Part shown: piece by piece, positions 1 through 64,000 of the stretch
Position numbering within the stretch: the first letter of the stretch is position 1
How the letters are laid out: every line of letters starts with the position of its first letter
NCBI RefSeq assembly: GCF_014850975.1
Contig: NZ_JACXST010000003.1
Coordinates: 806,001-870,000 of the forward strand
Origin: Methylomonas fluvii
GTDB lineage: Bacteria > Pseudomonadota > Gammaproteobacteria > Methylococcales > Methylomonadaceae
Length of the DNA: 64,000 bases
Direction of reading: 5' to 3'
Translations under genes and position numbers: made by a program
Notes under the pieces: model-generated
Told to the model about the DNA's origin: nothing
The model's database searches: none
The model's input: only the letters and a program-made list of their open reading frames with translations

Positions 1-1517
1 AAACCGAACCCCACCCAAGTCAACATCCAGGCATCCCAGATCGGCCGGTGATATAGCCAACCGAAATCCCAATGATGCAAGCCGGAATACAACCAGCGAA
101 ATACCCGACGGCTTCGATCCAGCTTGGCTAGCAAGCTACCGTCTTGCGGGTCCAGGTAAAACCGGGTGCCAGCTTCATCCGCCAACTGTACCGATACCAC
201 CGGCAAGGGCTTTTCCACCAAGCTTTGATTATGCCGTGGGTAATAATAGCTGTCGTAGTCGTCCAGCAATTCCTGGCTGGCGATGGGCGTATCTTCTGCC
301 ACACGCTGAATCGCCTCGGTTACCGAGATTTTATTGAATTGCTGAACCGCCCCATCCACCGCTTGCGGCAATCGCTGACCATCGCGGCCATAGGCCAATA
401 ACACCGCTTCGCTGCCCAAGCGGCGCCAAGCCAATTCAACAATGTCCTTACCCTCGGCCGTATTCAGCGGGCCGGGCTGCCAATTGCGCATCGCATCGGG
501 TAACACCTTGCCCAAATAACGGTTCAGCTCTTGACGAGATGGATTAGCTTCGGAAAATAATTTGCCGGGATTAGTATCGATAAATCCGCTCAGCGCCCAA
601 GAAAGCGCCACAGTACCGCCGATCAAACCACTCCAGAAATGCCATTTAAACCAAAACTCCCGGTACGGTTGCGTACGGCCTTGCGAGTATGTGGGCTTGC
701 CGTTAAAACCCGGCCGCCAGCGCAACCAACCGATAATTAAACCGGTGATACACGCGATGGTCGCGCCCAAGCCGGACCACAGTTGCACGTCGTGGCGATA
801 TTGACCCAGACCGATGGCTTCCAGAGGTTTGAACAAATGCAGCCAATTGCCGGCATAGTAAAACGCCCTATCGATGCGGGTCGAGGCATGCAGGACTTCT
901 CCGGTACGCGCCGAAATCAACAACTCGTCACCGTCGTCGCTCGCCACCCTGTGAAACGGCCGCAAAGCATCCTGGTTGCGCAGAATAATCGGCGCTTCCA
1001 CCGTTTCCACCACTTGCAAATTCTGATTAATACCCTCACGCTTGAACCAATCATCGGCGATGCGTAACGCCTGCTCCACCGAAGTTTCGCGTAAGCTGCC
1101 GTCCAGTGCGGACAGCGCAAAGCGCGCGCCTTTGGTATCTTCAACCAGCCAAAATGGCTCATCGTTTTGCCTTACCAAACGGGCATCGGCTATACCGACA
1201 GCCGCTTCGGCGCCATTGCCCGCTTCGGTTTTAGCTTGCGCGCCGTGTTCACCCATGTTCGCCGGTTTGGATTGATGTTGCGCGACAAACAGCTTGCGCT
1301 GCTCGGCACTGCGCTCCCAGGCTTCGCCCAGGCTCAACCAGCCTGCTTCCGGCGCCAGGCTTTCCGCATGCGCCAATTGCTGACTGCGGCTTTGCGTGGT
1401 CGGCGTCGAATAGATAATCGCGATGCCGGTGAAAAACCAGAAAAACACGAACAAAGCCAACACCACACCCAGCCAGCGGTGGGTTTCATATAACAACCAA
1501 TTCAAAGACTTCTTCAT
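1..1517 (-). CDS. PepSY-associated transmembrane protein (3' end outside window)
   Basis: The reading frame is open from the ATG at 1517 to the window edge (about 505 codons), so the C-terminus is missing. The protein starts MKKSLNWLLYETHRWLG and runs straight into a hydrophobic helix (VVLALFVFFWFFTGIAII). This is the N-terminal pattern of the PepSY-associated TM helix family. These are inner-membrane proteins with large periplasmic PepSY domains, often found near TonB receptors and iron or haem uptake genes and sometimes acting as ferric reductases. Two further hydrophobic segments, around residues 180-200 and 230-250, fit the usual four-helix layout. The gene lies 87 bp downstream of the peroxiredoxin gene on the same strand and could belong to the same transcript. 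The family call is fairly firm; the substrate is unknown. Confidence 0.8.
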   Translation of the reverse strand, partial: MKKSLNWLLYETHRWLGVVLALFVFFWFFTGIAIIYSTPTTQSRSQQLAHAESLAPEAGWLSLGEAWERSAEQRKLFVAQHQSKPANMGEHGAQAKTEAGNGAEAAVGIADARLVRQNDEPFWLVEDTKGARFALSALDGSLRETSVEQALRIADDWFKREGINQNLQVVETVEAPIILRNQDALRPFHRVASDDGDELLISARTGEVLHASTRIDRAFYYAGNWLHLFKPLEAIGLGQYRHDVQLWSGLGATIACITGLIIGWLRWRPGFNGKPTYSQGRTQPYREFWFKWHFWSGLIGGTVALSWALSGFIDTNPGKLFSEANPSRQELNRYLGKVLPDAMRNWQPGPLNTAEGKDIVELAWRRLGSEAVLLAYGRDGQRLPQAVDGAVQQFNKISVTEAIQRVAEDTPIASQELLDDYDSYYYPRHNQSLVEKPLPVVSVQLADEAGTRFYLDPQDGSLLAKLDRSRRVFRWLYSGLHHWDFGWLYHRPIWDAWMLTWVGFG

Positions 1518-1604
1518 TGCCGCCCTCTTAAACGCCCTTTGTTGATGACACTATCCGTTGAAAATAACTTTGCACTTCGCCCCCTAGCACACTTCCCTAA
1601 ACCG

Positions 1605-2195
1605 CTATTGACCAGCCTGCGCGGATTTACCTAAACCTTGCACAATCTCCAAGGCCTTTTCGACATTTTCGGCGGGTTGCAAGTCGCCGACGCTGGCGAC
1701 GATCCTGCCGTCCGCCGCTACCACAAACGTGGTCCGAGCGATGGCACCGTGATTGACTTGTACGCCGCGACTGTCCAAGCGCCCGGTTTTCGACTCGTCC
1801 ACACTCAAGCCGTAAGAATTGGCGATCTTGCCGTCCGCATCCGAGGCCACCGGAAATTTGCTGGCGCAATAATCAGGGTCGGCCGAAAACTCCTTCAGCC
1901 GCTCGATACTGTCCAAGGACACACCCACAATCGTCGCACCGGCGGCGGTAAATTTGTCGTGATTGATCGCAAAAGTTCTTGCCTGAATATTGCAGCCGCG
2001 CCCGTAAGCGGTTGGATAGAAATACACCACTACCGGACCCTTACCGCGCGCTTCCTTCAAGGAATAGGCAAACGGCTTGCCGGCAAACGAGGCTTGGGTC
2101 TCGAAATCCGGCGCCACATCGCCTTCTTGCAAACCAGCAAGTGCCGAGAACGCGACTAACAGCAATAGTGCGCTACCCATAAAAAAACGTTTCAT
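1605..2195 (-). CDS. Exported peroxiredoxin (AhpC/TSA, BCP-like), atypical active site
   Basis: AhpC/TSA thioredoxin-fold protein of about 196 residues with a signal peptide (MKRFFMGSALLLLVAFSALA), so it is probably periplasmic. It should reduce peroxides through the cysteine in VVYFYPTAYGRGCNIQA. The start at 2195 is preferred over an upstream ATG at 2243 because a GGAG ribosome site lies just before it and the signal peptide begins there. The usual P-x3-T-x2-C peroxidatic motif is altered: the threonine three residues before the cysteine is glycine. The sister gene at 2973-3566 keeps this Thr. A second cysteine (DPDYCASKF) could act as the resolving Cys. It is last in a compact minus-strand set with a diheme cytochrome and the second peroxiredoxin. 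Catalytic competence is uncertain because of the missing Thr. Confidence 0.88.
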   Translation of the reverse strand: MKRFFMGSALLLLVAFSALAGLQEGDVAPDFETQASFAGKPFAYSLKEARGKGPVVVYFYPTAYGRGCNIQARTFAINHDKFTAAGATIVGVSLDSIERLKEFSADPDYCASKFPVASDADGKIANSYGLSVDESKTGRLDSRGVQVNHGAIARTTFVVAADGRIVASVGDLQPAENVEKALEIVQGLGKSAQAGQ

Positions 2196-2247
2196 ATCAA
2201 CTCCGTAAAAAGGATGGGAATAAGCTTCCGGCAGGACATTCATCTAC

Positions 2248-2970
2248 TTACAACCCAGATAGGTATTCGACCAAGGCATTCAATTCGTCGTCGTTTAAAG
2301 ACTTGGCGACCTTGTTCATCACGGCTTCCGGGCTGTTTTTGCGTTCGCCCAACTTCCAATTAGTCAATTGGCTGCGTAAATAAACCCGGCGCTGCCCACC
2401 TATAACCGGGTAAATGACCTTATCCACCACCTTGCCTTTACCGTTTTCGCCGTGGCAACTGGCGCACGCGGGTAAATCCCGCGCTGCATCGCCGTTTACA
2501 AACAAATTTTTAGCGAGCGGGTTGTCGGCAATTCGGTCGCCGCGCATGACTTGTTGGCTGGCAAAATACGCTGCGATGTCGGCCATGTCTTCTTGAGTCA
2601 GATCGGCGGCCATCACATTCATGATTTCATGGCTGCGCGCGCCAGATTTAAAATCGCTGAGCTGTTTAACCAAATAACCGGCGTATTGGCCGGCGTGGCT
2701 AGGAATTCTGACATCGCCGCTGTTGCCGTCCTCGCCATGACATTCCTGGCAACGTTCGTCCGCCGATTTTTGTTTACCGGCGACCGGATTGCCGGTGCCG
2801 ATACGCTGTAAGGCAAGCTCAGCGCCCTGCTCGGCCAATACGGTTTTCGCCGAGGCCAGCAAGGCAAAGGTACTGACGGCCAGCCACGGACTGCGGCGGC
2901 GCCAATGATGCCTTGCTCCGCGGCGTTTGGTGTCGGGCGCCACAGCGCATAGCCAACGGCAAAACCCCAT
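2248..2970 (-). CDS. Diheme cytochrome c, c4-like
   Basis: Two CxxCH haem sites are visible, CQECH and CASCH, each followed by a class I cytochrome fold and a plausible Met ligand region (EIMNVMAADL and EAVMNKVAKSL). The two-domain arrangement, about 240 residues including an N-terminal hydrophobic segment (WLAVSTFALLASAKTVLA), matches cytochrome c4-type electron carriers in the periplasm. The ATG lies 2 bp after the stop codon of the upstream peroxiredoxin gene, which implies translational coupling. The N-terminus before the hydrophobic segment is long and basic, so the true start could be a little further in. Being sandwiched between two peroxiredoxins suggests it passes electrons to, or works alongside, periplasmic peroxide reduction; that is inference. 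Confidence 0.87.
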   Translation of the reverse strand: MGFCRWLCAVAPDTKRRGARHHWRRRSPWLAVSTFALLASAKTVLAEQGAELALQRIGTGNPVAGKQKSADERCQECHGEDGNSGDVRIPSHAGQYAGYLVKQLSDFKSGARSHEIMNVMAADLTQEDMADIAAYFASQQVMRGDRIADNPLAKNLFVNGDAARDLPACASCHGENGKGKVVDKVIYPVIGGQRRVYLRSQLTNWKLGERKNSPEAVMNKVAKSLNDDELNALVEYLSGL

Positions 2971-2972
2971 GT

Positions 2973-3566
2973 CTAGTTCGCCTTCGGTCGATCAGCGGCG
3001 AGCTTTTCGACGATTTCCAACGCTTTGGCGACATTTTCTTCCGGCTTCAAACCACCCAAGGTCGCAGCAATTTTGCCGTTCGGCGTGATCACAAACGTGG
3101 TACGTTCGGCAAAGCCGTGGTTGATTTCCACGCCTCGGCTATCGGTTTTACCCGGCGCGGCGGCTTTCACGGCAATATCGTAATGACCGGAGATTTTGCC
3201 GTCGGCATCGGATGCCACCGGAAATTTGCTGGCGCAGTAATTGGGGTCGGCGGAAAAGTCGTTCAGGCGCTCGATGCTGTCCAGCGATACCCCGACGATG
3301 CTGGCACCGGCGGCGGCAAATTTTTCGTGATTGACCGCAAAACTATGCGCCTGCAGATTACAGCCGCCGGTATAAGCGGACGGATAGAAGTACACGACTA
3401 CCGGACCTTTCTTCAAAGCATCTTCCAGCGTGTAATTAAACGCCTTGCCGGCCAGGGAAGCTTGCGCTTGAAAATCCGGGGCTGGATGGCCTTCCGGGAG
3501 CGCGGCCATCACCGGCAAAGCAAAGACGGCAGGCAGCAGGCTTTTCAAAAATAAGTTTTTCATCAT
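2973..3566 (-). CDS. Exported peroxiredoxin (AhpC/TSA, BCP-like)
   Basis: Paralogue of the gene at 1605-2195, with a signal peptide (KNLFLKSLLPAVFALPVMA) and the complete peroxidatic motif FYPSAYTGGCNLQA (Thr and Cys both present). A second Cys in DPNYCASKFPVASD is a candidate resolving residue. Two ATGs are adjacent at the start (3566 and 3563); the second has slightly better spacing to the GAAG ribosome site. The gene starts 7 bp after the small cytochrome gene and ends 2 bp before the c4-like cytochrome, so the three are surely co-transcribed. Likely role: reduction of hydrogen or organic peroxides in the periplasm. Confidence 0.9.
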   Translation of the reverse strand: MMKNLFLKSLLPAVFALPVMAALPEGHPAPDFQAQASLAGKAFNYTLEDALKKGPVVVYFYPSAYTGGCNLQAHSFAVNHEKFAAAGASIVGVSLDSIERLNDFSADPNYCASKFPVASDADGKISGHYDIAVKAAAPGKTDSRGVEINHGFAERTTFVITPNGKIAATLGGLKPEENVAKALEIVEKLAADRPKAN

Positions 3567-3573
3567 TCTTCAA

Positions 3574-3960
3574 TTAGAGAGGTTTGTATTTGTCGTGGCA
3601 GGCGCCGCGGCATTGTTTGGAAAAGTCGTTGGCGGCCACTGCAGCCGTATCGAAATCACCGGCAGCCAGCGCATTCTGAATATTCGCCGCCTTGTCCTGA
3701 TATTCCTTGGCGTTATGCGTGGCGTCGTCGGCATTGCCGCGCTTGGCAAAAAATTCTTCAACCAGCTTGAATTCGTCCTGTAATTGCTTGGCTTGGGTTA
3801 CCGCGGTGTTCGCGTCCTTGGCGGCAATATTGTTTTGCACTTCCTGAATTTTGGTTTCCACATCATTCATTAACTCTTCGAAATCAAATTCGCTTTCGGC
3901 AATCACCGCGCTGCTGCTAAGAACCAACCCAATTCCGAAAAGATAAATCGTCTTTCGCAT
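3574..3960 (-). CDS. Small exported c-type cytochrome-like protein with CX3CH motif
   Basis: 128-residue protein with a signal peptide ending at VIAES, then a strongly helical, charged body (probably a helical bundle as in cytochrome c' proteins), and a C-terminal haem-type motif KQCRGACHDKYKPL. The motif is C-R-G-A-C-H, with three residues between the cysteines instead of two. The placement at the extreme C-terminus followed by DKY is otherwise exactly as in cytochrome c' families (CxxCHxxY). It is first in the minus-strand peroxiredoxin/cytochrome operon, so the leader at 3961-4200 should carry the operon promoter. Haem attachment through a CX3CH site would need experimental confirmation. 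Confidence 0.75.
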   Translation of the reverse strand: MRKTIYLFGIGLVLSSSAVIAESEFDFEELMNDVETKIQEVQNNIAAKDANTAVTQAKQLQDEFKLVEEFFAKRGNADDATHNAKEYQDKAANIQNALAAGDFDTAAVAANDFSKQCRGACHDKYKPL

Positions 3961-4267
3961 ATCAATAACCCTGTCACGGCTTTACATACCGCACTAAATT
4001 GTTTTCTCAGAACATCTCTAAAATTCCCTCTTCGCCAAACAGGACTCAAACGACCCACTGTCACCCAAGGCCCCCACAAAGGCCCGGCTTCGCGTATTAC
4101 CGGGAGATATCCGGTTTGCCGTCCATTGGCCCCAGCCTCCTTGCCGGGATAAACGCTCACCTGACAGCATCGTCCTAACGCCCTGTTTGATAAAGAAGGA
4201 ATTTCAGAGATGTCCACTTTGGTTCACATTCGCCTTGCCCCGGCAAATAGCCGGTTCGGCGAATCGC
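3961..4267. other. Intergenic region with no recognised gene
   Basis: About 300 bp between the cytochrome/peroxiredoxin operon and the DUF1501 gene. It must hold the promoter of the minus-strand operon starting at 3960, but no convincing -35/-10 pair or -24/-12 pair was recognised. No RNA gene is evident. Confidence 0.5.
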
Positions 4268-4296
4268 TTACCCGAAAGCGCCAAGCCTTCGGGTAA
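4268..4296 (-). terminator. Perfect 9-bp hairpin after DUF1501 gene
   Basis: Arms TTACCCGAA (4268-4276) and TTCGGGTAA (4288-4296) are perfectly complementary with an 11-nt loop, 18 bp past the DUF1501 stop codon. There is no T-run on the minus strand after it, so it may act as an mRNA 3' end stabiliser or a weak terminator. Confidence 0.45.
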
Positions 4297-4313
4297 TCCG
4301 TTAAAACCCGACC

Positions 4314-5777
4314 TTAAGCAATCAATTCCTTGATCACTTTGCCGTACACCACGGTTGGACGTTCCGAACGGCCTTGATACTTGTAAATCAGTTTCAAGTG
4401 ATCCAGACCCAACTGATTCAGCACCGTCGCGTGCAAGTCATAGGTATCCACTTCGGTACCTTTGATGGCTTGTACGCCCAGCTCGTCGGTGCCGCCATGG
4501 GTGTAGCCGGCTTTGACGCCGCCGCCCGCCATCCATTGGGTATAACCCCAAGGGTTGTGGTCGCGGCCGTCGCCGGATTCGCTCCATGGGGTACGGCCAA
4601 ACTCGGAAGTCCACACCACCAGGGTGTCATCCAGCAATCCTTTGGCTTTCAAATCTTTCAACAAACCGGCGATTGGTTTGTCAATAATTTTTGAATGCTT
4701 GCTGTGGTTGTCTTCGATGTTTTGGTGCGCGTCCCAATCGCGGCTGTCGCCTTTGATGTCGGTCGGGCCGGATACGACTTGCACGAAGCGCACGCCGCGT
4801 TCGGTCAAGCGTCTGGCACGCAACAACAATTCACCGTATGGGCGGGTAATTTCGTCGTTCAGGCCATATAGTGCTTTGGTTGCATCAGACTCCTTGCTGA
4901 AGTCAACCGCTTCCGGTGCGGTTTCCTGCATACGGTAAGCCAGCTCGTAAGATTCGGTGCGGGCTTGTAGTTCGCTATCGGTCGGATAGTTGGCCGCATG
5001 CTGTTGATTAATCTGTTTCAACAAGTCCAGCGCATGGCGTTTTTCCGCGTTAGCCAGATATTCCGGGTTGTTCAAATGCAGAATCGGCGAATTGCCGGGA
5101 CGGAACGGCGTGCCTTGATAAACCGCGGGTAAAAAGCCGGATTCCCAGTTCGTCACACCGCCGCGTGGTTCGCGTTTGTCGTTGTACAACACCACGTAGG
5201 CCGGCAGATTGGGGTTCGCCGAACCCAAAGCGTATTGCACCCAGGCACCGAGCGTTGGCCGGCCGGGGTTCAAGCCGCCGGTGTTCAACTTCATGATGGA
5301 AATATCGTGGGTCGCACCAACCGTGACGCTGGATTTAATAAACGCCAGGTCGTCAGCATGTTCCGCCAAATTGGGCAGCCAGTCGGAAAACCAGGCGCCG
5401 CTTTGCCCGTGCTGTTTCCAGTCGCGTTTAGTGGCGATCAATTTGGTGATACCGCCTTGGGTACTAGTTTTGATGCCTTGCAAAAACGACGCAGGAATAC
5501 CGGTACCGGCTTGTTTGACCAACTGCGGTTTGTAGTCGTACAAGTCCAGCGTGCTGGGGGCACCGGACATGTGCAGCCAGATGACGGTTTTGGCTTTCGG
5601 CGCAAAATGCGGCGCTTTCGGCGCTAAAGGATTGGCGCCGGCCAAAGCTTGCAGGGCAGGATCGTCCGCCAGGGCAGTGGCAATGACGCCACCGCCGGGC
5701 AGAAAACCGCTGACAGCCAAGCCGCCCAAGCCATAGCCGGTTTTTATTAAAAAATCGCGACGTGATTTGTTGTTCAT
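4314..5777 (-). CDS. DUF1501 protein, Tat-exported, sulfatase/phosphatase superfamily
   Basis: 487-residue DUF1501 family member. It starts with a twin-arginine signal (MNNKSRRDFLIKTGYGLGG followed by a hydrophobic stretch), so it should be exported folded by the Tat pathway. DUF1501 proteins belong to the alkaline phosphatase/sulfatase-like fold. Metal-site style segments are visible: VIWLHMSGAPS near residue 65, DWDAHQNIEDNHS near 350, and VVWTSEFGRTPWS followed by DGRDHNPWG near 390. It is the last gene of the operon with the DUF1549/DUF1553 protein and the rhodanese-like protein. That gene pairing is typical of planctomycetes and unusual in a gammaproteobacterium. The substrate is unknown; sulfate-ester chemistry is an inference from the surrounding regulon. 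Confidence 0.88.
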   Translation of the reverse strand: MNNKSRRDFLIKTGYGLGGLAVSGFLPGGGVIATALADDPALQALAGANPLAPKAPHFAPKAKTVIWLHMSGAPSTLDLYDYKPQLVKQAGTGIPASFLQGIKTSTQGGITKLIATKRDWKQHGQSGAWFSDWLPNLAEHADDLAFIKSSVTVGATHDISIMKLNTGGLNPGRPTLGAWVQYALGSANPNLPAYVVLYNDKREPRGGVTNWESGFLPAVYQGTPFRPGNSPILHLNNPEYLANAEKRHALDLLKQINQQHAANYPTDSELQARTESYELAYRMQETAPEAVDFSKESDATKALYGLNDEITRPYGELLLRARRLTERGVRFVQVVSGPTDIKGDSRDWDAHQNIEDNHSKHSKIIDKPIAGLLKDLKAKGLLDDTLVVWTSEFGRTPWSESGDGRDHNPWGYTQWMAGGGVKAGYTHGGTDELGVQAIKGTEVDTYDLHATVLNQLGLDHLKLIYKYQGRSERPTVVYGKVIKELIA

Positions 5778-5829
5778 TATCTAAACCTCTTGAATAGTAT
5801 TTTGTGTCGGCAAAGACTTAGGTTCTGTG

Positions 5830-5856
5830 GGCCGCCTGCCGAATCGGTAGGCGGCC
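5830..5856 (-). terminator. Intercistronic GC-rich hairpin
   Basis: Arms GGCCGCCT (5830-5837) and AGGCGGCC (5849-5856) plus an inner CCG/CGG pair form a stable hairpin in the 104-bp gap between the DUF1549 and DUF1501 genes. There is no T-run on the minus strand; it could adjust mRNA stability or expression ratio between the two genes. Confidence 0.45.
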
Positions 5857-5881
5857 TGTTAAGCCCAGTCCTTATGTATGC

Positions 5882-8218
5882 TTAAAACCGGTAGATAAAC
5901 TCGTTGGAGTTGGCTACCACGTGGACCAAATCCACGAACGCAGCGGCTCTAACAGGGTCACCCAGCGGCTTGTCCTTAACGCCGGCCGGTACGTTCACTT
6001 CAAACTTGCCATCCGCCGCCTTGGCGCGAATGATGGCTTCCTGTTCATTCAAGAAGGCCTGCAACGACTCTTTCTCACCATCGTTCGGTTGCCGCGCAAA
6101 CAAGATTTGATACAGTCTGCTGATGCGATCTTCTTCATCTTCACCCGCCTCGTTGATAACCCGGCCGGCCAAGGATTTAGACCAGTCGAAAATCAGCTCG
6201 CTGTTGTACAGGGTCAGGGCTTGCAACGGCGTGGTGGTTACCTCGCGTTTGCTGTGCGCTTCCTGTGGCGACGCCATGTTGAAAGAGTCCAGGATCGGAT
6301 ACGGGATACTGCGCCGGGTAAAGATGTACAAACTACGGCGGTTCTGATCGTGAACATCCTTCGAGGTTTTCCAGGCCGGATCGCCTTGGAAGTTGCCGCT
6401 GGTGGTGTTGATTGCTTTTGGCAACGGCGGGTACACGCTAGGTCCACCTACTTTCTCTTCCAGTTTGCCAGCCGCGGCTAATAAGGAATCCCTGACCTGC
6501 TCGGCTTCCAACCGTTGGCGCGGAAACACTGCCAGCAATTGGTTTTCGCCGTCGGCTTGCGCCACATCTTCACGATAATCGGACGATTGGCGATAAACGC
6601 TGGACAGCAATATCTCACGGTGCAGTTTTTTCACGCTCCAACCGTCGTTGACGAATTTGGAGGCCAGGTAATCCAACAACTCGGGGTGCGTCGGTTTTTG
6701 ACCGGCTTTACCGAAATCGCTGACGGTGGTAACGATACCTTTACCGAAATATTGGTCCCAAATCCGATTGGTATACACCCTAGCGGTCAGAGGATTGGTC
6801 GGGCTGGTAATCCATTTCGCCAGCGCTGACCGCCGGCCGGATGAAAACGGCAACGGTTTGATGTCCGGTTTTTCGTCGGTAATCGCTTCCGGAAACGCCG
6901 GCTGCACTTCTTCCAATGGCTTTTCGTGATCGCCTACCGCAAACACATAGCTAGGCGGCGCATCAGGATGACCCAGTTCGGTCATCGCCGAAATGGTGTT
7001 GGAGGACGTGGTGGGTTTCAAATCGTTGAATTTTTTAAGTTCTTTATCCAGCTTTTCCAGCTCGGCCCATTGCTCGGCGATTTTTGGATCGCGGGTTTTG
7101 GCATCGGTACTTTCACCTTTTTCCCGGAAATACGATTCCAAACTGCCTTCGTCGGTCACATTTGCCAAACGATGGTTAACCCAACGGTCGCGAGCATTCC
7201 ATTGCTCTTTAGGTTTGAAGATCGCTTCCCGCGAGTCGGTCAAATAACGTTCCTTGTGATATTTAAGTGCCTCTTCCCTGTGCGTATCGATAATGGCTTT
7301 TTTCTTGGCGCGAATATCTTTAGTCGCCTCTTCCCATTTGGCGTACTGTTGTTCGTAGGCTTTTTCCACTTCGCCTTTCTTCGCGGGGATGTTGTCTACC
7401 GGCGCGACGTTGGCAAAGAACGACTGTAGCGAGAAATAATCTTTCTGGCTGATCTTGTCGAACTTGTGGTTATGGCAACGCGCGCATTCCACGGTTTGAC
7501 CCAACACCACCTTGCCCACGGTATCGGTAATATCCGTAGTAATTTGGTATTTGCGTTGTACCAAGTCTCGGGAGTTGCTGTTGTCCGGGAATTGCGCCAT
7601 GAAGCCGGTGGCCACCAGGGCTTGTTCGTCGCCCGGCCACAATTCGTCGCCGGCCAATTGTTCCTGAATAAATTTGCTGTACGGCTTGTCCTGATTAAAT
7701 GAGCTAATCACGTAATCGCGGTAACGCCACATGTTCAAGCGATCATTATCGTTTTGGAAACCGGTACTATCGGCATAACGCGCCAAATCCAGCCATTTAC
7801 GCCCTTGGCGCTCGCCGTATTTAGGCGAAGCCAACAATCGGTCCGCCAATTTTTCGTAGGCATCAGGCGATTTATCGTTAACAAATGCATCGACTTCTTC
7901 CGGGGTGGGAATGACGCCCCACACATCCAGCGTAGCCCGGCGGATGAACGACGCGCGGTCGGTATCCTGCGAAGGCTTGATGCCCTTGGCTTCCAGCGGT
8001 GCCAACACGAACGCATCAATAGGGGTTCTCACCCAATCTTTCTGCTGCACGTCAGGCACTGCAGGCGCTTTGACCGGTTGATATGACCACAGTTTGGATT
8101 TCGTTTGTCCGGCGGGCGCAGCGGCTTCAGTCGCCGGTTTCTCCTCTGCTGCCTGGGCTGCGTCGGAAAGTGCCAGCGCCAATCCCCAGACCACCGCGCA
8201 ATATAGTTTTATTTTCAT
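5882..8218 (-). CDS. DUF1549 / DUF1553 (planctomycete-type) exported protein
   Basis: 778 residues with a Sec signal peptide ending at AAQAAEE. The N-terminal half is DUF1549: DAFVLAPLEAKGIKPS, then RATLDVWGVIPTPEEVDAF, KWLDLARYADSTGFQNDN and a haem-like CARCHNHKFD motif near residue 245. The C-terminal half is DUF1553: SGRRSALAKWITSPTNPLTA and ILLSSVYRQSSDYR. Planctomycete versions often have an extra N-terminal cytochrome domain, which is absent here. The partner DUF1501 gene follows immediately. The function of the pair is not known; the CxxCH could bind haem or a metal in the periplasm. The operon appears to be led by a sigma-54 promoter at 8865-8880. Confidence 0.88.
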   Translation of the reverse strand: MKIKLYCAVVWGLALALSDAAQAAEEKPATEAAAPAGQTKSKLWSYQPVKAPAVPDVQQKDWVRTPIDAFVLAPLEAKGIKPSQDTDRASFIRRATLDVWGVIPTPEEVDAFVNDKSPDAYEKLADRLLASPKYGERQGRKWLDLARYADSTGFQNDNDRLNMWRYRDYVISSFNQDKPYSKFIQEQLAGDELWPGDEQALVATGFMAQFPDNSNSRDLVQRKYQITTDITDTVGKVVLGQTVECARCHNHKFDKISQKDYFSLQSFFANVAPVDNIPAKKGEVEKAYEQQYAKWEEATKDIRAKKKAIIDTHREEALKYHKERYLTDSREAIFKPKEQWNARDRWVNHRLANVTDEGSLESYFREKGESTDAKTRDPKIAEQWAELEKLDKELKKFNDLKPTTSSNTISAMTELGHPDAPPSYVFAVGDHEKPLEEVQPAFPEAITDEKPDIKPLPFSSGRRSALAKWITSPTNPLTARVYTNRIWDQYFGKGIVTTVSDFGKAGQKPTHPELLDYLASKFVNDGWSVKKLHREILLSSVYRQSSDYREDVAQADGENQLLAVFPRQRLEAEQVRDSLLAAAGKLEEKVGGPSVYPPLPKAINTTSGNFQGDPAWKTSKDVHDQNRRSLYIFTRRSIPYPILDSFNMASPQEAHSKREVTTTPLQALTLYNSELIFDWSKSLAGRVINEAGEDEEDRISRLYQILFARQPNDGEKESLQAFLNEQEAIIRAKAADGKFEVNVPAGVKDKPLGDPVRAAAFVDLVHVVANSNEFIYRF

Positions 8219-8283
8219 TGAATTCCTCCAAAATAACAGCTTGATGGAACGAAGCCGGGACTTAACCCAACCTCATTCGGAAA

Positions 8284-8790
8284 TTAACCTTTATGCTTAT
8301 GGCCTTTGCTGTGCTCTTGCTCTTTGGCATGCTCTTCGGGCTTAGGCGCGGGCGGGACGATTTTGGTAATCTTGCCGCCCTCTTCTTCATAGTTTTGCGA
8401 ACCTATCGCGCCTACCACTTTGAAACCCTTTTCAGCCAGCAAATCGGCAGACTTACCGGCACGGCCGGCGTGATTGGACACAGTAACAATCGAGCGTTCT
8501 TTGGGGATAAACGGCAAAGCCTTATCCAGTTCATCGATTTGTACGTTCAAATAGACGGGAAAGGTACCGATCTTGCTGATCTCATCGGGACGGCGCACAT
8601 CGATAAACAATACTTGCTCAGGCTTGGCGAGTAAGGCATCGATTTCCGCGCGATTCAATTTGGGCGTTTTATAGGTATAAGGCCGCGCGGCCGGCGCCTC
8701 GGTTTTTTTACCGGCGTCCGCGTCGGCGGCAAAAGCGAGTGGAGCCGCCAAAATCAGAGCTAAAAGAGCCGCTGTGGTCGTGTTTTTCAT
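8284..8790 (-). CDS. Exported rhodanese-like domain protein lacking the catalytic Cys
   Basis: 168 residues with a signal peptide (MKNTTTAALLALILAAPLAFA) and a rhodanese homology domain from about residue 45: PEQVLFIDVRRPDEISKIG, then the active-loop equivalent SIVTVSNHAGRAGKS and LLAEKGFKVVGAIGS. In active rhodaneses the loop starts with Cys; here it is Ser (VSNHAGRAG), so sulfur transfer through a persulfide is not expected. The C-terminus is rich in His, Lys and Glu (EEHAKEQEHSKGHKHKG) and could bind metal. It is the first gene of the operon with the DUF1549/DUF1553 and DUF1501 genes, 64 nt downstream of the predicted sigma-54 start site. Possible role: periplasmic binding or sensing; unknown. 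Confidence 0.85.
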   Translation of the reverse strand: MKNTTTAALLALILAAPLAFAADADAGKKTEAPAARPYTYKTPKLNRAEIDALLAKPEQVLFIDVRRPDEISKIGTFPVYLNVQIDELDKALPFIPKERSIVTVSNHAGRAGKSADLLAEKGFKVVGAIGSQNYEEEGGKITKIVPPAPKPEEHAKEQEHSKGHKHKG

Positions 8791-8864
8791 TGCTATGTCT
8801 TCCTGTTATTAGTTGCTAACTGCACGGTTTATCGCGCTTGAATAAGGTTCCTCATTAGGTAAAA

Positions 8865-8880
8865 GGCAACTAGCATGCCA
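8865..8880 (-). promoter_or_regulatory. Sigma-54 promoter of rhodanese-DUF1549-DUF1501 operon
   Basis: Minus strand reads TGGCATGCTAGTTGCC: GG and GC separated by exactly 10 bases with good -24 (TGGCAT) and -12 (TTGC) boxes. The predicted start is near 8854, 64 nt before the ATG at 8790. An inverted CAGCA (9022-9026) / TGCTG (9046-9050) pair lies about 140-170 bp upstream, the expected place for an activator site. Confidence 0.65.
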
Positions 8881-9300
8881 CTCGAAAAATATCCGCCATA
8901 AATAACCATTAACCCCTTGTTACCCATTGATTTAAAACGTGATATTTATTTAAAACTACTCTCGATAACGCTTGATAAATCCCTCAATATGCAAGTGCGG
9001 TCCAAGCAACTGGTGGAAATTCAGCAGGGTCGCAACATGCCCTGTTGCTGGGCTAGCACCACGCCAATCGTTGATTAGTCCGGCCGGACTTATCCCTGAT
9101 GCGCCGCTCGGGCTGAGCTCATCAAAGCCTGAAGTGCTTGGCGCTTCGACAAGCCCTTCAAAGGCAGAAAGGCGAGCGCTATTTAAGGTTGAGCTTAATA
9201 AAGTGGCTTGGGTCTATAGAAAGGAGGCGTACAGATAGGCCAAGCACGAACGCTGTAACTTCCCGGTCTGCGCCACTGGGAGTCCGGCCAAAACGCCGGA
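8881..9300. other. Intergenic region with palindromes, no gene
   Basis: No convincing coding frame. It contains the CAGCA/TGCTG inverted pair at 9022-9050, a perfect 14-bp palindrome AGTCCGGCCGGACT at 9077-9090, a stretch near 9140-9165 resembling scattered proteobacterial palindromic repeats, and a hairpin GTCCGGC/GCCGGAC at 9282-9301. The last one follows a foldable segment from about 9200 (GCTTGG pairing with CCAAGC). A structured RNA here is possible but unsupported. Confidence 0.4.
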
Positions 9301-9398
9301 CAAAAAAACGGGCTAAGGATCAATCCTTGCCCGTTAGAGGTTCTCACCACGAGAGCTTGATGAAATGCTGGTGGCCCTTAAGTCAGGTTTTAAGGGCC
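9301..9398 (-). terminator. Double hairpin with T7 run ending the TonB receptor-SMP-30 operon
   Basis: On the minus strand, 25 nt after the SMP-30 stop, a perfect 9-bp hairpin (GGCCCTTAA at 9373-9381 with TTAAGGGCC at 9390-9398) is followed by a second, longer hairpin. In that one AACGGGC/GCCCGTT and AAGGAT/ATCCTT form nested stems (9307-9335), directly followed by seven Ts (complement of 9302-9308). This is a classic factor-independent terminator. Confidence 0.8.
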
Positions 9399-9422
9399 GT
9401 TTGAGATACTTCGTCAAATTGG

Positions 9423-10381
9423 CTATTTCGGCCGACTGCTAATACCGGTAGTCAGCAACGGAATTTTATAGGCCGCGCCGCGACCGACGACATACAGGGT
9501 TTTCTTATCAATACCAGCAAACGCCAGGTTCTGCGGCTTTTTGGGTAGTGTAATCACGCCCAGGCTCTCACCTTTAGCGCTTATGATTTCTACGCCGGCA
9601 TTGGAAGCAACATACAACCTGCCTTCGTCATCCAATGCAATGCCGTCTGCACCGCTGGACCACGTGCCGTCTTCGCCTTTTTTCCAACCCTCCAGTTTGG
9701 CGAAATTGCGCCGATTCTGAATCGAGCCGTCCGCAGCAATATCGTAAGCCAGGATGTGTTCGCCTGGGGTATTGGCGACGTACAAAACTTTTTCGTCCTT
9801 GCTTAATTGAATACCGTTGGGCCGTTCAATGTCGGTCGCCAATTGTTTTAGCTCGCCGCCGGGTGAAATATAAAACACGCCGGGATGCGACGGCGGCGGA
9901 TTAGGATTTTCCTTGCTAGGCCGCGTACCGCTATCGGTAAAGTAGATACCGCCGTTGCTGGCGCGCACCAAATCGTTGGGCCGTTGAAATGCCGTGCCTT
10001 GATAATTTTCGGCCAAGGTATTTTTATTATTGGCCGGATAAACCACACCGACTTTGGTTTTGACGGTTTGTACCGCGACGATGTCACCGTCGGGCGTTAA
10101 CGCCAGGCCGTTGGCGCCGTTGGAGTTTTCCAGAAACGTCGAGACTTTGTCGTCCGTGCCGATCCGTATGATTTTGTTCGCTTGGGTTTCAGTAAACAAT
10201 AAACTGCCGTCACTATAACCAATAGGCCCTCGGTCCCGTTAAAGCCGTCTTTGATCAGCTCGGCTACCACACCGCCGGCGGCGACGCCGGGAATAGCTGG
10301 GGTAACCGGATCGTCCGCGCTGGCCGCCGCCACATAAATCAACGCGCTAAATCCCAGTAAATAGAAGTGTTTAGATAACAT
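9423..10381 (-). pseudogene. SMP-30/gluconolactonase-like exported protein, frameshifted
   Basis: The signal peptide (MLSKHFYLLGFSALIYVAAASA) and the first beta-propeller strand (AELIKDGFNGTEG) are in one frame from the ATG at 10381. The rest, from SDGSLLFTETQANKI to the stop at 9423, is in the next frame. The shift falls in the GGGCC run at 10225-10229: one missing C would restore the expected GPIGYSDG sequence and give 320 whole codons. SMP-30-type propellers hydrolyse lactones and related esters with a divalent metal. It directly follows the TonB receptor gene (74 bp) and shares its terminator, so it belongs to the same sigma-54 unit. Either a sequencing error or a recently broken gene; a shorter start at 10199 would lack the signal peptide. 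Confidence 0.8.
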
Positions 10382-10455
10382 AAGTATTTCCTTTGCAAAT
10401 GTTTCGATAAATCAGTTTGCCGGACGGCGGTCTAGCCGTCCGGCGAGTGTAACCA

Positions 10456-13212
10456 TTAGAATTTGGCTCTAAAGTGCACCCCGTAGTAACGCGCATCGCC
10501 GTAAGACGCACTCGCCGCGCCAGTACCGGAAAAGTTACTGGCATTGGTAAAGTAGATCGTGTCAAAGATGTTTCTACCGACCAAATCCAGGTTGTACTTG
10601 CCATTTTTAGTACCCACCCCAATCCCGCCATCGGTGACGTGATAGGCGTCCTGCTTACCATAGCGCGACAAACTGGCGTTATAGTTAGCCGCGGATTTAA
10701 AGCTATCGATCAAATAAGCATGCCACTGCAAACCGTAGTCGTTACCGTAGCCAAAGGTTAAAGGCGACCGGTAATCTATCCCGTAGTTAGCAGTAAACGC
10801 CGGCGCGTTCGGGATGGTTTTGCCGGTTTGATCGCAAAATCCGTTGTTATTCGCTTCCGGCGGGCACGGCGCGTTGGCAAAGTCGGTGTAAATGGCTTTG
10901 TTATACGAACCGTTCAAGAACACGTTCAAACCTTGAGTAATGTCCCAATTGGTTTCCAATTCGATACCGCGTAATTGAATACCGCCGATGTTACCGAGCT
11001 GAGACAAGAACTGCCCCGCCCGCAGTGGATCGGGCGCGACCAACTGCGATTGAAAACTTTGAATGTCGGTTTGGTACAAGTTGACGTTGAATACCAGCTT
11101 GCGATCCAGCCAAGTGCTCTTGAAACCAAATTCGTAGTCCATCACATCTTCCGGCTTGACGTTTTCCGTGGCCCCGGTGTTAAAGTTGAACTGTGCGGCC
11201 CCGGATTTTTGACCGCCGGCCACCGAACCGTAGACCATCAAATCTTTATTCACTTTGTAACTGGGATTGATTAACCAGTTTTGCGAATTCTGATCGAAAC
11301 CTTGCCGCGGCGCGTCCCATTCCGGGCCCAAACGATTGCTGCGGATAGCCTTGGCCGCTGCAATCTGCGCGGCATTGGAGCCCAAGGAAGCACCCAAAGC
11401 ATCTAAATCCACACCGCCCAAATTCCGGCTATAACCGGTGTTCTCCCGACGTTCATACGTATTGCGCAAACCTAAGGTCAAAGTCGCATCATCGGTGACA
11501 TGCCAGTTGATCTGACCGTAGCCGGCATAGCTATCGGTGGCAGGCACCACGTTTTGCGTCAGCATGGTGTCGCGCATGGACGCCGCCAATAATTGCCTGG
11601 ACGCCGGACTGGCATTCAACAGGCTGTACTGGCTATTGCTGGCGTGGAAAGCGCCGGCATCTACCCCGAAAAGGCGTTGATTAAAGGTATTGGCGATAGC
11701 GCGCATTGCAAATACGCCGAATTGGTAATCGACGGGCCCAGGGTCTTTCGAGGCTAATCTGAGCTCCTGCGACCACTGTTCGTTTTTAACGGTCCAACCG
11801 GAGATCCGTTCGATATCGGCCGTCGAACCATCGCCATCATGGTTAGGTTCGAACAACGCATCCCGGTAAGCGGAAATCGAAGTCAACCGATGTCCTGCCA
11901 CATCCCAGTTTATTTCCGCCGACACCCCGGAACCGTCACCGCGCGATTGGCGCCGTTCGTTATTCGCCATCGCTCTCGGATCACCAATCACGGTCACCGC
12001 TTGACCATTGGTTCGCAGTGTATTGAACCAATCCCTGGCCAACCGGGTACTGAAGGTCGTGTTTCGCAGGGTGCCATCATCAAATCGCGTAGGATCGGCG
12101 ATCAGGGGTTGCACGCTCATGGTTTGAGTCGAGGCCGTTTTATCGACAATCAGCCGCGCGCTCAAATCTTCGCTTGGTGTAAACAGAAACTGCAAACGCC
12201 CACCCAGCGCATTGGTCTCGCCTAAATCACCCTCACTGCGATGCACATCCAAATTTTTCACAAAGCCATCACGCTTATCGATAAAACCGGAAGCGCGATA
12301 CGCCAGCAAACCAGGCAAAATGGTACCGGTAGCGCCGAATTTGCCTTGCAGGGTATCCCTATCCCCCGCGAAGCCATCCACGTAATAACTGTTCTTGAAT
12401 GAAGGTGCTTTGGTGGTAATGTTCAGCAAACCCAGATTACTGTTTTTACCTTGCAGCGTACCTTGCGGACCGCGCAACACTTCCACCTGATCCAAATCAG
12501 CAAAGTTGGCCCACGCCGCACCCGTCCATGCCCGCCAGACGTTATCCACCATCACGCCAACACTGGGCTCCATGGATTCATTACCGCTGTTTTTACCCAA
12601 ACCCCGCAGCGCAATACTGGTTTGCCGGGCGTTGGCAGACGTTACACCCAGGTTAGGTGCACGCCGGGAAAAGTCTTGTACCGACACCACGTTATCCCGC
12701 TCCAGCGTTTCCCGATTGATTACCGCCACCGGAATCGGCACTTCTTGCAACTTCTCTTCCTTACGCCGCGACGTTACGACCACTTCCGACAGGTTTTGCG
12801 GCTCGTCGGCCTTCTCTTCCGGCTCAGGCTCAGCGGCGGCTGCGACATTGTCCGGCTCCTGACTGGTTTGCGCAGCCGGATCGGTAGTAGCAGGCACCGG
12901 CGCGACCGCCACACCTCTTTTAAGTAAATCCTGCTCACGCCGTTTTGAAGCTTCCAATTCGCGGCTCAAGCGTTCGACCTGTGCTTGTAAATCGTTCACT
13001 TTGGTATCGGCAACCGCTTTATTACCGGTCTTTTTCGCGCTTTTTTTCACCGGCGCGGTTTGGGCGGTCGCATCGCTAGCAATCAGCATTGAACCACCCG
13101 CTATAGCCATTGCCACACATACCGACAAACCGCGCCGATTGCTGATGTGCAGCGGCACTTTCACCGATTCAATGCTGTCTGCCGACAGACTCCCAATTAA
13201 ATTTTCCTTCAC
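10456..13212 (-). CDS. TonB-dependent receptor with N-terminal coiled-coil extension (1)
   Basis: Outer-membrane TonB-dependent receptor of about 918 residues. The start is the GTG at 13212, preceded by AGGTGAG. The ATG at 13347 lies upstream of the predicted sigma-54 promoter (13298-13313) and cannot be in the mRNA. The signal region (NRRGLSVCVAMAIAGGSM... up to about DATAQTA) is followed by a charged coiled-coil (LQAQVERLSRELEASKRREQ), a Pro/Glu linker, a Ton-box-like LSEVVVTSRRKEEK and the plug (RQTSIALRGLG, DQVEVLRGPQGTLQGKNS). The barrel ends in YGVHFRAKF with the terminal Phe typical of outer-membrane proteins. It shares the signal-plus-coil layout with the neighbouring receptor, implying a common ancestor. 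Substrate unknown; the sulfur-scavenging context is inferred. Confidence 0.9.
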   Translation of the reverse strand: MKENLIGSLSADSIESVKVPLHISNRRGLSVCVAMAIAGGSMLIASDATAQTAPVKKSAKKTGNKAVADTKVNDLQAQVERLSRELEASKRREQDLLKRGVAVAPVPATTDPAAQTSQEPDNVAAAAEPEPEEKADEPQNLSEVVVTSRRKEEKLQEVPIPVAVINRETLERDNVVSVQDFSRRAPNLGVTSANARQTSIALRGLGKNSGNESMEPSVGVMVDNVWRAWTGAAWANFADLDQVEVLRGPQGTLQGKNSNLGLLNITTKAPSFKNSYYVDGFAGDRDTLQGKFGATGTILPGLLAYRASGFIDKRDGFVKNLDVHRSEGDLGETNALGGRLQFLFTPSEDLSARLIVDKTASTQTMSVQPLIADPTRFDDGTLRNTTFSTRLARDWFNTLRTNGQAVTVIGDPRAMANNERRQSRGDGSGVSAEINWDVAGHRLTSISAYRDALFEPNHDGDGSTADIERISGWTVKNEQWSQELRLASKDPGPVDYQFGVFAMRAIANTFNQRLFGVDAGAFHASNSQYSLLNASPASRQLLAASMRDTMLTQNVVPATDSYAGYGQINWHVTDDATLTLGLRNTYERRENTGYSRNLGGVDLDALGASLGSNAAQIAAAKAIRSNRLGPEWDAPRQGFDQNSQNWLINPSYKVNKDLMVYGSVAGGQKSGAAQFNFNTGATENVKPEDVMDYEFGFKSTWLDRKLVFNVNLYQTDIQSFQSQLVAPDPLRAGQFLSQLGNIGGIQLRGIELETNWDITQGLNVFLNGSYNKAIYTDFANAPCPPEANNNGFCDQTGKTIPNAPAFTANYGIDYRSPLTFGYGNDYGLQWHAYLIDSFKSAANYNASLSRYGKQDAYHVTDGGIGVGTKNGKYNLDLVGRNIFDTIYFTNASNFSGTGAASASYGDARYYGVHFRAKF

Positions 13213-13297
13213 GATCTCACCTATGCGAATGTTACAAAAACCAATTCGAGCCAACGCCAAAACGACGCCCGCCATTCGAACTTTCTGTAACGCTCTT

Positions 13298-13313
13298 CGC
13301 AACGACCATGCCA
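13298..13313 (-). promoter_or_regulatory. Sigma-54 promoter of TonB receptor 1
   Basis: Minus strand TGGCATGGTCGTTGCG: GG-N10-GC with consensus-like -24 and -12 boxes; predicted start about 75 nt before the GTG at 13212. Upstream, 13438-13490 contains TGTTG and TGCTG sites 21 bp apart, the palindrome TCAGC-CGGT-GCTGA (13451-13464), and the word TGAACGGTCAT, which is shared with the enhancer array at 16.9 kb. Confidence 0.75.
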
Positions 13314-13543
13314 GCGGCAGCCCCTCTTGCTGCCAGCCACCCATCAATTCGCTTTAAACTATTGAATTAAAATATCAATTTTAAAATGCGATTTGGCTGT
13401 CGGTTTAACACCATGACACCGCTGCCGGGTGGCAAACTGTTGAACGGTCATCAGCCGGTGCTGACCCACTGTTCGCCTGCCAACAGTTCCATGTCAAGTT
13501 GATGAGTTGCGTTGAATGGCAGCTTTTGCTCAGGCTTTTCAGC

Positions 13544-16500
13544 CTAAATTTTCCCACTCAGCTGAATGCCAAACCAGCGTGGATAAGGGTCTGGCCCGTA
13601 AGAATTCCAGCCAATTTCGTGATTTCTATCGTTGAAGATGTTTTTACCGATCAGGCTCAAATCCCAGTGCTTGTCGCGGGTACCGACACCGATCGCCGCG
13701 TCCGTGCGGGCTCTATCCCCTACCCAACCGTAGGCGGATAAGGTATCGCTGTTATTGAACTCGGTTTGGTAGTTGGTATTAAAGCTGGTGTGCGCGATGT
13801 ATTTGCTCTCGAAAATCGGTTTGGAATACTCGGCACCGACGTTGAAATTCCATTTGGACGCACCCGGTAGATACTGGCCGGTCATATCGACGTAATCCCC
13901 GGTCAGATAACCCAACTCATCGGGCTTGGGTGCGTTTTTGTAATCCAGATATTCGGCAACGTTATAGGCGCCGTTGAAACGGATGGACAAATCGGGAATG
14001 GTGTTGATCACGCTGTCCAACTCCACGCCGTGCACTCGGACCCGGCCGACGTTGCCCTGGGTAGTCGCGTAGGCTGTCAGGCCGGAACCGCCGGGTGCCA
14101 AGTTGACTTCGGTTTGGAATTGGTCGACTACCTGCACGGCTTGCTGGTAATTTTTAATGTCCATGACAAACGCATCGACATTCAGCACCACCGACTTATC
14201 CAGCCAAAAGGATTTAAAACCGAGCTCTAGGGCATGCGTTTCTTCCGGTTTGACAGTGAAAGACAGACCATTGACCGGCGCAATCGATCCGGATTTCTCG
14301 CCGTATTGCCAGGACAAATAAGTCGTCAGGTCTTCATTGATTTTGTAGCTGGGCGTCAATTGCGCGGTATACAGTACATCCCGGTAATTATCCTCGACGG
14401 TTTGATTCAAACGGCCGATTTGCGAAGCACGCAAGGTTTTGGCGTTGGCGACCATGGTTTTTTGGGCGCTGGTCAACGCCGCATAGCTGGAACCGCCAAA
14501 GTAACGAGCCGCCAGGGAATCGGCCAGCGCGGTTTGCTCGGCGCTGTTCGCCACGGCATCGCCAGCCACAACAGCGGTTTGCGCCGCGTTGAGCTTACCG
14601 TAATTGGTCGTCGATCCGTAGAAGGTGTTGGTCACCGTTTTATTCGATCCGTCAGGGTTTTTGTCAGGGACGCCGTCGCCATCCACATCGACGGTAAAGG
14701 ACTGCGCGGTATCGGAATTAAAGCCGCCGGTGGCTACGTTACGCACCGATTCCGGATTAAACGCCCCGCCAACGCCATTTCTGGCAATATTCTTAAAGTT
14801 GCGCGACGTACGGTCTTCATGCGTGGCCCGGACCCCGGCGGTAAGCGTGAAGTTGTCGGTAAAATGCAAATCCGATTCGCCGTATAGGGCGCCGGATTGG
14901 GTGCGGATCTCGGTAGATTCGAAGGTGCGGGCATCCTGCAACAGGTCTTTCAGGATGGCCACGCCAGCGCCGCGATTGGCGCCGGCGTTTCGATATAAAG
15001 CATTGTACTGGCCATTGGTGGCAAACCAGGCCCCGGCGTCGGCACCCCAACCGGCTTTCGAGTCTACATTATCCTTGGTCCATAAACCGATTACGCCGGC
15101 CTTGTAATCTAAAAAGCCGCCCGGTTTGTTGACGATTTTAAATTCCTGCGTCCATTGATTGTATTTAACCCCACCGCCGCCATCGACGCTGATGTCAAAC
15201 GGCGTGCCTTCGTCGTTGTGCGCATCAAAGCGATATTCGCGCACCCCGGTCCTGGAACTCAACACATGATTGCCAACTTCCCAGTCGATTAATGCCGCAG
15301 CGCCCTGGTTATTGACGGTTTGGCCTTTGTTTTGATCGAACCAGACGGTGCCGCGTTGTTCGCCGCCGATATAATCGTTATAGGCAAAACCTCTGTTGGC
15401 AAAATACTGGCCGGCCGCCGCTCTTGAGCCAACGGCGCTGATCGCCCCCGGACTGGTGGTATCGGTCAATGCAAATTGGTTGCTATGGCTGAAATAGCCA
15501 TTGAGTTTGGAATAAGCGGACGTGCCATTACGGTCCGTGAGACTGCCGTCGGCAAATCTAAACGGCTGATCGTGGAAGAATGTCAAACCGTTTTGTAACT
15601 GCGGCTGCTTAGGCTCGAAGTCGGCGATAAACCGCGCCGTTAAGTTTGAGGTAGGCGTAAACAGCAACTGCGCGCGCCCGCTCAAGCGATCACGGTTATA
15701 TAGCGTGTAGTTTCTGTCGTATTCGTTTTCATAAAAACCGCGCGCCTTGTCGACGATAAGCGAACCGCGCCAGGCCAGAAAATTATCGATCACCGTCCCG
15801 CCCAAAGCACCTTGCAATACCAACGACTCCCGTTGCCCATAGGCAGCGGACAATTCCGCTGTGGGCGCAAAGGTCGGTAGTTTAGAGGTGACGTTGACCT
15901 TACCGGAGCTGGCGGCCAAACCACCTTCCGTACCACGCGGCCCGCGCGTGACTTCTACCGCTTCCACATCGTAAAAACTGAAGTTAGCCAACTGCGTCAA
16001 GGCATAGGGTACGCCGTCCACCGTCACGCCGACGCTAGGGTCCTGCGTTTCCGTGAAACTTCGTTTACCTAAACCGCGCACCGATAGCGAGGCGCCGCGG
16101 GTATTGTTTTGATTGAATTGCACGTTGGACGCGCGGCGGGTGATGTCGCCCAAATCTCTGGACAGTTCCCGGTTAAGTTCAGTACCGGATACCACCGACA
16201 CCGATTGCGCGACTTCGTGTAGTTTTGCCAATTTGGGTTTGGCCTTTACAACTACTTCACCCAAATCCGCCTTTTGATCGTCGTCGTTCTGGGCTAACTC
16301 GGTTGCCTGTGCTTCGTTCGGTGCGGCAGCGGTTTCCGCGCTTGGTGCGCCGGCATTAGCGGTTCCGGCTGGCGCGGTGCCCGTTGCGCCTTTTTTGATA
16401 AACTCCAATTCACGTTGTTTGGCTGCGGCTAGCTGCTGACGCAAAGCCTGATTTTCCGCTTCCAAATCGCTGACCGCTTTGCTGTTTACGGTTTTGGTTT

Positions 16501-16669
16501 TGCTGTTTTTTTTCGGTGCGGCTTCCACGTCGACTGCAGACGCCATGGACACACCGGCGATAGCCATTGCCACGCAGGTCGATAACCTACGTCGCGCACT
16601 GATTGCTTGAGGGACCCCATCCTGTCGAATAGCGCTTATTGAAAAAGCACTTGCTAATTTATCGCTCAC
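13544..16669 (-). CDS. TonB-dependent receptor with N-terminal coiled-coil extension (2)
   Basis: Receptor of about 1041 residues starting at the GTG at 16669 (ribosome site TTAGGTGG). The upstream ATG at 16738 leaves almost no room between the predicted transcription start (~16749) and the start codon and has no ribosome site. The N-terminus mirrors receptor 1: ARRRLSTCVAMAIAGVSM, then a coiled coil (SDLEAENQALRQQLAAAKQR), an Ala/Thr-rich linker and LGEVVVKAKPKLAKL before the plug (GASLSVRGLGKRSFTETQ, EAVEVTRGPRGTEGG). A calcium-type acidic loop (TVDVDGDGVPDKNPDG) is visible near the middle of the barrel. The C-terminus FGIQLSGKI is close to, but not exactly, the usual terminal aromatic. Probable uptake of a scarce organic nutrient across the outer membrane. 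Confidence 0.9.
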   Translation of the reverse strand: MSDKLASAFSISAIRQDGVPQAISARRRLSTCVAMAIAGVSMASAVDVEAAPKKNSKTKTVNSKAVSDLEAENQALRQQLAAAKQRELEFIKKGATGTAPAGTANAGAPSAETAAAPNEAQATELAQNDDDQKADLGEVVVKAKPKLAKLHEVAQSVSVVSGTELNRELSRDLGDITRRASNVQFNQNNTRGASLSVRGLGKRSFTETQDPSVGVTVDGVPYALTQLANFSFYDVEAVEVTRGPRGTEGGLAASSGKVNVTSKLPTFAPTAELSAAYGQRESLVLQGALGGTVIDNFLAWRGSLIVDKARGFYENEYDRNYTLYNRDRLSGRAQLLFTPTSNLTARFIADFEPKQPQLQNGLTFFHDQPFRFADGSLTDRNGTSAYSKLNGYFSHSNQFALTDTTSPGAISAVGSRAAAGQYFANRGFAYNDYIGGEQRGTVWFDQNKGQTVNNQGAAALIDWEVGNHVLSSRTGVREYRFDAHNDEGTPFDISVDGGGGVKYNQWTQEFKIVNKPGGFLDYKAGVIGLWTKDNVDSKAGWGADAGAWFATNGQYNALYRNAGANRGAGVAILKDLLQDARTFESTEIRTQSGALYGESDLHFTDNFTLTAGVRATHEDRTSRNFKNIARNGVGGAFNPESVRNVATGGFNSDTAQSFTVDVDGDGVPDKNPDGSNKTVTNTFYGSTTNYGKLNAAQTAVVAGDAVANSAEQTALADSLAARYFGGSSYAALTSAQKTMVANAKTLRASQIGRLNQTVEDNYRDVLYTAQLTPSYKINEDLTTYLSWQYGEKSGSIAPVNGLSFTVKPEETHALELGFKSFWLDKSVVLNVDAFVMDIKNYQQAVQVVDQFQTEVNLAPGGSGLTAYATTQGNVGRVRVHGVELDSVINTIPDLSIRFNGAYNVAEYLDYKNAPKPDELGYLTGDYVDMTGQYLPGASKWNFNVGAEYSKPIFESKYIAHTSFNTNYQTEFNNSDTLSAYGWVGDRARTDAAIGVGTRDKHWDLSLIGKNIFNDRNHEIGWNSYGPDPYPRWFGIQLSGKI

Positions 16670-16759
16670 TATGCCACCTAAACGAATGTTAAAAAAATCG
16701 ATAAAAACTAACGCTAATACTGTGCCGTCTAAAAGCACATCCGGCTCTAATATCGATTT

Positions 16760-16775
16760 TGCAATAGGTATGCCA
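16760..16775 (-). promoter_or_regulatory. Sigma-54 promoter of TonB receptor 2
   Basis: Minus strand TGGCATACCTATTGCA, the closest match in the window to the -24/-12 consensus (GG-N10-GC). Predicted start about 80 nt before the GTG at 16669. An AT-rich tract (about 16793-16862) separates it from the TGCTG array and could help DNA bending. Confidence 0.8.
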
Positions 16776-16915
16776 GCAATAGTGAAAGCGTATTAGTGGT
16801 AAACAATCCCCGAAAAAATATTTATAAAATACTGTTATATATAAAAAATAAATTAATTACTTGTGATCAACCGGAAAAATTAACAGCCAGTCCACGCGCT
16901 GTTTTTATCAAAATC

Positions 16916-17028
16916 TGCTGAAACCCAAACAACTACTGCTGGCAACATGAACGGCCTTTGCTGTTAGGCTGAACGGTCATTGCTGATCGCCTGAAAGACG
17001 TCTGCTGAATTGGAAATACTTTTTGCTG
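16916..17028. promoter_or_regulatory. Array of six helically phased TGCTG sites (putative enhancer)
   Basis: TGCTG begins at 16916, 16937, 16959, 16981, 17003 and 17024, spacings of 21, 22, 22, 22 and 21 bp, i.e. two helical turns each. Within units 2-4 the second half is also similar (TGAACGG, TGAACGGTCAT, TGAAAGACG). The array lies between divergent sigma-54 promoters, about 140 bp from the leftward and 190 bp from the rightward one. This fits binding sites for a sigma-54 activator stacked on one DNA face. No coding frame of interest is in this 600-bp region. Confidence 0.7.
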
Positions 17029-17220
17029 ATGGCCTGCACTTGGGTCAACAAGTTTGGCCAAATCCATCGGACTCCTCTGCCGTTTACCCTAAGCCTTACT
17101 GGAAAAATGCCGCGTGCAAGCACTGGCGCGCTAATGACAAAGCTTGAAATATCAGCCCGTGTAGAGTTTATGACTTTTTACAGTCAGATTTTTTGTGACT
17201 CACACGGATAAAACAAAATA

Positions 17221-17237
17221 TTGGCTTGATCATTGCT
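17221..17237 (+). promoter_or_regulatory. Sigma-54 promoter of arylsulfotransferase gene
   Basis: TTGGCTTGATCATTGCT: GG at 17223-17224 and GC at 17235-17236, exactly 10 bases apart, with TTGCT at -12. Predicted start near 17248, 36 nt before the ATG at 17284; AAAGGAA precedes the ATG as ribosome site. Confidence 0.7.
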
Positions 17238-17283
17238 TAATACCAAAAGCAATCGCAAACACCCGTTTATAAAGGAATAAAAA

Positions 17284-18723
17284 ATGACACACATCAGACC
17301 CTCCGCAAGCGCGCATGGACGCAAAAAAAACCGGGCATCACGTCAATCCCAGACTTGGCAACAAGCCACATTGATCGCCTTAGGCACGGCCCTCAGTGTC
17401 TCGGCTTTATCGGGGCCGAGTGTTTTTCCCACTGGCACCACGCGTTACGATCCCAGCAAAGCCTATAACTCTTTTGTTTTGTTCAGCGGCGGCGACAACA
17501 TCGCGCATTTGATCGATTTAAACGGAAACTCCGTACATGAATGGCCGGATGCCGCCAGCCACAGCACCTTAATCAACCCAGCATTGACCGGCGGCAAACT
17601 GGGACATGTGTTTGTGACGCAGGAAACCACCGAAGGCAAAGGCACAGACCTGGTGCCCGGCCAAGTCAGCAAGAAAATCACCAAAACCATTGCCGAGCTG
17701 GATTGGGATGGCAAAACCGTCTGGCGTTTTGGCGACAAAGCTCCCGGCGGCGCGGCGCAACAACATCATGACTGGGCCAGATTGCCCAACGGCAATACGG
17801 TGGTGTTGGCTAACCTGGTGCACCCAGTTAAGGGTTTTAAACAAGCGCAGGTACTGGACGATGTGATTTACGAAGTCAATCCGGCAGGCGAAGTGGTCTG
17901 GAAATGGATAGCCTCCGAACATCTTAATGAATTTGGCTTCACACCCGCCGAACTGAAACTGGTCCGCAACGCCGAAATCGCCGACTATCTGCATGTCAAC
18001 AACCTGAAAGTCGTTGGCCCAAATCATTGGTATGCCGCCGGCGACCAGCGCTTTCATCCGGATAATTTGTTGATCGACGCGCGCAACGCCAATTTCATCA
18101 TCATTATTGAAAGGAAGACCGGCAAAGTAGTCTGGAACCTGGGGCCGCACTACCAAGCCGCGTCCATTGAAGAACAACAAGCCCGCAAGGTACCGCGCCC
18201 GGTCGATCAAATCAGCGCCCAACACGATGCGCATATCATCCCGGAAGGCTTACCCGGCGCCGGGAATTTGCTGGTATTCGACAATCAAGGCATCGCCGGT
18301 TACCCGCCGGCTCCCGTGCCGCGTACCGGTGGTTCGCGCGTATTGGAGATAGATCCGATCAAGAAAGAAATTGTCTGGCAGTACACGGGTGAGAGTTCCG
18401 GTGGCCCCAGTTGGTCGTTTCGCAGCACCCATATCAGCGCTGCCCGCCGCTTGCCTAACGGGAATACTTTTATAGACGAGGGCCAGAGTGGACGCTTATT
18501 CCAAGTCACAGCCGACGGCGACATAGTCTGGGAATATATCAATCCGTATTTTCGTATCGGTAAGGATGCTTTGACCGGCCGGGCCACCGCCAACAACTCG
18601 GTATATCGCGGCCAACCGGTACCTTACGATTGGGTGCCGGCCAGCACACCGCATAGTGAAAATCCGGTCAGTGCGCCTGATTTGAGTAAATTTCGGCTAC
18701 CGGTAGCCAGCAACAAACCCTAA
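17284..18723 (+). CDS. Arylsulfotransferase (ASST)-family protein
   Basis: 479-residue protein of the bacterial arylsulfotransferase beta-propeller family. It shows repeated propeller blades with the NG-x-x / VW-x-W signature (AHLIDLNGNSVHEWPDAASH, LPNGNTVVLANLVHP, NPAGEVVWKWIASEH, KEIVWQYTG, LPNGNTFIDEGQSGRLFQ, DGDIVWEYINP). Conserved histidines occur in QQHHDWARL, SAQHDAHIIPEG and SFRSTHISAA, as expected for phospho/sulfo-histidine chemistry at the propeller centre. The N-terminus is long and basic (HGRKKNRASRQSQTWQ) before a hydrophobic segment, suggesting export. Family members move sulfate between phenolic esters in the periplasm. It is sigma-54 controlled and next to the regulator, which supports an organosulfur role. 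Confidence 0.82.
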   Translation: MTHIRPSASAHGRKKNRASRQSQTWQQATLIALGTALSVSALSGPSVFPTGTTRYDPSKAYNSFVLFSGGDNIAHLIDLNGNSVHEWPDAASHSTLINPALTGGKLGHVFVTQETTEGKGTDLVPGQVSKKITKTIAELDWDGKTVWRFGDKAPGGAAQQHHDWARLPNGNTVVLANLVHPVKGFKQAQVLDDVIYEVNPAGEVVWKWIASEHLNEFGFTPAELKLVRNAEIADYLHVNNLKVVGPNHWYAAGDQRFHPDNLLIDARNANFIIIIERKTGKVVWNLGPHYQAASIEEQQARKVPRPVDQISAQHDAHIIPEGLPGAGNLLVFDNQGIAGYPPAPVPRTGGSRVLEIDPIKKEIVWQYTGESSGGPSWSFRSTHISAARRLPNGNTFIDEGQSGRLFQVTADGDIVWEYINPYFRIGKDALTGRATANNSVYRGQPVPYDWVPASTPHSENPVSAPDLSKFRLPVASNKP

Positions 18724-18768
18724 AGCAACTTGGCAAAAAACCAAGGCACGCTGTATTCAATTTTAAAA

Positions 18769-18871
18769 CCATGGGTTTCGGGGTATCCGGTCGTGATGTT
18801 TGGTAGACGGGTTACTGCCATTAAGCTGAAAGGAACAGGCACTCCACAGCCGGATACCCCGAAACCCATGG
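18769..18871. repeat. Perfect 22-bp inverted repeat with 59-nt loop
   Basis: Arms at 18769-18790 (starting CCATGGGTTTCGGGG) and 18850-18871 (ending GAAACCCATGG) are perfect reverse complements over 22 bp. The element fills most of the gap between the arylsulfotransferase stop (18723) and the cupin start (18901). In the mRNA it would form a very stable hairpin; alternatively it is a ~103-bp palindromic mobile remnant. Confidence 0.85.
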
Positions 18872-18900
18872 CACTAACGCTTTATAATTTGGAGACTAAG

Positions 18901-19356
18901 ATGTTACGTAAACCTATTCGGCCAGCGCTATCGATCTTGACGATCGCGCTATGCTGCGCGTATAGCGCGGCGGCAGCATTGGAACTCGACCCCAAAGCCA
19001 TCAACATCAAACTGCCCGAGCAGATTAATTGGGTGGCAAACCCCAGCGGTTCGGAGAGCGCGGTACTGGTAGGCGATCCTAACAAACCCGGCCTGTATGT
19101 CGTGCTGAACAAGTGGAAGGCTCATCATAGTAGCAAGCCGCATTCGCATCCGAACGACCGCTTCATAACGGTGATTTCAGGGACTTGGTGGGTAGGCACC
19201 GGCACGGATTATGATCCGGCGCATTTGCAAGCAGTACCGGCGGGCAGCTTCGTCACCCACTACGGCAACGAAATCCATTATGACGGTGCCAAAGACGAAG
19301 ACACGATTCTGCAGATTGTCGGCATAGGCCCGGCGACTTCTACCCCGGCCCCTTAA
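18901..19356 (+). CDS. Exported small cupin-domain protein
   Basis: 151 residues from the ATG at 18901 (GGAG 8 nt upstream), beginning with a signal peptide (RPALSILTIALCCAYSAAAALE). An upstream in-frame start at 18730 would read through the inverted repeat and is rejected. The cupin motifs are clear: KWKAHHSSKPHSHPNDRFITV, GTWWVGTG, then PAGSFVTHYGNEIHYDG, giving His ligands for a metal in a jelly-roll. It follows the arylsulfotransferase gene, probably in one transcript, with the 22-bp inverted repeat between them. Likely a periplasmic metal-binding or isomerase/dioxygenase-like protein; reaction unknown. Confidence 0.82.
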   Translation: MLRKPIRPALSILTIALCCAYSAAAALELDPKAINIKLPEQINWVANPSGSESAVLVGDPNKPGLYVVLNKWKAHHSSKPHSHPNDRFITVISGTWWVGTGTDYDPAHLQAVPAGSFVTHYGNEIHYDGAKDEDTILQIVGIGPATSTPAP

Positions 19357-19365
19357 AAATAGCTA

Positions 19366-19388
19366 GCAGCTCGCTATCAGCGAGCTGC
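19366..19388. terminator. Bidirectional terminator hairpin
   Basis: GCAGCTCGCT (19366-19375) and AGCGAGCTGC (19379-19388) form a perfect 10-bp stem with a 3-nt loop between the convergent cupin and regulator genes. On the minus strand it is followed by TAGCTATTTTT, so it best serves the regulator gene but may stop both. Confidence 0.75.
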
Positions 19389-19394
19389 CTGAGA

Positions 19395-20471
19395 TTACTC
19401 TTCGCTTTCTTCGTAGGCGACGGCCAATTTTCTCTGACCATTGGCCAACATGCCATACAGCCCCAGCTTGTGCCGCAGGACATTGCGGCTAATATCCAGC
19501 AAGCGCGCGGTTTGTACCTGATTTTCTTCGCAAAACTCGAACGCTGTGCGAATCACGGTTTCTTCGATAATATCGAACAACTTAGGCGGGGCTTGTTCGC
19601 ACAAGCGCAGTAGCGAACTTTCCAACGAAGAGGTGGAAACCACAGGCCCGCTCTGCGAGACCCGTACCCCGGATAGCTTAAAGTCCTCCGGACGCAAGCG
19701 ATTGCCAGGGCAGACCAACAATGCTCTATGCACGGCATTTTCCAGCTCACGAATGTTGCCGGGCCAATCGTAATTTAACAAGGCCAACTCGGTGGATGGC
19801 GATAATTTGATTTCGCCATAGCCCAGGCGGTCGCCGTAAACTTTCAGAAAGTGCCTGGCCAAAGGCAAAATGTCGCCCGGACGCTCCCGTAACGGTGCCA
19901 GATGAATCGCCGCCACATTAAAGCGGTAATACAGATCGGCGCGAAAATGCGACGCCGCCACCGCTTCTTCCAAATTAACATTGGTAGCGGCGATGACCCT
20001 GACATCCACCGGCGACGGCGTGCGCGAGCCCACCTTGACCACTTCCCTTTCCTGCAATACCCGCAATAATTTCGCTTGCAAGCCGAGCGGTAAATCGCCG
20101 ACTTCGTCCAGAAACAAACTACCCTTATTGGCGGTTTCAAACCAACCTTCTTTGGTATTCAAGGCACCGGTGAAAGCGCCTTTTTCGTGGCCGAACAATT
20201 CGCTTTCGATGAGGTTTTCACTGAGTGCCGCGCAATTCAGAGCCCCGAACGGTCCTTTGGCGCGCTTGCTCAGTGCATGCACATGCCTGGCGACCAATTC
20301 CTTGCCGGTGCCGGTCTCACCGATGATCAGCACTGTCGCATCGCTGGGCGCAATCCGCTCGATGTGCTCCAACAGTTTTCGTGAAACCGGATCCTCGAAC
20401 ACCATCGCGGTCGCCCGCACCGTGTGCGACAGCTGTCTTAATTGCAATTCGTCAAATGCCAATAATGTCAT
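19395..20471 (-). CDS. Sigma-54 enhancer-binding activator, SfnR-like
   Basis: 358 residues consisting of a short N-terminus (about 20 residues, no receiver, GAF or PAS domain), a full AAA+ domain and a C-terminal Fis-type helix-turn-helix. Visible motifs: Walker A GETGTGKE, the sigma-54 contact loop EKGAFTGAL, Walker B GSLFLDEVGD, arginine fingers in FRADLYYRFNV, sensor II-like DWPGNIRELENAV, and the HTH NQVQTARLLDISRNVLRHKL. The sequence EDPVSRKLLEHIERIAPSDA before Walker A is like SfnR-type regulators of dimethylsulfone/sulfonate use in pseudomonads. Without a sensory domain, its activity is probably set by its own expression, as for SfnR under sulfur limitation. It is the natural activator of the surrounding -24/-12 promoters. 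AGGGG precedes the ATG. Confidence 0.92.
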   Translation of the reverse strand: MTLLAFDELQLRQLSHTVRATAMVFEDPVSRKLLEHIERIAPSDATVLIIGETGTGKELVARHVHALSKRAKGPFGALNCAALSENLIESELFGHEKGAFTGALNTKEGWFETANKGSLFLDEVGDLPLGLQAKLLRVLQEREVVKVGSRTPSPVDVRVIAATNVNLEEAVAASHFRADLYYRFNVAAIHLAPLRERPGDILPLARHFLKVYGDRLGYGEIKLSPSTELALLNYDWPGNIRELENAVHRALLVCPGNRLRPEDFKLSGVRVSQSGPVVSTSSLESSLLRLCEQAPPKLFDIIEETVIRTAFEFCEENQVQTARLLDISRNVLRHKLGLYGMLANGQRKLAVAYEESEE

Positions 20472-20668
20472 ACGGTTTCCCCTTTACTGCGAGCAACGAT
20501 GCCGTCACTCAAAAATTGTTCCATGAAAGCTCTTTTCCTAAAGATGTCAAAAATAGTGATTCGTCAGGGCAGCGCAAATCAACTGCCGATACGCCAACGC
20601 CAAACAAAAATCAGCCTTACCAAGCCCAAAGTCAGCCCACACACCGGCACCAGGGCTGAGCACAGGCC

Positions 20669-20773
20669 AAAAAAAAGCCAGCAGTCCTTTGGGGGACACA
20701 CTGGCTTCCGGCGATCCGGTCAGCAGAAGTGGATGTTATCGAGACAAAATGCTCGGAAAATAACAGCGAGATA
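20669..20773 (-). ncRNA. Candidate ~105-nt sigma-54-dependent small RNA
   Basis: A strong factor-independent terminator on the minus strand (AAGCCAG 20675-20681 pairing with CTGGCTT 20701-20707, inner GTCC/GGAC stem, then eight Ts complementary to 20669-20676) lies about 200 bp upstream of the activator gene with no gene before it. A GG-N10-GC element on the same strand (20784-20799) puts a start near 20773. The product would be about 105 nt with no good start codon and ribosome site. Target and function unknown. Confidence 0.5.
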
Positions 20774-20783
20774 CCAGGCTCTA

Positions 20784-20799
20784 AGCATGGTTCATGCCA
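20784..20799 (-). promoter_or_regulatory. Sigma-54-like promoter of candidate sRNA
   Basis: Minus strand TGGCATGAACCATGCT: exact GG-N10-GC spacing and TGGCAT at -24; the -12 box is ATGCT instead of TTGCT. TGCTGA (20873) and a GTGTTGA/TCAACAC palindrome (20883-20900) lie 75-115 bp upstream. Confidence 0.5.
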
Positions 20800-21049
20800 C
20801 TTCGTGTTTTCAGCACATAATAATGGATTACAGGTTTTTGCGAAACCCAAATGTTGCCACATCAACATAATCTGCTGATTGAGTGTTGATATTTCAACAC
20901 ATTTTCATAGACCTGCATTTTACTGGCGGGTCATTGCCTTTTTTCGCGCTAATCCAATTAACTCGGGCTTTTTCAATAAGCCCAGTCGGCCGAAATCGCT
21001 TCTTAAACATGCCCACTATGTTTCGGACTGTTCGTATAGCAGCAGCATT

Positions 21050-21076
21050 TGCTGATGCCATGTCTGTAAATCAGCA
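21050..21076. promoter_or_regulatory. TGCTGAT-N13-ATCAGCA palindrome upstream of tatA
   Basis: Perfect 7-bp arms (21050-21056 and 21070-21076) containing the same TGCTG word as the 16.9-kb array, about 120-145 bp upstream of the tatA -24 box. Candidate activator site. Confidence 0.5.
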
Positions 21077-21194
21077 TTTTTTGGGATAGTTGCCGTTGAA
21101 CCGCCTGCTTCCATACTCGATAACGTAAACGGGTACGGTTGATATGCCTGGAACACAGCGGTACTTTGGCGTATTCCAGTGCTCACTCGGCAGA

Positions 21195-21211
21195 TTGGCC
21201 CCTATCTTGCT
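21195..21211 (+). promoter_or_regulatory. Sigma-54 promoter of tatA
   Basis: TTGGCCCCTATCTTGCT: GG at 21197-21198 and GC at 21209-21210, exactly 10 bases between. Predicted start near 21222, 70 nt before the tatA ATG. Confidence 0.65.
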
Positions 21212-21291
21212 GAAGACCGCCTTGAAAAGGCTAAGTCACTATCCCCAAGCGGCTTAACTAATCTCAGCAACTTTCAACTTTGGAGCAAAAC

Positions 21292-21519
21292 ATGGGCTTG
21301 AGCATTCCCCATCTATTAGTAGTTTTAGCGATTGTGGTCTTGGTGTTCGGCACCAAGCGCCTGAAAAATGTCGGCGCCGATCTGGGCGATGCGATCAAGG
21401 GATTTCGTACAGCCGTAAAGGAAAGCGAAGAAGCCGAAGAGGCCAAGGCCATCACCCAACTCTATCAGGAAGAATTATCCGACGAGTTGATAGGTAAAGC
21501 TGACCGCACCAAGGCTTGA
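21292..21519 (+). CDS. tatA: TatA/E-type twin-arginine translocase subunit
   Basis: 75 residues starting [20 protein letters not shown], the single N-terminal membrane helix of TatA/TatE with the [14 protein letters not shown] hinge and amphipathic helix after it, then a charged tail. The ATG at 21292 has TGGAG 7 nt upstream; a TTG at 21280 would only add four residues. TatA multimerises to form the passage for folded Tat substrates. No tatB or tatC is nearby, so this is an extra copy that would work with TatBC encoded elsewhere. Its sigma-54 promoter places it with the activator's regulon, which includes a Tat-signal protein (DUF1501 at 4314-5777). Confidence 0.92.
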
Positions 21520-21708
21520 TACACTAGGTTGCTGTTCTCAGGATAAAGGCGCTTAGACCAGCGTGCTGCCAAAACAGCAGCTTTTGATCCTCATCTGTTC
21601 GAATAACAACAGCTTAGAACATTCGCCCGGCAAAAATTATGCTGTAGATTCTCACCTAAGCCCAAGCGCATGCAGGACACTATGCTTGGAAAAACCGGTG
21701 GAGATTGC
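21520..21708. other. Intergenic region with TGCTG/CAGCA palindrome
   Basis: No gene seen. TGCTG-CCAAAA-CAGCA (21564-21579) is a perfect inverted pair followed by TTTT at 21582. It could be a weak tatA terminator or an activator site about 130 bp upstream of the RND promoter. Confidence 0.4.
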
Positions 21709-21725
21709 TTGGTATAGCACTTGCT
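21709..21725 (+). promoter_or_regulatory. Possible sigma-54 promoter of RND operon
   Basis: TTGGTATAGCACTTGCT: exact GG-N10-GC with TTGCT at -12, although the -24 box is TTGGT instead of TGGCA. Predicted start near 21736, 80 nt before the RND start codon. Confidence 0.55.
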
Positions 21726-21815
21726 TAAGACAAACACTAAATTGCCTTTGCCGGATAAACGCTAGTTTTAAAACCGACCTGACCTCGCTAACCAATCGGA
21801 TCTCCCGAGAAATCC

Positions 21816-24800
21816 ATGTGGATCGTTAATATTGCTTTACGCCGCCCCTATACCTTTATCGTGGCGGCGCTGTTGATTCTATTGTCTACCCCCTATGTGT
21901 TGCGGAAAATGCCCACCGATATTTTCCCAACCATCGATATTCCGGTGGTAGCGATGCTCTGGCAATACAACGGCATGACCGCCAAGGAAATAGCCGACCG
22001 CTTAACCACCACGGTCGAGCGCTCCATGGCCTTGATCGACGGCATTGAACACAGTGAATCTTTGTCTTACAGCGGTGCGGCTGTGGTTAAAGTATTTTTC
22101 CATCCGGGCACCGACATTCGCACCGCCATCGCCCAGGTGATGTCCAGCAGCAACTCAGTTTACCGCTCGCTACCGACCAATGTGGCGCCGCCGCAAGTCA
22201 TTCAATATTCGGCCGCCGACCTGCCGTTGGTGCAGTTGGGCATTTCCAGTAGCGTCGTCCCGGAGACCGATGTCAACGATTTGGTGAATAATATCGCCAG
22301 AACCGCGTTGCAATCCAAACCCGGCGTGGCAATGACGAATCCGTTCGGCGCGAAAAGCCGGCAAATTACGCTGGATGTCGATGCGCCGGCCCTGTTGGCG
22401 CGCGGCCTGACGCCCGCCGATTTAAACGATACCCTGGCCGCGCAAAATCTAATCCTGCCCACCGGCACGGTAAAAATCGGCAGTAACGAATACGACGTCA
22501 GTCTGAATGGCGCGGTGGCGGCGATACCCCGGCTGGCCGACCTGCCGGTCCGCACCGTGAACGGTGTGACCACGCTGGTGCGCGACGTGGCTACGGTGCG
22601 CGACGGTGCAGCACCGGTGACGACTATTGCCCGGCAAAACGGCGAACGCGGCATCTTGACCTCCATCTTCAAAGTCGGCCGTACTTCGACCCTGGAAGTA
22701 GTGGAACACGTCCGACAAACCATTCCGAAAATGCTAAACCTGATGCCGGATGGCATCAATATGCGCTTGATGTTCGACCAATCGCTGTTCGTGAAGGCCG
22801 CGATCGGCAATGTGTTGCACGAAGCGCTGATCGCCGCCGGCTTAACCGCCGCAATGATCTTGCTGTTTCTGGGCAACTGGCGCACCACCTGCATCATCGC
22901 GGTATCGATACCGCTGTCCATCATGTGCTCGTTGATTGCCTTGTATCTTGTCGGCGAAACCATCAATCTAATGACAATGGGCGGCCTAGCCTTGGCGGTG
23001 GGGATTTTGGTGGATGATGCCACCGTGGAAATCGAAAACATCGAGCGGCAAATGCTGTTGGGCAAGAATCCGCATCAAGCCATCCTGGACGGCGCGGCGG
23101 AAATCGCGATGCCGGCGCTGGTCTCCACCTTGTGCATCTGCATCGTGTTCGTACCGATGTTCTTCCTGTCCGGCGTGGCGCGCAGCCTGTTTGTGCCGAT
23201 GGCGGAAGCGGTGGTATTCGCAATGCTGGCTTCCTACATCCTGTCGCGTACCTTGGTGCCGACGCTAGTGATGTATGTCATGTCCGGCCATCACGGCCAT
23301 ACCGATGCGCCGCCGACCAACGCGCTGGCGAGAGGCTTTCAACGTCTGCATCACGCCTTCGAGCACGGCTTCGAACAGTTTCGCGGCCACTATCTGGTCT
23401 TGGCCAGCCATTTGCTGAAACACCGCTTGCGCTATAGCTCGGCAATTCTGGGCTTTTGCCTGGCATCGCTGGGTTTGGTGCCGCTATTGGGAGAAGACTT
23501 GTTTCCGGCGGTGGACGCCGGGCAGATTCGTCTGCATGTCCGGGCGCCGTCCGGCACCCGCATCGAGGAAATGCCGCAACACATCGATGCGGTGGAAAAA
23601 GTCATTCGCAGCATTATTCCCGCCGAAGAGATCGCCGATCTGTTGGACATCATCGGCGGCCCCTACAGCACCCGTAACACCTTGTTCGGCAATTCCGGCA
23701 CCGTGGAAACCGCCGATACCGAGATCATGATTTCGCTGCGTCCCGGCGACCATGCGCCCAGCGCCGACTATATCAAACGCCTGCGCGCAGAACTGCCCGG
23801 ACAATTTCCCGGTCTGGAGTTTTTCTTCCAGCCCGCCGACCAGGTTAGCCAGACTCTGAATTTCGGCGTACCGGCACCGATCGACATCCAGTTCATCGGT
23901 GGCAAGCCGGAAGAAGTGATGCCACGGGTCATTGCCATGGAAAACCGCCTACGGCAAATCCCCGGCATCGTCGATGCGCACATTTATCAACGCATGAATC
24001 GGCCGGCGCTGGATCTGGAAATGAATCGCCAGCAATTGCAACAACTGGGTTTGTCGGCCCGCGATCTGGCGCAAAACCTGCTGTTGACGCTCAGCGGCAG
24101 CATGCAGACCGCGCCGTCGTTCTGGCTGAATCCGGCCAACGGTAACTCAGTGAATATCGGCGTGATGGGCAATCCGCTGGATTTGGACAATCTGGATGCC
24201 TTGATGCGCACGCCGGTGGGCGGCGGTAACGGCCAACCGCAATTGTTGGGCAATCTAGTCAAATTGAAACGTACCGTGTTACCGGTCGCGGTAACGCATT
24301 ACAACGCCAATAATGTGTTCGATATTTACGCCAGCGTGGAAGGCCGCGATCTGGGTTCGGTGAGCCGGGAGATTGATACACTGGTTGCCGACAGCCGCAG
24401 CCATTTGTCGCGCGGCGTCGATTTGAGCGTGCGCGGCCAAATCGAAACCTTGAATAGCTCGTTCACCGGTTTGGGCGTGGGCTTGGCTGTGGCAATTGTG
24501 ATGCTGTATCTGCTGCTGGTAGTCAATTTTCAATCCTGGCTGGACCCGCTGATTATCGTCAGTGCCCTGCCCGCCGCGCTGGCCGGCATCGCCTGGACGC
24601 TGTTTCTGACCGGCACCACCTTGAGCATCCCGGCCCTGACCGGCAGCATCATGGCCATGGGCGTGGTTACCGCCAATAGCATTTTATTGGTGTCGTTCGC
24701 CCGCACCCGTCTGGCCGCTGGCGTACCGCCGGTGACGGCCGCGCTGGAAGCGGCGGCCACCCGGCTGAGACCGGTGCTGATGACCGCCTTTGCGATGATC

Positions 24801-24992
24801 GTCGGCATGCTGCCGATGGCCATCGGCTGGGGCGAAGGTGCCGAACAAAATGCGCCGCTGGGCCGCGCCGTGATCGGCGGTCTGGCTTTTGCCACCGTAT
24901 CCACTTTACTGTTCGTTCCGCTGGTGTTTGCCGGCACTCACCGCTGGCTGGCACACCGCTTTTCGCATCGCACAACCTTTGTAAGCCCTTAA
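21816..24992 (+). CDS. RND efflux transporter, permease subunit
   Basis: 1058 residues with the two-fold RND layout. A first helix (RRPYTFIVAALLILLSTPYV) is followed by a periplasmic loop with the PTDIFPTIDIPVV motif. Helices 2-6 include LALAVGILVDDATVEIENIE with the paired aspartates of the proton relay. Helix 7 is near residue 540, then comes a second large loop, then helices 8-12 (MAMGVVTANSILLVSFA). Proton-driven export of small molecules across the envelope with the adaptor encoded 6 bp downstream; an outer-membrane channel gene is not in the window. The order permease-then-adaptor is the reverse of most RND operons. Placement in the sigma-54 cluster suggests export of a product or toxic intermediate of the pathway; the substrate cannot be read from sequence. 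Confidence 0.93.
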   Translation: MWIVNIALRRPYTFIVAALLILLSTPYVLRKMPTDIFPTIDIPVVAMLWQYNGMTAKEIADRLTTTVERSMALIDGIEHSESLSYSGAAVVKVFFHPGTDIRTAIAQVMSSSNSVYRSLPTNVAPPQVIQYSAADLPLVQLGISSSVVPETDVNDLVNNIARTALQSKPGVAMTNPFGAKSRQITLDVDAPALLARGLTPADLNDTLAAQNLILPTGTVKIGSNEYDVSLNGAVAAIPRLADLPVRTVNGVTTLVRDVATVRDGAAPVTTIARQNGERGILTSIFKVGRTSTLEVVEHVRQTIPKMLNLMPDGINMRLMFDQSLFVKAAIGNVLHEALIAAGLTAAMILLFLGNWRTTCIIAVSIPLSIMCSLIALYLVGETINLMTMGGLALAVGILVDDATVEIENIERQMLLGKNPHQAILDGAAEIAMPALVSTLCICIVFVPMFFLSGVARSLFVPMAEAVVFAMLASYILSRTLVPTLVMYVMSGHHGHTDAPPTNALARGFQRLHHAFEHGFEQFRGHYLVLASHLLKHRLRYSSAILGFCLASLGLVPLLGEDLFPAVDAGQIRLHVRAPSGTRIEEMPQHIDAVEKVIRSIIPAEEIADLLDIIGGPYSTRNTLFGNSGTVETADTEIMISLRPGDHAPSADYIKRLRAELPGQFPGLEFFFQPADQVSQTLNFGVPAPIDIQFIGGKPEEVMPRVIAMENRLRQIPGIVDAHIYQRMNRPALDLEMNRQQLQQLGLSARDLAQNLLLTLSGSMQTAPSFWLNPANGNSVNIGVMGNPLDLDNLDALMRTPVGGGNGQPQLLGNLVKLKRTVLPVAVTHYNANNVFDIYASVEGRDLGSVSREIDTLVADSRSHLSRGVDLSVRGQIETLNSSFTGLGVGLAVAIVMLYLLLVVNFQSWLDPLIIVSALPAALAGIAWTLFLTGTTLSIPALTGSIMAMGVVTANSILLVSFARTRLAAGVPPVTAALEAAATRLRPVLMTAFAMIVGMLPMAIGWGEGAEQNAPLGRAVIGGLAFATVSTLLFVPLVFAGTHRWLAHRFSHRTTFVSP

Positions 24993-24998
24993 AATCCT

Positions 24999-26216
24999 AT
25001 GAATAGCATCCCTTCGTCACCCTTCGCGCGCCCGTCCACCGACCATACGCACCGCACCCTGCTGGTAGTAAAACGGCTGGGTTTGGGGCTATTGTTATTG
25101 CTCCTGCTAGCCGGCGCCTGGCGCCTGGCGCAAAACTTGCGGCAAGCGGAAGCCTTGCAGGCGCAAACCGCAGCCAGCCAGCAGCGCAGCGTCATCGCCG
25201 CCCATTCAAGGCCCGGCGAGGCGACCCGCAAATTGGTATTGCCTGCCAGCTTGCGCGGCAATACCGAAACCCAACTGTATGCGCGCAGCAACGGCTACTT
25301 AAGCGCCTGGCACAAAACCATAGGGGATCAGGTTAAAAAAGGCGATTTGTTGGCGGTCATCGACGTACCCGAACTGGAGCAGGAATTAGCGCAAGCGCGC
25401 GCCGCGCTGGCTCAAGTTAAAGCCCGATTGGAGCTGACCCGCACCACCCTGCAACGCTGGACGCAATTGAACGGCACCGACAGCGGCACCCAACAGGAAT
25501 TCGACGAAAAACGTAGCGCTTTCCTGCAAGCCGAAGCCGATTTCACCGCTGCGCAAGCCAATGTCAAACGCCTGGAAAATATCGAAGGCTACCGGCGCAT
25601 CGTCGCGCCCTTTTCCGGCGTGATTACTCGGCGGGCGGTCGACGTCGGCAGCTTGATCGTGGCCGGCAGTCAGGAGTTATTTGCCTTAACCCAAACCGAC
25701 CCGTTGCGACTGACGGTTTGGGTACCGCAAGTCTATGCCGACGACATCAAGGCCGGCCAGGAAGTCTCGGTAAGAGTCCTCGATTCGCAAGGCAAGCCGG
25801 TAAGCGCCCACGTGGATCATGTGGCCGGCGCGCTGGACCCGGTCAATCGTTCCCGGCAAGTGGACATTACCCTGCCCAACAAGGACGGAAAGTTACTACC
25901 CGGCTCCTACGTGGAGATCTCGATCAACGTCGCCGGCAAATCCAGCCCCTTGGTGGTGCCGGCTAATGTGTTGGTGATCGATAAAGCCGGTCCGCATGTG
26001 GTAGTGGTCGATGCTGAACATCGTGTGGCGTTTCGTCCGGTAAAACTGGGCCGCGACTTTGGCCGCGAGCTGGAAATCTTGGAAGGCATCTCCGCCAGCG
26101 ATACCTTGGTCGCCAGCCCCTCGGATCTGTTAGTGGAAGGCGAAACGGTAAGTGTGGTGGAAGCCCAAGCAAAACCGGCCGAGAAAGCCAAAGACAAAAC
26201 CGCCGGCAAATCATGA
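24999..26216 (+). CDS. RND periplasmic adaptor (HlyD/MFP family)
   Basis: 405 residues: short cytoplasmic N-terminus, one membrane anchor (LGLGLLLLLLLAGAWRLAQ), a lipoyl half-motif (SNGYLSAWHKTIGDQVKKGD), an alpha-helical hairpin rich in Ala/Gln (about residues 125-200), the second lipoyl half (RRIVAPFSGVITRRAVDVGS), the beta-barrel and a membrane-proximal domain (GPHVVVVDAEHRVAFRPVKL). The tail is Lys/Ala-rich. It bridges the inner-membrane permease and an outer-membrane channel. The 6-bp gap to the permease gene indicates co-translation. Confidence 0.92.
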   Translation: MNSIPSSPFARPSTDHTHRTLLVVKRLGLGLLLLLLLAGAWRLAQNLRQAEALQAQTAASQQRSVIAAHSRPGEATRKLVLPASLRGNTETQLYARSNGYLSAWHKTIGDQVKKGDLLAVIDVPELEQELAQARAALAQVKARLELTRTTLQRWTQLNGTDSGTQQEFDEKRSAFLQAEADFTAAQANVKRLENIEGYRRIVAPFSGVITRRAVDVGSLIVAGSQELFALTQTDPLRLTVWVPQVYADDIKAGQEVSVRVLDSQGKPVSAHVDHVAGALDPVNRSRQVDITLPNKDGKLLPGSYVEISINVAGKSSPLVVPANVLVIDKAGPHVVVVDAEHRVAFRPVKLGRDFGRELEILEGISASDTLVASPSDLLVEGETVSVVEAQAKPAEKAKDKTAGKS

Positions 26217-26267
26217 AACATTTCAACAATCCGATGCAGGACGGGCCATCCGGTAGGGAAATGGCTA

Positions 26268-26768
26268 TCATCGCCACGAAGCGGCGTTTAGCGCTGAGCT
26301 TGGCAATTGCATGGGGACAAATGCCACGCCTTTGTCCTCTATCTTAGGCCCCAGCGGCTGAAATCCCAGCCGAGCATAAAACGGCACGGAGGATAGCGCG
26401 GCATTCACCGTGAAGATTTCCGACGGACTTGCGGCCAATGATAATGCGATAGCACGCAACGCCAATGCCGTGCCGACGCCTTGGTATTGGCAGGCTGGCG
26501 CCACAAACAGATGAAAAAGATGCCGGGCATCGCGGACAGCAACGACGCCGGCAAGCTTATCGTTTAGCAAACCCACGAGATAAAGGAAATTGGCATTGGC
26601 GATGTAGCTGCCGATCGCTTGCGGGCTGATGCTCGAATAAAACAACTCGGCCCCGTCGCCAGTGGGTGAAATCGTACAACGGTCGGCAACACTGCCAATC
26701 AGTTGGCTGACGCACTCGGCGTCGCTCGTTACAGCGGGACGGATGACCAACGGCGAGTTTGTCGTCAT
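26268..26768 (-). CDS. GNAT family N-acetyltransferase
   Basis: 166 residues from the ATG at 26768, which overlaps the stop of the upstream gene as ATGA; longer in-frame starts run into that gene and are rejected. The GNAT fold is visible: LVIRPAVTSDAECVSQLI (beta1-alpha1), the acetyl-CoA loop region LFVAPACQYQGVGTALALRA with the Q-x-x-G-x-G/A signature, and FTVNAALSSVPFYARLGFQP in the C-terminal part. Transfers an acetyl group from acetyl-CoA to an unknown amine. Translationally coupled to the flavin reductase-transglutaminase gene. Confidence 0.88.
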   Translation of the reverse strand: MTTNSPLVIRPAVTSDAECVSQLIGSVADRCTISPTGDGAELFYSSISPQAIGSYIANANFLYLVGLLNDKLAGVVAVRDARHLFHLFVAPACQYQGVGTALALRAIALSLAASPSEIFTVNAALSSVPFYARLGFQPLGPKIEDKGVAFVPMQLPSSALNAASWR

Positions 26769-27874
26769 TGCTCGGTAGCGGCAAGGTCCGGCAAGTGGTG
26801 ATAAACCTGCTCGACAGTTTGATTTTCGGTTAAGGCTTTGACGACGGCCGGCAAGGGTTCCGCCAGGACGCCTGGTAAGTCTTGTTCCAAGGGATGCACA
26901 ATTGGGAACGCCAATTTTTCCAGCGGCGGGCAAAAGTCCGCGTTTACGCCGGGCTTATTGCCGCGCGCATCGGCCCGATACCAACCGTGTTGCGGCAGGT
27001 AAACCGCGTTCAATCCGTGCAGGCAATAAGGCGGCTGGTCGCCGTCTAGTGTCAGCCGCTGGTAACACAGTCCGGCCGAAATGCCGTTGGCGCGCAACAG
27101 CGCCGCCAGCAAATGGCTTTTGGCGTAACAATAACCGGTGCCGTGAATCAACACCTCGGAGGCTGTGCAGGTTACCGGATTCAGCCGGTAGTCCCAACTA
27201 TGCTTGATCACGTCGCGGACGAATTCGAAACAGTGTTTGGCGATGGCTTCTTCATCGGCGCAGCCTTCCGCCAATTTGGCGGCTTGGGCGACGATGGCCG
27301 GATGTTGGCTATCGATATAAAGACTGCTGCCCAGGAAGGGCTTCATGTCCGGCAATAGCTTTACCACGCGTTGAGTTTTGATTAACACGCCGGTCAGTAA
27401 TGAAACGATTTCCGGCGCAGCCAGCAACTCCGCTTCGCCGATGTTGGCGCTCGGCAACGGCAAGGTGATCGATGCGGCTTCGATGAGTGTGGCCGACATG
27501 GTGATCAAGGTTTCCTTGAGCGCGGCATCGGCGTGATGGGCGCGTGGCGATGCATTCAATACCGCGACCGGTTTGTCCACAAAGCCCTCGAATGCTACCA
27601 ACCAATCCAGCGTGTTTTTGATGGTGCCGGTAACGCCGTGGGCATATTCCGGGCTGGCGATCAGCAAGGCATCCGCTGCTGCGACTTCGTTGCGTAATTG
27701 CAGGGCAACGGCCGGCGGCGCTTGTTCCAAATCCGGATTGTATAAAGGCAAGTCGCCAAGCCCGGAACACAAATAGACTTCGATAGAGGAAGGCGCCAAA
27801 TGCCTCACAGTGCGCAGTACGGCGGAATTGATGGATGCTGCCCGCAAGCTGCCGGATAAAGCCAGTATTTTCAT
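26765..27874 (-). CDS. NADPH-dependent FMN reductase fused to transglutaminase-like protease domain
   Basis: 369 residues with two domains in one frame. Residues 1-165 are a flavodoxin-like NAD(P)H:FMN reductase (MKILALSGSLRAASINSAVL at the phosphate-binding loop; LLIASPEYAHGVTGTIKNTL with the SPEY and KN-LDW motifs). Residues 190-345 are a transglutaminase-like domain with a complete triad: Cys in GTGYCYAKSHLLAALLRANG, His in CLHGLNAVYL, Asp in WYRADARGNK. In most genomes these are separate proteins, so the joining is unusual. The two halves may act on one process, or the fusion may only ensure co-expression. A GNAT gene overlaps its 3' end. The catalytic residues argue that both halves are active. 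Confidence 0.85.
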   Translation of the reverse strand: MKILALSGSLRAASINSAVLRTVRHLAPSSIEVYLCSGLGDLPLYNPDLEQAPPAVALQLRNEVAAADALLIASPEYAHGVTGTIKNTLDWLVAFEGFVDKPVAVLNASPRAHHADAALKETLITMSATLIEAASITLPLPSANIGEAELLAAPEIVSLLTGVLIKTQRVVKLLPDMKPFLGSSLYIDSQHPAIVAQAAKLAEGCADEEAIAKHCFEFVRDVIKHSWDYRLNPVTCTASEVLIHGTGYCYAKSHLLAALLRANGISAGLCYQRLTLDGDQPPYCLHGLNAVYLPQHGWYRADARGNKPGVNADFCPPLEKLAFPIVHPLEQDLPGVLAEPLPAVVKALTENQTVEQVYHHLPDLAATEQ

Positions 27875-28100
27875 GGCAATGCTAGGTGTGGAATGTCAGG
27901 GAAAAGTAATGGCAACCAATAATCGACCGCTCGTTGCGGCTTGATAATGACGTTGATTTTCGCATGCCATAAAGGGGCACCGGCAATTTATAAAAGTCAT
28001 CGACCTGCCTAGCTTAGCCAAAACCAAGCATGCCTGCAGTGCTGTACGTTTATCAGAAAACAGCCTCAACGCATTTCGGCGTTTGCTTCCGCGCCGGGAC
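27875..28100. other. Short intergenic region, nothing recognised
   Basis: About 226 bp between the fusion gene and the 3' end of the split transporter gene; no gene or clear terminator seen. It must hold the fusion gene's promoter. Confidence 0.4.
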
Positions 28101-29323
28101 TTAAACAACTGAAGTCCATAATTTGCTCGCGCCTCGCGCCGCTACCGGCTTGGCCCTTGAGCCGCGCGCACTATTCATGAATACGATAGCCCCGATGATG
28201 ATCGCCGACGCACTCAGGATGCGCGGCGTAAGCGGTTCGTTCGCGAACCAGTTGCCTAAAAACACCGCCACCAGCGGATTGACGTAGGCGTAGGTCGCTA
28301 CCAGCGGGATAGGTGTGTTTTGCAGCAACCAGGCGTAGGACGCGAAACCGATCATCAAGCCAAACACTATCAGATACGCCAAGGCCAGCCAGGAGTTTAC
28401 CGATACTTGGGCCAGGTTGAAAACACCCCATTGTTCGCTTAGCGCACTGACCAGCAACAAGGCAAAGCCGCCGGTCAGCATTTCCGCGCCCGTTGTCATC
28501 AGCGCCGTCTTCGGCAAATCCGCGGTCTTGCTGTAGATTGAACCTAAAGCCCAAAGCAAACTGGCGAGCAATAGCGCCGCCACACCGGACATATTTAACG
28601 GCATACCGTCTGAAAACGCCGTCGGACCGACCAGCCAGTAAATCCCCATGAAGCCAATGACCAAACCGACCAATACGCGGAACGTCGGTCTGACACCGTT
28701 AGGTCGGATTGCGTCGGCAATTACCAGAAACATCGGCACGGCACCGATGATCAGCGCGGTGACGCCGGACGGGACGGTTTGTTCGGCCCAACAGACCAAG
28801 CCGTTGCCGCCTAGCAATAACAAAATGCCGACAACGGCCGCCGAACGCCACTGCCTTAAACTGGGCGCGGCATCGCCGGCCAGACGCCGCCAAGCCAGCA
28901 AAATGGCGCCGGACACGACGAAACGCAATCCGGCCGACAAAAACGGCGGCCCGGGGAGTCGCTATTTTTGCCGAAAGATTTTTTCGAGCTTCCCAGCAGG
29001 AAAAAATCGGCAAAAATTACGCGACCGCTTATGCCTTCGGCGCCCCGATTCGTCCGCGTCACCTCGTTCCGACCCAACAAGGGGTCGAAACATCGGCTCT
29101 CGCATGACTCGACGCCGTGTCGCGATGCCTTGCAGGTTTTCTCCGCTTCGCTGCGAAAACCCGCCCGGCGCTACGGCTATCGGGGACTAAAAATCTTCAC
29201 TTCGCTGGCGCTCCGTTTCCAAGATTTTCAGCGAATGTTTCAACCACAAAGCGGATCATCAAATAAGTCGATCCCCACACCAGATAAACCGCCAACAACG
29301 CGGCCCAAACCTTAGCTTTCATT
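28101..29323 (-). pseudogene. EamA/DMT transporter gene split by a 275-bp insertion
   Basis: The N-terminal exon-like piece (29235-29323) encodes MKAKVWAALLAVYLVWGSTY plus the start of helix 2 (LMIRFVVETF). The remainder (28101-28959) starts PPFLSAGLRFVVSGAILLAW and continues through ten-helix EamA architecture to the stop. In between is a palindromic element (28960-29234). Removing those 275 bp joins the two parts in frame at VET-LLPGPPFL and yields exactly 316 codons, the normal family length. The gene is therefore disrupted; a TTG inside the downstream part could at best make a protein lacking the first two helices. EamA proteins export metabolites such as amino acids or purines. Confidence 0.88.
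28960..29234. mobile_element. 275-bp palindromic (MITE-like) insertion
   Basis: Non-coding element inserted in the DMT transporter gene. It is rich in hairpins: nested ATTTTTGCC/GGCAAAAAT and GATTTTTTC/GAAAAAATC near one end (28963-29017), a GGTTTTC/GAAAACC hairpin (29135-29161), and AAAATCTT/AAGATTTT near the other end (about 29191-29229). Ends read CGCT and AGCG, matching short terminal inverted repeats. No transposase frame is present. The ends are set by in-frame restoration of the host gene; a target duplication was not clear. Confidence 0.75.
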
Positions 29324-29684
29324 CTTCAAACGCCTTTCTGATTTCAGTTGCTACTTGTCTCTCCGCCAGCCAAGGGCGTAACGACCGGGACGAATAATTT
29401 TTGTTGTCGAGTAAGGGTAATGCCATGGGACAGCCTATCGGTTGGAAAATCGCTTAAAGCTTATCGAAGCTTTGCTACGAAATGAGTTGCGGACTACTGC
29501 ACTTCTCACCAAAACCCTGCGCAAGGACACAATGACGTAGCGCGTTCGGCAAATCAAATCTGGCAGACAATAGGCGCTTAATTTAGATACTCAAATCTCA
29601 GTTCCTTGCGGTTAAATTAGATAACCACGACTATCCGATTGAGAACAGCAACCCCGGCGCGACGGCTGGGGTTGCCGATTAGCA
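29324..29684. other. Intergenic region between split transporter and ribB
   Basis: 360 bp with no coding frame of interest. It holds the transporter promoter and, at 29648-29675, a hairpin GCAACCCC/GGGGTTGC 10 bp past the ribB stop that probably marks the 3' end of the ribB transcript (no T-run). Confidence 0.5.
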
Positions 29685-30371
29685 TCAAGCCATGGCGGTC
29701 AAACGTTCCGATAATAAAGATAGCGCTGACGCTTCGTGCGCTAAACGATAGGCAATCACATCAGCGACGGTCAATACCGGCATCTGATGGCATCGGCCAA
29801 ACTCAACGATTTCCGGCAAGCGCGCCATCGAGCCATCGGGATTGGTCAATTCGCACAACACGCCGTAAGGCTTAAGCCCCGCCAACCGCATTAGATCCAC
29901 CGTCACTTCGGTGTGACCGGCGCGCTCCAATACGCCGCCTGGACGAGCCTTTAACGGAAATACATGGCCGGGTCGGCGTAAATCATCCGCTTTGGCATCA
30001 TCCGCAATCGCCGCTTGCACAGTCCGTACCCGATCGGTCGCCGAGACGCCGGTGGTGACATCGTGAGCCGCTTCGATTGAGACGGTAAAAGCCGTACTGA
30101 AGCGGCTGGAATTGTGCTCCGCCATCATCGGCAGCCCTAAAGATTGGGTTTTTTCTTCCGGCAAACAGAGGCAAACGATGCCGCTACAATGCCGGATCAG
30201 CATAGCCATTTGCGGCACACTAAGGATTTCGGCGGCAAAGATGAGGTCACCCTCGTTTTCGCGCGCCTCGTCATCGGTGACCAACACCCCCTGCCCTCGA
30301 CGCAAAGCGGCTAACGCGCATTCCACGCGTTCGTTCGCATCGCCGAACGGGGTCAATAAAGTCTGATTCAT
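29685..30371 (-). CDS. ribB: 3,4-dihydroxy-2-butanone 4-phosphate synthase
   Basis: 228 residues, the single-domain (E. coli-like) RibB length without a GTP cyclohydrolase II domain. Key motifs: [20 protein letters not shown] (acidic Mg and substrate loop), [52 protein letters not shown] and [14 protein letters not shown]. Converts ribulose 5-phosphate to the four-carbon precursor of riboflavin in the cytoplasm. AGGAG lies before the ATG. An FMN riboswitch and a good vegetative promoter precede it, so expression should fall when FMN is plentiful. Confidence 0.96.
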
Positions 30372-30482
30372 GGTAAAACTCCTAATAAGTTATGGAAGCA
30401 CCAGAATCAGGGCTGAAAGATAATTTTTACGAGCAAAAGCAAGCCTTCTGGACACGAAAAAGCGTGTGGAATACTTGGCGCC

Positions 30483-30630
30483 GTTCTCTTTCATCCGGAC
30501 TATAACCGTCGGCTCTGGCGTCTCACCAGATCTGCTGACCCGCATTCTCAACAACAGAGATTGCGGCGCTCGCGGGCTCCCCGGGAGAAACCCGAGATAC
30601 CGCCGGTGGGGAATTCCGCCCCGCCCTGAG
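30483..30630 (-). promoter_or_regulatory. FMN riboswitch (RFN element)
   Basis: On the minus strand the element opens with the CAGGGCGGGGCGGAATTCCC segment and CACCGGCGGT, continues with GAGCCCGCGAGCG and GGTCAGCAGATCTGGTGAGA, and closes with GAGCCGACGG and AGTCCGGATGAAAGAGA. These are the conserved RFN blocks in the right order. It sits 111 nt upstream of ribB; a small ACACG/CGTGT hairpin lies between it and the start codon. Confidence 0.95.
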
Positions 30631-30643
30631 TACAAGCCCGGCC

Positions 30644-30672
30644 ATTTAATGAAAAACAGGCCAGGGCGTCAA
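30644..30672 (-). promoter_or_regulatory. Sigma-70-type promoter of ribB
   Basis: Minus strand TTGACG (30672-30667), 17-bp spacer, TTAAAT (30649-30644). The predicted start near 30637 falls a few bases before the FMN riboswitch. Confidence 0.65.
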
Positions 30673-30817
30673 GTTAAACAGCCCTTGACGGATTGAGTTG
30701 CCGATCGGAGCGAAGACTTAACCCACCACGCATTTCGAACGTTCCTCCATCCTTGTACGCATTGCACGCCGATGTTTATGGGCCACTGCTCCTTTCCTCT
30801 CGTGGTTATATTAGGAG

Positions 30818-31624
30818 TTATAACTGCAACCTTGCCAATCGCTGTAGGCCTATCGAAGCCGGGGCGCCGAAGGTTTTGCGGAATTCGTGGCTGAAATGGG
30901 CTGAATCGGTGAAGCCGGTGGCGTGCGAGGCGGTGGTAAAGCTGTGGCCGCGGATGATCTCGCGGATAGCTTGGCGCATCCGGTTCCAGCTGCGGTAACA
31001 GCAGAACGGCACGCCGATTTGTTCAGTAAACAAGTGCTGAAAACGTGAAGGCGACAAACCGGCTTGCCTAGCCCAGGTAGCGACCGGCGTCAGGTCGTCG
31101 CCGTGTGCGGACAGATGATCGATTAAGCTGGTCAGGCGTGGATCGATGACGGCGGACTGGGCGCGACGCTTGGCGTATCCCAATAAATCCAGCAGCGACT
31201 CCGTCGTCCAGTCCGGCTGGTAGCGGTCTTCGTACAAGTCGCGCATGAAACGAATTTCGCCGCCGTTGCCAACCAGGGCGCCGTTCAGCGCCCGGCTGTT
31301 GTTGATCAGCGGCTTGAAGGCATCGGCGCCGGCGATGGTCGGCTCAATATACAGTACGGTAATCGGCTCGCCGCCGACATCCAGTTCATGCAACACCCCG
31401 GCCGGGATGATGGCGGTGCGGCACCACAGCCAGTCGCCGCCGTGCAAACGCAGGCGGAATTTGCCGTAGAGGCCGGCCAGAAAAACCGGCGCGCCGTGTT
31501 GGTGGCTGGCGTTGTAGTACAACGGGCCGGTGAAATAGGTGCGGCCGTCGCGGATATCCCAGAGCGCGTCGAACCAGTTGTCGCCGAGCGCAGCACGTTC
31601 GTACAAGCGCGGTGTTTGCGTCAT
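30818..31624 (-). CDS. AraC-family transcriptional regulator
   Basis: 268 residues: an N-terminal cupin-like effector domain (ASHQHGAPVFLAGLYGKFRL, AIIPAGVLHELDVGGEP) and a C-terminal double helix-turn-helix of the AraC/XylS type (ATWARQAGLSPSRFQHLFTE followed by ATGFTDSAHFSHEFRKTFG). It is divergent from the small membrane protein gene at 31734, with 109 bp between them, so that gene is its most likely target. Effector unknown. Confidence 0.9.
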   Translation of the reverse strand: MTQTPRLYERAALGDNWFDALWDIRDGRTYFTGPLYYNASHQHGAPVFLAGLYGKFRLRLHGGDWLWCRTAIIPAGVLHELDVGGEPITVLYIEPTIAGADAFKPLINNSRALNGALVGNGGEIRFMRDLYEDRYQPDWTTESLLDLLGYAKRRAQSAVIDPRLTSLIDHLSAHGDDLTPVATWARQAGLSPSRFQHLFTEQIGVPFCCYRSWNRMRQAIREIIRGHSFTTASHATGFTDSAHFSHEFRKTFGAPASIGLQRLARLQL

Positions 31625-31733
31625 TGTTTAAACTCCTCTTCGCCGTTAGCCGCGCAGTCTAGCCCAAAGTCGGCAGCGCGGACAATCTTGGCTACGCCAG
31701 CGCTTATCCATAAACACCCCGACGAGGAAAACC

Positions 31734-32195
31734 ATGACCACGCAAAACCCCCTATCCACCGCCAACCTGATTTTGCTGAGCTTTGGCGGGCTATGTCTGC
31801 TCATCGCATTGGCCATCGCCTGGGTGCTGGGCGTCACCCTGTTTTTCCCTGACGGCACGTTGGCCGGCCAATTGGCGGTACGCGACGACGTCATTCGCGC
31901 CCACATCGATTACCTGATGATGGCACAGTTTCTGTTGATCTTTTTCCTGGGCTTCAGCCAATATGCCATCAACCCGCCACTGTGGCTGGTAGCGGCCTGT
32001 TGCTTCGGTGCATTTTTTAATCCGCTGGCCTTCTTGATCAGAGGCCTGACGCCCAAGGCCGTCGAAATGGTTCCGGTCGAACCGCATTTTCCGCTACAGG
32101 CGATGCTGAGCTTTTCGTTGACCACGATCGGTTTTCTCGGCGCTATCGTGCTGATCGCGCGGGCGGCGTGGATGGCTCATCTGTCGAAGAATTGA
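31734..32195 (+). CDS. Small four-helix membrane protein
   Basis: 153 residues with four hydrophobic helices: LILLSFGGLCLLIALAIAWV, YLMMAQFLLIFFLGFS, LWLVAACCFGAFFNPLAFLI and LSFSLTTIGFLGAIVLIA. A conserved-looking RAHIDYLMMAQ opens the second helix; this resembles small membrane families related to hydroxylaminobenzene mutase, but I cannot assign it. Divergent from the AraC-type regulator, which probably controls it. The ATG has GAGG 8 nt upstream. Confidence 0.75.
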   Translation: MTTQNPLSTANLILLSFGGLCLLIALAIAWVLGVTLFFPDGTLAGQLAVRDDVIRAHIDYLMMAQFLLIFFLGFSQYAINPPLWLVAACCFGAFFNPLAFLIRGLTPKAVEMVPVEPHFPLQAMLSFSLTTIGFLGAIVLIARAAWMAHLSKN

Positions 32196-32237
32196 AAGCT
32201 GTTATCCATAGCCGAAGCCAGGCGACTAGCCGCGGCG

Positions 32238-33181
32238 CTATTTACGGGCGGCGCGCCGTAATTCTTGTGAGGTGCGCCCGAACACATTCAGGCAACTGCG
32301 GCACATTTTTTCCGCGGAACCGAAACCTACATCCCTGGCAATTTGTTCAAGCGGCTCCAGGGTTTCTTCGATTCTGGGCCGCGCGACATCCAGCCTAAGC
32401 CGCTCGATGGCTTTGGCCGGCGTCATGCCGGTGGCGTTAAAAAAAGTCCGGCTGAATTGGCGCGGACTGATACAAGCCACTTCGGCCAAGCGCTCGACGG
32501 ATAACGATTCGCGGAGATGGTCGCGGGCATAGTAAAGTACGTCTCTTACCCGACCGGAAGTTGGCGTGATGTCCAGGACGGCCGAAAATTGCGATTGACC
32601 GCCCAAACGGCGGTGGTAAACCACCAGTCCTTGGCAACGCATTTTGCAACCGAGGAACCGAAATCGTCTTCGATCAGCATCAACGCCAAATCTATGCCGG
32701 CAGTCAATCCGGCCGCCGTCCAAATATTGCCCTGTTTTATGAAAATCCGGTCTATATCGACCAACACTTTGGGATAGTGCGATTGCAATAATCCCGCATA
32801 ACGCCAGTGAGTGGTCGCTCTGCGGCCATCCAGCAAGCCGGCGGCTGCGAGCAGGAAGGCGCCGTTACAAACACTAACGACGCGCATACCCCGGAGGGCA
32901 CTTTCCGCAAAAAACGCCTTAGTTAAGGCATTCAAACCATAGACATGGGCCGTCGGGCCGCCAACCGCCACGACAGTGTCATAGTCGCCCACTTTGCCCA
33001 ATTTCTCGGTCGCTATACTCAAACCGGCCCGGTCTAGGATTGCGCCACCCGTCGCCGATACCACGCTGAATTCGTAATGGCCGCCGTAAAGTTCGTTGAC
33101 CAGGTTAAATGCCGAGCACGGACCGCTTAAATCGAGCAATTCGAATTCCGGATAGACGAAGAAAATAATTTTTCGCGTCAT
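32238..33181 (-). pseudogene. GlxA-type AraC regulator with DJ-1/PfpI domain, frameshifted
   Basis: The N-terminal DJ-1/PfpI-like domain (MTRKIIFFVYPEFELLDLSG, VVSVCNGAFLLAAAGLLDGR, AAGLTAGIDLALMLIEDDFG) runs to about 32630. Then the frame must change to read LVVYHRRLGGQSQFSAVLD and the AraC HTH (VACISPRQFSRTFFNATG). The shift lies at a GG pair (32629-32630) where relatives would have VAK-x-LVVYHRR; restoring one G gives 315 whole codons. Such GlxA-like regulators control small catabolic genes. Sequencing error or true mutation cannot be separated here. Confidence 0.85.
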
Positions 33182-33288
33182 TGATGTTTAGCCGCTACGA
33201 ACTTACCTGTTTCCATAATAGGGCTCACGCTGGAATGCAGTGAACCGTGCCGCCTGGATAATCACGGAAACGGCACTGTCCATTTGGG

Positions 33289-34063
33289 TTAATGGCTGCC
33301 TTGAGCCTGTTTGGTATAAGCGGCGATTGCGCCTCGGCTATACTCCTGAATCATATCGTCGATTAAGCGCGAATATTTTTCGGCGATCGCCTAGCCGGCA
33401 TTTTCAATCGTGCCCGGTCCCAGCGGCGGATGCGGATCGTATTCGACAACCAGGTTGGCCAATTCCGCAAATTCGCGTCCCAAGGTCACATCCGCCACCA
33501 TCAGCGCCGCTTCGAAACTGCCGATACCGGGTCTTGCGGTATAAAGATTACCATCCACCACGACACTACCGCCGCTGGCCACCACTTCCGCCGCGCCCAA
33601 CTTTTCCAGCAAAGGCAGCGAATTAAGACTGGTTGTCACCCGCTTGCCCTGCAAAAGACCCGCCGCCCCCAACAAAACCACGCCATTGCAAACGCCAATC
33701 AGGTATTTAGCCTGGCGGCCTTGCTTGGCCACGAAGGCGATGACCTCAGGATCGTTGCTGGTTTCCGGTGCCAGCATCGGCACGGCCAGCACATACAGCT
33801 GTTCCGGACAATCTGAAAACGTGGTGGTCGGCCTGGTCCACCAAGCCGGGAAGCCTTCCACCAGATCCAGCGTTTTCCACAGCAAATGGATTTCGGCGCC
33901 AGGACTGAAGCCGAAAACCGCCTGAACCCCGACCATATCCATCGGCAGGAAACCCGGCCCGATCACGATACCAACCCGAAACGACCGAGTACCCCGGGGG
34001 AGACACCGCTCGCGCGAAGCGTTGATAGGAAGGAAGCGGCTGCGAATGGCTGTTTTGCATCAT
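33289..34063 (-). pseudogene. DJ-1/PfpI-family protein, frameshift plus amber stop
   Basis: The body (GPGFLPMDMVGVQAVFGFSP, KYLIGVCNGVVLLGAAGLLQ with the nucleophile Cys, TARPGIGSFEAALMVADVTL) is open from 33391 to 33966. The proper start (ATG 34063 or 34060, GGAG upstream, MMQNSHSQPLPSYQRFARAV) is in another frame. One extra base in the CCCCGGGGG tract at 33992-34000 explains the shift. In addition the frame hits TAG at 33391-33393, after which the same frame continues with AIAEKYSRLIDDMIQEYSRG to TAA at 33289. Total length without the extra base is 258 codons. Two independent lesions make a real pseudogene likely. Confidence 0.75.
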
Positions 34064-34280
34064 ATGTTCTCCAAAAAGTTAGGGATTTCAGGGCGATGTC
34101 GCCCATGCGCATAATGACAAATCCACCCGGATGTCTAAATGACATAAAAACCGCAATTTAGGACATTCCGCACTGAAAGGACCAGGGTTAAGAAATGAAA
34201 ACGAGCTCGAGCGGCGGCATCCAGTTGGCAAGCATATGACGAATGCTCGGGTCAACCGTATTTGCCGTCTTGCACCTGGC

Positions 34281-34843
34281 TTATTGATCCTCGGCGTCTG
34301 GGAGTATCGTGCTTTTGGCCAGTTCGATGAGCTTGCAAACCGTTCGCCAATTGCGGCCCGTCATCGCCACACCGAGACGCTTTTCGGCCTGGGCCGCCAG
34401 TTTCGAGCGGCCGAACCCTTCGGCGCATGCAGGTAGAACACCCGATTGATCAGACTAAACCGTTCGCTGTTTTTCTGGATGGCGGCCAGCGCGACCAAGT
34501 CGGGGTTGGCCGACGCGGACAGCAAAAAATTCAGATGCAAGGTATTAGGCTGGATTTCCGCGTCGGGAAAGGGATTGGCTCGCACGGCCTGTTCCAGTTC
34601 CGCCAGCTCCAGCAGCAATATCTGCGGCTCGAAACCGTGGCCTTTGTTGATTTCCGCCACGATTCGCGACGCAAGTAATCCAACGTTTTCCGCGTGGCTG
34701 CGAAACACCGCATTGCCGCTTTGGATATAGGTTTTGACGTCGCCGAAGCCTAGGCTTTCGAAAATGGCAACCAATGCCGGCATCGGCAGGATATGCTTCC
34801 CGCCGACGTTGATGCCTCTAAACAATGCTATATAAGTCTTCAT
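34281..34843 (-). pseudogene. DUF1697 protein, frameshifted near the C-terminus
   Basis: MKTYIALFRGINVGGKHILP is the hallmark DUF1697 start, followed by GFGDVKTYIQSGNAVFRS. The frame goes wrong after FYLHAPKG: the true continuation, GFGRSKLAAQAEKRLGVAMT then GRNWRTVCKLIELA, lies one frame over and ends at TAA 34281. A single missing G in CCGAAGGG (34417-34424) accounts for it, and the repaired gene is exactly 188 codons. Function of DUF1697 is unknown. Confidence 0.85.
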
Positions 34844-34880
34844 TTTTTTACCGAGTGCCGCAGCCTGTTGGAATCAGCAT

Positions 34881-35255
34881 TTAGCTTTCTTCAATTGATC
34901 TTTTGGCTCTCGGCGACTTGCCCTTACGTTGATTATGTTGAGCCCGCCACGCGGCATCGTAAGAGCGCCGTGCCCAGATAGCGGCTTGATCGCGGTCTTC
35001 CATAAACTCGGCCGGCGCTTGGTAATACGACATTTTCATCAGCTTGCCTTCCCGCTGATAAGCGAATGGTGCAAGCCCCTGTTCCTCGAAAAACTTGGCA
35101 TTTTCGGCATCCGCCTTGAGATACAACGTATCGTCCGCCACCAAGGCAAACATCAAGCCATCGTGGTAGACGCCATAACCACCAAACATCTTGCGGATAT
35201 TGACGGTGCCGAACAGTTCGAACACTTCGGGCAAATAGGCGATAAATTCGCTCAT
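34881..35255 (-). CDS. TfoX N-terminal domain protein
   Basis: 124 residues from the ATG at 35255: MSEFIAYLPEVFELFGTVNI, RKMFGGYGVYHDGLMFALVA, DDTLYLKADAENAKFFEEQG, the core of the TfoX/Sxy N-terminal domain. The C-terminal TfoX domain is absent, as in many short homologues. The tail is very basic (RAQHNQRKGKSPRAKRS). Longer in-frame starts (to 35441) run into the neighbouring gene and are not needed. TfoX proteins influence competence in some gammaproteobacteria; short versions are of unknown role. Confidence 0.85.
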   Translation of the reverse strand: MSEFIAYLPEVFELFGTVNIRKMFGGYGVYHDGLMFALVADDTLYLKADAENAKFFEEQGLAPFAYQREGKLMKMSYYQAPAEFMEDRDQAAIWARRSYDAAWRAQHNQRKGKSPRAKRSIEES

Positions 35256-35343
35256 CGGAATACCTTGTTGATGGATGATGGCAAGCTTGGGAACACTCAT
35301 AAAACCCGTTTTGACTGGCGGCCGCAAATTCCAAAGGTTTTTC

Positions 35344-37119
35344 TCATTTCTTCCGCAATAAATACCCGGAATAGGCCACGAAATCCTGGCCATCGATCGT
35401 CTCCAGCCGCACGGTTTCCTGCATGCCACGCCCCAGCCCAAGAATGACGGCCGCGTTTTCCGACACCGGTGCCATCGGGAAACTCAGATTATTCATATCG
35501 AAAGCGGGAATGGAATACTCCAGCATCAAAAAGCCGTCCCGCTCGCGTAGCGCGCATTTTTCTGGGACCATCGCCTCGCCTTCGGCAAGATTCACAATTT
35601 CGTATTCGCCCAAGCGGCTTCGCATGGCGGCAGGAATCGGTACGGGTTGGATTTTCTCGCCCAACACAAAGGTTTGGCCTTGCCAATGGGCCAACGCCAG
35701 ATCATGGCCGTCGACATGGCGCACCGACACACCCACTTCGGCCAACTGCTTGGGTTGTAGCGGTAGCAAACCCAACAGCTTATAGCGAATGCCGAATTTG
35801 CCGTCGTCCCTGCCGACCAAATCCAGGCTTTTACCGTTCAGCTCGGTGACCAGGGTATCGCCATCCGCCGTTAACTTGATGTAACCCAGCGCCGTTGCAT
35901 ATTGTCCGGCTGCCAGTTGCTGTTGTTGCGGGGTTAAGCCGCGGGTTTCGATTTCAGGCGTTTCGGCGTCATCCGGCAGCGGCTGGCCGGTTTTTATCGC
36001 AACCGCCAGTTTTAGTGCCTTATCGGTGACTTTGTCGATCAAGTCGCCGGTGGGCGGGGAATTCGCCAGCACGACCACGCCTAGCTTGTGTTCCGGCAGC
36101 ACCGTCAGCAGGCTACGGTGAAAAAGTGTTGCCCCGCCGTGTGCGGCCACATCGCCGATACCGGGCTTGCTGGTCAAGAACCAACCCAAACCGGTTTTGG
36201 TGCCCACATCCAGCGCCACATCCTGGTTTTGCTGGCGCAGCATTTCATGCAGGGTTTCCGGCTTCAATATTTGGTGGCCATTAGCTTTGCCGTCCGCCAA
36301 GACCATGGCGATAAAGCGGCTTAGATCCAAGACATTGGCGTTCAAGCCGCCGGCCGGCATATCGCGCAACGGCACTTCGGTCTTTTCGTCATGCTTTTTA
36401 TAGGCTTTGGAAGCCAGTTCTCCTTCTATGCCCGGCGAAAATACCGCATGCGTCATGCCAAGCGGCTTTAGCAGCTGCCGGTCGGCATAACGGCTGAAAT
36501 CCTGGCCGGTCAGCCGTTCCAACATCGTCCCTAATAGGGTGATGCCCAGATTCGAATAGGCCCAGATGCGATTGGGCGGATAAGCAACGTATTCGTCTTT
36601 TAGCGGGTCGATAAGCTGACTGAACGCTACAGGATGCGCAGTCCACATGCCATTCCCCCTATCGCCCGGCAAACCGGAATGATGGGTCATGATATTGCGC
36701 GGCGTTATCGGTCCGGCATCTGGGAAGCGGCTTTTGATCGCAAAATTCGGCAGATAAGTTTGCAACGGCCGATCAATATCCAGCTTGCCCTGCTCAGCCA
36801 GTTGCATCACCAGCGTATCGGTGAAAAGTTTGGAGATTGAACCGACTCGATAAACCGTTTCCGGTGTCGCGGCAATCTGCTTGGCTTGATCGGCATAGCC
36901 GAAACCTTGCGACCAGACGATCTGCTGATCATCCACCACGGCGATACTCAAGCCTTCCACGTCCTGTTCGGACATTTCCCGTTCGATCAGCCAAGTCAGA
37001 TGAGTCTTGAGGTTACTGTAATCGCCGCGTTGCGCGGTATCCGGTTTTAGCGGTGGCGAACCGGCGCAACCGCTGAGCAAAAGCAATATCGCGCTTAAAC
37101 AAGTCAAATAGGTTTTCAT
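35344..37119 (-). CDS. Serine hydrolase / class C beta-lactamase-like lipoprotein
   Basis: 591 residues with a lipoprotein signal (AILLLLSGCAGSP; the Cys is the lipidation site). The beta-lactamase/transpeptidase-like domain shows S-x-x-K in RVGSISKLFTDTL, Y-x-N in WAYSNLGITLLG and HGG (VAAHGGATLFHRS) in place of KTG. The extra C-terminal region of about 200 residues is a lipocalin-like/DUF3471-type tail seen in esterase-type members. More likely a periplasm-facing esterase or D-aminopeptidase than a drug-resistance enzyme. Confidence 0.88.
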   Translation of the reverse strand: MKTYLTCLSAILLLLSGCAGSPPLKPDTAQRGDYSNLKTHLTWLIEREMSEQDVEGLSIAVVDDQQIVWSQGFGYADQAKQIAATPETVYRVGSISKLFTDTLVMQLAEQGKLDIDRPLQTYLPNFAIKSRFPDAGPITPRNIMTHHSGLPGDRGNGMWTAHPVAFSQLIDPLKDEYVAYPPNRIWAYSNLGITLLGTMLERLTGQDFSRYADRQLLKPLGMTHAVFSPGIEGELASKAYKKHDEKTEVPLRDMPAGGLNANVLDLSRFIAMVLADGKANGHQILKPETLHEMLRQQNQDVALDVGTKTGLGWFLTSKPGIGDVAAHGGATLFHRSLLTVLPEHKLGVVVLANSPPTGDLIDKVTDKALKLAVAIKTGQPLPDDAETPEIETRGLTPQQQQLAAGQYATALGYIKLTADGDTLVTELNGKSLDLVGRDDGKFGIRYKLLGLLPLQPKQLAEVGVSVRHVDGHDLALAHWQGQTFVLGEKIQPVPIPAAMRSRLGEYEIVNLAEGEAMVPEKCALRERDGFLMLEYSIPAFDMNNLSFPMAPVSENAAVILGLGRGMQETVRLETIDGQDFVAYSGYLLRKK

Positions 37120-37315
37120 CTGATCCTTGAAGGGGTGATCGTCGATTAATTGGCCAGCAAGATTACAAGCCGTGTGTTTGGTGCTTTGAGGCTGTTACCA
37201 GAGCTAACTTTGGTGGGTGGATAGTATTAGGCGAGCCAATTGTAGTCAAACGTTTTAACAGTGCGGCCTTGAGCCTACGCGTGGGCAGACTCTTCCAGTA
37301 ATGTGTTCGAGACGA

Positions 37316-37801
37316 TCATCCCCCGACCGAAAACGCCGTCTTATCCACCACCCGCCGCAACACGAAACTGGTGTGTACTCCGGTCACACCGGGAATACCG
37401 GTGATGCGTTTCAGCAGCAACTCCTGGTAGGCGTCCAAGTCCTTGACCACCACCTTGAGCTGGTAGTCGGCGGCTTGGCCGGTGATCAGCAGACATTCCA
37501 GGACTTCAGGAATACCGGCGACCGCCGCTTCGAAAGTGCTGAAACGTTCCGGCGTGTGCTGGTCCATCGAAATGTGGATCAAGGCCATCAACGTCAATCC
37601 CAAGGCTTTGGCATCCAGCAGCGCCCGGTAGCCGACGACCAAGCCGCCCTCCTCCAAGGCCCGCACCCGCCGCAAACACGGCGACGGCGACAAGCCGATG
37701 CGGTCGGCCAGTTCCTGATTGCTGATGCGGCCGTCGGTTTGCAGGATGTTCAAGATTTGCCTGTCGTATTTATCCAGCTCCATAAAATGCCCGCTAATCA
37801 T
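37316..37801 (-). CDS. Lrp/AsnC-family transcriptional regulator
   Basis: 161 residues: N-terminal winged HTH (DKYDRQILNILQTDGRISNQ, ELADRIGLSPSPCLRRVRAL) and a RAM ligand domain (VLECLLITGQAADYQLKVVV, ITGIPGVTGVHTSFVLRRVV). It binds amino acids and acts locally or globally. Divergent from leuA with an AT-rich 142-bp gap, so leuA is a probable target. Confidence 0.92.
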   Translation of the reverse strand: MISGHFMELDKYDRQILNILQTDGRISNQELADRIGLSPSPCLRRVRALEEGGLVVGYRALLDAKALGLTLMALIHISMDQHTPERFSTFEAAVAGIPEVLECLLITGQAADYQLKVVVKDLDAYQELLLKRITGIPGVTGVHTSFVLRRVVDKTAFSVGG

Positions 37802-37943
37802 TTAATAAAACAATAAAATAAATATTTATTCATATTTACAGCAACATTCTATCAATATTTAACCTTTTAAACAGCATAAACGCAATCGGCTGGCGGACGG
37901 TTTGGCCTATCCTATCGGCTACCGTTTTGAGGAGTTAAAAGCC

Positions 37944-39677
37944 ATGTTGACCGACCCTTCCCACAAATACCGCCCGTTTCCACCGATAGCGCTTGCCGAC
38001 CGCCAATGGCCCAATCGCACGATCAGCCAAGCGCCGATCTGGATGAGCACCGACTTGCGCGACGGCAACCAAGCTTTGTTCGAGCCGATGAACGCCGAAC
38101 GCAAGCTGCGCCTGTTCCGCACCTTATGCAGCATCGGTTTCAAGGAAATCGAAGTGGCGTTTCCGTCGGCCTCGCAAACCGATTTCGATTTCGTGCGCCG
38201 CTTGATAAACGAGGGTTTGATCCCCGCCGACGTGACCATCGAAGTGCTCAGCCACGCTCGCGAACCCTTGCTCCGTAGAACCGTCGAAGCCTTGCAGGGC
38301 GCGCGCTCGGCCATCGTCCATATCGTCAACGCCACCTCCCAAGCGTTTCGCGACCAGGTGTTAGGCATGAGACGGTCCGAGGTGTTGGCGATGGCTGTCG
38401 ATGCGGTGCGCTTGGTCAAACAATTGACCGCCGACCAACCGCAAACCCAGTGGCGCTTGCAATACAGCCTGGAAGCCTTCACCGCCACCGAGCCGGATTT
38501 CGCCGTCGAGGTGTGCGATGCGGTCAGCGCCGCCTGGGGCGCGACGCCGGACAACAAGATCATCCTCAACTTGCCGTCGTCGGTGGAAACGGCGACGCCG
38601 AACGTCTACGCCGACCAGATCGAATGGATGCACCGGCATATCGCCCGCCGCGACAGCGTCATCCTCAGCGTGCATCCGCACAACGACCGTGGCACGGCGG
38701 TGGCCGCTGCCGAACTGGCGTTGATGGCCGGCGCCGAGCGCGTCGAGGGTTGCTTGTTCGGCAACGGCGAACGCACCGGCAACGTGGATTTGGTGACGCT
38801 GGCCTTGAATCTTTATACCCAGGGCGTGGCGCCGGGCTTGGATTTTTCCGACATCGACAAGGTGGTGGGCGAATTCGAGGCTTGCACCGGCATGAGCGTA
38901 CCGCCGCGCCAACCCTATGCCGGCGAGTTGGTGTTCACCGCGTTTTCCGGCTCGCACCAGGACGCCATCAAGAAAGGCTTTGCCGTCCGGCAACCCGATA
39001 GTGTCTGGAACGTGCCGTATCTACCGTTCGATCCGGCCGACGTCGGTCGCGGTTACGACGCGGTGATCCGCATCAACAGCCAGTCCGGCAAGGGCGGCAT
39101 CGCCCATTTATTGGAAAGCCATTACGGCGTGGTGCTGCCGCGCCGTTTGCAGATCGAATTTTCGCGAGTGGTCCAACAGCACACCGACCGCCACGGCGGC
39201 GAAATCGGCGCGGAAGCGTTGTGGCAATTGTTTGCCCAGACCTATCTGGATTTGGCAAAGCCTTTGCGTTACCGGGGCCATCAATTGTTCGAGCACGCGC
39301 AAGGCCAAGGCATACAACTGAACATCGAATGGGACGGCGAACCGCGCACATTAACCGGCGTAGGTAACGGACCGATAGACGCCGCCGTCCAGGCTTTGCA
39401 CTGCCTCGGCGGCGCAGTGTCGGTACGCAGTTACGAAGAACGCTCGGTCGGCAGCGGCGGCGATGCCCAGGCCTGCGCCTTCGTCGAACTGGCGGCAGCG
39501 AACGGAACCACGACCTATGGCGTCGGCTTGGACGCCAACATCGTTACAGCATCAATTAAGGCGCTGATCAGCGGTTGCAATCGCTTGGGCGGCGATTTGG
39601 GCATTATGCAATTTCGCAAAATTGAACATGCAGGTTTGAGCGCCGATAGCACGGCGGCGTCCGAGGCAACCGTTTAA
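37944..39677 (+). CDS. leuA: 2-isopropylmalate synthase
   Basis: 577 residues of the long (LeuA2-type) enzyme. The ATG at 37944 has GAGGAG 9 nt upstream; a TTG at 37902 would add 14 residues covering that site. TIM-barrel motifs: [13 protein letters not shown] (metal Asp), [20 protein letters not shown] (metal His pair) and [20 protein letters not shown]. The C-terminal regulatory domain for leucine feedback follows ([32 protein letters not shown]). Catalyses acetyl-CoA plus 2-oxoisovalerate to 2-isopropylmalate, the first step of leucine synthesis. A decayed methyltransferase gene starts 14 bp downstream. Confidence 0.95.
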
Positions 39678-39691
39678 CGCAGGAGACAACA

Positions 39692-40412
39692 TTGAATACT
39701 TACCGCCGGAATGCCCAGGATTATGCCCAAAACTCGCAAGCCCAACAGCAATGGGCTAAAGAACTGATCGCGGGCATGCGCTTGACCGGCCGCGAAACCG
39801 TGCTGGATTTGGGTTGCGGCGACGGCAAAGTAACGGCGGAAATCGCCGCAATCGTCGATCAAGGCACGGTGGTCGGCATCGACAACTCGGAAGCGATGAT
39901 CGCCCTGGCCCAGCGCCGATACCCGCAAACGCAACATCCCAACCTGGCTTTCCAAGTCATGGATGCGGGGAATTTAAGCTTTGCCGAACAATTTGACGTG
40001 GTGTTCTCCAACGCGGTACCGCACTGGGTCAAGCAACACCAACCAGTGGGCGGCGATGGACCGAGTCAAAGGCACGGCGCCATGGTCGCGGTATTTCGGC
40101 GGCTTCGAGTTTCCGAACACCTTTTCGGGAGTCGATGAATACCGGGTGATGCTGAAAGCCGCCGGATTTACCGTCGAACGGCTAGAGCTCGTCGCCAAGG
40201 ACATGACCCACGATGGCCGTGCCGGTTTGGCGAGCTGAATTCGAACCACCTGGCTGCCTTACACGCACCGTGTTCCCGAGGCATACCGGGAAGCCTTTAT
40301 CGAAGCGGTATGTTCCAGATATCTGGATCAAGTGCCCTTGTGCGCTGACGGCCAAGCCCATGTGGCGATGGTCTTGCTTGAGGTTGAAGCGGAGAAATCG
40401 GCAAAACGTTAA
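39692..40412 (+). pseudogene. SAM-dependent methyltransferase, degenerate
   Basis: Starts well (MNTYRRNAQDYAQNSQAQQQ, VLDLGCGDGKVTAEIAAI, VFSNAVPHWV) and closely resembles the intact gene at 48799-49590. The segment equivalent to the paralogue's SLKPGGRMLLQMG through ALEQVLALPQ is missing, with a frame change near 40040. It then resumes as WSRYFGGFEFPNTFSGVDEY and VERLELVAKD. A TGA at 40236-40238 interrupts what would be GLAS-IRTTWLPYTHRVPEAY, and the frame then runs to TAA at 40412. Internal deletion plus nonsense codon make it a pseudogene. Confidence 0.85.
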
Positions 40413-40421
40413 TCCGAGTAG

Positions 40422-40447
40422 CCCCGAATAGCGAAGCGAATTCGGGG
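40422..40447. repeat. Short inverted repeat
   Basis: CCCCGAAT (40422-40429) and ATTCGGGG (40440-40447) flank AGCGAAGCGA, directly after the methyltransferase remnant; of the scattered palindromic type seen in related genomes. Confidence 0.5.
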
Positions 40448-40575
40448 GAATGGGATGCCTTTTTCCGTATGAATATGGTTCGATATTCGCACGGTCCTTA
40501 TGCGTCAAATGCTTAGCTGATTGTGTTAGTTCGGCCAAGACCCGCCAAACGAAACGAACCTGCCGATGGGAAATG

Positions 40576-40646
40576 GTAGGGTGTGGTGAGTTTACGAACC
40601 GCACCAATCGCGAACGATGCGGTGCACGCTGTTTACCGCATCCTAC
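40576..40646. repeat. 71-bp dispersed palindromic repeat
   Basis: Ends GTAGGGTGTGGT and ACCGCATCCTAC are inverted copies with 10 of 12 matches, with GAACCGCACC and GATGCGGTGC inside. This is the form of the widespread gammaproteobacterial repeat that reads GTAGG-TGCGGT at its edges. Confidence 0.65.
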
Positions 40647-40677
40647 GGGCTAGGGCCTTTTCCGTAACATTAAAACG

Positions 40678-41637
40678 TCATGCGAATTTGGGCTTCAACC
40701 TAGTCAATTGTTTTTCTCCCCACCAATCGGCAAATTTGCTTGGTGAAAACATTGGCCTCCTTCCTATTGGGAATACTTCTGGAGGCGCATAGCGACATAT
40801 CAGGTAGACAAGTTCGGGAATGCTCCAGACTTGCACGCCAAGTCGCTGACATTCAGCTTTTGATTCTTCACTTAAGCGGTACGTTGTCACTAGAACCAAC
40901 TGCAATGGAGTTAGCAGCTGGACACCAAGATTTTTCCAAACACTACTTTCGCTTCTCTGGATTAGCCAACTACCCACTAACTCACGGATATGTGCCGGAT
41001 TAATTACTTTCAAGTCACCTGGATTTGAGCCAATGGCCGCTTTTGATGATGCAACCACCATCACACGATGACCAGCACGAATAACATTATCGGTGGCAAG
41101 TCCATCTAAGAAAGCATCCTCAATACGAATCAACTGGTTCCATCCAATGGCATCAATACCTTGATCACCTGATCCCTTCGTTGCTTCGCCGTAGTGACAA
41201 ACTCTGGACAAAATAGCGGCAGCAACTAGTTCTAACTTGTGACCCTTGTCGATTTGTAACAGTTCCTTACGGATCGATTGATGTTTTTCAATGCGTTTCA
41301 GAAAGTCTGGAGGGCTATCGGCCGGCAATCCCTTTAGACTTAAGTATGCTGCAATTCCAGAAATAAATGTCCGATTTGCCGTCTTATCTCGATAGATCAC
41401 AAAGGCAGGTACTTGGCCTTTATCCCTTAACAATTCGTCACGCGCAAGGGTAAGACGGCCGATAGATATCGCTCCAATGCCGGTTGGGTCTGGGTCGGGA
41501 AATTCACTTGCTCGTTGTATAGCATTCAAACCTAAGACGTCACCAAAAAAGTCTTCAATCGGTCTTTGTGGCGTGTAAATGTCCAATTTATAGGCGACAT
41601 CGATTACGCGCTGAATATCAGTGCTACTTAAAGCCAT
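40678..41637 (-). CDS. Mrr-like restriction endonuclease-fold protein
   Basis: 319 residues. The middle contains a PD-(D/E)xK nuclease core of Mrr type: KGHKLELVAAAILSRV (catalytic Glu helix), GSGDQGIDAIGW (catalytic Asp) and VMVVASSKAA, where SSK takes the place of the usual Q-x-K. The N-terminal part (residues 1-130) has no recognised domain. Its ATG follows the end of the ParB-like gene by a single base, so the two form one operon. Lower G+C and codon use differ from neighbours, suggesting acquisition. A defence role is plausible but inferred. Confidence 0.7.
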   Translation of the reverse strand: MALSSTDIQRVIDVAYKLDIYTPQRPIEDFFGDVLGLNAIQRASEFPDPDPTGIGAISIGRLTLARDELLRDKGQVPAFVIYRDKTANRTFISGIAAYLSLKGLPADSPPDFLKRIEKHQSIRKELLQIDKGHKLELVAAAILSRVCHYGEATKGSGDQGIDAIGWNQLIRIEDAFLDGLATDNVIRAGHRVMVVASSKAAIGSNPGDLKVINPAHIRELVGSWLIQRSESSVWKNLGVQLLTPLQLVLVTTYRLSEESKAECQRLGVQVWSIPELVYLICRYAPPEVFPIGRRPMFSPSKFADWWGEKQLTRLKPKFA

Positions 41638-41638
41638 A

Positions 41639-42918
41639 TTAATTACTTGACAACGCGCCTATCACAGTCAGCATGGTATGGATCTGCTTTTGCAGTTCCT
41701 CTAGCTTCTGTTTGGTCTCTGGCGAATTAGTTAATTCATCTGCTGTCGTTCGCTTTAGACTCCTCGTAAAGCTGGCGATTTTCTTGGGCAAAGCCCCTCT
41801 TTTCGTTCTTCGAAAAGGATTTCTGCGGATTTGAAATCGCGATCAATCAGCGACTCTTCAATGGTCACATCATCCAGCTTTAGCATATCGCGAAGCCTGC
41901 GGACAGCTGTCTCAGCAGACCGCTCTGGGATAAACTCATCATCAACATCCTCGTCAGAGGATGACGGTGGGCCAAGCCGGGTAATTAGATAGTGGAAAAA
42001 AGCCTGTACATGTTCACGATTTAAGTACCGTTTTTCTTGGTCGGACCAATTAAGCCATCGAGATATAACAGGTGCCCGAGCGGCCTCGGAGAATGCGTTA
42101 TAGGTAAGCGAATGTTCAATGCCATTCTTGCGTTCGTACTGCACAAAATCCTGATAAAGCACATGTGCTTTCAAATCCCGAAGCACTTCTGCTTTTTTTC
42201 GACCGAAACGCTCTGCGACTTCGGTTACGCTCCATCCCTCATCAAAGATGAGCCTCGCCTGAAATTCATATCTGCTTGCTGGTTCCCAGTTTTTAGCCCC
42301 CATCAGATGGCGCATGCCAATGAATATCTCTGAGGCACGACGATAAACCTCTAATCGCTTTGGCGATGTGCTGATTACCGGACCTTGTAAAACATAGCAG
42401 GGAAGGGTTTGCAGTGACTCTCGTACTGACGGGCGCAGCCCAAGAAGTGTTGGTCCATTTTATTCAATCAGCTTACGCACTGCAGATACACGTCGGTTTC
42501 CTTCGAGGACCAGAAATTTGTTTCCGTCATATCTCGCAACGATCAAGCGCTCATGTCTTAAGAACCCATTGTGCACAATCGATGCTGCTAGAGAACTTAT
42601 ATCAAATCGCGGATCGCTATTGATGACGTTAAAGAGTTTATCTTGGATCGACGGCTGCCCAAACAATTCAACCTCTAAGTTGCCGAAGGTTTCCCCTACC
42701 CGCTCAAGTAAGCGAAGGTTCATGGGATCTAGAAGCAACCGCGAAGGCTCAATCTCTAAAGAATCACCTTCAGGCAAATCCAGAGCAGGCCCCTTACTAC
42801 GAACAGTCTCCTCATCTGGGCTATTGACCGTATTGCTCAAGGTCTTTCGTGCCGCATCAGTTTTCTGAGTCTTACTAGGGGCTTTTGAACTTTTATTCGT
42901 GGTTGTTTTGGTTGTCAT
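41639..42918 (-). pseudogene. ParB/Srx-fold protein, interrupted by a stop and two frameshifts
   Basis: Reading from 42918: a basic low-complexity N-terminus (TTNKSSKAPSKTQKTD), then the ParB/sulfiredoxin-type domain (EIEPSRLLLDPMNLRLLERV, NKFLVLEGNRRVSAVRKLIE). An in-frame TAA at 42460-42462 comes next, then the same frame continues with NGPTLLGLRPSVRESLQTLP and an HTH-containing part (ARLIFDEGWSVTEVAERFGR). Near 41795 an extra G (GGGG) and near 41755 an extra A (AAA) shift the frame; allowing for both, it ends QIHTMLTVIGALSSN at 41639, one base before the nuclease ATG. Repaired length 426 codons. Partner of the Mrr-like nuclease; function unknown. Confidence 0.7.
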
Positions 42919-43251
42919 TGGATACTACTTTCTTTGTTTTTTCGAAAGATTACACGAAACTGTAAATCGCTCAAGCGTTTCCGCTAACTATCTCGGAATT
43001 TTTCCAATTTGGCAGGCACAAACTGAAGAACCGCAACTTGGTAGCCCGCGTAGCTCCGATTAGCGGTAGCGTAATCGGAGGAATGTTGGCTTCGAAATGT
43101 GCGATTACGCAAGCTAATCGCACATTTTAAAGGACAGCTTATTTGCCTTTTCCTTAACCGTTTTTCCTGTTAGGCCTAACCGCGCGCCAGCCGTGGGCTA
43201 GCAGCAGTAACAGGAATCGCCCATCTTGGCGGGCGAAAAATCTCAAAGCCC
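42919..43251. other. Intergenic region with two strong hairpins
   Basis: No gene seen. CTCCGATTA/TAATCGGAG (43054-43080) and a perfect 13-bp stem AAATGTGCGATTA / TAATCGCACATTT with a 7-nt loop (43095-43127) sit side by side, probably a dispersed repeat unit; the second may end the cupin transcript from the right. Confidence 0.55.
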
Positions 43252-43743
43252 TCAATACGGCGTACTGTCCTTGTGTGTGAAGTGGAAACTATTGTCGACG
43301 AACGCCGCCTGCAAGTCGTCGTCCGGGTAAACGGCTTGGTCGCCCGCGCTACGGTCGCCGATTTCCAGATATAGCACGTCGTCAGCAGATTCGTTGACCA
43401 GCCTATGGGCATCGCCGCTGCCGGCTTTGAAGCCGGCGCAAATGCCGGGCGACAACGGCGTGGGGCCGGCGTCGGTGTAAAGGGTCGGACAGCCTTGCAA
43501 GATGTAGATGAACTCGTCCTGCTTGGCATGAGCATGGCGCAACGCGGAAATCGCGCCTGGTTCCAATTTGGTCAGATTGACGCCGAAGTTTTGCAGGCCG
43601 AACAAATCCCCTAGCGCCCGCTTTTCTCGGCCTGCCAGCCGGACGCCATGCAGGTCCAAAATGGCTTGCGGATATAAGGATTTTCTTGCCCGTGGTGGCA
43701 CTTGATCGGCTAGCGCGGCAATTGGGAAAGCTGATTCTGTCAT
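43252..43743 (-). CDS. Cupin-domain protein
   Basis: 163 residues from the ATG at 43743 (a longer frame to 43833 overlaps the DinB gene and is less likely). Cupin motifs: RHAHAKQDEFIYILQGCPTL with the metal His/Glu set, then GICAGFKAGSGDAHRLVNES and LYLEIGDRSAGD. Belongs to the cytoplasmic single-cupin group found next to detoxification or metabolic genes. It may be translated after the DinB-like gene (35 bp gap). Activity unknown. Confidence 0.8.
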   Translation of the reverse strand: MTESAFPIAALADQVPPRARKSLYPQAILDLHGVRLAGREKRALGDLFGLQNFGVNLTKLEPGAISALRHAHAKQDEFIYILQGCPTLYTDAGPTPLSPGICAGFKAGSGDAHRLVNESADDVLYLEIGDRSAGDQAVYPDDDLQAAFVDNSFHFTHKDSTPY

Positions 43744-43778
43744 GGGGAACAATCCGAAAAGGATAAAAATCGACAAGA

Positions 43779-44279
43779 TTAGCCGACAAACGGCGCGCAG
43801 ATGAAGTCGATGGCGCCGTAGTCGCAACCGCATTGGCTCAGCAACGCGGTGATTTGGCCGCGATGATGGGTTTTGTGGTTCAGCAAGGTGGTCAACATGA
43901 TTGCGACGCTCAGTTCCTTGAACTGACCGGTGGACAGGCTGCGGAAGGCGATGCGCCGTTGCAAGTCGTCGGCTTGCAAGCCTTCAATCCATTCCAACAA
44001 GGCCTGGTCGCAATCGGCTTGCGCCGCCCGCAGTTCTGTGAAATCGGCGTACAGTTCCAAGTCCAGGCGTTGATACGGCACCAGCTGGCCCTGCAAGCGG
44101 GCTAGCCAGACGCGATCGCCCAGCAGCAAATGATTCCAGGTGCCATGGATGGAATGAAAAAATACGCCCCTATCTTGTTTGCGCTCGTCATCCGTCAAAG
44201 TCAAGCAGACGTCGTACAAACGCTGGTTGACCCACTCGCTGTAACGCTCTTGCAGTTGCAAATTTTCCAACAAATTCAT
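43779..44279 (-). CDS. DinB/YfiT-like metal-binding protein
   Basis: 166 residues from the ATG at 44279, which overlaps the aminotransferase stop as ATGA. The DinB four-helix fold is indicated by the three metal His: FHSIHGTWNHLLLGDRVWLA and LLNHKTHHRGQITALLSQCG. Members act as thiol-dependent S-transferases or stress proteins. In an operon with the aminotransferase and cupin genes. Confidence 0.88.
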   Translation of the reverse strand: MNLLENLQLQERYSEWVNQRLYDVCLTLTDDERKQDRGVFFHSIHGTWNHLLLGDRVWLARLQGQLVPYQRLDLELYADFTELRAAQADCDQALLEWIEGLQADDLQRRIAFRSLSTGQFKELSVAIMLTTLLNHKTHHRGQITALLSQCGCDYGAIDFICAPFVG

Positions 44280-45154
44280 GCGATGCCTCCACACTCTTGG
44301 TCTATGGTCCGCCGAAAGGCCTGTTGCAAGCGTTGGAATACCGGTCCTGGGCAACTAGGCAACGATCGACAGTCGATACTGGCTACCGCTATCAATTCCG
44401 CGCCGGTGCCGGTCAGGAAACATTCGTCGGCGGCGTACAAATCGTAGACGCCTAACGGCTGTTCGCTGGTTTCGATGCCGTCGGCTTGCCCCAACTGTAA
44501 CACCAACTCCCGAGTGATGCCTTCCAGTGCGCCTTCGCTGCACGGCGGCGTCAGCAAGCGACCATTGCGGACGATGAAGATATTGTCGGCGGTGCCTTCG
44601 GCCACCCGGCCTTGGGCGTTGAGCAGTATAGCCTCGTCGGCGCCGGCATGGTTGGCTTCGATTTTGGCCAGAATGTGGTTCAAATAATTCAGACTTTTGA
44701 TGCGCGGATCGAGGCCGTCGGCCGACAGGCGGCGCACCGACGATACCATCAATCGCGCCCCGGCCTGCAGCTCATCAATGGCAATCATCGTCAATTGGTC
44801 GGCGATGGCAATGATATTTGCTTGAGTACAGCTTTTGGGATTCAAGCCGAGGGGTCCCTCGCCGCGCGTGACCATCAGGCGAATATAGCCATCGTCGTCT
44901 GGAAACGCATCGATCAGCTGTTCGATGACGGCCGTCAATTCGTCGCTAGAGAGCGGTATTTCCAGTGCAATCGCCCGCGCCGACAAAGCCAGGCGTTGCA
45001 AATGCTTCTGCAGCCGGAAGGCGCGACGCCTGTAAATGCGTATGCCTTCGAACACGCCGTCGCCGTATAGCAAACCGTGGTCGTTGACGGGAACAGTCGC
45101 TTGAGAGGTAGGCAACAGTTGGCCGTTCAGCCAGGTTATCGAATGGGTATTCAT
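44276..45154 (-). CDS. Class IV aminotransferase (branched-chain amino acid type)
   Basis: 292 residues from the ATG at 45154 (AGGAG 7 nt upstream). Fold-type IV PLP enzyme: VPVNDHGLLYGDGVFEGIRI, the PLP lysine in DPRIKSLNYLNHILAK, VAEGTADNIFIVRNGRLLTP and CFLTGTGAELIAVASID. These are IlvE-like features; D-amino acid aminotransferase and ADC lyase remain possible because the three share the fold. It starts an operon with the DinB and cupin genes and follows the transporter gene by 15 bp, so all four may be transcribed together. Confidence 0.88.
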   Translation of the reverse strand: MNTHSITWLNGQLLPTSQATVPVNDHGLLYGDGVFEGIRIYRRRAFRLQKHLQRLALSARAIALEIPLSSDELTAVIEQLIDAFPDDDGYIRLMVTRGEGPLGLNPKSCTQANIIAIADQLTMIAIDELQAGARLMVSSVRRLSADGLDPRIKSLNYLNHILAKIEANHAGADEAILLNAQGRVAEGTADNIFIVRNGRLLTPPCSEGALEGITRELVLQLGQADGIETSEQPLGVYDLYAADECFLTGTGAELIAVASIDCRSLPSCPGPVFQRLQQAFRRTIDQECGGIA

Positions 45155-45169
45155 CAAATTCTCCTGATG

Positions 45170-46108
45170 TTAGCGTTGGTTTGGGGATTTTCTGCCTGCC
45201 AAGACGCAAGCGACGACTACAGAGGCTGTTGCCAGTTGTTCAATCTCGACGCTTTCGCCGATCAACACTGAACCGGCCGCCATGCTCAGAAACGGCTGCA
45301 ACAATTGCAGTTGGCCGATCCTCGCGGTGCCGCCCAGCGCCAGACCGCGGTACCAGGCAAAAAAGGCCAGATACATGCTGACCACGCTGACGTAGGCAAA
45401 GCCTAACAAGCTACGACAGGTGACCTGCTCGAAGCGCGGCGGCGCGGCTTCCACCACCCACGGCAACAACAGCGGTGCGGTGATCAACAAAGCCCAACTG
45501 ATGGTTTGCCAAGCGCCCAGCTGTTTGGCCAGCCGGGCGCCTTCGGCATATCCGTAGGCCGCGCAGGCAATCGCCGCCAGCAAATACAGATCCGCTTGTT
45601 GCAGTCCCGCCGCACCGGACAGATAGACGAAGACCAAAATGGCCGTGCTGCCCAATGCCGTTGCCAGCCAGAATCGCCATGCCGGCCGTTCGCCCGACAG
45701 CAGCACACCGAAACCGGCGGTCAACAACGGCGTCAAGCCAACCACCACGGCACCATGCACCGCCGACACTTGTCGCAAGGCCAATGCCGACAACAGCGGA
45801 AAGCCGATCACCACGCCGCCGGCGGTCGCGGCCAGCCTCAGCCATTGGCTGCCCTTGGGCAAGCGGCCGCCTCGCCACCACAACGCCAACGCCGCCAACA
45901 ACGATGCAGCAACCGCTCGGCCCAAACCGACGAATACCGGATCGAGTTCTGCCACTGCCAGCCGGGTCGCCGGCAAGGTCAGGCTGAAGCCGAGAATGCC
46001 GGCGCAACCGAACCAATAACCGCGCGTCAGTTCGGAGGCTTGGGAAGTCATACTGGGGTTTCGGTCGCCAGCGGTGAACGCGGCGCGGCGCAACAAGCGG
46101 AGTTTCAT
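45170..46108 (-). CDS. EamA/DMT-family transporter
   Basis: 312 residues with ten hydrophobic helices in two EamA repeats (WFGCAGILGFSLTLPATRLA, GVVIGFPLLSALALRQVSAV, AFFAWYRGLALGGTARIGQL, LATASVVVACVLAGRK). The start at 46108 has CAGGG 8 nt upstream; a start at 46051 (MTSQASELTRGYW) would fit the family N-terminus better but has no ribosome site. Exports or imports small metabolites, often amino acids. Divergent from a MocR regulator with shared operator repeats at 46160-46222. Confidence 0.9.
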   Translation of the reverse strand: MKLRLLRRAAFTAGDRNPSMTSQASELTRGYWFGCAGILGFSLTLPATRLAVAELDPVFVGLGRAVAASLLAALALWWRGGRLPKGSQWLRLAATAGGVVIGFPLLSALALRQVSAVHGAVVVGLTPLLTAGFGVLLSGERPAWRFWLATALGSTAILVFVYLSGAAGLQQADLYLLAAIACAAYGYAEGARLAKQLGAWQTISWALLITAPLLLPWVVEAAPPRFEQVTCRSLLGFAYVSVVSMYLAFFAWYRGLALGGTARIGQLQLLQPFLSMAAGSVLIGESVEIEQLATASVVVACVLAGRKSPNQR

Positions 46109-46159
46109 AATTTTACCCTGTTTGATTGGAGGCGCTACTTTAGGCTATGATCGGGCAAT

Positions 46160-46222
46160 CGATACAGATGCAAACTCTGTAAATTATATCGATACAATTT
46201 CGAGCAAAATTGAATTGTATCG
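46160..46222. promoter_or_regulatory. MocR operator: direct and inverted CGATACA repeats
   Basis: CGATACA occurs at 46160-46166 and again at 46190-46196 (30 bp apart, same face), and an inverted copy TGTATCG at 46216-46222. The last two form a perfect 10-bp inverted repeat (CGATACAATT with AATTGTATCG). Direct plus inverted copies are typical of MocR regulators, and the site lies between the MocR gene and its divergent transporter gene. Confidence 0.7.
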
Positions 46223-46256
46223 GTCACCAACCGCCAAAACTGTATTGCACGCCGCC

Positions 46257-47668
46257 ATGAATCTTCGTTACGAAAATCTCGCCGAACATTTACTCAACGC
46301 CATCGCGCAGAATCTGTACCGACCTGGTGAACGCCTGCCCAGCGTCCGTCAGCTCAGTCAGCAGCATCAGGTCAGCACCGCGACGGCGGTCAGCGCCTTG
46401 CGCTTGCTGGAAGACCAGGGCCATCTCGAAGCCAGGCAACGCTCGGGTTATTACGTCAAACCGCGCCCGCGCAGTTCGTTGCAGGAACCGGCGATGTCGG
46501 CGCCGCCGCGCGAACCGACGTTGGTGACGGGTCAGGAAATGGTGTTGCGTCTGGTCAAGGCCGCCAACGATCCAAAGATCGTGCAATTGGGCGCGGCGGT
46601 GCCGGCGGCGGCGTTTTTGCCGACGCAAAAAATGGCCCAGCTGTCGGCCAACGTCGCCCGCCGTTACAGCCAGCGCATTGCCAATTACGAGTTTCCACCG
46701 GGTGCGCCGGAATTGCGCCGGCAAATCGCCCGGCGCATGTCGGAACTCGGCTGCCCGGTCGATCCCAACGACATCCTGATCACCAACGGCTGTCAGGAAG
46801 CGATGACGCTGGCCTTGCGGGCGGTTACCAAGCCGGGCGACATCGTCGCCGTCGAATCGCCGACCTTTTACGGACTGTTGCAAGTCATCGAATCGTTGTC
46901 GCTACGCGCGATCGAAATACCGACCCATCCGCGCGACGGCATCGCGCTGGACGCCTTGCAACTGGCCTGCGAGCAATGGCCGATCAAGGCTTGTATCGCA
47001 GTGCCCAACTACAGCAATCCCTTGGGTTATTGCATGAGCGACGCGCGCAAACGCGCCTTGGTGGAATTGACCAACCGCAACCGGATCGTACTGATCGAAG
47101 ACGATATTTACGGCGACCTGGGCTTCGGCCCGCAACGGCCGCGATGGCGAAAAGCTGGGATAGCGAAGGACGGGTATTGTATTGCTCGTCGTTTTCTAAA
47201 TCGCTGTGCCCCGGTTTACGGGTAGGTTGGCTGGTGGCCGGGCCGTACCTGGAACAAAGCGAATATCTGAAATACGTCGGCAATCTGGCGACGCCGACCC
47301 TGGCGCAATTGACGGTCGCGGAAATGCTGGCCAAAGGCGGCTACGAACGCCATCTGCGCCAGGCGCGCAACCAATACCGGCAAGCCGTGGACAGAATGAC
47401 GGCGGCCATCGGCGCTTATTTTCCGCCGGGCACCCGCGTCACCCAGCCGGAGGGCGGCTTCGTGATCTGGGTGGAGTTGCCGCAAACCGTCGATGCGACA
47501 GCACTCAGCCGGCGCGCCTTGCAGCAAGGCATCAGCATCGCGCCCGGCCCGATGTTCTCGGCGACGCAAAAATACCGCAGCTTCATCCGCCTGAATTGCG
47601 CGGTGGATTGGGACGAGCGGGTCAATCAGGCCTTGGTTAAATTGGGACAGATGGTTGGTGGGCAATGA
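46257..47668 (+). pseudogene. MocR-type PLP-binding GntR regulator, frameshifted
   Basis: From the ATG at 46257: a GntR winged HTH (YRPGERLPSVRQLSQQHQVS), a linker, then a fold-type I aminotransferase-like domain (ITNGCQEAMTLALRAVTKPG, VPNYSNPLGYCMSDARKRAL, RIVLIEDDIYGDLGFGPQRP). After QRP the frame must shift to read MAKSWDSEGRVLYCSSFSKS, which contains the PLP lysine, and continue to VNQALVKLGQMVGG at 47668. A single missing G near 47140-47143 (CCGCG for CCGGCG) explains it; the repaired gene is 471 codons. It probably controls the divergent transporter gene. Confidence 0.85.
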
Positions 47669-47848
47669 CCAAAATTTTACGGCCTTCTGCTCCAATTCAA
47701 ATATGTTCCAACGCATATTGCCGAATAGCAACCTCTGCTTTTCGCCATCGCCATTGTCGATTACGTACAATTGGGGCGAACCACCCGCAGCAATAACGCC
47801 ATGCGTGGTTCGGCGGATAGAAACAAAAATTGCCAGATATTGAATACC

Positions 47849-47899
47849 CTGGCCGTCACTGAAAATGGTGGATTTTCAGTGTTGCTGGCCGGGTTTTTT
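47849..47899 (+). terminator. Factor-independent terminator
   Basis: CACTGAAAAT (47857-47866) and ATTTTCAGTG (47872-47881) form a perfect 10-bp stem, with outer GGCC/GGCC pairing, followed by GGG and six Ts (47894-47899). It ends rightward transcripts from the MocR gene and also lies just beyond the 3' end of the convergent HTH gene. Confidence 0.75.
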
Positions 47900-47930
47900 A
47901 GCAGATTCTTGATGGGTTGAACACTAAAAC

Positions 47931-48707
47931 TCAGTCGATCGCCGCTAGGCAGACCAATTTGCAATCGGGCTGCATCGCCACTACCAAGGTTGTCTGGCGA
48001 TAGCTCAGAATACCGAATTGCGAATGATTAAAACGACGTTCGCCACCTTCACGAAGAAGCACCGCTTGTTGTTGCCAATAGTGCGCGAAAGCGGGACTTT
48101 GTGTTAACAGCTGTTCGACCAATCGTTGCAGGTCACTGTCGAGTGGCCGGCGATGATAATCGGCGCGAAACTCTGCCACCAGCCTCTGCGCACGCTCGGG
48201 CCAATCCACAATAAACTGTTGGGCTTTGGCATTAAGAAACACATAGTTCAGCAGATTACGCTCGCTGGAATCAGCACCCAGCCAATCGACGAATAGTTTC
48301 GCAGCTTGACAATTCCAGGCGCGCGCAGTCCATAGTCGGTCGATTAAATAAGCCGGTCCGTTGAACTGACTAGGCAACTCCAATAGTTGCGGCAACAAAT
48401 CCATCGGTACTTCCGCTGTAGTATCGGGATCGCGCCGACCGGCCAAGTCAAATAGCGACGCGCGTTCGGCAGGCGATAAACTCAAGGCTTGCGCCAAGCG
48501 GTTTAAGGTTGTGACGGAGGCTTGTACCTTGCGCCCTTGTTCCAACCAAGTCAACCAGGTAACACTCACCCCGGCGGCATCCGCCAACTCTTCGCGACGC
48601 CAACCCGGCGTACGCCGTCGCCCGATCGATTTAGCCGGTGTCGGTAAATGTTCCCGATGGGTACGTATAAACGCGCCTAACAAGCGGCGCCGATTGGAAT
48701 CGGACAT
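47931..48707 (-). CDS. XRE-family regulator with MmyB-like ligand domain
   Basis: 258 residues from the ATG at 48707. An N-terminal HTH (RREELADAAGVSVTWLTWLE) is followed by an MmyB-like domain (YLIDRLWTARAWNCQAAKLF, RNLLNYVFLNAKAQQFIVDW, FNHSQFGILSYRQTTLVVAM). A longer frame to 48785 lacks a ribosome site. These repressors usually control one divergent gene; here the methyltransferase at 48799. TACCAGT is repeated at 48719 and 48742 in the gap, a likely operator. Confidence 0.88.
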   Translation of the reverse strand: MSDSNRRRLLGAFIRTHREHLPTPAKSIGRRRTPGWRREELADAAGVSVTWLTWLEQGRKVQASVTTLNRLAQALSLSPAERASLFDLAGRRDPDTTAEVPMDLLPQLLELPSQFNGPAYLIDRLWTARAWNCQAAKLFVDWLGADSSERNLLNYVFLNAKAQQFIVDWPERAQRLVAEFRADYHRRPLDSDLQRLVEQLLTQSPAFAHYWQQQAVLLREGGERRFNHSQFGILSYRQTTLVVAMQPDCKLVCLAAID

Positions 48708-48798
48708 GGTGGCTTTTATACCAGTATAAATAGTTATCTTGTACCAGTTAAAAAGCCGCCTGACAATAGCGCCGTCATCAATCAATCAGGAGTTAACG

Positions 48799-49590
48799 AT
48801 GCAGCGCTATCAATGGAACGCCGAGGACTATCGGCAAAATTCCTCTGCCCAACAGCAGTGGGCTCAGCAATTAATCGCCAAGTTAAATTTGACTGGTACT
48901 GAAGCAGTACTGGATGTTGGCTGCGGCGATGGCAAAGTAACCGCCGAAATCGCCAGTTATTTAACGCATGGACAAGTTGTTGGCATCGATAATTCGGAGG
49001 CAATGATCGCTTTGGCTAACCGCGAGTACCCGACTAACCGTTATGCCAATCTGTTATTCCAGCAAATGGACGCACGGGAATTGGAATTTAGCGACCGATT
49101 CGATGTGGTGTTTTCCAATGCCGTGCTGCATTGGATTGACGATCATATGCAGGTGATAACCGGCATGCATCAAAGCTTGAAACCGGGCGGCAGGATGCTT
49201 TTACAAATGGGTGCCCACAACGGCATGCCCAAGTTTATGGCCGCTTTGGAACAAGTGCTTGCCTTGCCGCAGTGGCGCGATTATTTCGCTGGCTTTTCAT
49301 GTCCCTACGGATTCAAAAGCGTTGAAGATTATCAACGTTGGTTGCCGGCAGTGGGTTTTGTAATCAAGCGTTTGGAATTGATCGAAAAACATGCACTTCA
49401 TGCGGATGCGGAAGCGTTCAAAGGCTGGATCCGAACTACTTGGTTGCCCTATACCGGACGAGTACCACAAGCTAAGCGCATTCAGTTGATTGAGGCAATC
49501 GCAACTCAATATCTTGCGTCAAGCCCGGCGGATGCGAACGGTCGAGTATCTGTGCTGATGGTTAGGCTGGAAGTGGAAGCCGAAAAATAG
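48799..49590 (+). CDS. Class I SAM-dependent methyltransferase (trans-aconitate methyltransferase-like)
   Basis: 263 residues from the ATG at 48799 (CAGGAG upstream). Motif I VLDVGCGDGKVTAEIA, motif II VVGIDNSEAMIALANREY, and VVFSNAVLHWIDDHMQVI, the HW-x-D hallmark of the trans-aconitate methyltransferase group, then SLKPGGRMLLQMG. The decayed gene at 39692-40412 is a paralogue. Divergent from the XRE/MmyB regulator. Substrate unproven. Confidence 0.88.
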   Translation: MQRYQWNAEDYRQNSSAQQQWAQQLIAKLNLTGTEAVLDVGCGDGKVTAEIASYLTHGQVVGIDNSEAMIALANREYPTNRYANLLFQQMDARELEFSDRFDVVFSNAVLHWIDDHMQVITGMHQSLKPGGRMLLQMGAHNGMPKFMAALEQVLALPQWRDYFAGFSCPYGFKSVEDYQRWLPAVGFVIKRLELIEKHALHADAEAFKGWIRTTWLPYTGRVPQAKRIQLIEAIATQYLASSPADANGRVSVLMVRLEVEAEK

Positions 49591-49639
49591 CATCAACAGA
49601 GGGTTTAAAAAATCACGTAGTCAGTTGAATGATTGGTAT

Positions 49640-49677
49640 TCCGGAAAATGGCTATCTTAGCGGTAGAATTTTCCGGA
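49640..49677. terminator. Inverted repeat after methyltransferase gene
   Basis: TCCGGAAAAT (49640-49649) and ATTTTCCGGA (49668-49677) are perfect 10-bp arms 50 bp past the stop; no T-run. Transcript end or boundary palindrome of the conjugative remnant. Confidence 0.45.
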
Positions 49678-49817
49678 TATCCTGTTCGGGACTTCAGTAA
49701 ACCGGGAGCCCATAAATAAGCGATGCATCATGCAGCTGCTCTCAAATTCGTCACCAGCTGCAAAAGCCCTTCTTAAATTAGTCTTCACAATAATGGCCAT
49801 CCTAACCGGAGGTCATT

Positions 49818-50099
49818 ATGGAACCAGTTGCCATTCCCCAATCAATCGACGATCCGATCCACATTTTGCTGTGGAGTGCGGACGAGATCGTACCCTTCAT
49901 GGTGAGCATGCTTACCGGCATGTTGATCGATCAGTTCATGCCCGGATTGGCGTTGGGCTTCATCGCGGTCAAGTTTTACCGGCGTTTCCGCGATAACCGC
50001 CCTGACGGCTACACCTTGCATGCACTGTATTGGCTGGGCTTGTTGCCCAGTCGCGCGCAAACCATCCCCAATCCCTACATCCGCCGGTTTCTGCCATGA
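49818..50099 (+). CDS. traL: TraL, F-type conjugative pilus assembly protein
   Basis: 93 residues, the usual TraL length, with IPQSIDDPIHILLWSADEIV, two hydrophobic segments and the C-terminal YWLGLLPSRAQTIPNPYIRR typical of the family. GGAGG precedes the ATG. TraL is an inner-membrane/VirB3-like part of F-type type IV secretion systems. Its stop overlaps the next start as ATGA. This is the only apparently intact tra gene left here. Confidence 0.9.
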   Translation: MEPVAIPQSIDDPIHILLWSADEIVPFMVSMLTGMLIDQFMPGLALGFIAVKFYRRFRDNRPDGYTLHALYWLGLLPSRAQTIPNPYIRRFLP

Positions 50100-50617
50100 G
50101 ATGGTCGGATTTTCTTCAGACCTGGGACGGGCACGAGACCGAGAACCGACTCAGCCGGGTAATCATCATCGGCTTGCTGGTCGTTTGCGTGATCACCTCG
50201 CTGGCCGCCTTGCGTACCGAACGCAGCATCATCCTGGTGCCCCCTATCAGCCAACTAAAAGCGCTATTTCGGGATTTGGGTTTGCAAAAGACCCCGTCCG
50301 GCTATTCGCTGAGAGAACCCAAGCCCCAAGAACAGATTCGCTGCCTGCAAGACCGTGTGCAAATCAAAACCGGCCAAGTCCTGGAGGGCCAGGACCGGCT
50401 GATTATGGTGGGTCTTGCCAAGAATACCGGCAGCGACCTGCTCGAATTCGATGAACGCAGCTGTGCGACGACACAACAGGACGCACTGGCCGTTTCGGTC
50501 TGGCCGAACGTGGTATTGAAACCGCAGGAAGCCACCGAACTGTATGTCGTGGTCCGCCAATCACCCGAGGCGTCAGTCAGCTTGCGGCCTTCTTTACTGA
50601 GTGGAGGCCAACCGTAA
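50096..50617 (+). pseudogene. traE'-'traK deletion fusion
   Basis: Residues 1-50 (MRWSDFLQTWDGHETENRLS, a membrane helix, then RTERSIILVPP) are the N-terminus of TraE, the VirB8-like protein that always follows TraL. After about 50250 the sequence becomes the C-terminal half of TraK: CLQDRVQIKTGQVLEGQDRL, RSCATTQQDALAVSVWPNVV, LKPQEATELYVVVRQSPEAS. Typical TraE and TraK are ~190 and ~240-280 residues, so an in-frame deletion of the rest of traE and the start of traK has fused them. The product cannot do either job fully. Confidence 0.7.
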
Positions 50618-51102
50618 TGGCCAGCGTCGATACCTGGTGGACACGTTTAAGCCCGGCCGCCAAACGTAATCTGGCCGTCGGCGGCATCGGTACCGTGGTG
50701 TTAGCCATCATCATCGCTTTGGCCACCGTCACCCCGAAAGTCAGCAAGCCACTGAGCAAACAGGCCACCATTCAACATATTCTGACCGATAGCGATCCGC
50801 GCTCGCTGGGCATCGACGGCATTTCCGCGCAATTGCGAGATCTGCTGCAGAAGAACGACGAGCAAGCCCGCCGACTGGCGGCCATCGAAGAACAGCAGCG
50901 TCGGGAACAGCAATCCGATGAAATCCGCTTCAAACAATGGACTGCAGCGGAACGCGAAGCCTATGAAGCCAAGCTTCAAGCCGTCACCGGCGAAGTCGAG
51001 TCGTTGAAGAACAAAGCGACCACATCACCGGTGGCCGCACCTATCCCGGTCCTGGCGAAGATCATCTCTACCTGCTCTGGCGCTGGCAGGATTGCTGTGT
51101 AG
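50617..51102 (+). pseudogene. TraB, 3'-truncated
   Basis: Starts MASVDTWWTRLSPAAKRNLA with a membrane helix and a coiled-coil (LQKNDEQARRLAAIEEQQRR), like the N-terminus of F-type TraB (VirB10-like), and overlaps the previous stop by one base. Only about 145 of the usual ~430-470 residues remain before unrelated sequence and a stop. Just after it, another frame (about 51045-51110) reads GEDHLYLLWRWQDCC, possibly the tail of traU. Confidence 0.7.
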
Positions 51103-51156
51103 GGCTGTGAGGTAGTCAGGGAATTATTCGAACCGCAGCGCCGGTTTACGCAGACG

Positions 51157-51876
51157 ATGTCTTCGATTTTGTGCGTGACCCTGGCCTGGACACCGTTTGG
51201 TGTGTCCTGGGCCGATGCGATCCAGGCCGCAGGACGTGATGGCCAACAGCTCGGACAGCACGTCCTAGACGGTTTTACGTTTCCAATCGATACCGGTATC
51301 GGCGCCCTGACCTTGAATCCCGGAACGGCTCAGGAAAGTGCCATTTCGATTGGCGCGCTGTTTCCGGATACGAATAGCACTTCAACCACGACCAGCGATT
51401 TAGCCAATCTATACGGCAACAACCCCGGAACGATTGCCGCCGGCCTGAATGCCCAAACCACCTTGAATGGCGAAAGCAGTTTTACCGGAGAAGCCTATCG
51501 TACCTTGATCGATAATGCCCACCAGTCCCACCCGGATTTACACAACGATGCCCTATGGAATCCCGGCGATCAGGTGTTCAACGATTTCACGCCTTGGGCA
51601 CAGTCGTTCTCGGACTGTACGACCGTAACCACGCAAACAGAGACAACTCAGTCAGTAAGAGTACCCGACTATCAATTGTGTTTGCGCCAACCACCCGTGC
51701 CGCAGAGTTGCACGGCGACGCATCAGGTCAGCGTCGTACCGTTGCTGAGTTTTGTCTCCGGTGACGGCGGCATGTCCAGTTGCGGGCCAGGTTGTATGGA
51801 TTTGTATGTCGGCCGGGTCGGCGACAACTACTGGTCTGCCGGATGCGCGGTGTTTACCTGGCAAGTACCTTTTTGA
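51157..51876 (+). pseudogene. TraN, 3'-truncated mating-pair stabilisation protein
   Basis: 239 residues of the N-terminal part of TraN: DAIQAAGRDGQQLGQHVLDG, SAISIGALFPDTNSTSTTTS, GEAYRTLIDNAHQSHPDLHN, SFSDCTTVTTQTETTQSVRV and the Cys-rich start of the next domain. Full TraN proteins are several hundred residues longer. The order after traB is missing traV, traA, traC, traW and most of traU, so a large deletion separates the two. Export signal at MSSILCVTLAWTPFGVSWAD. Confidence 0.8.
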
Positions 51877-51982
51877 CTATACAAGCTTCCTCGGTTATCT
51901 CTTTAATGAACTACTTGTCCATTTAAGGAAGTGACTTCGTTTTCCAGATTTGAACACAAGTAATTTCAGTAGAAACTCCAGC

Positions 51983-52255
51983 TTACTGAACCGCGTCTTT
52001 CAAGCCTTTGCCGGCTTTGAAGGATGGCAATTTCGCGGCGGCAATCGTGATGGCTTCGCCGGTTTGCGGATTGCGACCGGTGCGTTCAGCACGTTCTTTC
52101 ACTTCAAAAGTACCGAAGCCCACTAACGTCACAGAATCACCCGCTTTTAGTGCAGTTTGGATCGATTGAGTAAGACCATCTAATGCCCGGCCGGCGTCGG
52201 CTTTGGTCAGGTTGGCGTGGCTAGCGATGGCGTCGATAAGTTCAGATTTGTTCAT
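51983..52255 (-). CDS. HU-family DNA-binding protein
   Basis: 90 residues, the exact HU length: [71 protein letters not shown]. Architectural protein that bends DNA as a dimer. It may be cargo of the integrated element or the chromosome's own gene; both are possible. Confidence 0.95.
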
Positions 52256-52323
52256 AATTCAGAGTAAATGGTTAGTGAAGTTAATAAATTCAGTTCATTA
52301 AAGTAATACATCTTGCAGCCCGA

Positions 52324-55300
52324 TCAAGCCACCATTTGCCGCAAACTCTGTTGCATAGCAGCTTTAAATGCGGGATCGTTGGCCAGTAGTTTATACAGCT
52401 CTAATTCATTGCGTCGATTCTTGAGTATCACGTCTTCAAATATCTTTTCGAACGCCAAGATTCGGGTATGGGCATCGGGATTGTTTTGATATTTGTCCTG
52501 GAAATCGGGATGCGCCTTAATGCCGTCGGCGATATTGATGAACTTGATACGTTGCTCTTCCGGCGTAGCACCCCAACCCTGAAACCAGCGCTCGTTAAAA
52601 TTGCGGATGATTTCATCCAGCGGATCGTGTTCTTCGCCGCCACCATGCGTTCCTCGCGGATTAGGGTTCGTGGGTTCCAGTTCGGATTCGCTAGCATCCA
52701 AGCCGATGCTGTGATTGAGTTTGACGCGCTCCAGGCCGTAGGAAGACAAATCCACGGACTCCAACAACGCGTCGAATTGGCTTGAAATCGGGTCTTTGAC
52801 GATCAGCTTATGGATCAAAAACTTCAAGAACCAGAACAGTTTTTCCCACGCCACAATTTCAAACGGCAAGATGGCGGCCATTTGTCCGTAAATTTTGACG
52901 AACTGTTTGGCTTTGATCTTGAAATCGGCTTTTGCCAGTTCATCCAGCCCCAATTCATGATTGAACCGATCCGCCGCCGTATCGATCAGCGGGCTCAATT
53001 GCTGGGCATCGGCATTACCAAAATACAGTTCGACAAACTGCTCAACCTCAAACCACTCATACACCGCCACCTCGTCCAGCGCATCTTTTAACTCATGCAA
53101 GACATTGACATCCGTGGCTTCCGACAAGCGCGTGGCGGTGTAAAACGGATCGAAGGCGGTTTTGATGTCGTCCACTGAATTAAAGAAATCCAGGATGAAC
53201 AAGTCTTCGGTTTTCTTGCCCCACTTGGGCGCTGCTCGGTTCAAGCGTGACAAGGCTTGCACGGCCAGTACGCCTTGCAATTTTTTATCGACATACATTG
53301 CGCAAAGCTTGGGCTGATCGAATCCTGTCAAGTATTTATTAGCCACGATCAACAAGCGATATTCATCTTTATCGAAATAATCGCGGGTTTCGTTTTCGGC
53401 AAAACCGTTGATCTGCGCTTCGCTGTACTCGATGCCATCAACCTCTTTAGTACCGGAAAAAGCAATGGCAACCTTGAACGGATTGCCTTTCTCATTCAAC
53501 AACTGGCTAATCGCGCGGTAATAGCGAATGGCTGCCTCGATATTCTGGGTAATCACCATGCCTTTGGCTTTGCCTTTAAGCTTTTTGCTGTTGACCACCT
53601 GCGGAATGAAATGCTCCAGCATGATTTCCGCTTTCACGGCAATAGTCTGCTGATGGCGCTCGACATAGGCGCGCAGTTTTTTCTGCGCCTTGGCGCTATC
53701 AAACAACGGATTGTCGGCGATGGATTTTTGGATTTCGTAATAGCTTTTATAGGTGGTGTAGTTGGCCAGCACGTCCAGGATAAAGCCTTCCTCGATCGCC
53801 TGTTTCATGGAATACAAATGAAACGGCTCGAAACTGCCATCCGCTTGCTTAACGCCAAACTTTTCCAAGGTGGTGTTTTTTGGCGTCGCGGTAAAGGCAA
53901 AATACGAGGCGTTACCGCGCATTTTTCGCGATTGCATCGCTTGCAGGATTTTGTCCTGCACGTCCACCACCTCTTCCTCGGCTTGCTCGCTTTTGCCCAT
54001 CGCCCGGTTCATGTTGTCATGCGCGGAACCGCTTTGCGAGCTATGGGCTTCGTCGATGATCACCGCAAAACGCTTGTCGCTCAAGTCGGCAATGCCGTCG
54101 ATGATGAAGGGAAACTTCTGGATGGTGGTAATGATGATTTTCTTGCCTTGTTCCAGGGCGCTTTTCAGCTCCGAAGACTTAAACGCCGGGGCGACGATGT
54201 TTTTGACTTCAGAAAAATCCTTGATGTTGTCGCGCAATTGCTTATCCAGCAAACGGCGGTCGGTGACGACAATGACCGAATCAAACAACGGCTTGTCCTG
54301 CCCCGCCGGATACACTTCGATCAATTGATACGCCGCCCAGGTGATGGAGTTGGATTTACCCGAACCCGCCGAGTGTTGAATCAAATAGGTTTGCCCGGCA
54401 CCGTTTTGGCTGGCATGCGCCACCAGTTTGCGCACCACATCCAGTTGGTGATAACGGGGAAAAAACAAGTTGCGCTTGTCTAGCGGCTCTTTGCTGCTGC
54501 CGTCCAGTCGCACGAAATGCTGAATGATGTTGGCAACGCTATCCTTGCTGAACACTTCCTGCCATAGATACGCACTTTTGTGGCCGTTGGGATTGGGCGG
54601 ATTGCCAGCGCCGTAGTTGTGGCCCTTGTTGAACGGCAAAAAGAAGGTGTTGGCTCCTGCCAGTTTACTGGTCATGTAGATTTCATCGGTATCTACTGCC
54701 ATATGCACCAGACAACGGCCGAATTGCAGCAAAGGCTGGTTAATGTCGCGGTCTTCGCGGTATTGTTTCTGGCCGTGATAACGGGCCGTTTGGCCAGTCC
54801 AGGGATTTTTCAGCTCCAGCGTGGCAAACGGCAAGCCATTGATAAACAGCACCAGATCGATTTCTTCCAGGGTATTGCTCAAGGAATAACGCACCTGGCG
54901 GGTGCTGCTGAAAATATTGTCGGCGAAGTTTTGCTTCACCTTGTCGGAACTGCTGGCCAGCGGCGCCGGATACATCAGATGCAAGGTAGCATCGTCGACG
55001 CTTAAACCCTTTTTCAGCAAATGCAGCAGGCCGTATTTCTTGATCAGCTTGTCGAAGCGTTCCAACACTTTAAGCTGCCAATCGCCGCCATGCTTTTGCA
55101 ACTTTTCCAGCTCTTCATGCTGGGTATGCTCCAGAAAGGCCCAAAAGCGTTTGCTGTCGATAGCATAACGGGCGTTGAAATCCTGCGGCAAGCCGAGTTG
55201 ATAGCCGTGGTTGGGGCTAAACGGCAGATCGCCCGCTTCGGCAACCCCCTTTTGCGCTTCCAGACAGCTGCCGGTCAGCTGTTTTTCGATGGCGATTTCC

Positions 55301-55338
55301 AGTTCTTTCTCGGAGGTTTTGCTGACCATAGCACTCAC
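52324..55338 (-). CDS. hsdR: Type I restriction enzyme, HsdR subunit
   Basis: 1004 residues. Nuclease domain LVLFINGLPFATLELKNPWT (ELK catalytic motif) near residue 170. DEAD-like helicase motifs: HSAGSGKSNSITWAAYQL (Walker A), VIIDEAHSSQSGSAH (DEAH), YFAFTATPKN (motif III) and LLIVANKYLTGFDQPKLCAM (motif V), followed by LSRLNRA. The C-terminal helical region binds the methylase core. The start could be the GTG at 55338 or the ATG at 55329. The matching hsdM is absent and hsdS is cut, so this nuclease has no visible specificity partner. DNA translocation and cleavage would need an HsdM2S complex. Confidence 0.95.
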   Translation of the reverse strand: MSAMVSKTSEKELEIAIEKQLTGSCLEAQKGVAEAGDLPFSPNHGYQLGLPQDFNARYAIDSKRFWAFLEHTQHEELEKLQKHGGDWQLKVLERFDKLIKKYGLLHLLKKGLSVDDATLHLMYPAPLASSSDKVKQNFADNIFSSTRQVRYSLSNTLEEIDLVLFINGLPFATLELKNPWTGQTARYHGQKQYREDRDINQPLLQFGRCLVHMAVDTDEIYMTSKLAGANTFFLPFNKGHNYGAGNPPNPNGHKSAYLWQEVFSKDSVANIIQHFVRLDGSSKEPLDKRNLFFPRYHQLDVVRKLVAHASQNGAGQTYLIQHSAGSGKSNSITWAAYQLIEVYPAGQDKPLFDSVIVVTDRRLLDKQLRDNIKDFSEVKNIVAPAFKSSELKSALEQGKKIIITTIQKFPFIIDGIADLSDKRFAVIIDEAHSSQSGSAHDNMNRAMGKSEQAEEEVVDVQDKILQAMQSRKMRGNASYFAFTATPKNTTLEKFGVKQADGSFEPFHLYSMKQAIEEGFILDVLANYTTYKSYYEIQKSIADNPLFDSAKAQKKLRAYVERHQQTIAVKAEIMLEHFIPQVVNSKKLKGKAKGMVITQNIEAAIRYYRAISQLLNEKGNPFKVAIAFSGTKEVDGIEYSEAQINGFAENETRDYFDKDEYRLLIVANKYLTGFDQPKLCAMYVDKKLQGVLAVQALSRLNRAAPKWGKKTEDLFILDFFNSVDDIKTAFDPFYTATRLSEATDVNVLHELKDALDEVAVYEWFEVEQFVELYFGNADAQQLSPLIDTAADRFNHELGLDELAKADFKIKAKQFVKIYGQMAAILPFEIVAWEKLFWFLKFLIHKLIVKDPISSQFDALLESVDLSSYGLERVKLNHSIGLDASESELEPTNPNPRGTHGGGEEHDPLDEIIRNFNERWFQGWGATPEEQRIKFINIADGIKAHPDFQDKYQNNPDAHTRILAFEKIFEDVILKNRRNELELYKLLANDPAFKAAMQQSLRQMVA

Positions 55339-55456
55339 TTGCTAAGTAGACGGGATTTTGCAGAGTCCAGACACTCCACAAAACCATTTGTGGAGTCTAT
55401 TTTTAAATACACGCTCCACAAACTTATTTGTTGCCGATAGCGGCTCCACAAAATAG

Positions 55457-56572
55457 TCATATAATTTTGCGCCCTTCCGCCAGATTCAGTAGCGCAGGAA
55501 AACAAAGCGTTGCAGAACGGCGACCGCTACCGGGCTGTAAAACCGACAAGATGCCAGCCTCTTTTAGCTGCCTAAACAAATCAGCTGTGGTTTTTTCGTG
55601 TATCGCGTAAGTACGGCTAAGCTGTTTGGTGACATCTGAAACCCGAAAAATCGGTTTATTAAAAATGGCATCCAGCAAATACACCGAATACTGGGACCGG
55701 GTGATTTCATGCACTTGAACTTTCATCGTTTCATACAGCGCCATGATTTCCTTGACGCGGCGGCTGTTGTCCTTCGCCTGATAAGCAATCGCTTTTAAGA
55801 AAAAGGCAATCCAGCCGTTCCAGTCGCCTGCCGATGAAATTGAACTTAAGCGTTGATAATACTCGTCGCGATGGCTTTCAAGATATTCGCTTAGATAAAA
55901 CATCGGTTCGGCCAACAGTCTTTTCTGATACAGAAACAGCGGTATCAAAATCCGGCCGATACGGCCATTACCGTCGTTAAATGGATGCAGCAATTCAAAT
56001 TGGGCGTGTACCACGGCGGTTTGCAACAACACGTTAGTGTCATCACTATCCATATAGTTGATCAAGGCTTGTAGATAGTCTGGCAGCCGCACCGGATCGG
56101 GCGGAACAAAACTGGCTTGCTCAATGCTGCAACCGGCTATGCCAATCCAGTTTTGCGTGCGCCGAAATTCGCCGGGTTCTTTATTTTCGCCACGCACACT
56201 GGACATCAAAATTTTGTGCAGTTGCAAAATAAACCCCAAACGAATCGGATAATCCTGCAAATACTCCCGCGCCTGATATAAAGCCGAGCGGTAATTGGCA
56301 ATCTCTTGAATGTCCTTATAGTTTTCACCCTCCTTGGCTAAACCTGCGTCGTATTCCAACACATCGTCCACGGTCGCCTGTGTGCCTTCAATTTTGGAGG
56401 ACAACACCGCCTCGCGGGTGGTCAACGGCGACAGCATCACCGCCGGGTTGGGAATGCCCAGCAATAAGCCGTCATAGCGCGCCAGTTCGGCGCTGGCATC
56501 AGCCACCAGCGCAAATAAGTGTTGATAATCCAGCTCGGTAATCGGCAGCTGATCGGGAACATAGGGTTTCAT
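55457..56572 (-). CDS. Fic-domain protein (AMPylase-type) with inhibitory motif
   Basis: 371 residues. Fic active site [20 protein letters not shown] (HPFx[D/E]GNGR). The N-terminal inhibitory helix [17 protein letters not shown] carries the S-x-x-x-E-G motif, so activity is probably held in check in cis. The C-terminal winged helix ([20 protein letters not shown]) may bind DNA. Start overlaps the hsdS stop as ATGA and hsdR follows, so it is an integral gene of the type I restriction operon, a common arrangement. Modifies a protein hydroxyl with AMP. Confidence 0.93.
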
Positions 56573-57573
56573 CGCATCCCCTCAACCTGAACAGATTCAG
56601 GAACGCGGATTTTGCCGGTGACCGCGCTATTGATCAGTGTGGCTTTGTATTCCTTGAGTTTGTCGATTTGTTGTTGCTGGATGGCAATGACCTGATCGAT
56701 TTTGGCGGATTGGGTTTCGATGTGATAGTAAATATTTTTTTGCTCATCAAATGGTGGGAATATAACTGGCAAGTTCTTAAGCAATTCTTGATTTAACGAA
56801 GCCCGTGTTACTAAATTCATTTCTTTGACAAAATACATCCTAAGCATAGGAGCATTAAAATAATATTTAGAAAACCCTTCAAACAGTTCTTTTGTCTTCG
56901 GCCTAATCCTATCGAGTAGCGCCGTGGTCATCTTGGCATCACCGAACACTTGCACCCATTCCGCAAAGCTGAGGTTGGTGGTGATGATCAAGGATGTCTT
57001 CTCATACAGGTGGCTGATCAAATGGAATAGCAAAGCGCCACCCGATGCCGGAAACGGCAGATAACCTAATTCATCCAGGATAACGGCATCCATGGCGGTC
57101 AGTTGCTTGGCCAGGTTACCGGCCTTACCCTGCTGTTTTTCCTTGTCCAGTTGATTGACCAGGTCGACGGCATTGTAGAAGCGCACCCGTTTGCCTTGAT
57201 GAATGGCCGCTATGCCAATGGCTGTGGCCAAGTGGGTTTTGCCCGTGCCGGTTCCGCCCACCAGGATCAGGTTGTAGGCTTGTTCCATAAACTGGCCTGT
57301 CGCCAGTTGTTGGATACGAGCTTGCTGCAAGGGTGTTTCTGTCCAGTCGAGCTTTAATAAATCCCGATGAATGGGGAAGCGAGCCGCCTTGAGTTGATAG
57401 TTGAGACTGCGCGCTTGCCGATCAGCCTGTTCGGCGCTGATCAATCGATCCAGCCAGACTTCCGGCATGACCGGCTTTTGTTGGCTGCCGACTTCGGCTT
57501 GCCACTCGCCCCAGGCTGCCGCCATGCCATAAAGATGAAGATTTTTGAGTTGTAGTGCGCGATCAATGGACAT
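56569..57573 (-). pseudogene. istB::hsdS chimera (IS21 helper ATPase fused to restriction specificity tail)
   Basis: Residues from [20 protein letters not shown] through [20 protein letters not shown] (Walker A), [20 protein letters not shown] and [11 protein letters not shown] are IstB. At about 56900-56910 the sequence switches to a type I HsdS C-terminus: [40 protein letters not shown] and [20 protein letters not shown]. The last ~25 residues of IstB and the right end of the IS are missing, as is the first part of hsdS. The hybrid has no complete DNA-recognition domain. Confidence 0.88.
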
Positions 57574-59190
57574 GGCACGCACTCCGTAACGCATCGTAGC
57601 GACTGCAATCAGCCAGCGGTTCGACAGCCAGCGTCGGCAGTGCTGGGGTGGATTCGTCCAGGGCTTTAGGCCTGGCGTCTTCCGTTAAGCGGCGCATTTC
57701 ATTGAGCACAATGGCCGCGCTAATCACGCCAGTTTGCAAGGTTAAATCGCAGGCGGTTTCCAATGCATCCAGGCCCGCATCACCGATGTCTCTCGCCATC
57801 AACAATAGATCAACAAAGGCTCTATCGCCTTTATCCTGCTTGAGAATGCGGTCTCGCACGACCTTGATCGGCACAGGCAAATCCCAGGTCACAAACGGTG
57901 CGCCGTGGCGTAATGCCCCCGGCTTTTTCTCCAATACCGGCAGATAGTGCCAGGGATCGCAAATCAGTTGGTCGCGCCCGAAACGGCGCTCATGCTCGGC
58001 GATAATTTGGCCATTTGCCACCATGCGTACCCGATCAGCTGTCAAACGCACCGAGACAGCTTGGTTGGCCCATTGTGCCGGTACGCTGTATCGGTTGCGA
58101 TCAATTCGAATCAAGCACAATGAACTTACCCGTCGCATCGTTTCCACGTAACCATCGAAAACGGCTCTGACGGGCATCAGCAACACTTGCTCTTCGGCAA
58201 AACAATCGGCCGTGGTGCGAGAAGGTTGATCGGGATGTGGACGTTGAGCCAACTCCCGGCAGCGTCTGGCCAACCAGGCATTGAGTTCGGCAAAGTCGGC
58301 AAACTTCGGTGTCGGCGTAAACAACCATTCGCTGATATTGCCGACCTGGTTTTCCACCTGGCCTTTTTCCCAACCCGATTCCGGTGTACAGGCCACGGGT
58401 TCAAATAGGTAGTGGTTTGCCAAGGTCAAAAAGCGCCTGTTAAAGCGTCGCTCTTTGCCGACAAATATCGCGTCCACCACCGTTTTTAGATTGTCGTACA
58501 CCATCCGTTTCGGCACGCCACCGAAGAAGGCAAAGGCTTGATTATGGGCATCCAGCACCATCTCCTGGGTTTCCCGTGGATAGGCGGCCACGAACATCTG
58601 CCGACTATAGCTCAGCCGAAAATGGGCCACTTTCACCACCTGTTCCACGCCGGCAATGACCGCCCGTTCATGGCTCCAGTCGAATTGGCAGGTCTCGCCC
58701 GCTGGAAACAGCAGCGGCACGAAAGCTTGTTTGATGGATGGACTTGCTGACCGCGAGGCTTTCCACGCCTTCACATAACGCTGCACTGCACTATAGCCAC
58801 CGATATAACCTTCCACCTGTAAGCATTCGTACAAGCGCTGGGCGGTACGCTTACGCTTTTTGCCCGGCAAGGCCGCATCGGTCTCCAGCCACGTCGTCAA
58901 TTGCTCGATAAAGTCGCCCAGTTTCAAATGGGGTTGATGCTGACGGGGCGGATAGACCGGCTCTTCGATCGTTTTGAGGTGTTTACGAATCGTGGGACGG
59001 GACAACTTGAACTGCTTCGCCAAGTCGCTGATGGTGACGTTTTCAACAAAATGCAGTCGCCTGATTTCGGGTATGACATCCATTTTTATCACTCCAGGTT
59101 TCTCCGGCAAAAAGCCGGTCATTGAACTACCTGGGGTGGAAACTTTTCAACGCTCTTTTCCCCAGGACCCTGGAAAGTTTTGCACGCCGT
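56905..59190 (-). mobile_element. IS21-family element, right end deleted
   Basis: Contains istA and most of istB. The left end (upstream of istA) has two similar repeats, TGGAAACTTTTCAACGC (59139-59155) and TGGAAAGTTTTGCACGC (59173-59189), like the multiple terminal repeats of IS21 elements. The right end is lost in the istB::hsdS junction, so the copy should not move on its own. Exact left boundary is uncertain. Confidence 0.8.
57563..59083 (-). CDS. istA: IS21 transposase IstA
   Basis: 506 residues from the ATG at 59083 (GGAG 8 nt upstream; 59122 is an alternative). N-terminal HTH ([20 protein letters not shown]), then the DDE catalytic core: [30 protein letters not shown] and [20 protein letters not shown]. 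The C-terminal part has [20 protein letters not shown]. Overlaps istB by 11 nt, as usual. Intact, but its helper gene is truncated. Confidence 0.95.
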
Positions 59191-59283
59191 TTTGCAACCC
59201 AGGGGTTTTTTCAGGAATTGTTTTTGCCATTGGTCGCTGAATTCGGATCCGATTTTCTGAAATCGAAACTGAAAATAGTCAAT

Positions 59284-59652
59284 ATGGCGAGGCATGTCGA
59301 TAACATGATGCAGTCAGCATTCCAAAATCTGGAAGGCTACTTTGACAAATTGACGACGATCGATCAGCTGGGATGCGATGAAGAGATTTATACCATGAAT
59401 CAGGCCTGGCTCATCAAAGCTAGGGAAATCGCGAGAGAAAATTCAGTATTGACGGAATTGGTGCTAGGAATTTCGGACGAATCCATGCGATCAGCCGTTG
59501 GGAGTTTGTCCCTAAAAGACATCGATTTCATTGCCCGCTCCAACTGGCTATGTTTTACCCCTCGGTTTTCGAGTCAATTTATCCAAAGCATCAAGAAAGA
59601 ATCTCCCCCAATGGCGGAAGCCATGCTCGGATTAAGTGGCACTATTGATTAA
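59284..59652 (+). CDS. FlhD-like transcriptional activator subunit (SetD/AcaD type)
   Basis: 122 residues from the ATG at 59284. The helical FlhD pattern is visible in NQAWLIKAREIARENSVLTE, LVLGISDESMRSAVGSLSLK and DFIARSNWLCFTPRF. An in-frame extension back to 59122 translates the IS21 end (NYLGWKLFNALFPRT) and is an artefact. No flagellar genes are around. FlhDC homologues in integrative elements (SetCD of SXT/R391, AcaCD of IncC plasmids) are master activators of transfer genes. The context of tra remnants and an integrase makes that the likely origin. Confidence 0.7.
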   Translation: MARHVDNMMQSAFQNLEGYFDKLTTIDQLGCDEEIYTMNQAWLIKAREIARENSVLTELVLGISDESMRSAVGSLSLKDIDFIARSNWLCFTPRFSSQFIQSIKKESPPMAEAMLGLSGTID

Positions 59653-59664
59653 GGGACGCAGCTA

Positions 59665-60132
59665 ATGCTCAAGAAATATCAACAACAAACCTTGGCAATA
59701 CAACTACTCAATCTCCATGCAAAAGTCAAAATCGTACATCAAGAAACGGGAATTCCGATCAAGTTATTGAGGCAGACATATCGTCAATTACATGGTCAAT
59801 CGCCCAGTCGTGGATCAATCAAGTTTTCAACTCGAGGCCTGACCGGTAATCACCGTAAGTATAAAGATGTCACCATCTTCGCAGTTTGTTTTCAGGTTGC
59901 CTCGACCAAATCGACAGAAGGCCAAATTCAGACACTAATTAGTGCCTTTAATGCTTATAAAAAATCATATCCCTCAGGACAACTCAAGTTTTCGGATACT
60001 TGGGTGGTAGCCCAGGACATCAAGGATAAAAAAATTCACCTTTCAAAGTGTCCCCAATGCCGATCTTGGGTTTTATTAAACGCCCGTGAAGATCTCTCTG
60101 AACGCTGCAGCGTCTGCAGAATACATTTATGA
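59665..60132 (+). CDS. FlhC-like transcriptional activator subunit (SetC/AcaC type)
   Basis: 155 residues, 12 bp after the FlhD-like gene, with AAGGGACG as ribosome site. FlhC features: QQTLAIQLLNLHAKVKIVHQ, ETGIPIKLLRQTYRQLHGQS, SPSRGSIKF, ALISAFNAYKK-type helix, and the C-terminal zinc cysteines CPQC...CSVC (KCPQCRSWVLLNA, ERCSVC). With the FlhD-like protein it should form the hetero-oligomer that recruits RNA polymerase. Same SetCD/AcaCD reasoning as its partner. Confidence 0.78.
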   Translation: MLKKYQQQTLAIQLLNLHAKVKIVHQETGIPIKLLRQTYRQLHGQSPSRGSIKFSTRGLTGNHRKYKDVTIFAVCFQVASTKSTEGQIQTLISAFNAYKKSYPSGQLKFSDTWVVAQDIKDKKIHLSKCPQCRSWVLLNAREDLSERCSVCRIHL

Positions 60133-60181
60133 GAAATTTAACCAACAATATTTGAATCCTGAGTAAGAAAAAATGGCAGCT

Positions 60182-60217
60182 AATCCGGTCATTGCTTAAA
60201 TAAAACATGACCGGATT
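60182..60217 (+). terminator. Hairpin after flhC-like gene
   Basis: AATCCGGTCAT (60182-60192) and ATGACCGGATT (60207-60217) are perfect 11-bp arms with a 14-nt loop, 50 bp past the FlhC-like stop. On the minus strand it is soon followed by a run of six Ts. Confidence 0.6.
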
Positions 60218-60256
60218 AAACCAGTGACCTATTCATTAATAGACAACAACAAGTAC

Positions 60257-60562
60257 ATGAGTAACGCCCACAAACGTCAGTCGGTATTGAGACCCATCAT
60301 GATTGATCTTGAGGCAGTTTCGGAAGTCACAGGTCTTTCTGAATCAACTATCCAATCATTAATACGTGCCGATGAGTTTCCTAAGCCCCGAAAAGCATCT
60401 GCACGCCGTACATGCTGGTTGCTACGAGAAATTGAAGAATGGGCTGAATCGCGTCCGGTTTCCGATTTATTACCTCCCCCAAATACTGCAACTGGCGGGC
60501 GTAACGGCAAGCCTAAAGCTCGAAACGCTTTGCTAGTAACTCAAGATGCTCCGATAGATTGA
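60257..60562 (+). CDS. AlpA-family regulator / excisionase-like protein
   Basis: About 101 residues (an alternative GTG start at 60224 adds 11). The AlpA-type winged HTH is clear: MIDLEAVSEVTGLSESTIQS, LIRADEFPKPRKASARRTCW, LLREIEEWAESRPVSD. AlpA-like proteins activate or steer excision of integrated elements and prophages. It is convergent with, and overlaps by 50 bp, the 3' end of the integrase gene, supporting a role as directionality factor of this element. Confidence 0.85.
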   Translation: MSNAHKRQSVLRPIMIDLEAVSEVTGLSESTIQSLIRADEFPKPRKASARRTCWLLREIEEWAESRPVSDLLPPPNTATGGRNGKPKARNALLVTQDAPID

Positions 60563-61811
60563 GGAGCCATAGGCTTTTTTCATCGTCATATTGATGGCGA
60601 TTATAAGTTCCAACCACGCCGGGTAACATATGACCGAGAATCGTTTCACCTACTGCATCCGGACATCCTAATTTAGCAAGCAAAGTACGTGATGTCCGTC
60701 GTAAGTCATGCGGCGCCCAATGAGACACCGTCAATCTACGCCTCACCTGTTCAGGCCGTATCTTACAATATGGTTGTCTATAAAATACCTGTTCAGTGAC
60801 GTATTTTTGTTCGATGTGTCCCACCTTATGACGGGATGGAAATAGAAAACCGTCGCCATATAATTTTTTCCGCCGTAATACTACTGTCAAACCTCTACCG
60901 AATAATGGCACTCTTTGATCTGTTGCAGTTTCATGCCGCGCATTTTTCGTTCTCACTTTCGGTATCGTCCACCAAACTCGCCCCCCCTCTTCGCCAATTT
61001 CAGTTCCTGACATACCGACAATCTCTGAGCCGCGAGTTCCAGTCCAAAGATATAGCATTAAAACATCAGTTATGATCGGTGCAAAATTTGGAAGCCAAGC
61101 AATCAACTCACCGACTTCGTCTTCAGTAAGTACACGCTTGATCACACCAATGTTCTTACCTTCTATGGTTTTTCCTTTTGATCTAACTTTTCCTCGTAAA
61201 ATTAAGCGCCACCAATTTACCGCGGCTTCAGGCAGTCTGCCGGCATCCATTGCATAATCCCACGCAGCGCCTAGCTCACATCGTAATTTTCCAGCCTGCA
61301 CAGGCGATATTGCAGCGTACTTTTGAATCAAATCAAAAGCCATTGCTCGGGTAATTGCAGTGGATGGCAAATCCGCCATATCCCCCAGCATCGTGTTAAA
61401 CATCCTTGTAATTTCAACTGAGCCTTTTGGGGCTCTATGACGGCAAACATGTCCGGCTAAATATTCATCGCACAGCACGCGTACTGAATAAGAGTTTTCA
61501 GAATTTGCCGCCTCTTGTTTTAACGTTAAGGCTTTTGCCTCTAATTTCGCTTGCTTGGCTTCTAATACTGGATCCCTGCCAGAATCACGCTGGTTTTTCA
61601 AAGCCTCCCAGGCGACAATAGCCGATGGAAATGACATTGACGGCCAATGACCAATCGATACCTGCCGAAGGCGTCCATCAACACTGCTTCTATATCGATA
61701 AAACCAGGTTCTCACCTTTGCCATAGCAGACAAACGCAGTCCAGGGTAATCATCAAAAGCCATATGCTGTCCAGGTAGCAAAGCTTTAGCGGTGCGGGCG
61801 TCGAATTGCAT
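60513..61811 (-). CDS. Tyrosine recombinase / integrase (P4-like)
   Basis: 432 residues. N-terminal arm-binding region typical of P4-type integrases (LRLSAMAKVRTWFYRYRSSV, RLRQVSIGHWPSMSFPSAIV, ALKNQRDSGRDP). Catalytic set: Arg in LYLWTGTRGSEIVGM, His-x-x-Arg in HWAPHDLRRTSRTLLAKLG, second His in ILGHMLPGVVGTYNRHQYDD with the nucleophile Tyr. Lies at the edge of the mobile region, transcribed away from mutS, its promoter overlapping the ACCTATACTAAAA repeats. It should catalyse site-specific integration and excision. Confidence 0.95.
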   Translation of the reverse strand: MQFDARTAKALLPGQHMAFDDYPGLRLSAMAKVRTWFYRYRSSVDGRLRQVSIGHWPSMSFPSAIVAWEALKNQRDSGRDPVLEAKQAKLEAKALTLKQEAANSENSYSVRVLCDEYLAGHVCRHRAPKGSVEITRMFNTMLGDMADLPSTAITRAMAFDLIQKYAAISPVQAGKLRCELGAAWDYAMDAGRLPEAAVNWWRLILRGKVRSKGKTIEGKNIGVIKRVLTEDEVGELIAWLPNFAPIITDVLMLYLWTGTRGSEIVGMSGTEIGEEGGRVWWTIPKVRTKNARHETATDQRVPLFGRGLTVVLRRKKLYGDGFLFPSRHKVGHIEQKYVTEQVFYRQPYCKIRPEQVRRRLTVSHWAPHDLRRTSRTLLAKLGCPDAVGETILGHMLPGVVGTYNRHQYDDEKSLWLLNLSEHLELLAKRFEL

Positions 61812-61890
61812 TTTAGTATAGGTTTTTTGAAGCGAATGATGGCGCGAGTATAACCTGAAAAAACCTATACTAAAACCTATACTAAAAGGT
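61811..61890. repeat. 18-bp inverted repeat plus direct ACCTATACTAAAA copies at the integrase start
   Basis: TTTTAGTATAGGTTTTTT (61811-61828) and its perfect reverse complement (61858-61875) flank the integrase promoter region; a second direct copy ACCTATACTAAAA follows at 61875-61887. Likely binding sites for the integrase or the AlpA-like factor, or part of an attachment site. Confidence 0.75.
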
Positions 61891-61977
61891 AAAGTGCAGG
61901 TAAGTTTCGATAAGTGTCGATAATGTTATACTCAACAAAAAATATACAAATATTCCTTATGCATCATCTGCTTACAA

Positions 61978-64000
61978 ATGAATAACCAGAAAACACAAGG
62001 CACCAAGCAAGACGAGAAAATGCAACACACGCCGATGATTCAACAATATATGCGCATCAAATCCGGCCAGCCTGACACGCTGCTGTTTTACAGAATGGGA
62101 GACTTCTACGAGCTGTTTTTCGATGATGCAAAAAAGGCCGCCCAGTTATTAGACATTACGCTGACCGCTCGCGGCCAGTCCGGGGGCCAACCCATCCCTA
62201 TGGCCGGCATTCCTTATCATGCGGCGGAAAACTACATCGCCCGCCTGCTGAAACAAGGCGAATCGATTGCCATATGCGAGCAAATCGGCGACCCGGCCAA
62301 ATCCAAAGGCCCAGTGGAACGCAAGGTGGTGCGCATCGTCACACCAGGCACTGTCACCGACGAAGCCTTATTGGAGGATCGCAGGGACAATCTGCTGGTG
62401 GCTTTAGCCGTATTCGACAAGTTGTTCGGACTGGCCTGTCTGGACCTAGGCAGCGGGAAATTTACACTACAGCAAGTAGACAACGAAACCCAGCTACTCA
62501 GCGAGATTGAGCGCTTGAACCCGGCTGAATTGTTGTATAGCGAAGATATTAAACTGCCGCCAGCCGTCAAGGAACGCCGGGGCTTATGCAAACGACCGCC
62601 CTGGCATTTTGACTTGGATAGTTGTCGGCTATTGATTTTAAAGCAGTTCAACAGCCACGATTTAAAAGGCTACGGCTGCGAGCATTTACCGGCGGCGATT
62701 TGCGCAGCGGGTTGTTTATTGCAATACATCCGCGACACCCAGCAAAGCGCCCTGCCCCATATTCAAGGTATTCGCGTCGAGAACAGCGACGACAGCATCA
62801 GCCTGGACGCCGCCAGCCGCCGCAATCTGGAGCTGGACAGCCATCCCAGCGGCCAAATGCAATACACCTTATTAGGGGTGTTGGACAAAACCGCCACCGC
62901 GATGGGCAGCCGGTGCCTGCGACGCTGGATACACCGGCCGCTACGCGATCACGCTGTTGTCAATGGCCGTTATGCTTGCATAGCCAGTCTATTGCTGAAT
63001 CATTTACATGAAGATCTACAAGGCAGCCTGCGCCAAGTGGGCGATATAGAACGGATTAGTTCACGTATCGCGCTGAAATCTGCGCGACCGCGCGATTTGC
63101 TGGTATTACGACAGACCTTGGCGGTTTTGCCGCAACTGCAAAGCCAACTGGCAGATAGCGATAATCCACACCTGGAAAGCCTACGCGGCCAACTGCGCGA
63201 ACAGCCGGAATTACTAGCACTGCTGCAACGCGCCATCATCGACAACCCACCGGTACTGATTCGCGACGGCGGCGTCATCGCCCCCGGCTATCATCCCGAG
63301 CTGGACGAGTTACGTAATCTCAGTCAAAACGCCGACCAGTTCCTGATCGACATGGAGCAGCGCGAGCGAGCCGCTACCGGCATCGCCACGCTGAAAGTCA
63401 ATTACAACCGGGTGCACGGTTATTACATCGAGATTTCCAACGCCCAGGCCGACAAAGTGCCGGTACATTACACCCGCAAACAAACACTGAAAGGTGCGGA
63501 ACGCTACATCACGCCGGAGCTTAAATCTTTTGAAGATAAGGTGTTAAGCGCCCGCGAAAAATCGCTGTCCTTCGAGAAGGCCTTGTACGATCAATTGCTG
63601 GATACGCTAGGCGATGCATTACTCGATCTGCAGCAGTGCGCCAATGCCTTAGCCGAACTGGATGTGTTGGTAAATTTTGCCGAACGCGCCGAAACCTTAA
63701 ACTTGTCGCAACCGGCCTTGGATCAACAGCCGGGCATCGACATCGTTGCCGGCCGGCATCTGGTGGTGGAAGCCCTGTCCAGCATTCCCTTCGTCGCCAA
63801 CGATCTTAATTTCTCTACAGAGCGGCGGATGCTGGTCATCACCGGCCCTAACATGGGCGGTAAATCGACTTATATGCGCCAGGCGGCATTGATTGTTTTG
63901 ATGGCCCACATCGGCTGTTATGTGCCGGCGCAAGCACTGCGTTGCGGGCCGATAGACAAGATATTCACCCGCATCGGCGCGTCGGATGATTTGGCCAGCG
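61978..64000 (+). CDS. mutS: DNA mismatch repair protein MutS (3' end outside window)
   Basis: 674 codons seen, open to the edge. The mismatch-binding domain begins [20 protein letters not shown] and continues [20 protein letters not shown], with the Phe-x-Glu mismatch contact inside DFYELF. Connector, lever and clamp domains follow, then the ATPase Walker [21 protein letters not shown]. Starts at 61978 or 62020 are both possible; neither has a strong ribosome site. MutS recognises base mismatches with MutL. It is chromosomal and marks the right border of the integrated element. Confidence 0.96.

Follow-up and report, generated by a model that had tools for sequence, protein, structure and literature searches.

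The window, as we call the whole stretch of 64,000 nucleotides of Methylomonas fluvii DNA analysed here, holds a cluster of genes arranged on both strands. The reverse strand carries, in order of coordinate, redoxin, cytochrome c and redoxin genes (1605–3566), a gene for a DUF1501 protein with a twin-arginine-type signal recognised by eye (SRRDFLIK; 4314–5777), genes for a DUF1549/DUF1553 protein (5882–8218) and a rhodanese-like protein that probably bears an export signal, also judged by eye (8284–8790), an SMP-30/gluconolactonase-like gene (9423–10381), the genes of two TonB-dependent receptors, TBDR1 (10456–13212, with a probable GTG start at 13212) and TBDR2 (13544–16669, its start deduced from the translation), and that of a sigma-54 activator (19395–20471). 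The forward strand encodes an arylsulfotransferase-like (ASST family) protein (17284–18723), a cupin-like protein (18730–19356), a TatA/E-type protein (21292–21519, matched by both Pfam and NCBIfam), an RND permease (21816–24992) and a membrane-fusion protein (24999–26216). The gene content listed in a first-pass annotation was confirmed by Pfam, with the cupin slightly below its cut-off (26.0 bits against 27). The rhodanese-like first gene, the SMP-30, cupin and redoxin/cytochrome genes, the operators described below and the relation between a putative small RNA and cysteine genes went unmentioned there.

Several of these proteins depart from their families. The ASST-like protein scores above the cut-offs of both Pfam profiles, Arylsulfotrans and Arylsulfotran_2, as family members do; unlike them, it is only weakly similar to solved sulfotransferases (E 0.0003 against 9kf4), and catalysis is putative. 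The segments HD, YLHVNN and QHD, which we take to be the catalytic-histidine motifs, align with that structure. What we take to be the usual position of the rhodanese active-site cysteine reads VSNHAGRAG here; the cysteine is absent in the window and in the related cluster L093, which share this sequence, and in L075, which reads VSNHAHRAG. The SMP-30 frame is broken in the window and open across the break point in four relatives (L057, L058, L059 and L070). The redoxin/cytochrome genes accompany the cluster in L062 and L070, and partly in L064 and L075.

Seven GG-N10-GC elements had been reported in this block, and the coordinates and exact spacing of all seven were borne out. We scored the window with a sigma-54 matrix built from general consensus frequencies, without fitting to the window; eight sites in the 64 kb reached 13 bits or more. 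The seven reported elements are the seven best of these (13.4 to 17.8 bits) and all lie within a 13-kb block; the remaining site, at 36445, scores 13.1 bits. Simulated sequences (n = 30) contained a mean of 4.7 such sites per 64 kb, or about one per 13 kb. A looser pattern allowing up to three mismatches occurred at chance level across the window (305 matches versus a mean of 327). On the reverse strand, the elements precede the rhodanese-like/DUF1549/DUF1501 genes (8865–8881, 14.9 bits), TBDR1 (13298–13314, 16.1 bits), TBDR2 (16760–16776, 17.8 bits) and the leader of the activator gene (20784–20800, 14.1 bits, falling to 12.9 bits in L062 and L063); on the forward strand, they precede the ASST-like gene (17221–17237, 15.0 bits), TatA (21195–21211, 13.4 bits) and the RND genes (21709–21725, 14.2 bits). 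Transcription is predicted to start at 8854, 13287, 16749, 20773, 17248, 21222 and 21736, respectively. The predicted 5′ leaders are 64 nt for the rhodanese-like gene, 75 nt for TBDR1, 36 nt for the ASST-like gene, 70 nt for TatA and 80 nt for the RND genes, and about 80 nt for TBDR2 if, as we read its translation, it starts at a GTG near 16669. The earlier description of uniformly short leaders of 36–80 nt thus fits six elements; the one at 20784 differs, since 302 nt, with a terminator between, separate it from the activator start. The genome has one RpoN gene. These promoter predictions support the view that the block is a compact sigma-54 regulon.

Five of the seven promoters are preceded by CTGYTG-N6-CARCAG palindromes, arranged in pairs 32 bp apart. 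These pairs serve as putative operators of the rhodanese-like set (9010–9027 and 9042–9059, reverse strand, 128 bp upstream of the sigma-54 element), TBDR1 (13437–13454 and 13469–13486, reverse), the activator (20851–20868 and 20883–20900, reverse, 50 bp upstream of the element), TatA (21028–21045 and 21060–21077, forward) and the RND genes (21563–21580 and 21595–21612, forward). A possible third site for TBDR1 lies at 13397–13414. Between TBDR2 and the ASST-like gene there are only weak matches (16915–17051: one at 16915 and a pair 32 bp apart at 17002/17034), which counts against the proposed regulon. In 31 loci outside the motif discovery, some of them orthologous among themselves, the plain consensus gave 36 pairs, of which 13 had exactly the 32-bp spacing out of 72 possible spacings. 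When the whole genome was searched with the operator-pair model R2, which was trained in part on the five pairs, it returned these five, as expected, together with just three further genomic positions (E 0.0007, 0.04 and 1.7); the last, C3:1049979, lies within a reading frame and is probably a chance match. The redoxin/cytochrome genes of the window showed no operator with fewer than three mismatches; their counterpart in genome G012 has an operator and a sigma-54 element upstream (L070:3920 and 4081).

What kind of activator might act at these sites? In a Pfam search its AAA+ domain begins at residue 24 and is followed by the lid and a Fis-type helix-turn-helix (HTH_8, residues 302–336, 20.1 bits against a cut-off of 22); no N-terminal sensor domain was found. 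In searches between a plasmid collection and this genome, the activator and a plasmid-borne Pseudomonas aeruginosa regulator were reciprocal best matches (60% identity, the next protein of this genome reaching 45%). The domain search and this match bear out the earlier suggestion of a sensorless, SfnR-like activator. The plasmid regulator adjoins msuE-ssuD, and we take it to be SfnR, a name that its record does not carry; sfnG, msuE or ssuD occurred in all five plasmid neighbourhoods inspected.

The SfnR regulon of Pseudomonas serves the use of sulfones and sulfonates. The present block resembles it in joining a sensorless sigma-54 activator to sigma-54 promoters. Operator-like pairs, as read from plasmid DNA, also stand before msuE, with a spacing of about 31 bp in the P. 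aeruginosa plasmid and Burkholderia glumae and of 42 bp in Azospirillum; such pairs exceeded the control (15 kb; 119 loci, with nine activator-bearing ones left out) in only three of five SfnR-type plasmid loci. The best pair of L266 (6373) falls inside tssA and was not taken as a promoter operator. The differences from the SfnR regulon are as follows. First, a genome search found no match to the classical targets SsuD or SfnG, so that the regulon looks retargeted, its targets here being TonB receptors, the ASST-like protein, the Tat-signal DUF1501 protein, TatA and the RND pump. Second, the activator gene has a conserved leader with a terminator. Operator pairs 31 bp apart and sigma-54 elements do lie upstream of SsuD in two relatives, L088 and L091, with activators 56–57% identical to ours; L090 has the same arrangement, with a 31-bp pair, upstream of an MsuE-like gene.

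The arrangement is conserved in relatives. Most of the seven promoters are kept in eight close clusters (L057–L064): the rhodanese-like, TBDR1 and TatA elements are each present in all eight, and the RND element in seven (L057–L061, L063 and L064). The rhodanese-like element keeps its position in the eight and also in the distant, rearranged clusters L075 and L093, where sigma-54 elements again stand at TBDR, ASST and rhodanese-like genes. The ASST gene occurs in 14 of 61 genomes, and all 14 also encode an activator that is 79% identical or more, the limit having been picked after seeing the data; such an activator occurs in 24 of the 61.

We considered whether the block might instead serve the uptake of metals or siderophore-type compounds, through TonB receptors and RND efflux, with the activator's link to sulfur being secondary. 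In NCBIfam the receptors match chiefly families of siderophore, heme and B12 receptors, the matches of the RND permease include CusA/CzcA, and a gene for a small metal-binding protein lies beside one of the extra genomic operators. However, all of these NCBIfam matches are under the curated cut-offs, and the relatives of the activator with their neighbours, the nearby cysteine genes and the common leader indicate sulfur, which leaves the metal reading very doubtful. Of 29 activator loci examined, 11 have cysteine or sulfate genes within the same stretch of at most 20 kb. The link of the regulon to sulfur is, as far as comparison of sequences goes, well supported: of the sulfur pathway proposed in the first-pass annotation, the connection to sulfur stands, through these neighbours and a leader that also occurs at cysK, epsC, encapsulin and cysJ; an organosulfur substrate, sulfate transfer by the ASST-like protein and a place for the RND pump in the same pathway are putative. 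Control of expression by CysB is a further trait of SfnR-type activators, and a CysB-like gene, below the cut-off, sits in the cys cluster of this genome.

The leader RNA of the activator gene (20669–20732, reverse strand) comprises a 22-nt core, GCYGACCGGANNNCCGGAAGCC (20703–20724), followed by an intrinsic terminator whose end is 198 nt away from the activator start. Might the transcript from 20784 be an independent, trans-acting small RNA under sigma-54 control, much as it had first been described? A promoter of its own and a strong terminator delimit it, the activator begins 198 nt beyond the latter, and the fold predicted for the 111-nt transcript is better than that of most shuffled sequences (z −2.27; 5 of 200 as good). 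The Qrr RNAs are sigma-54-dependent small RNAs of this kind, short terminated transcripts from a sigma-54 promoter next to the activator, and the 20784 transcript is like them in each respect; unlike them, it doubles as a leader of cysteine genes, and it has no Rfam match. Core and terminator occur upstream of cysK, epsC, encapsulin and cysJ in the orientation of the gene, which is the behaviour of a cis-leader and makes a separate trans-acting RNA quite unlikely. We therefore prefer to read the element as a terminator-bearing leader, or attenuator, of the activator gene with a core common to cysteine genes. A terminated leader could additionally work in trans.

Among 147 distinct exact cores, 109 have the terminator, and 104 of these 109 are followed in the same orientation by a gene for one of 11 reference proteins (cysK 46, epsC 32, encapsulin 12, the activator 11 and three others one each); only three reference matches lie on the opposite strand. 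The call of the first gene rests on partial matches for L112, scored as cysteine desulfurase with a cysK-like first frame, and L158, scored as cysK with an epsC-like first frame; the 'cysA' assignment of L231 is a MetQ gene. The core lies 80–261 nt before the start of cysK (median 100), 83–315 nt before epsC (median 128), 117–194 nt before encapsulin and 118–129 nt before cysJ; for the activator the median is 253 nt, versus 100 for cysK. This longer distance weighs against the proposed scheme, and so does the finding that half of the 36 activator stretches (L057–L092) have no exact core and only 11 (L057–L067) have it upstream of the activator itself. The terminator form is found mainly in Methylococcales and Methylophilaceae, and the leader model R1 matched in 3 of 369 genomes of the class, our own included, so that this form appears narrow. 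Three matches to R1 (L260, L261 and L262, 32–33 bits) were rejected as ordinary terminators without the core.

The core might also act at the DNA level, as a duplex bound by a sulfur transcription factor, and not as RNA. It contains the perfect dyad CCGG-N4-CCGG, and 38 of the 147 copies, some of them ahead of sulfur genes, lack a terminator of the same kind; in other taxa, cores without it stand ahead of sbp and cysH. Against a DNA site stand the matched orientation of the terminator copies, the position of the core 58–87 nt before the sbp start in five Alteromonadales-type copies, and the fact that the GCC of the core forms part of the terminator stem, which covaries: in an alignment fitted to the structure, double changes occurred at 9 of 14 pairs (111 cells), a result equalled by none of 500 shuffles. 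We regard a DNA site as rather unlikely. A leader peptide ending at the UGA of GCUGA was rejected by eye, because the preceding codon varies and some copies read GCCGA.

Like the S-box (SAM-I) and other sulfur attenuators, the leader combines a conserved sequence with an intrinsic terminator ahead of many sulfur genes. Unlike the S-box, it had no match above threshold in the sequence searched with Rfam 15, and its terminator form is taxonomically confined as noted above; known SAM aptamers are far larger than the 22-nt core. At the Rfam gathering threshold, the leader was not matched in the window and four loci, the only match in the window being an FMN riboswitch elsewhere; with the 251-base leader stretch and E up to 10, there were two matches, both far below threshold. 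A tentative possibility, to which we give somewhat less than an even chance, is that the core represents a new sulfur-sensing RNA class with taxon-dependent use of the terminator and a switch between two folds. On this joint reading, the core in Methylococcales and Methylophilaceae would control the terminator before cysK, epsC, encapsulin/cysteine-desulfurase, cysJ and sfnR-type genes, and the cores of Alteromonadales and Verrucomicrobiota, and perhaps the Bacillota copies (Sporosarcina cysH, Bacillus MAG metQ), would use another terminator or do without one of this kind. Pairing within the core could form a hairpin capped by GCU/AGC, hiding the GCC that the terminator requires, and the choice between the two folds could be made by a protein or by a ligand such as O-acetylserine, cysteine or sulfide.

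Judging from the promoters, operators, orthology, leader, covariation and gene neighbours, we consider it probable that the block represents a regulon of the SfnR type through which Methylomonas responds to sulfur limitation, its targets having moved from the oxidation of sulfonates and sulfones in the cytoplasm to uptake across the outer membrane and processing in the periplasm, of a putatively sulfur-containing substrate. Because the activator has no sensor domain, how active it is should depend on how much of it is present. Transcription of the activator gene would begin at the sigma-54 promoter that has an operator pair upstream, probably by self-activation, and would run through the leader with its conserved core and intrinsic terminator. 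We speculate that plentiful sulfur lets the terminator stop the transcript and that scarce sulfur permits read-through and hence more activator. The activator would then bind the paired palindromes, 32 bp or three helical turns apart, and drive the sigma-54 promoters of the two TonB receptors, the ASST-like and cupin genes, the rhodanese-like/DUF1549/DUF1501 genes, TatA and the RND pump; TatA could aid export of the Tat-signal DUF1501 protein. A search of full-text literature, largely of papers outside subscription, found no account of such a system.

The proposed regulon would bring TonB-dependent uptake and Tat export together with an activator of the SfnR type, and would give the DUF1501/DUF1549 proteins and the ASST-like protein of methanotrophs a testable role, with predicted operators, promoters and start sites specified to the exact position. 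The leader RNA connects the activator with cysteine synthesis and with encapsulin/cysteine-desulfurase genes, and it may belong to a sulfur-sensing RNA class absent from Rfam 15.

The first-pass annotation had placed seven GG-N10-GC elements in the window, and all were recovered exactly there: at 8865 (rhodanese-like gene), 13298 and 16760 (TonB-dependent receptors TBDR1 and TBDR2), 17221 (ASST, the arylsulfotransferase-like gene), 20784 (activator leader), 21195 (TatA) and 21709 (RND pump). When the 64 kb were scanned with a generic sigma-54 matrix built from consensus values and not fitted to the window, these elements took ranks 1-7, rank 8 lying at 36445. Simulated sequence of equal composition gives 4.7 sites of at least 13 bits per 64 kb, so the 8 observed are only a modest excess for the window as a whole; the notable feature is that 7 of the 8 are clustered within one 13-kb block, each ahead of a gene. 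The short leaders of 36-80 nt that had been proposed hold for the other elements, but not for the one at 20784, which lies 302 nt from the activator start.

How well is this block preserved? Stretches of up to 20 kb were fetched around homologues of the activator and of ASST, and the comparison among relatives that had been proposed as a check showed that gene order is kept in eight close clusters (L057-L064) as far as the stretches reach. Among these eight, ASST is absent or broken in L062, L063 and L064, and TBDR2 is mostly absent in L062 and L064. With the cut-off set at 13.4 bits, all eight keep the elements of the rhodanese gene, TBDR1 and TatA, and seven keep that of RND; the TBDR2 element is present in six, as is the ASST one, and the activator-leader element in five, its score falling to 12.9 in L062 and L063. 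In distant L075 the activator lies ~9 kb past the rhodanese gene, and in distant L093 the nearest activator is ~2.6 Mb away; in both, the rhodanese-like gene, ASST and the TBDR, which is 37-40% identical, are still each served by a sigma-54 element. L076 and L094 likewise retain those of the TBDR and of ASST. Separately, we noted that the frame of an SMP-30-like gene (9423-10381) is broken in the window and open in the four relatives examined, and that an FMN riboswitch (30479-30637) adjoins a DHBP synthase gene.

The earlier description of the activator (19395..20471, minus strand) as a sensorless, SfnR-like regulator is borne out in three ways. First, Pfam detects AAA+ parts only, plus a helix-turn-helix just under the cut-off. 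Second, a search of 2,479 annotated plasmid records listed 25 matches, of which five neighbourhoods (H1, H5-H8) were inspected, H2-H4, unannotated at that place, being passed over; all five adjoin sulfone or sulfonate genes, namely msuE-ssuD in P. aeruginosa, sfnB-sfnG-msuE in Burkholderia pyrrocinia, sfnG-msuE-ssuD in Azospirillum, ssu genes in Sphingobium and sfnG-msuE in B. glumae. The name SfnR is absent from these records and was assigned from the neighbours and the published sfnR/msu association; in pseudomonads, a published passage reports sfnR, or sfnR1/sfnR2, in the company of msu genes. Third, the activator is the top match of the P. aeruginosa plasmid protein in the window genome, at 60% against 45% for the next. 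This genome encodes one RpoN, and a search of it for SsuD and SfnG gave no match.

Palindromes of the form TGTT-N8-AACA were spotted upstream of the window promoters, and a scan found them (CTGYTG-N6-CARCAG) paired at a spacing of exactly 32 bp: the rhodanese-like gene, TBDR1, TatA, RND and the activator leader each have such a pair upstream, and ASST has a weak one. With an operator matrix built from ten window sites and 50 spacings compared per locus, 13 loci out of 31 others had 32 bp as their best spacing (L065-L069, L071, L073, L075, L076, L082, where the signal is weak, L085, L090 and L093), as did L094. A further helical turn, 42 bp, came out best for L070, L072, L077, L078, L079 and L081, whereas L083, L084, L089 and L091 favoured 31 bp. 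A plain consensus allowing at most one mismatch per site, run on 31 loci outside those used to find the motif, gave 36 pairs across 72 spacings, of which 13 fall at 32 bp; not all of these are independent, L071/L073 and L078/L079 being orthologous pairs. The pair was also made into a sequence model, which was trained on 15 sequences that include the five window pairs and returned from the own genome these five window operators, two further sites on the same contig (C3) and one more, which is probably a chance site. The two lie at C3:708404 (L282:7403-7452), flanked by the gene of a small metal-binding protein (SMBP) and an IorAB-like oxidoreductase set that carries a Tat-type signal, and at C3:720789, upstream of a gene for GTP cyclohydrolase II; the promoter-like sequences adjoining both have TTGA, not TTGC. 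By eye, most of the 15 sequences in the operator-pair alignment also seem to share, in columns 22-28, an additional half-site that resembles ATCAGCA or TGCTGA and keeps a constant position between the palindromes.

In three of the five SfnR-type plasmid loci, operator pairs score above what a control yields (0.02 to 0.06 of them per 15 kb), with values of 26.5 in L266, 22.6 in L270 and 21.2 in L268 (42 bp spacing). The 26.5 pair lies inside tssA and was rejected as a promoter operator; a second L266 pair (8563, 31 bp, 26.0) and those of L270 (6289) and L268 (6666) adjoin sigma-54 elements before msuE. Among Methylomonas relatives, 31-bp pairs accompanied by sigma-54 elements lie upstream of genes for alkanesulfonate monooxygenase in L088 and L091 (over the family cut-off), and also of a DszC/SfnB-like gene in L091 and an MsuE-like gene in L090 (both below cut-off). 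Further predicted targets are a redoxin operon (L070), the rhodanese gene (L075, L093) and the activator gene itself (L062, L063, L065-L067, L074, L076). Operators also precede DUF2341/ExbB-type proton-channel genes, with a sigma-54 element in L071 (1513-3366) and L073 (305-2161) and without a sigma-54 match in L076 (10527-12311). In L072 and L077, TonB genes have 42-bp pairs nearby, which fall inside reading frames.

A leader RNA (20669..20732, minus strand) lies downstream of the 20784 promoter and ahead of the activator; it consists of a conserved 22-nt core (20703-20724) followed by an intrinsic terminator. A second copy (L096:14034-14095) lies ~5 kb left of the window, opening a unit (L096:14034-18682) of cysteine synthase, serine acetyltransferase EpsC, a family 2A encapsulin and the cysteine desulfurase that is its cargo; genes for a sulfate ABC ATP-binding protein and for CysT lie nearby (NCBIfam, all over cut-off), as is a CysB-like regulator (below cut-off). 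Cysteine or sulfate genes adjoin the activator in 11 of 29 activator stretches, divergently in several, and the exact core occurs in 18 of 36, before the activator in 11 and mostly before cysK or epsC in the others. Because of these neighbours, and of a leader common to cysK/epsC genes, the activator is tied to sulfur.

The leader is the most striking by-product of this analysis. A covariance model from 11 sequences matched 41 of 61 genomes at E <=0.01, some weaker matches being ordinary terminators, and 51 places in 33 genomes at 1e-7 or better; across the class, 3 of 369 genomes match. A core-pattern scan over 84,980 species gave at least 119 stretches, and on the 80 listed the model separated 61 sites in 59 loci (>=38 bits) from all others (<=25) by a clear gap. 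The exact core occurs in 147 distinct forms in all sequence examined; by the stem criterion applied, 109 have a terminator and 38 lack one. Following genes were scored against 11 reference proteins, the activator and ten sulfur genes, by the first match met downstream, genes outside this set being uncounted; on this score the 109 precede cysK (46), epsC (32), encapsulin (12), the activator (11), cysJ, cysteine desulfurase and a cysA-like gene (1 each) or none (5, two having <250 nt of sequence remaining downstream). On correction, L112, scored as cysteine desulfurase, begins cysK-like, L158, scored as cysK, is epsC-like, and the 'cysA' of L231, a Bacillus MAG, is MetQ, the core there preceding metQ (L231:242-1069). 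The 38 terminator-less cores have sbp downstream in 9 cases, epsC, cysJ and cysA in 1 each (the last at a meaningless 26%) and none in 26, which include cysH in Sporosarcina (L216:2488-3231); the others of these that were looked at look like chance. Five sbp genes lie within 90 nt and four, in Verrucomicrobiota (L162, L198, L212, L241), ~1.5 kb off, the core standing directly before porin-like genes that precede sbp (porins by Pfam in the two loci run). Rfam gave nothing over threshold in the L216 or L231 loci. By eye, leader-like elements were also named before a FadL-type outer-membrane protein (L256:2755-2816) and OsmC-like proteins (L168, L117). Core conservation is built in by the search for pattern-found loci, but not for the genome matches of the covariance model or for terminator covariation. 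In 106 aligned matches (102 distinct), 98.8% of cells are paired, and double-sided changes occur at 9 of 14 pairs (111 cells, reached by 0 of 500 shuffles), in an alignment fitted to structure, which favours this result. The proposed core pairs, GCU with AGC around a CCGG hairpin, hardly vary, so that covariation speaks neither for nor against them; the GCC closing the core also starts the terminator stem. The leader may be a class of its own.

How might such a regulon work? As the activator has no sensor, its amount would be the simplest control point, set by self-activation at the operator-driven sigma-54 promoter and by the leader terminator; the closed core and the terminator would be mutually exclusive, because GCC ends the one and begins the other. 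The two TonB receptors would carry a large or scarce sulfur source over the outer membrane, for periplasmic processing by the proteins of the ASST-like, DUF1549 and DUF1501 families. Of these, the DUF1501 protein has a Tat-type signal (SRRDFLIK; similar in L093 and L075), which the presence of TatA in the predicted regulon would fit; its match to a mucin-desulfating sulfatase was discounted as far too weak (E 0.26). The rhodanese-like protein lacks the catalytic cysteine, so sulfur transfer by that residue would not be expected. The operator-linked DUF2341/ExbB-type channels suggest a dedicated energy supply for TonB receptors. Judged from these genomic comparisons, we conclude that the regulon is real, SfnR-type and sulfur-linked, and that its novelty lies in its target set and its leader.
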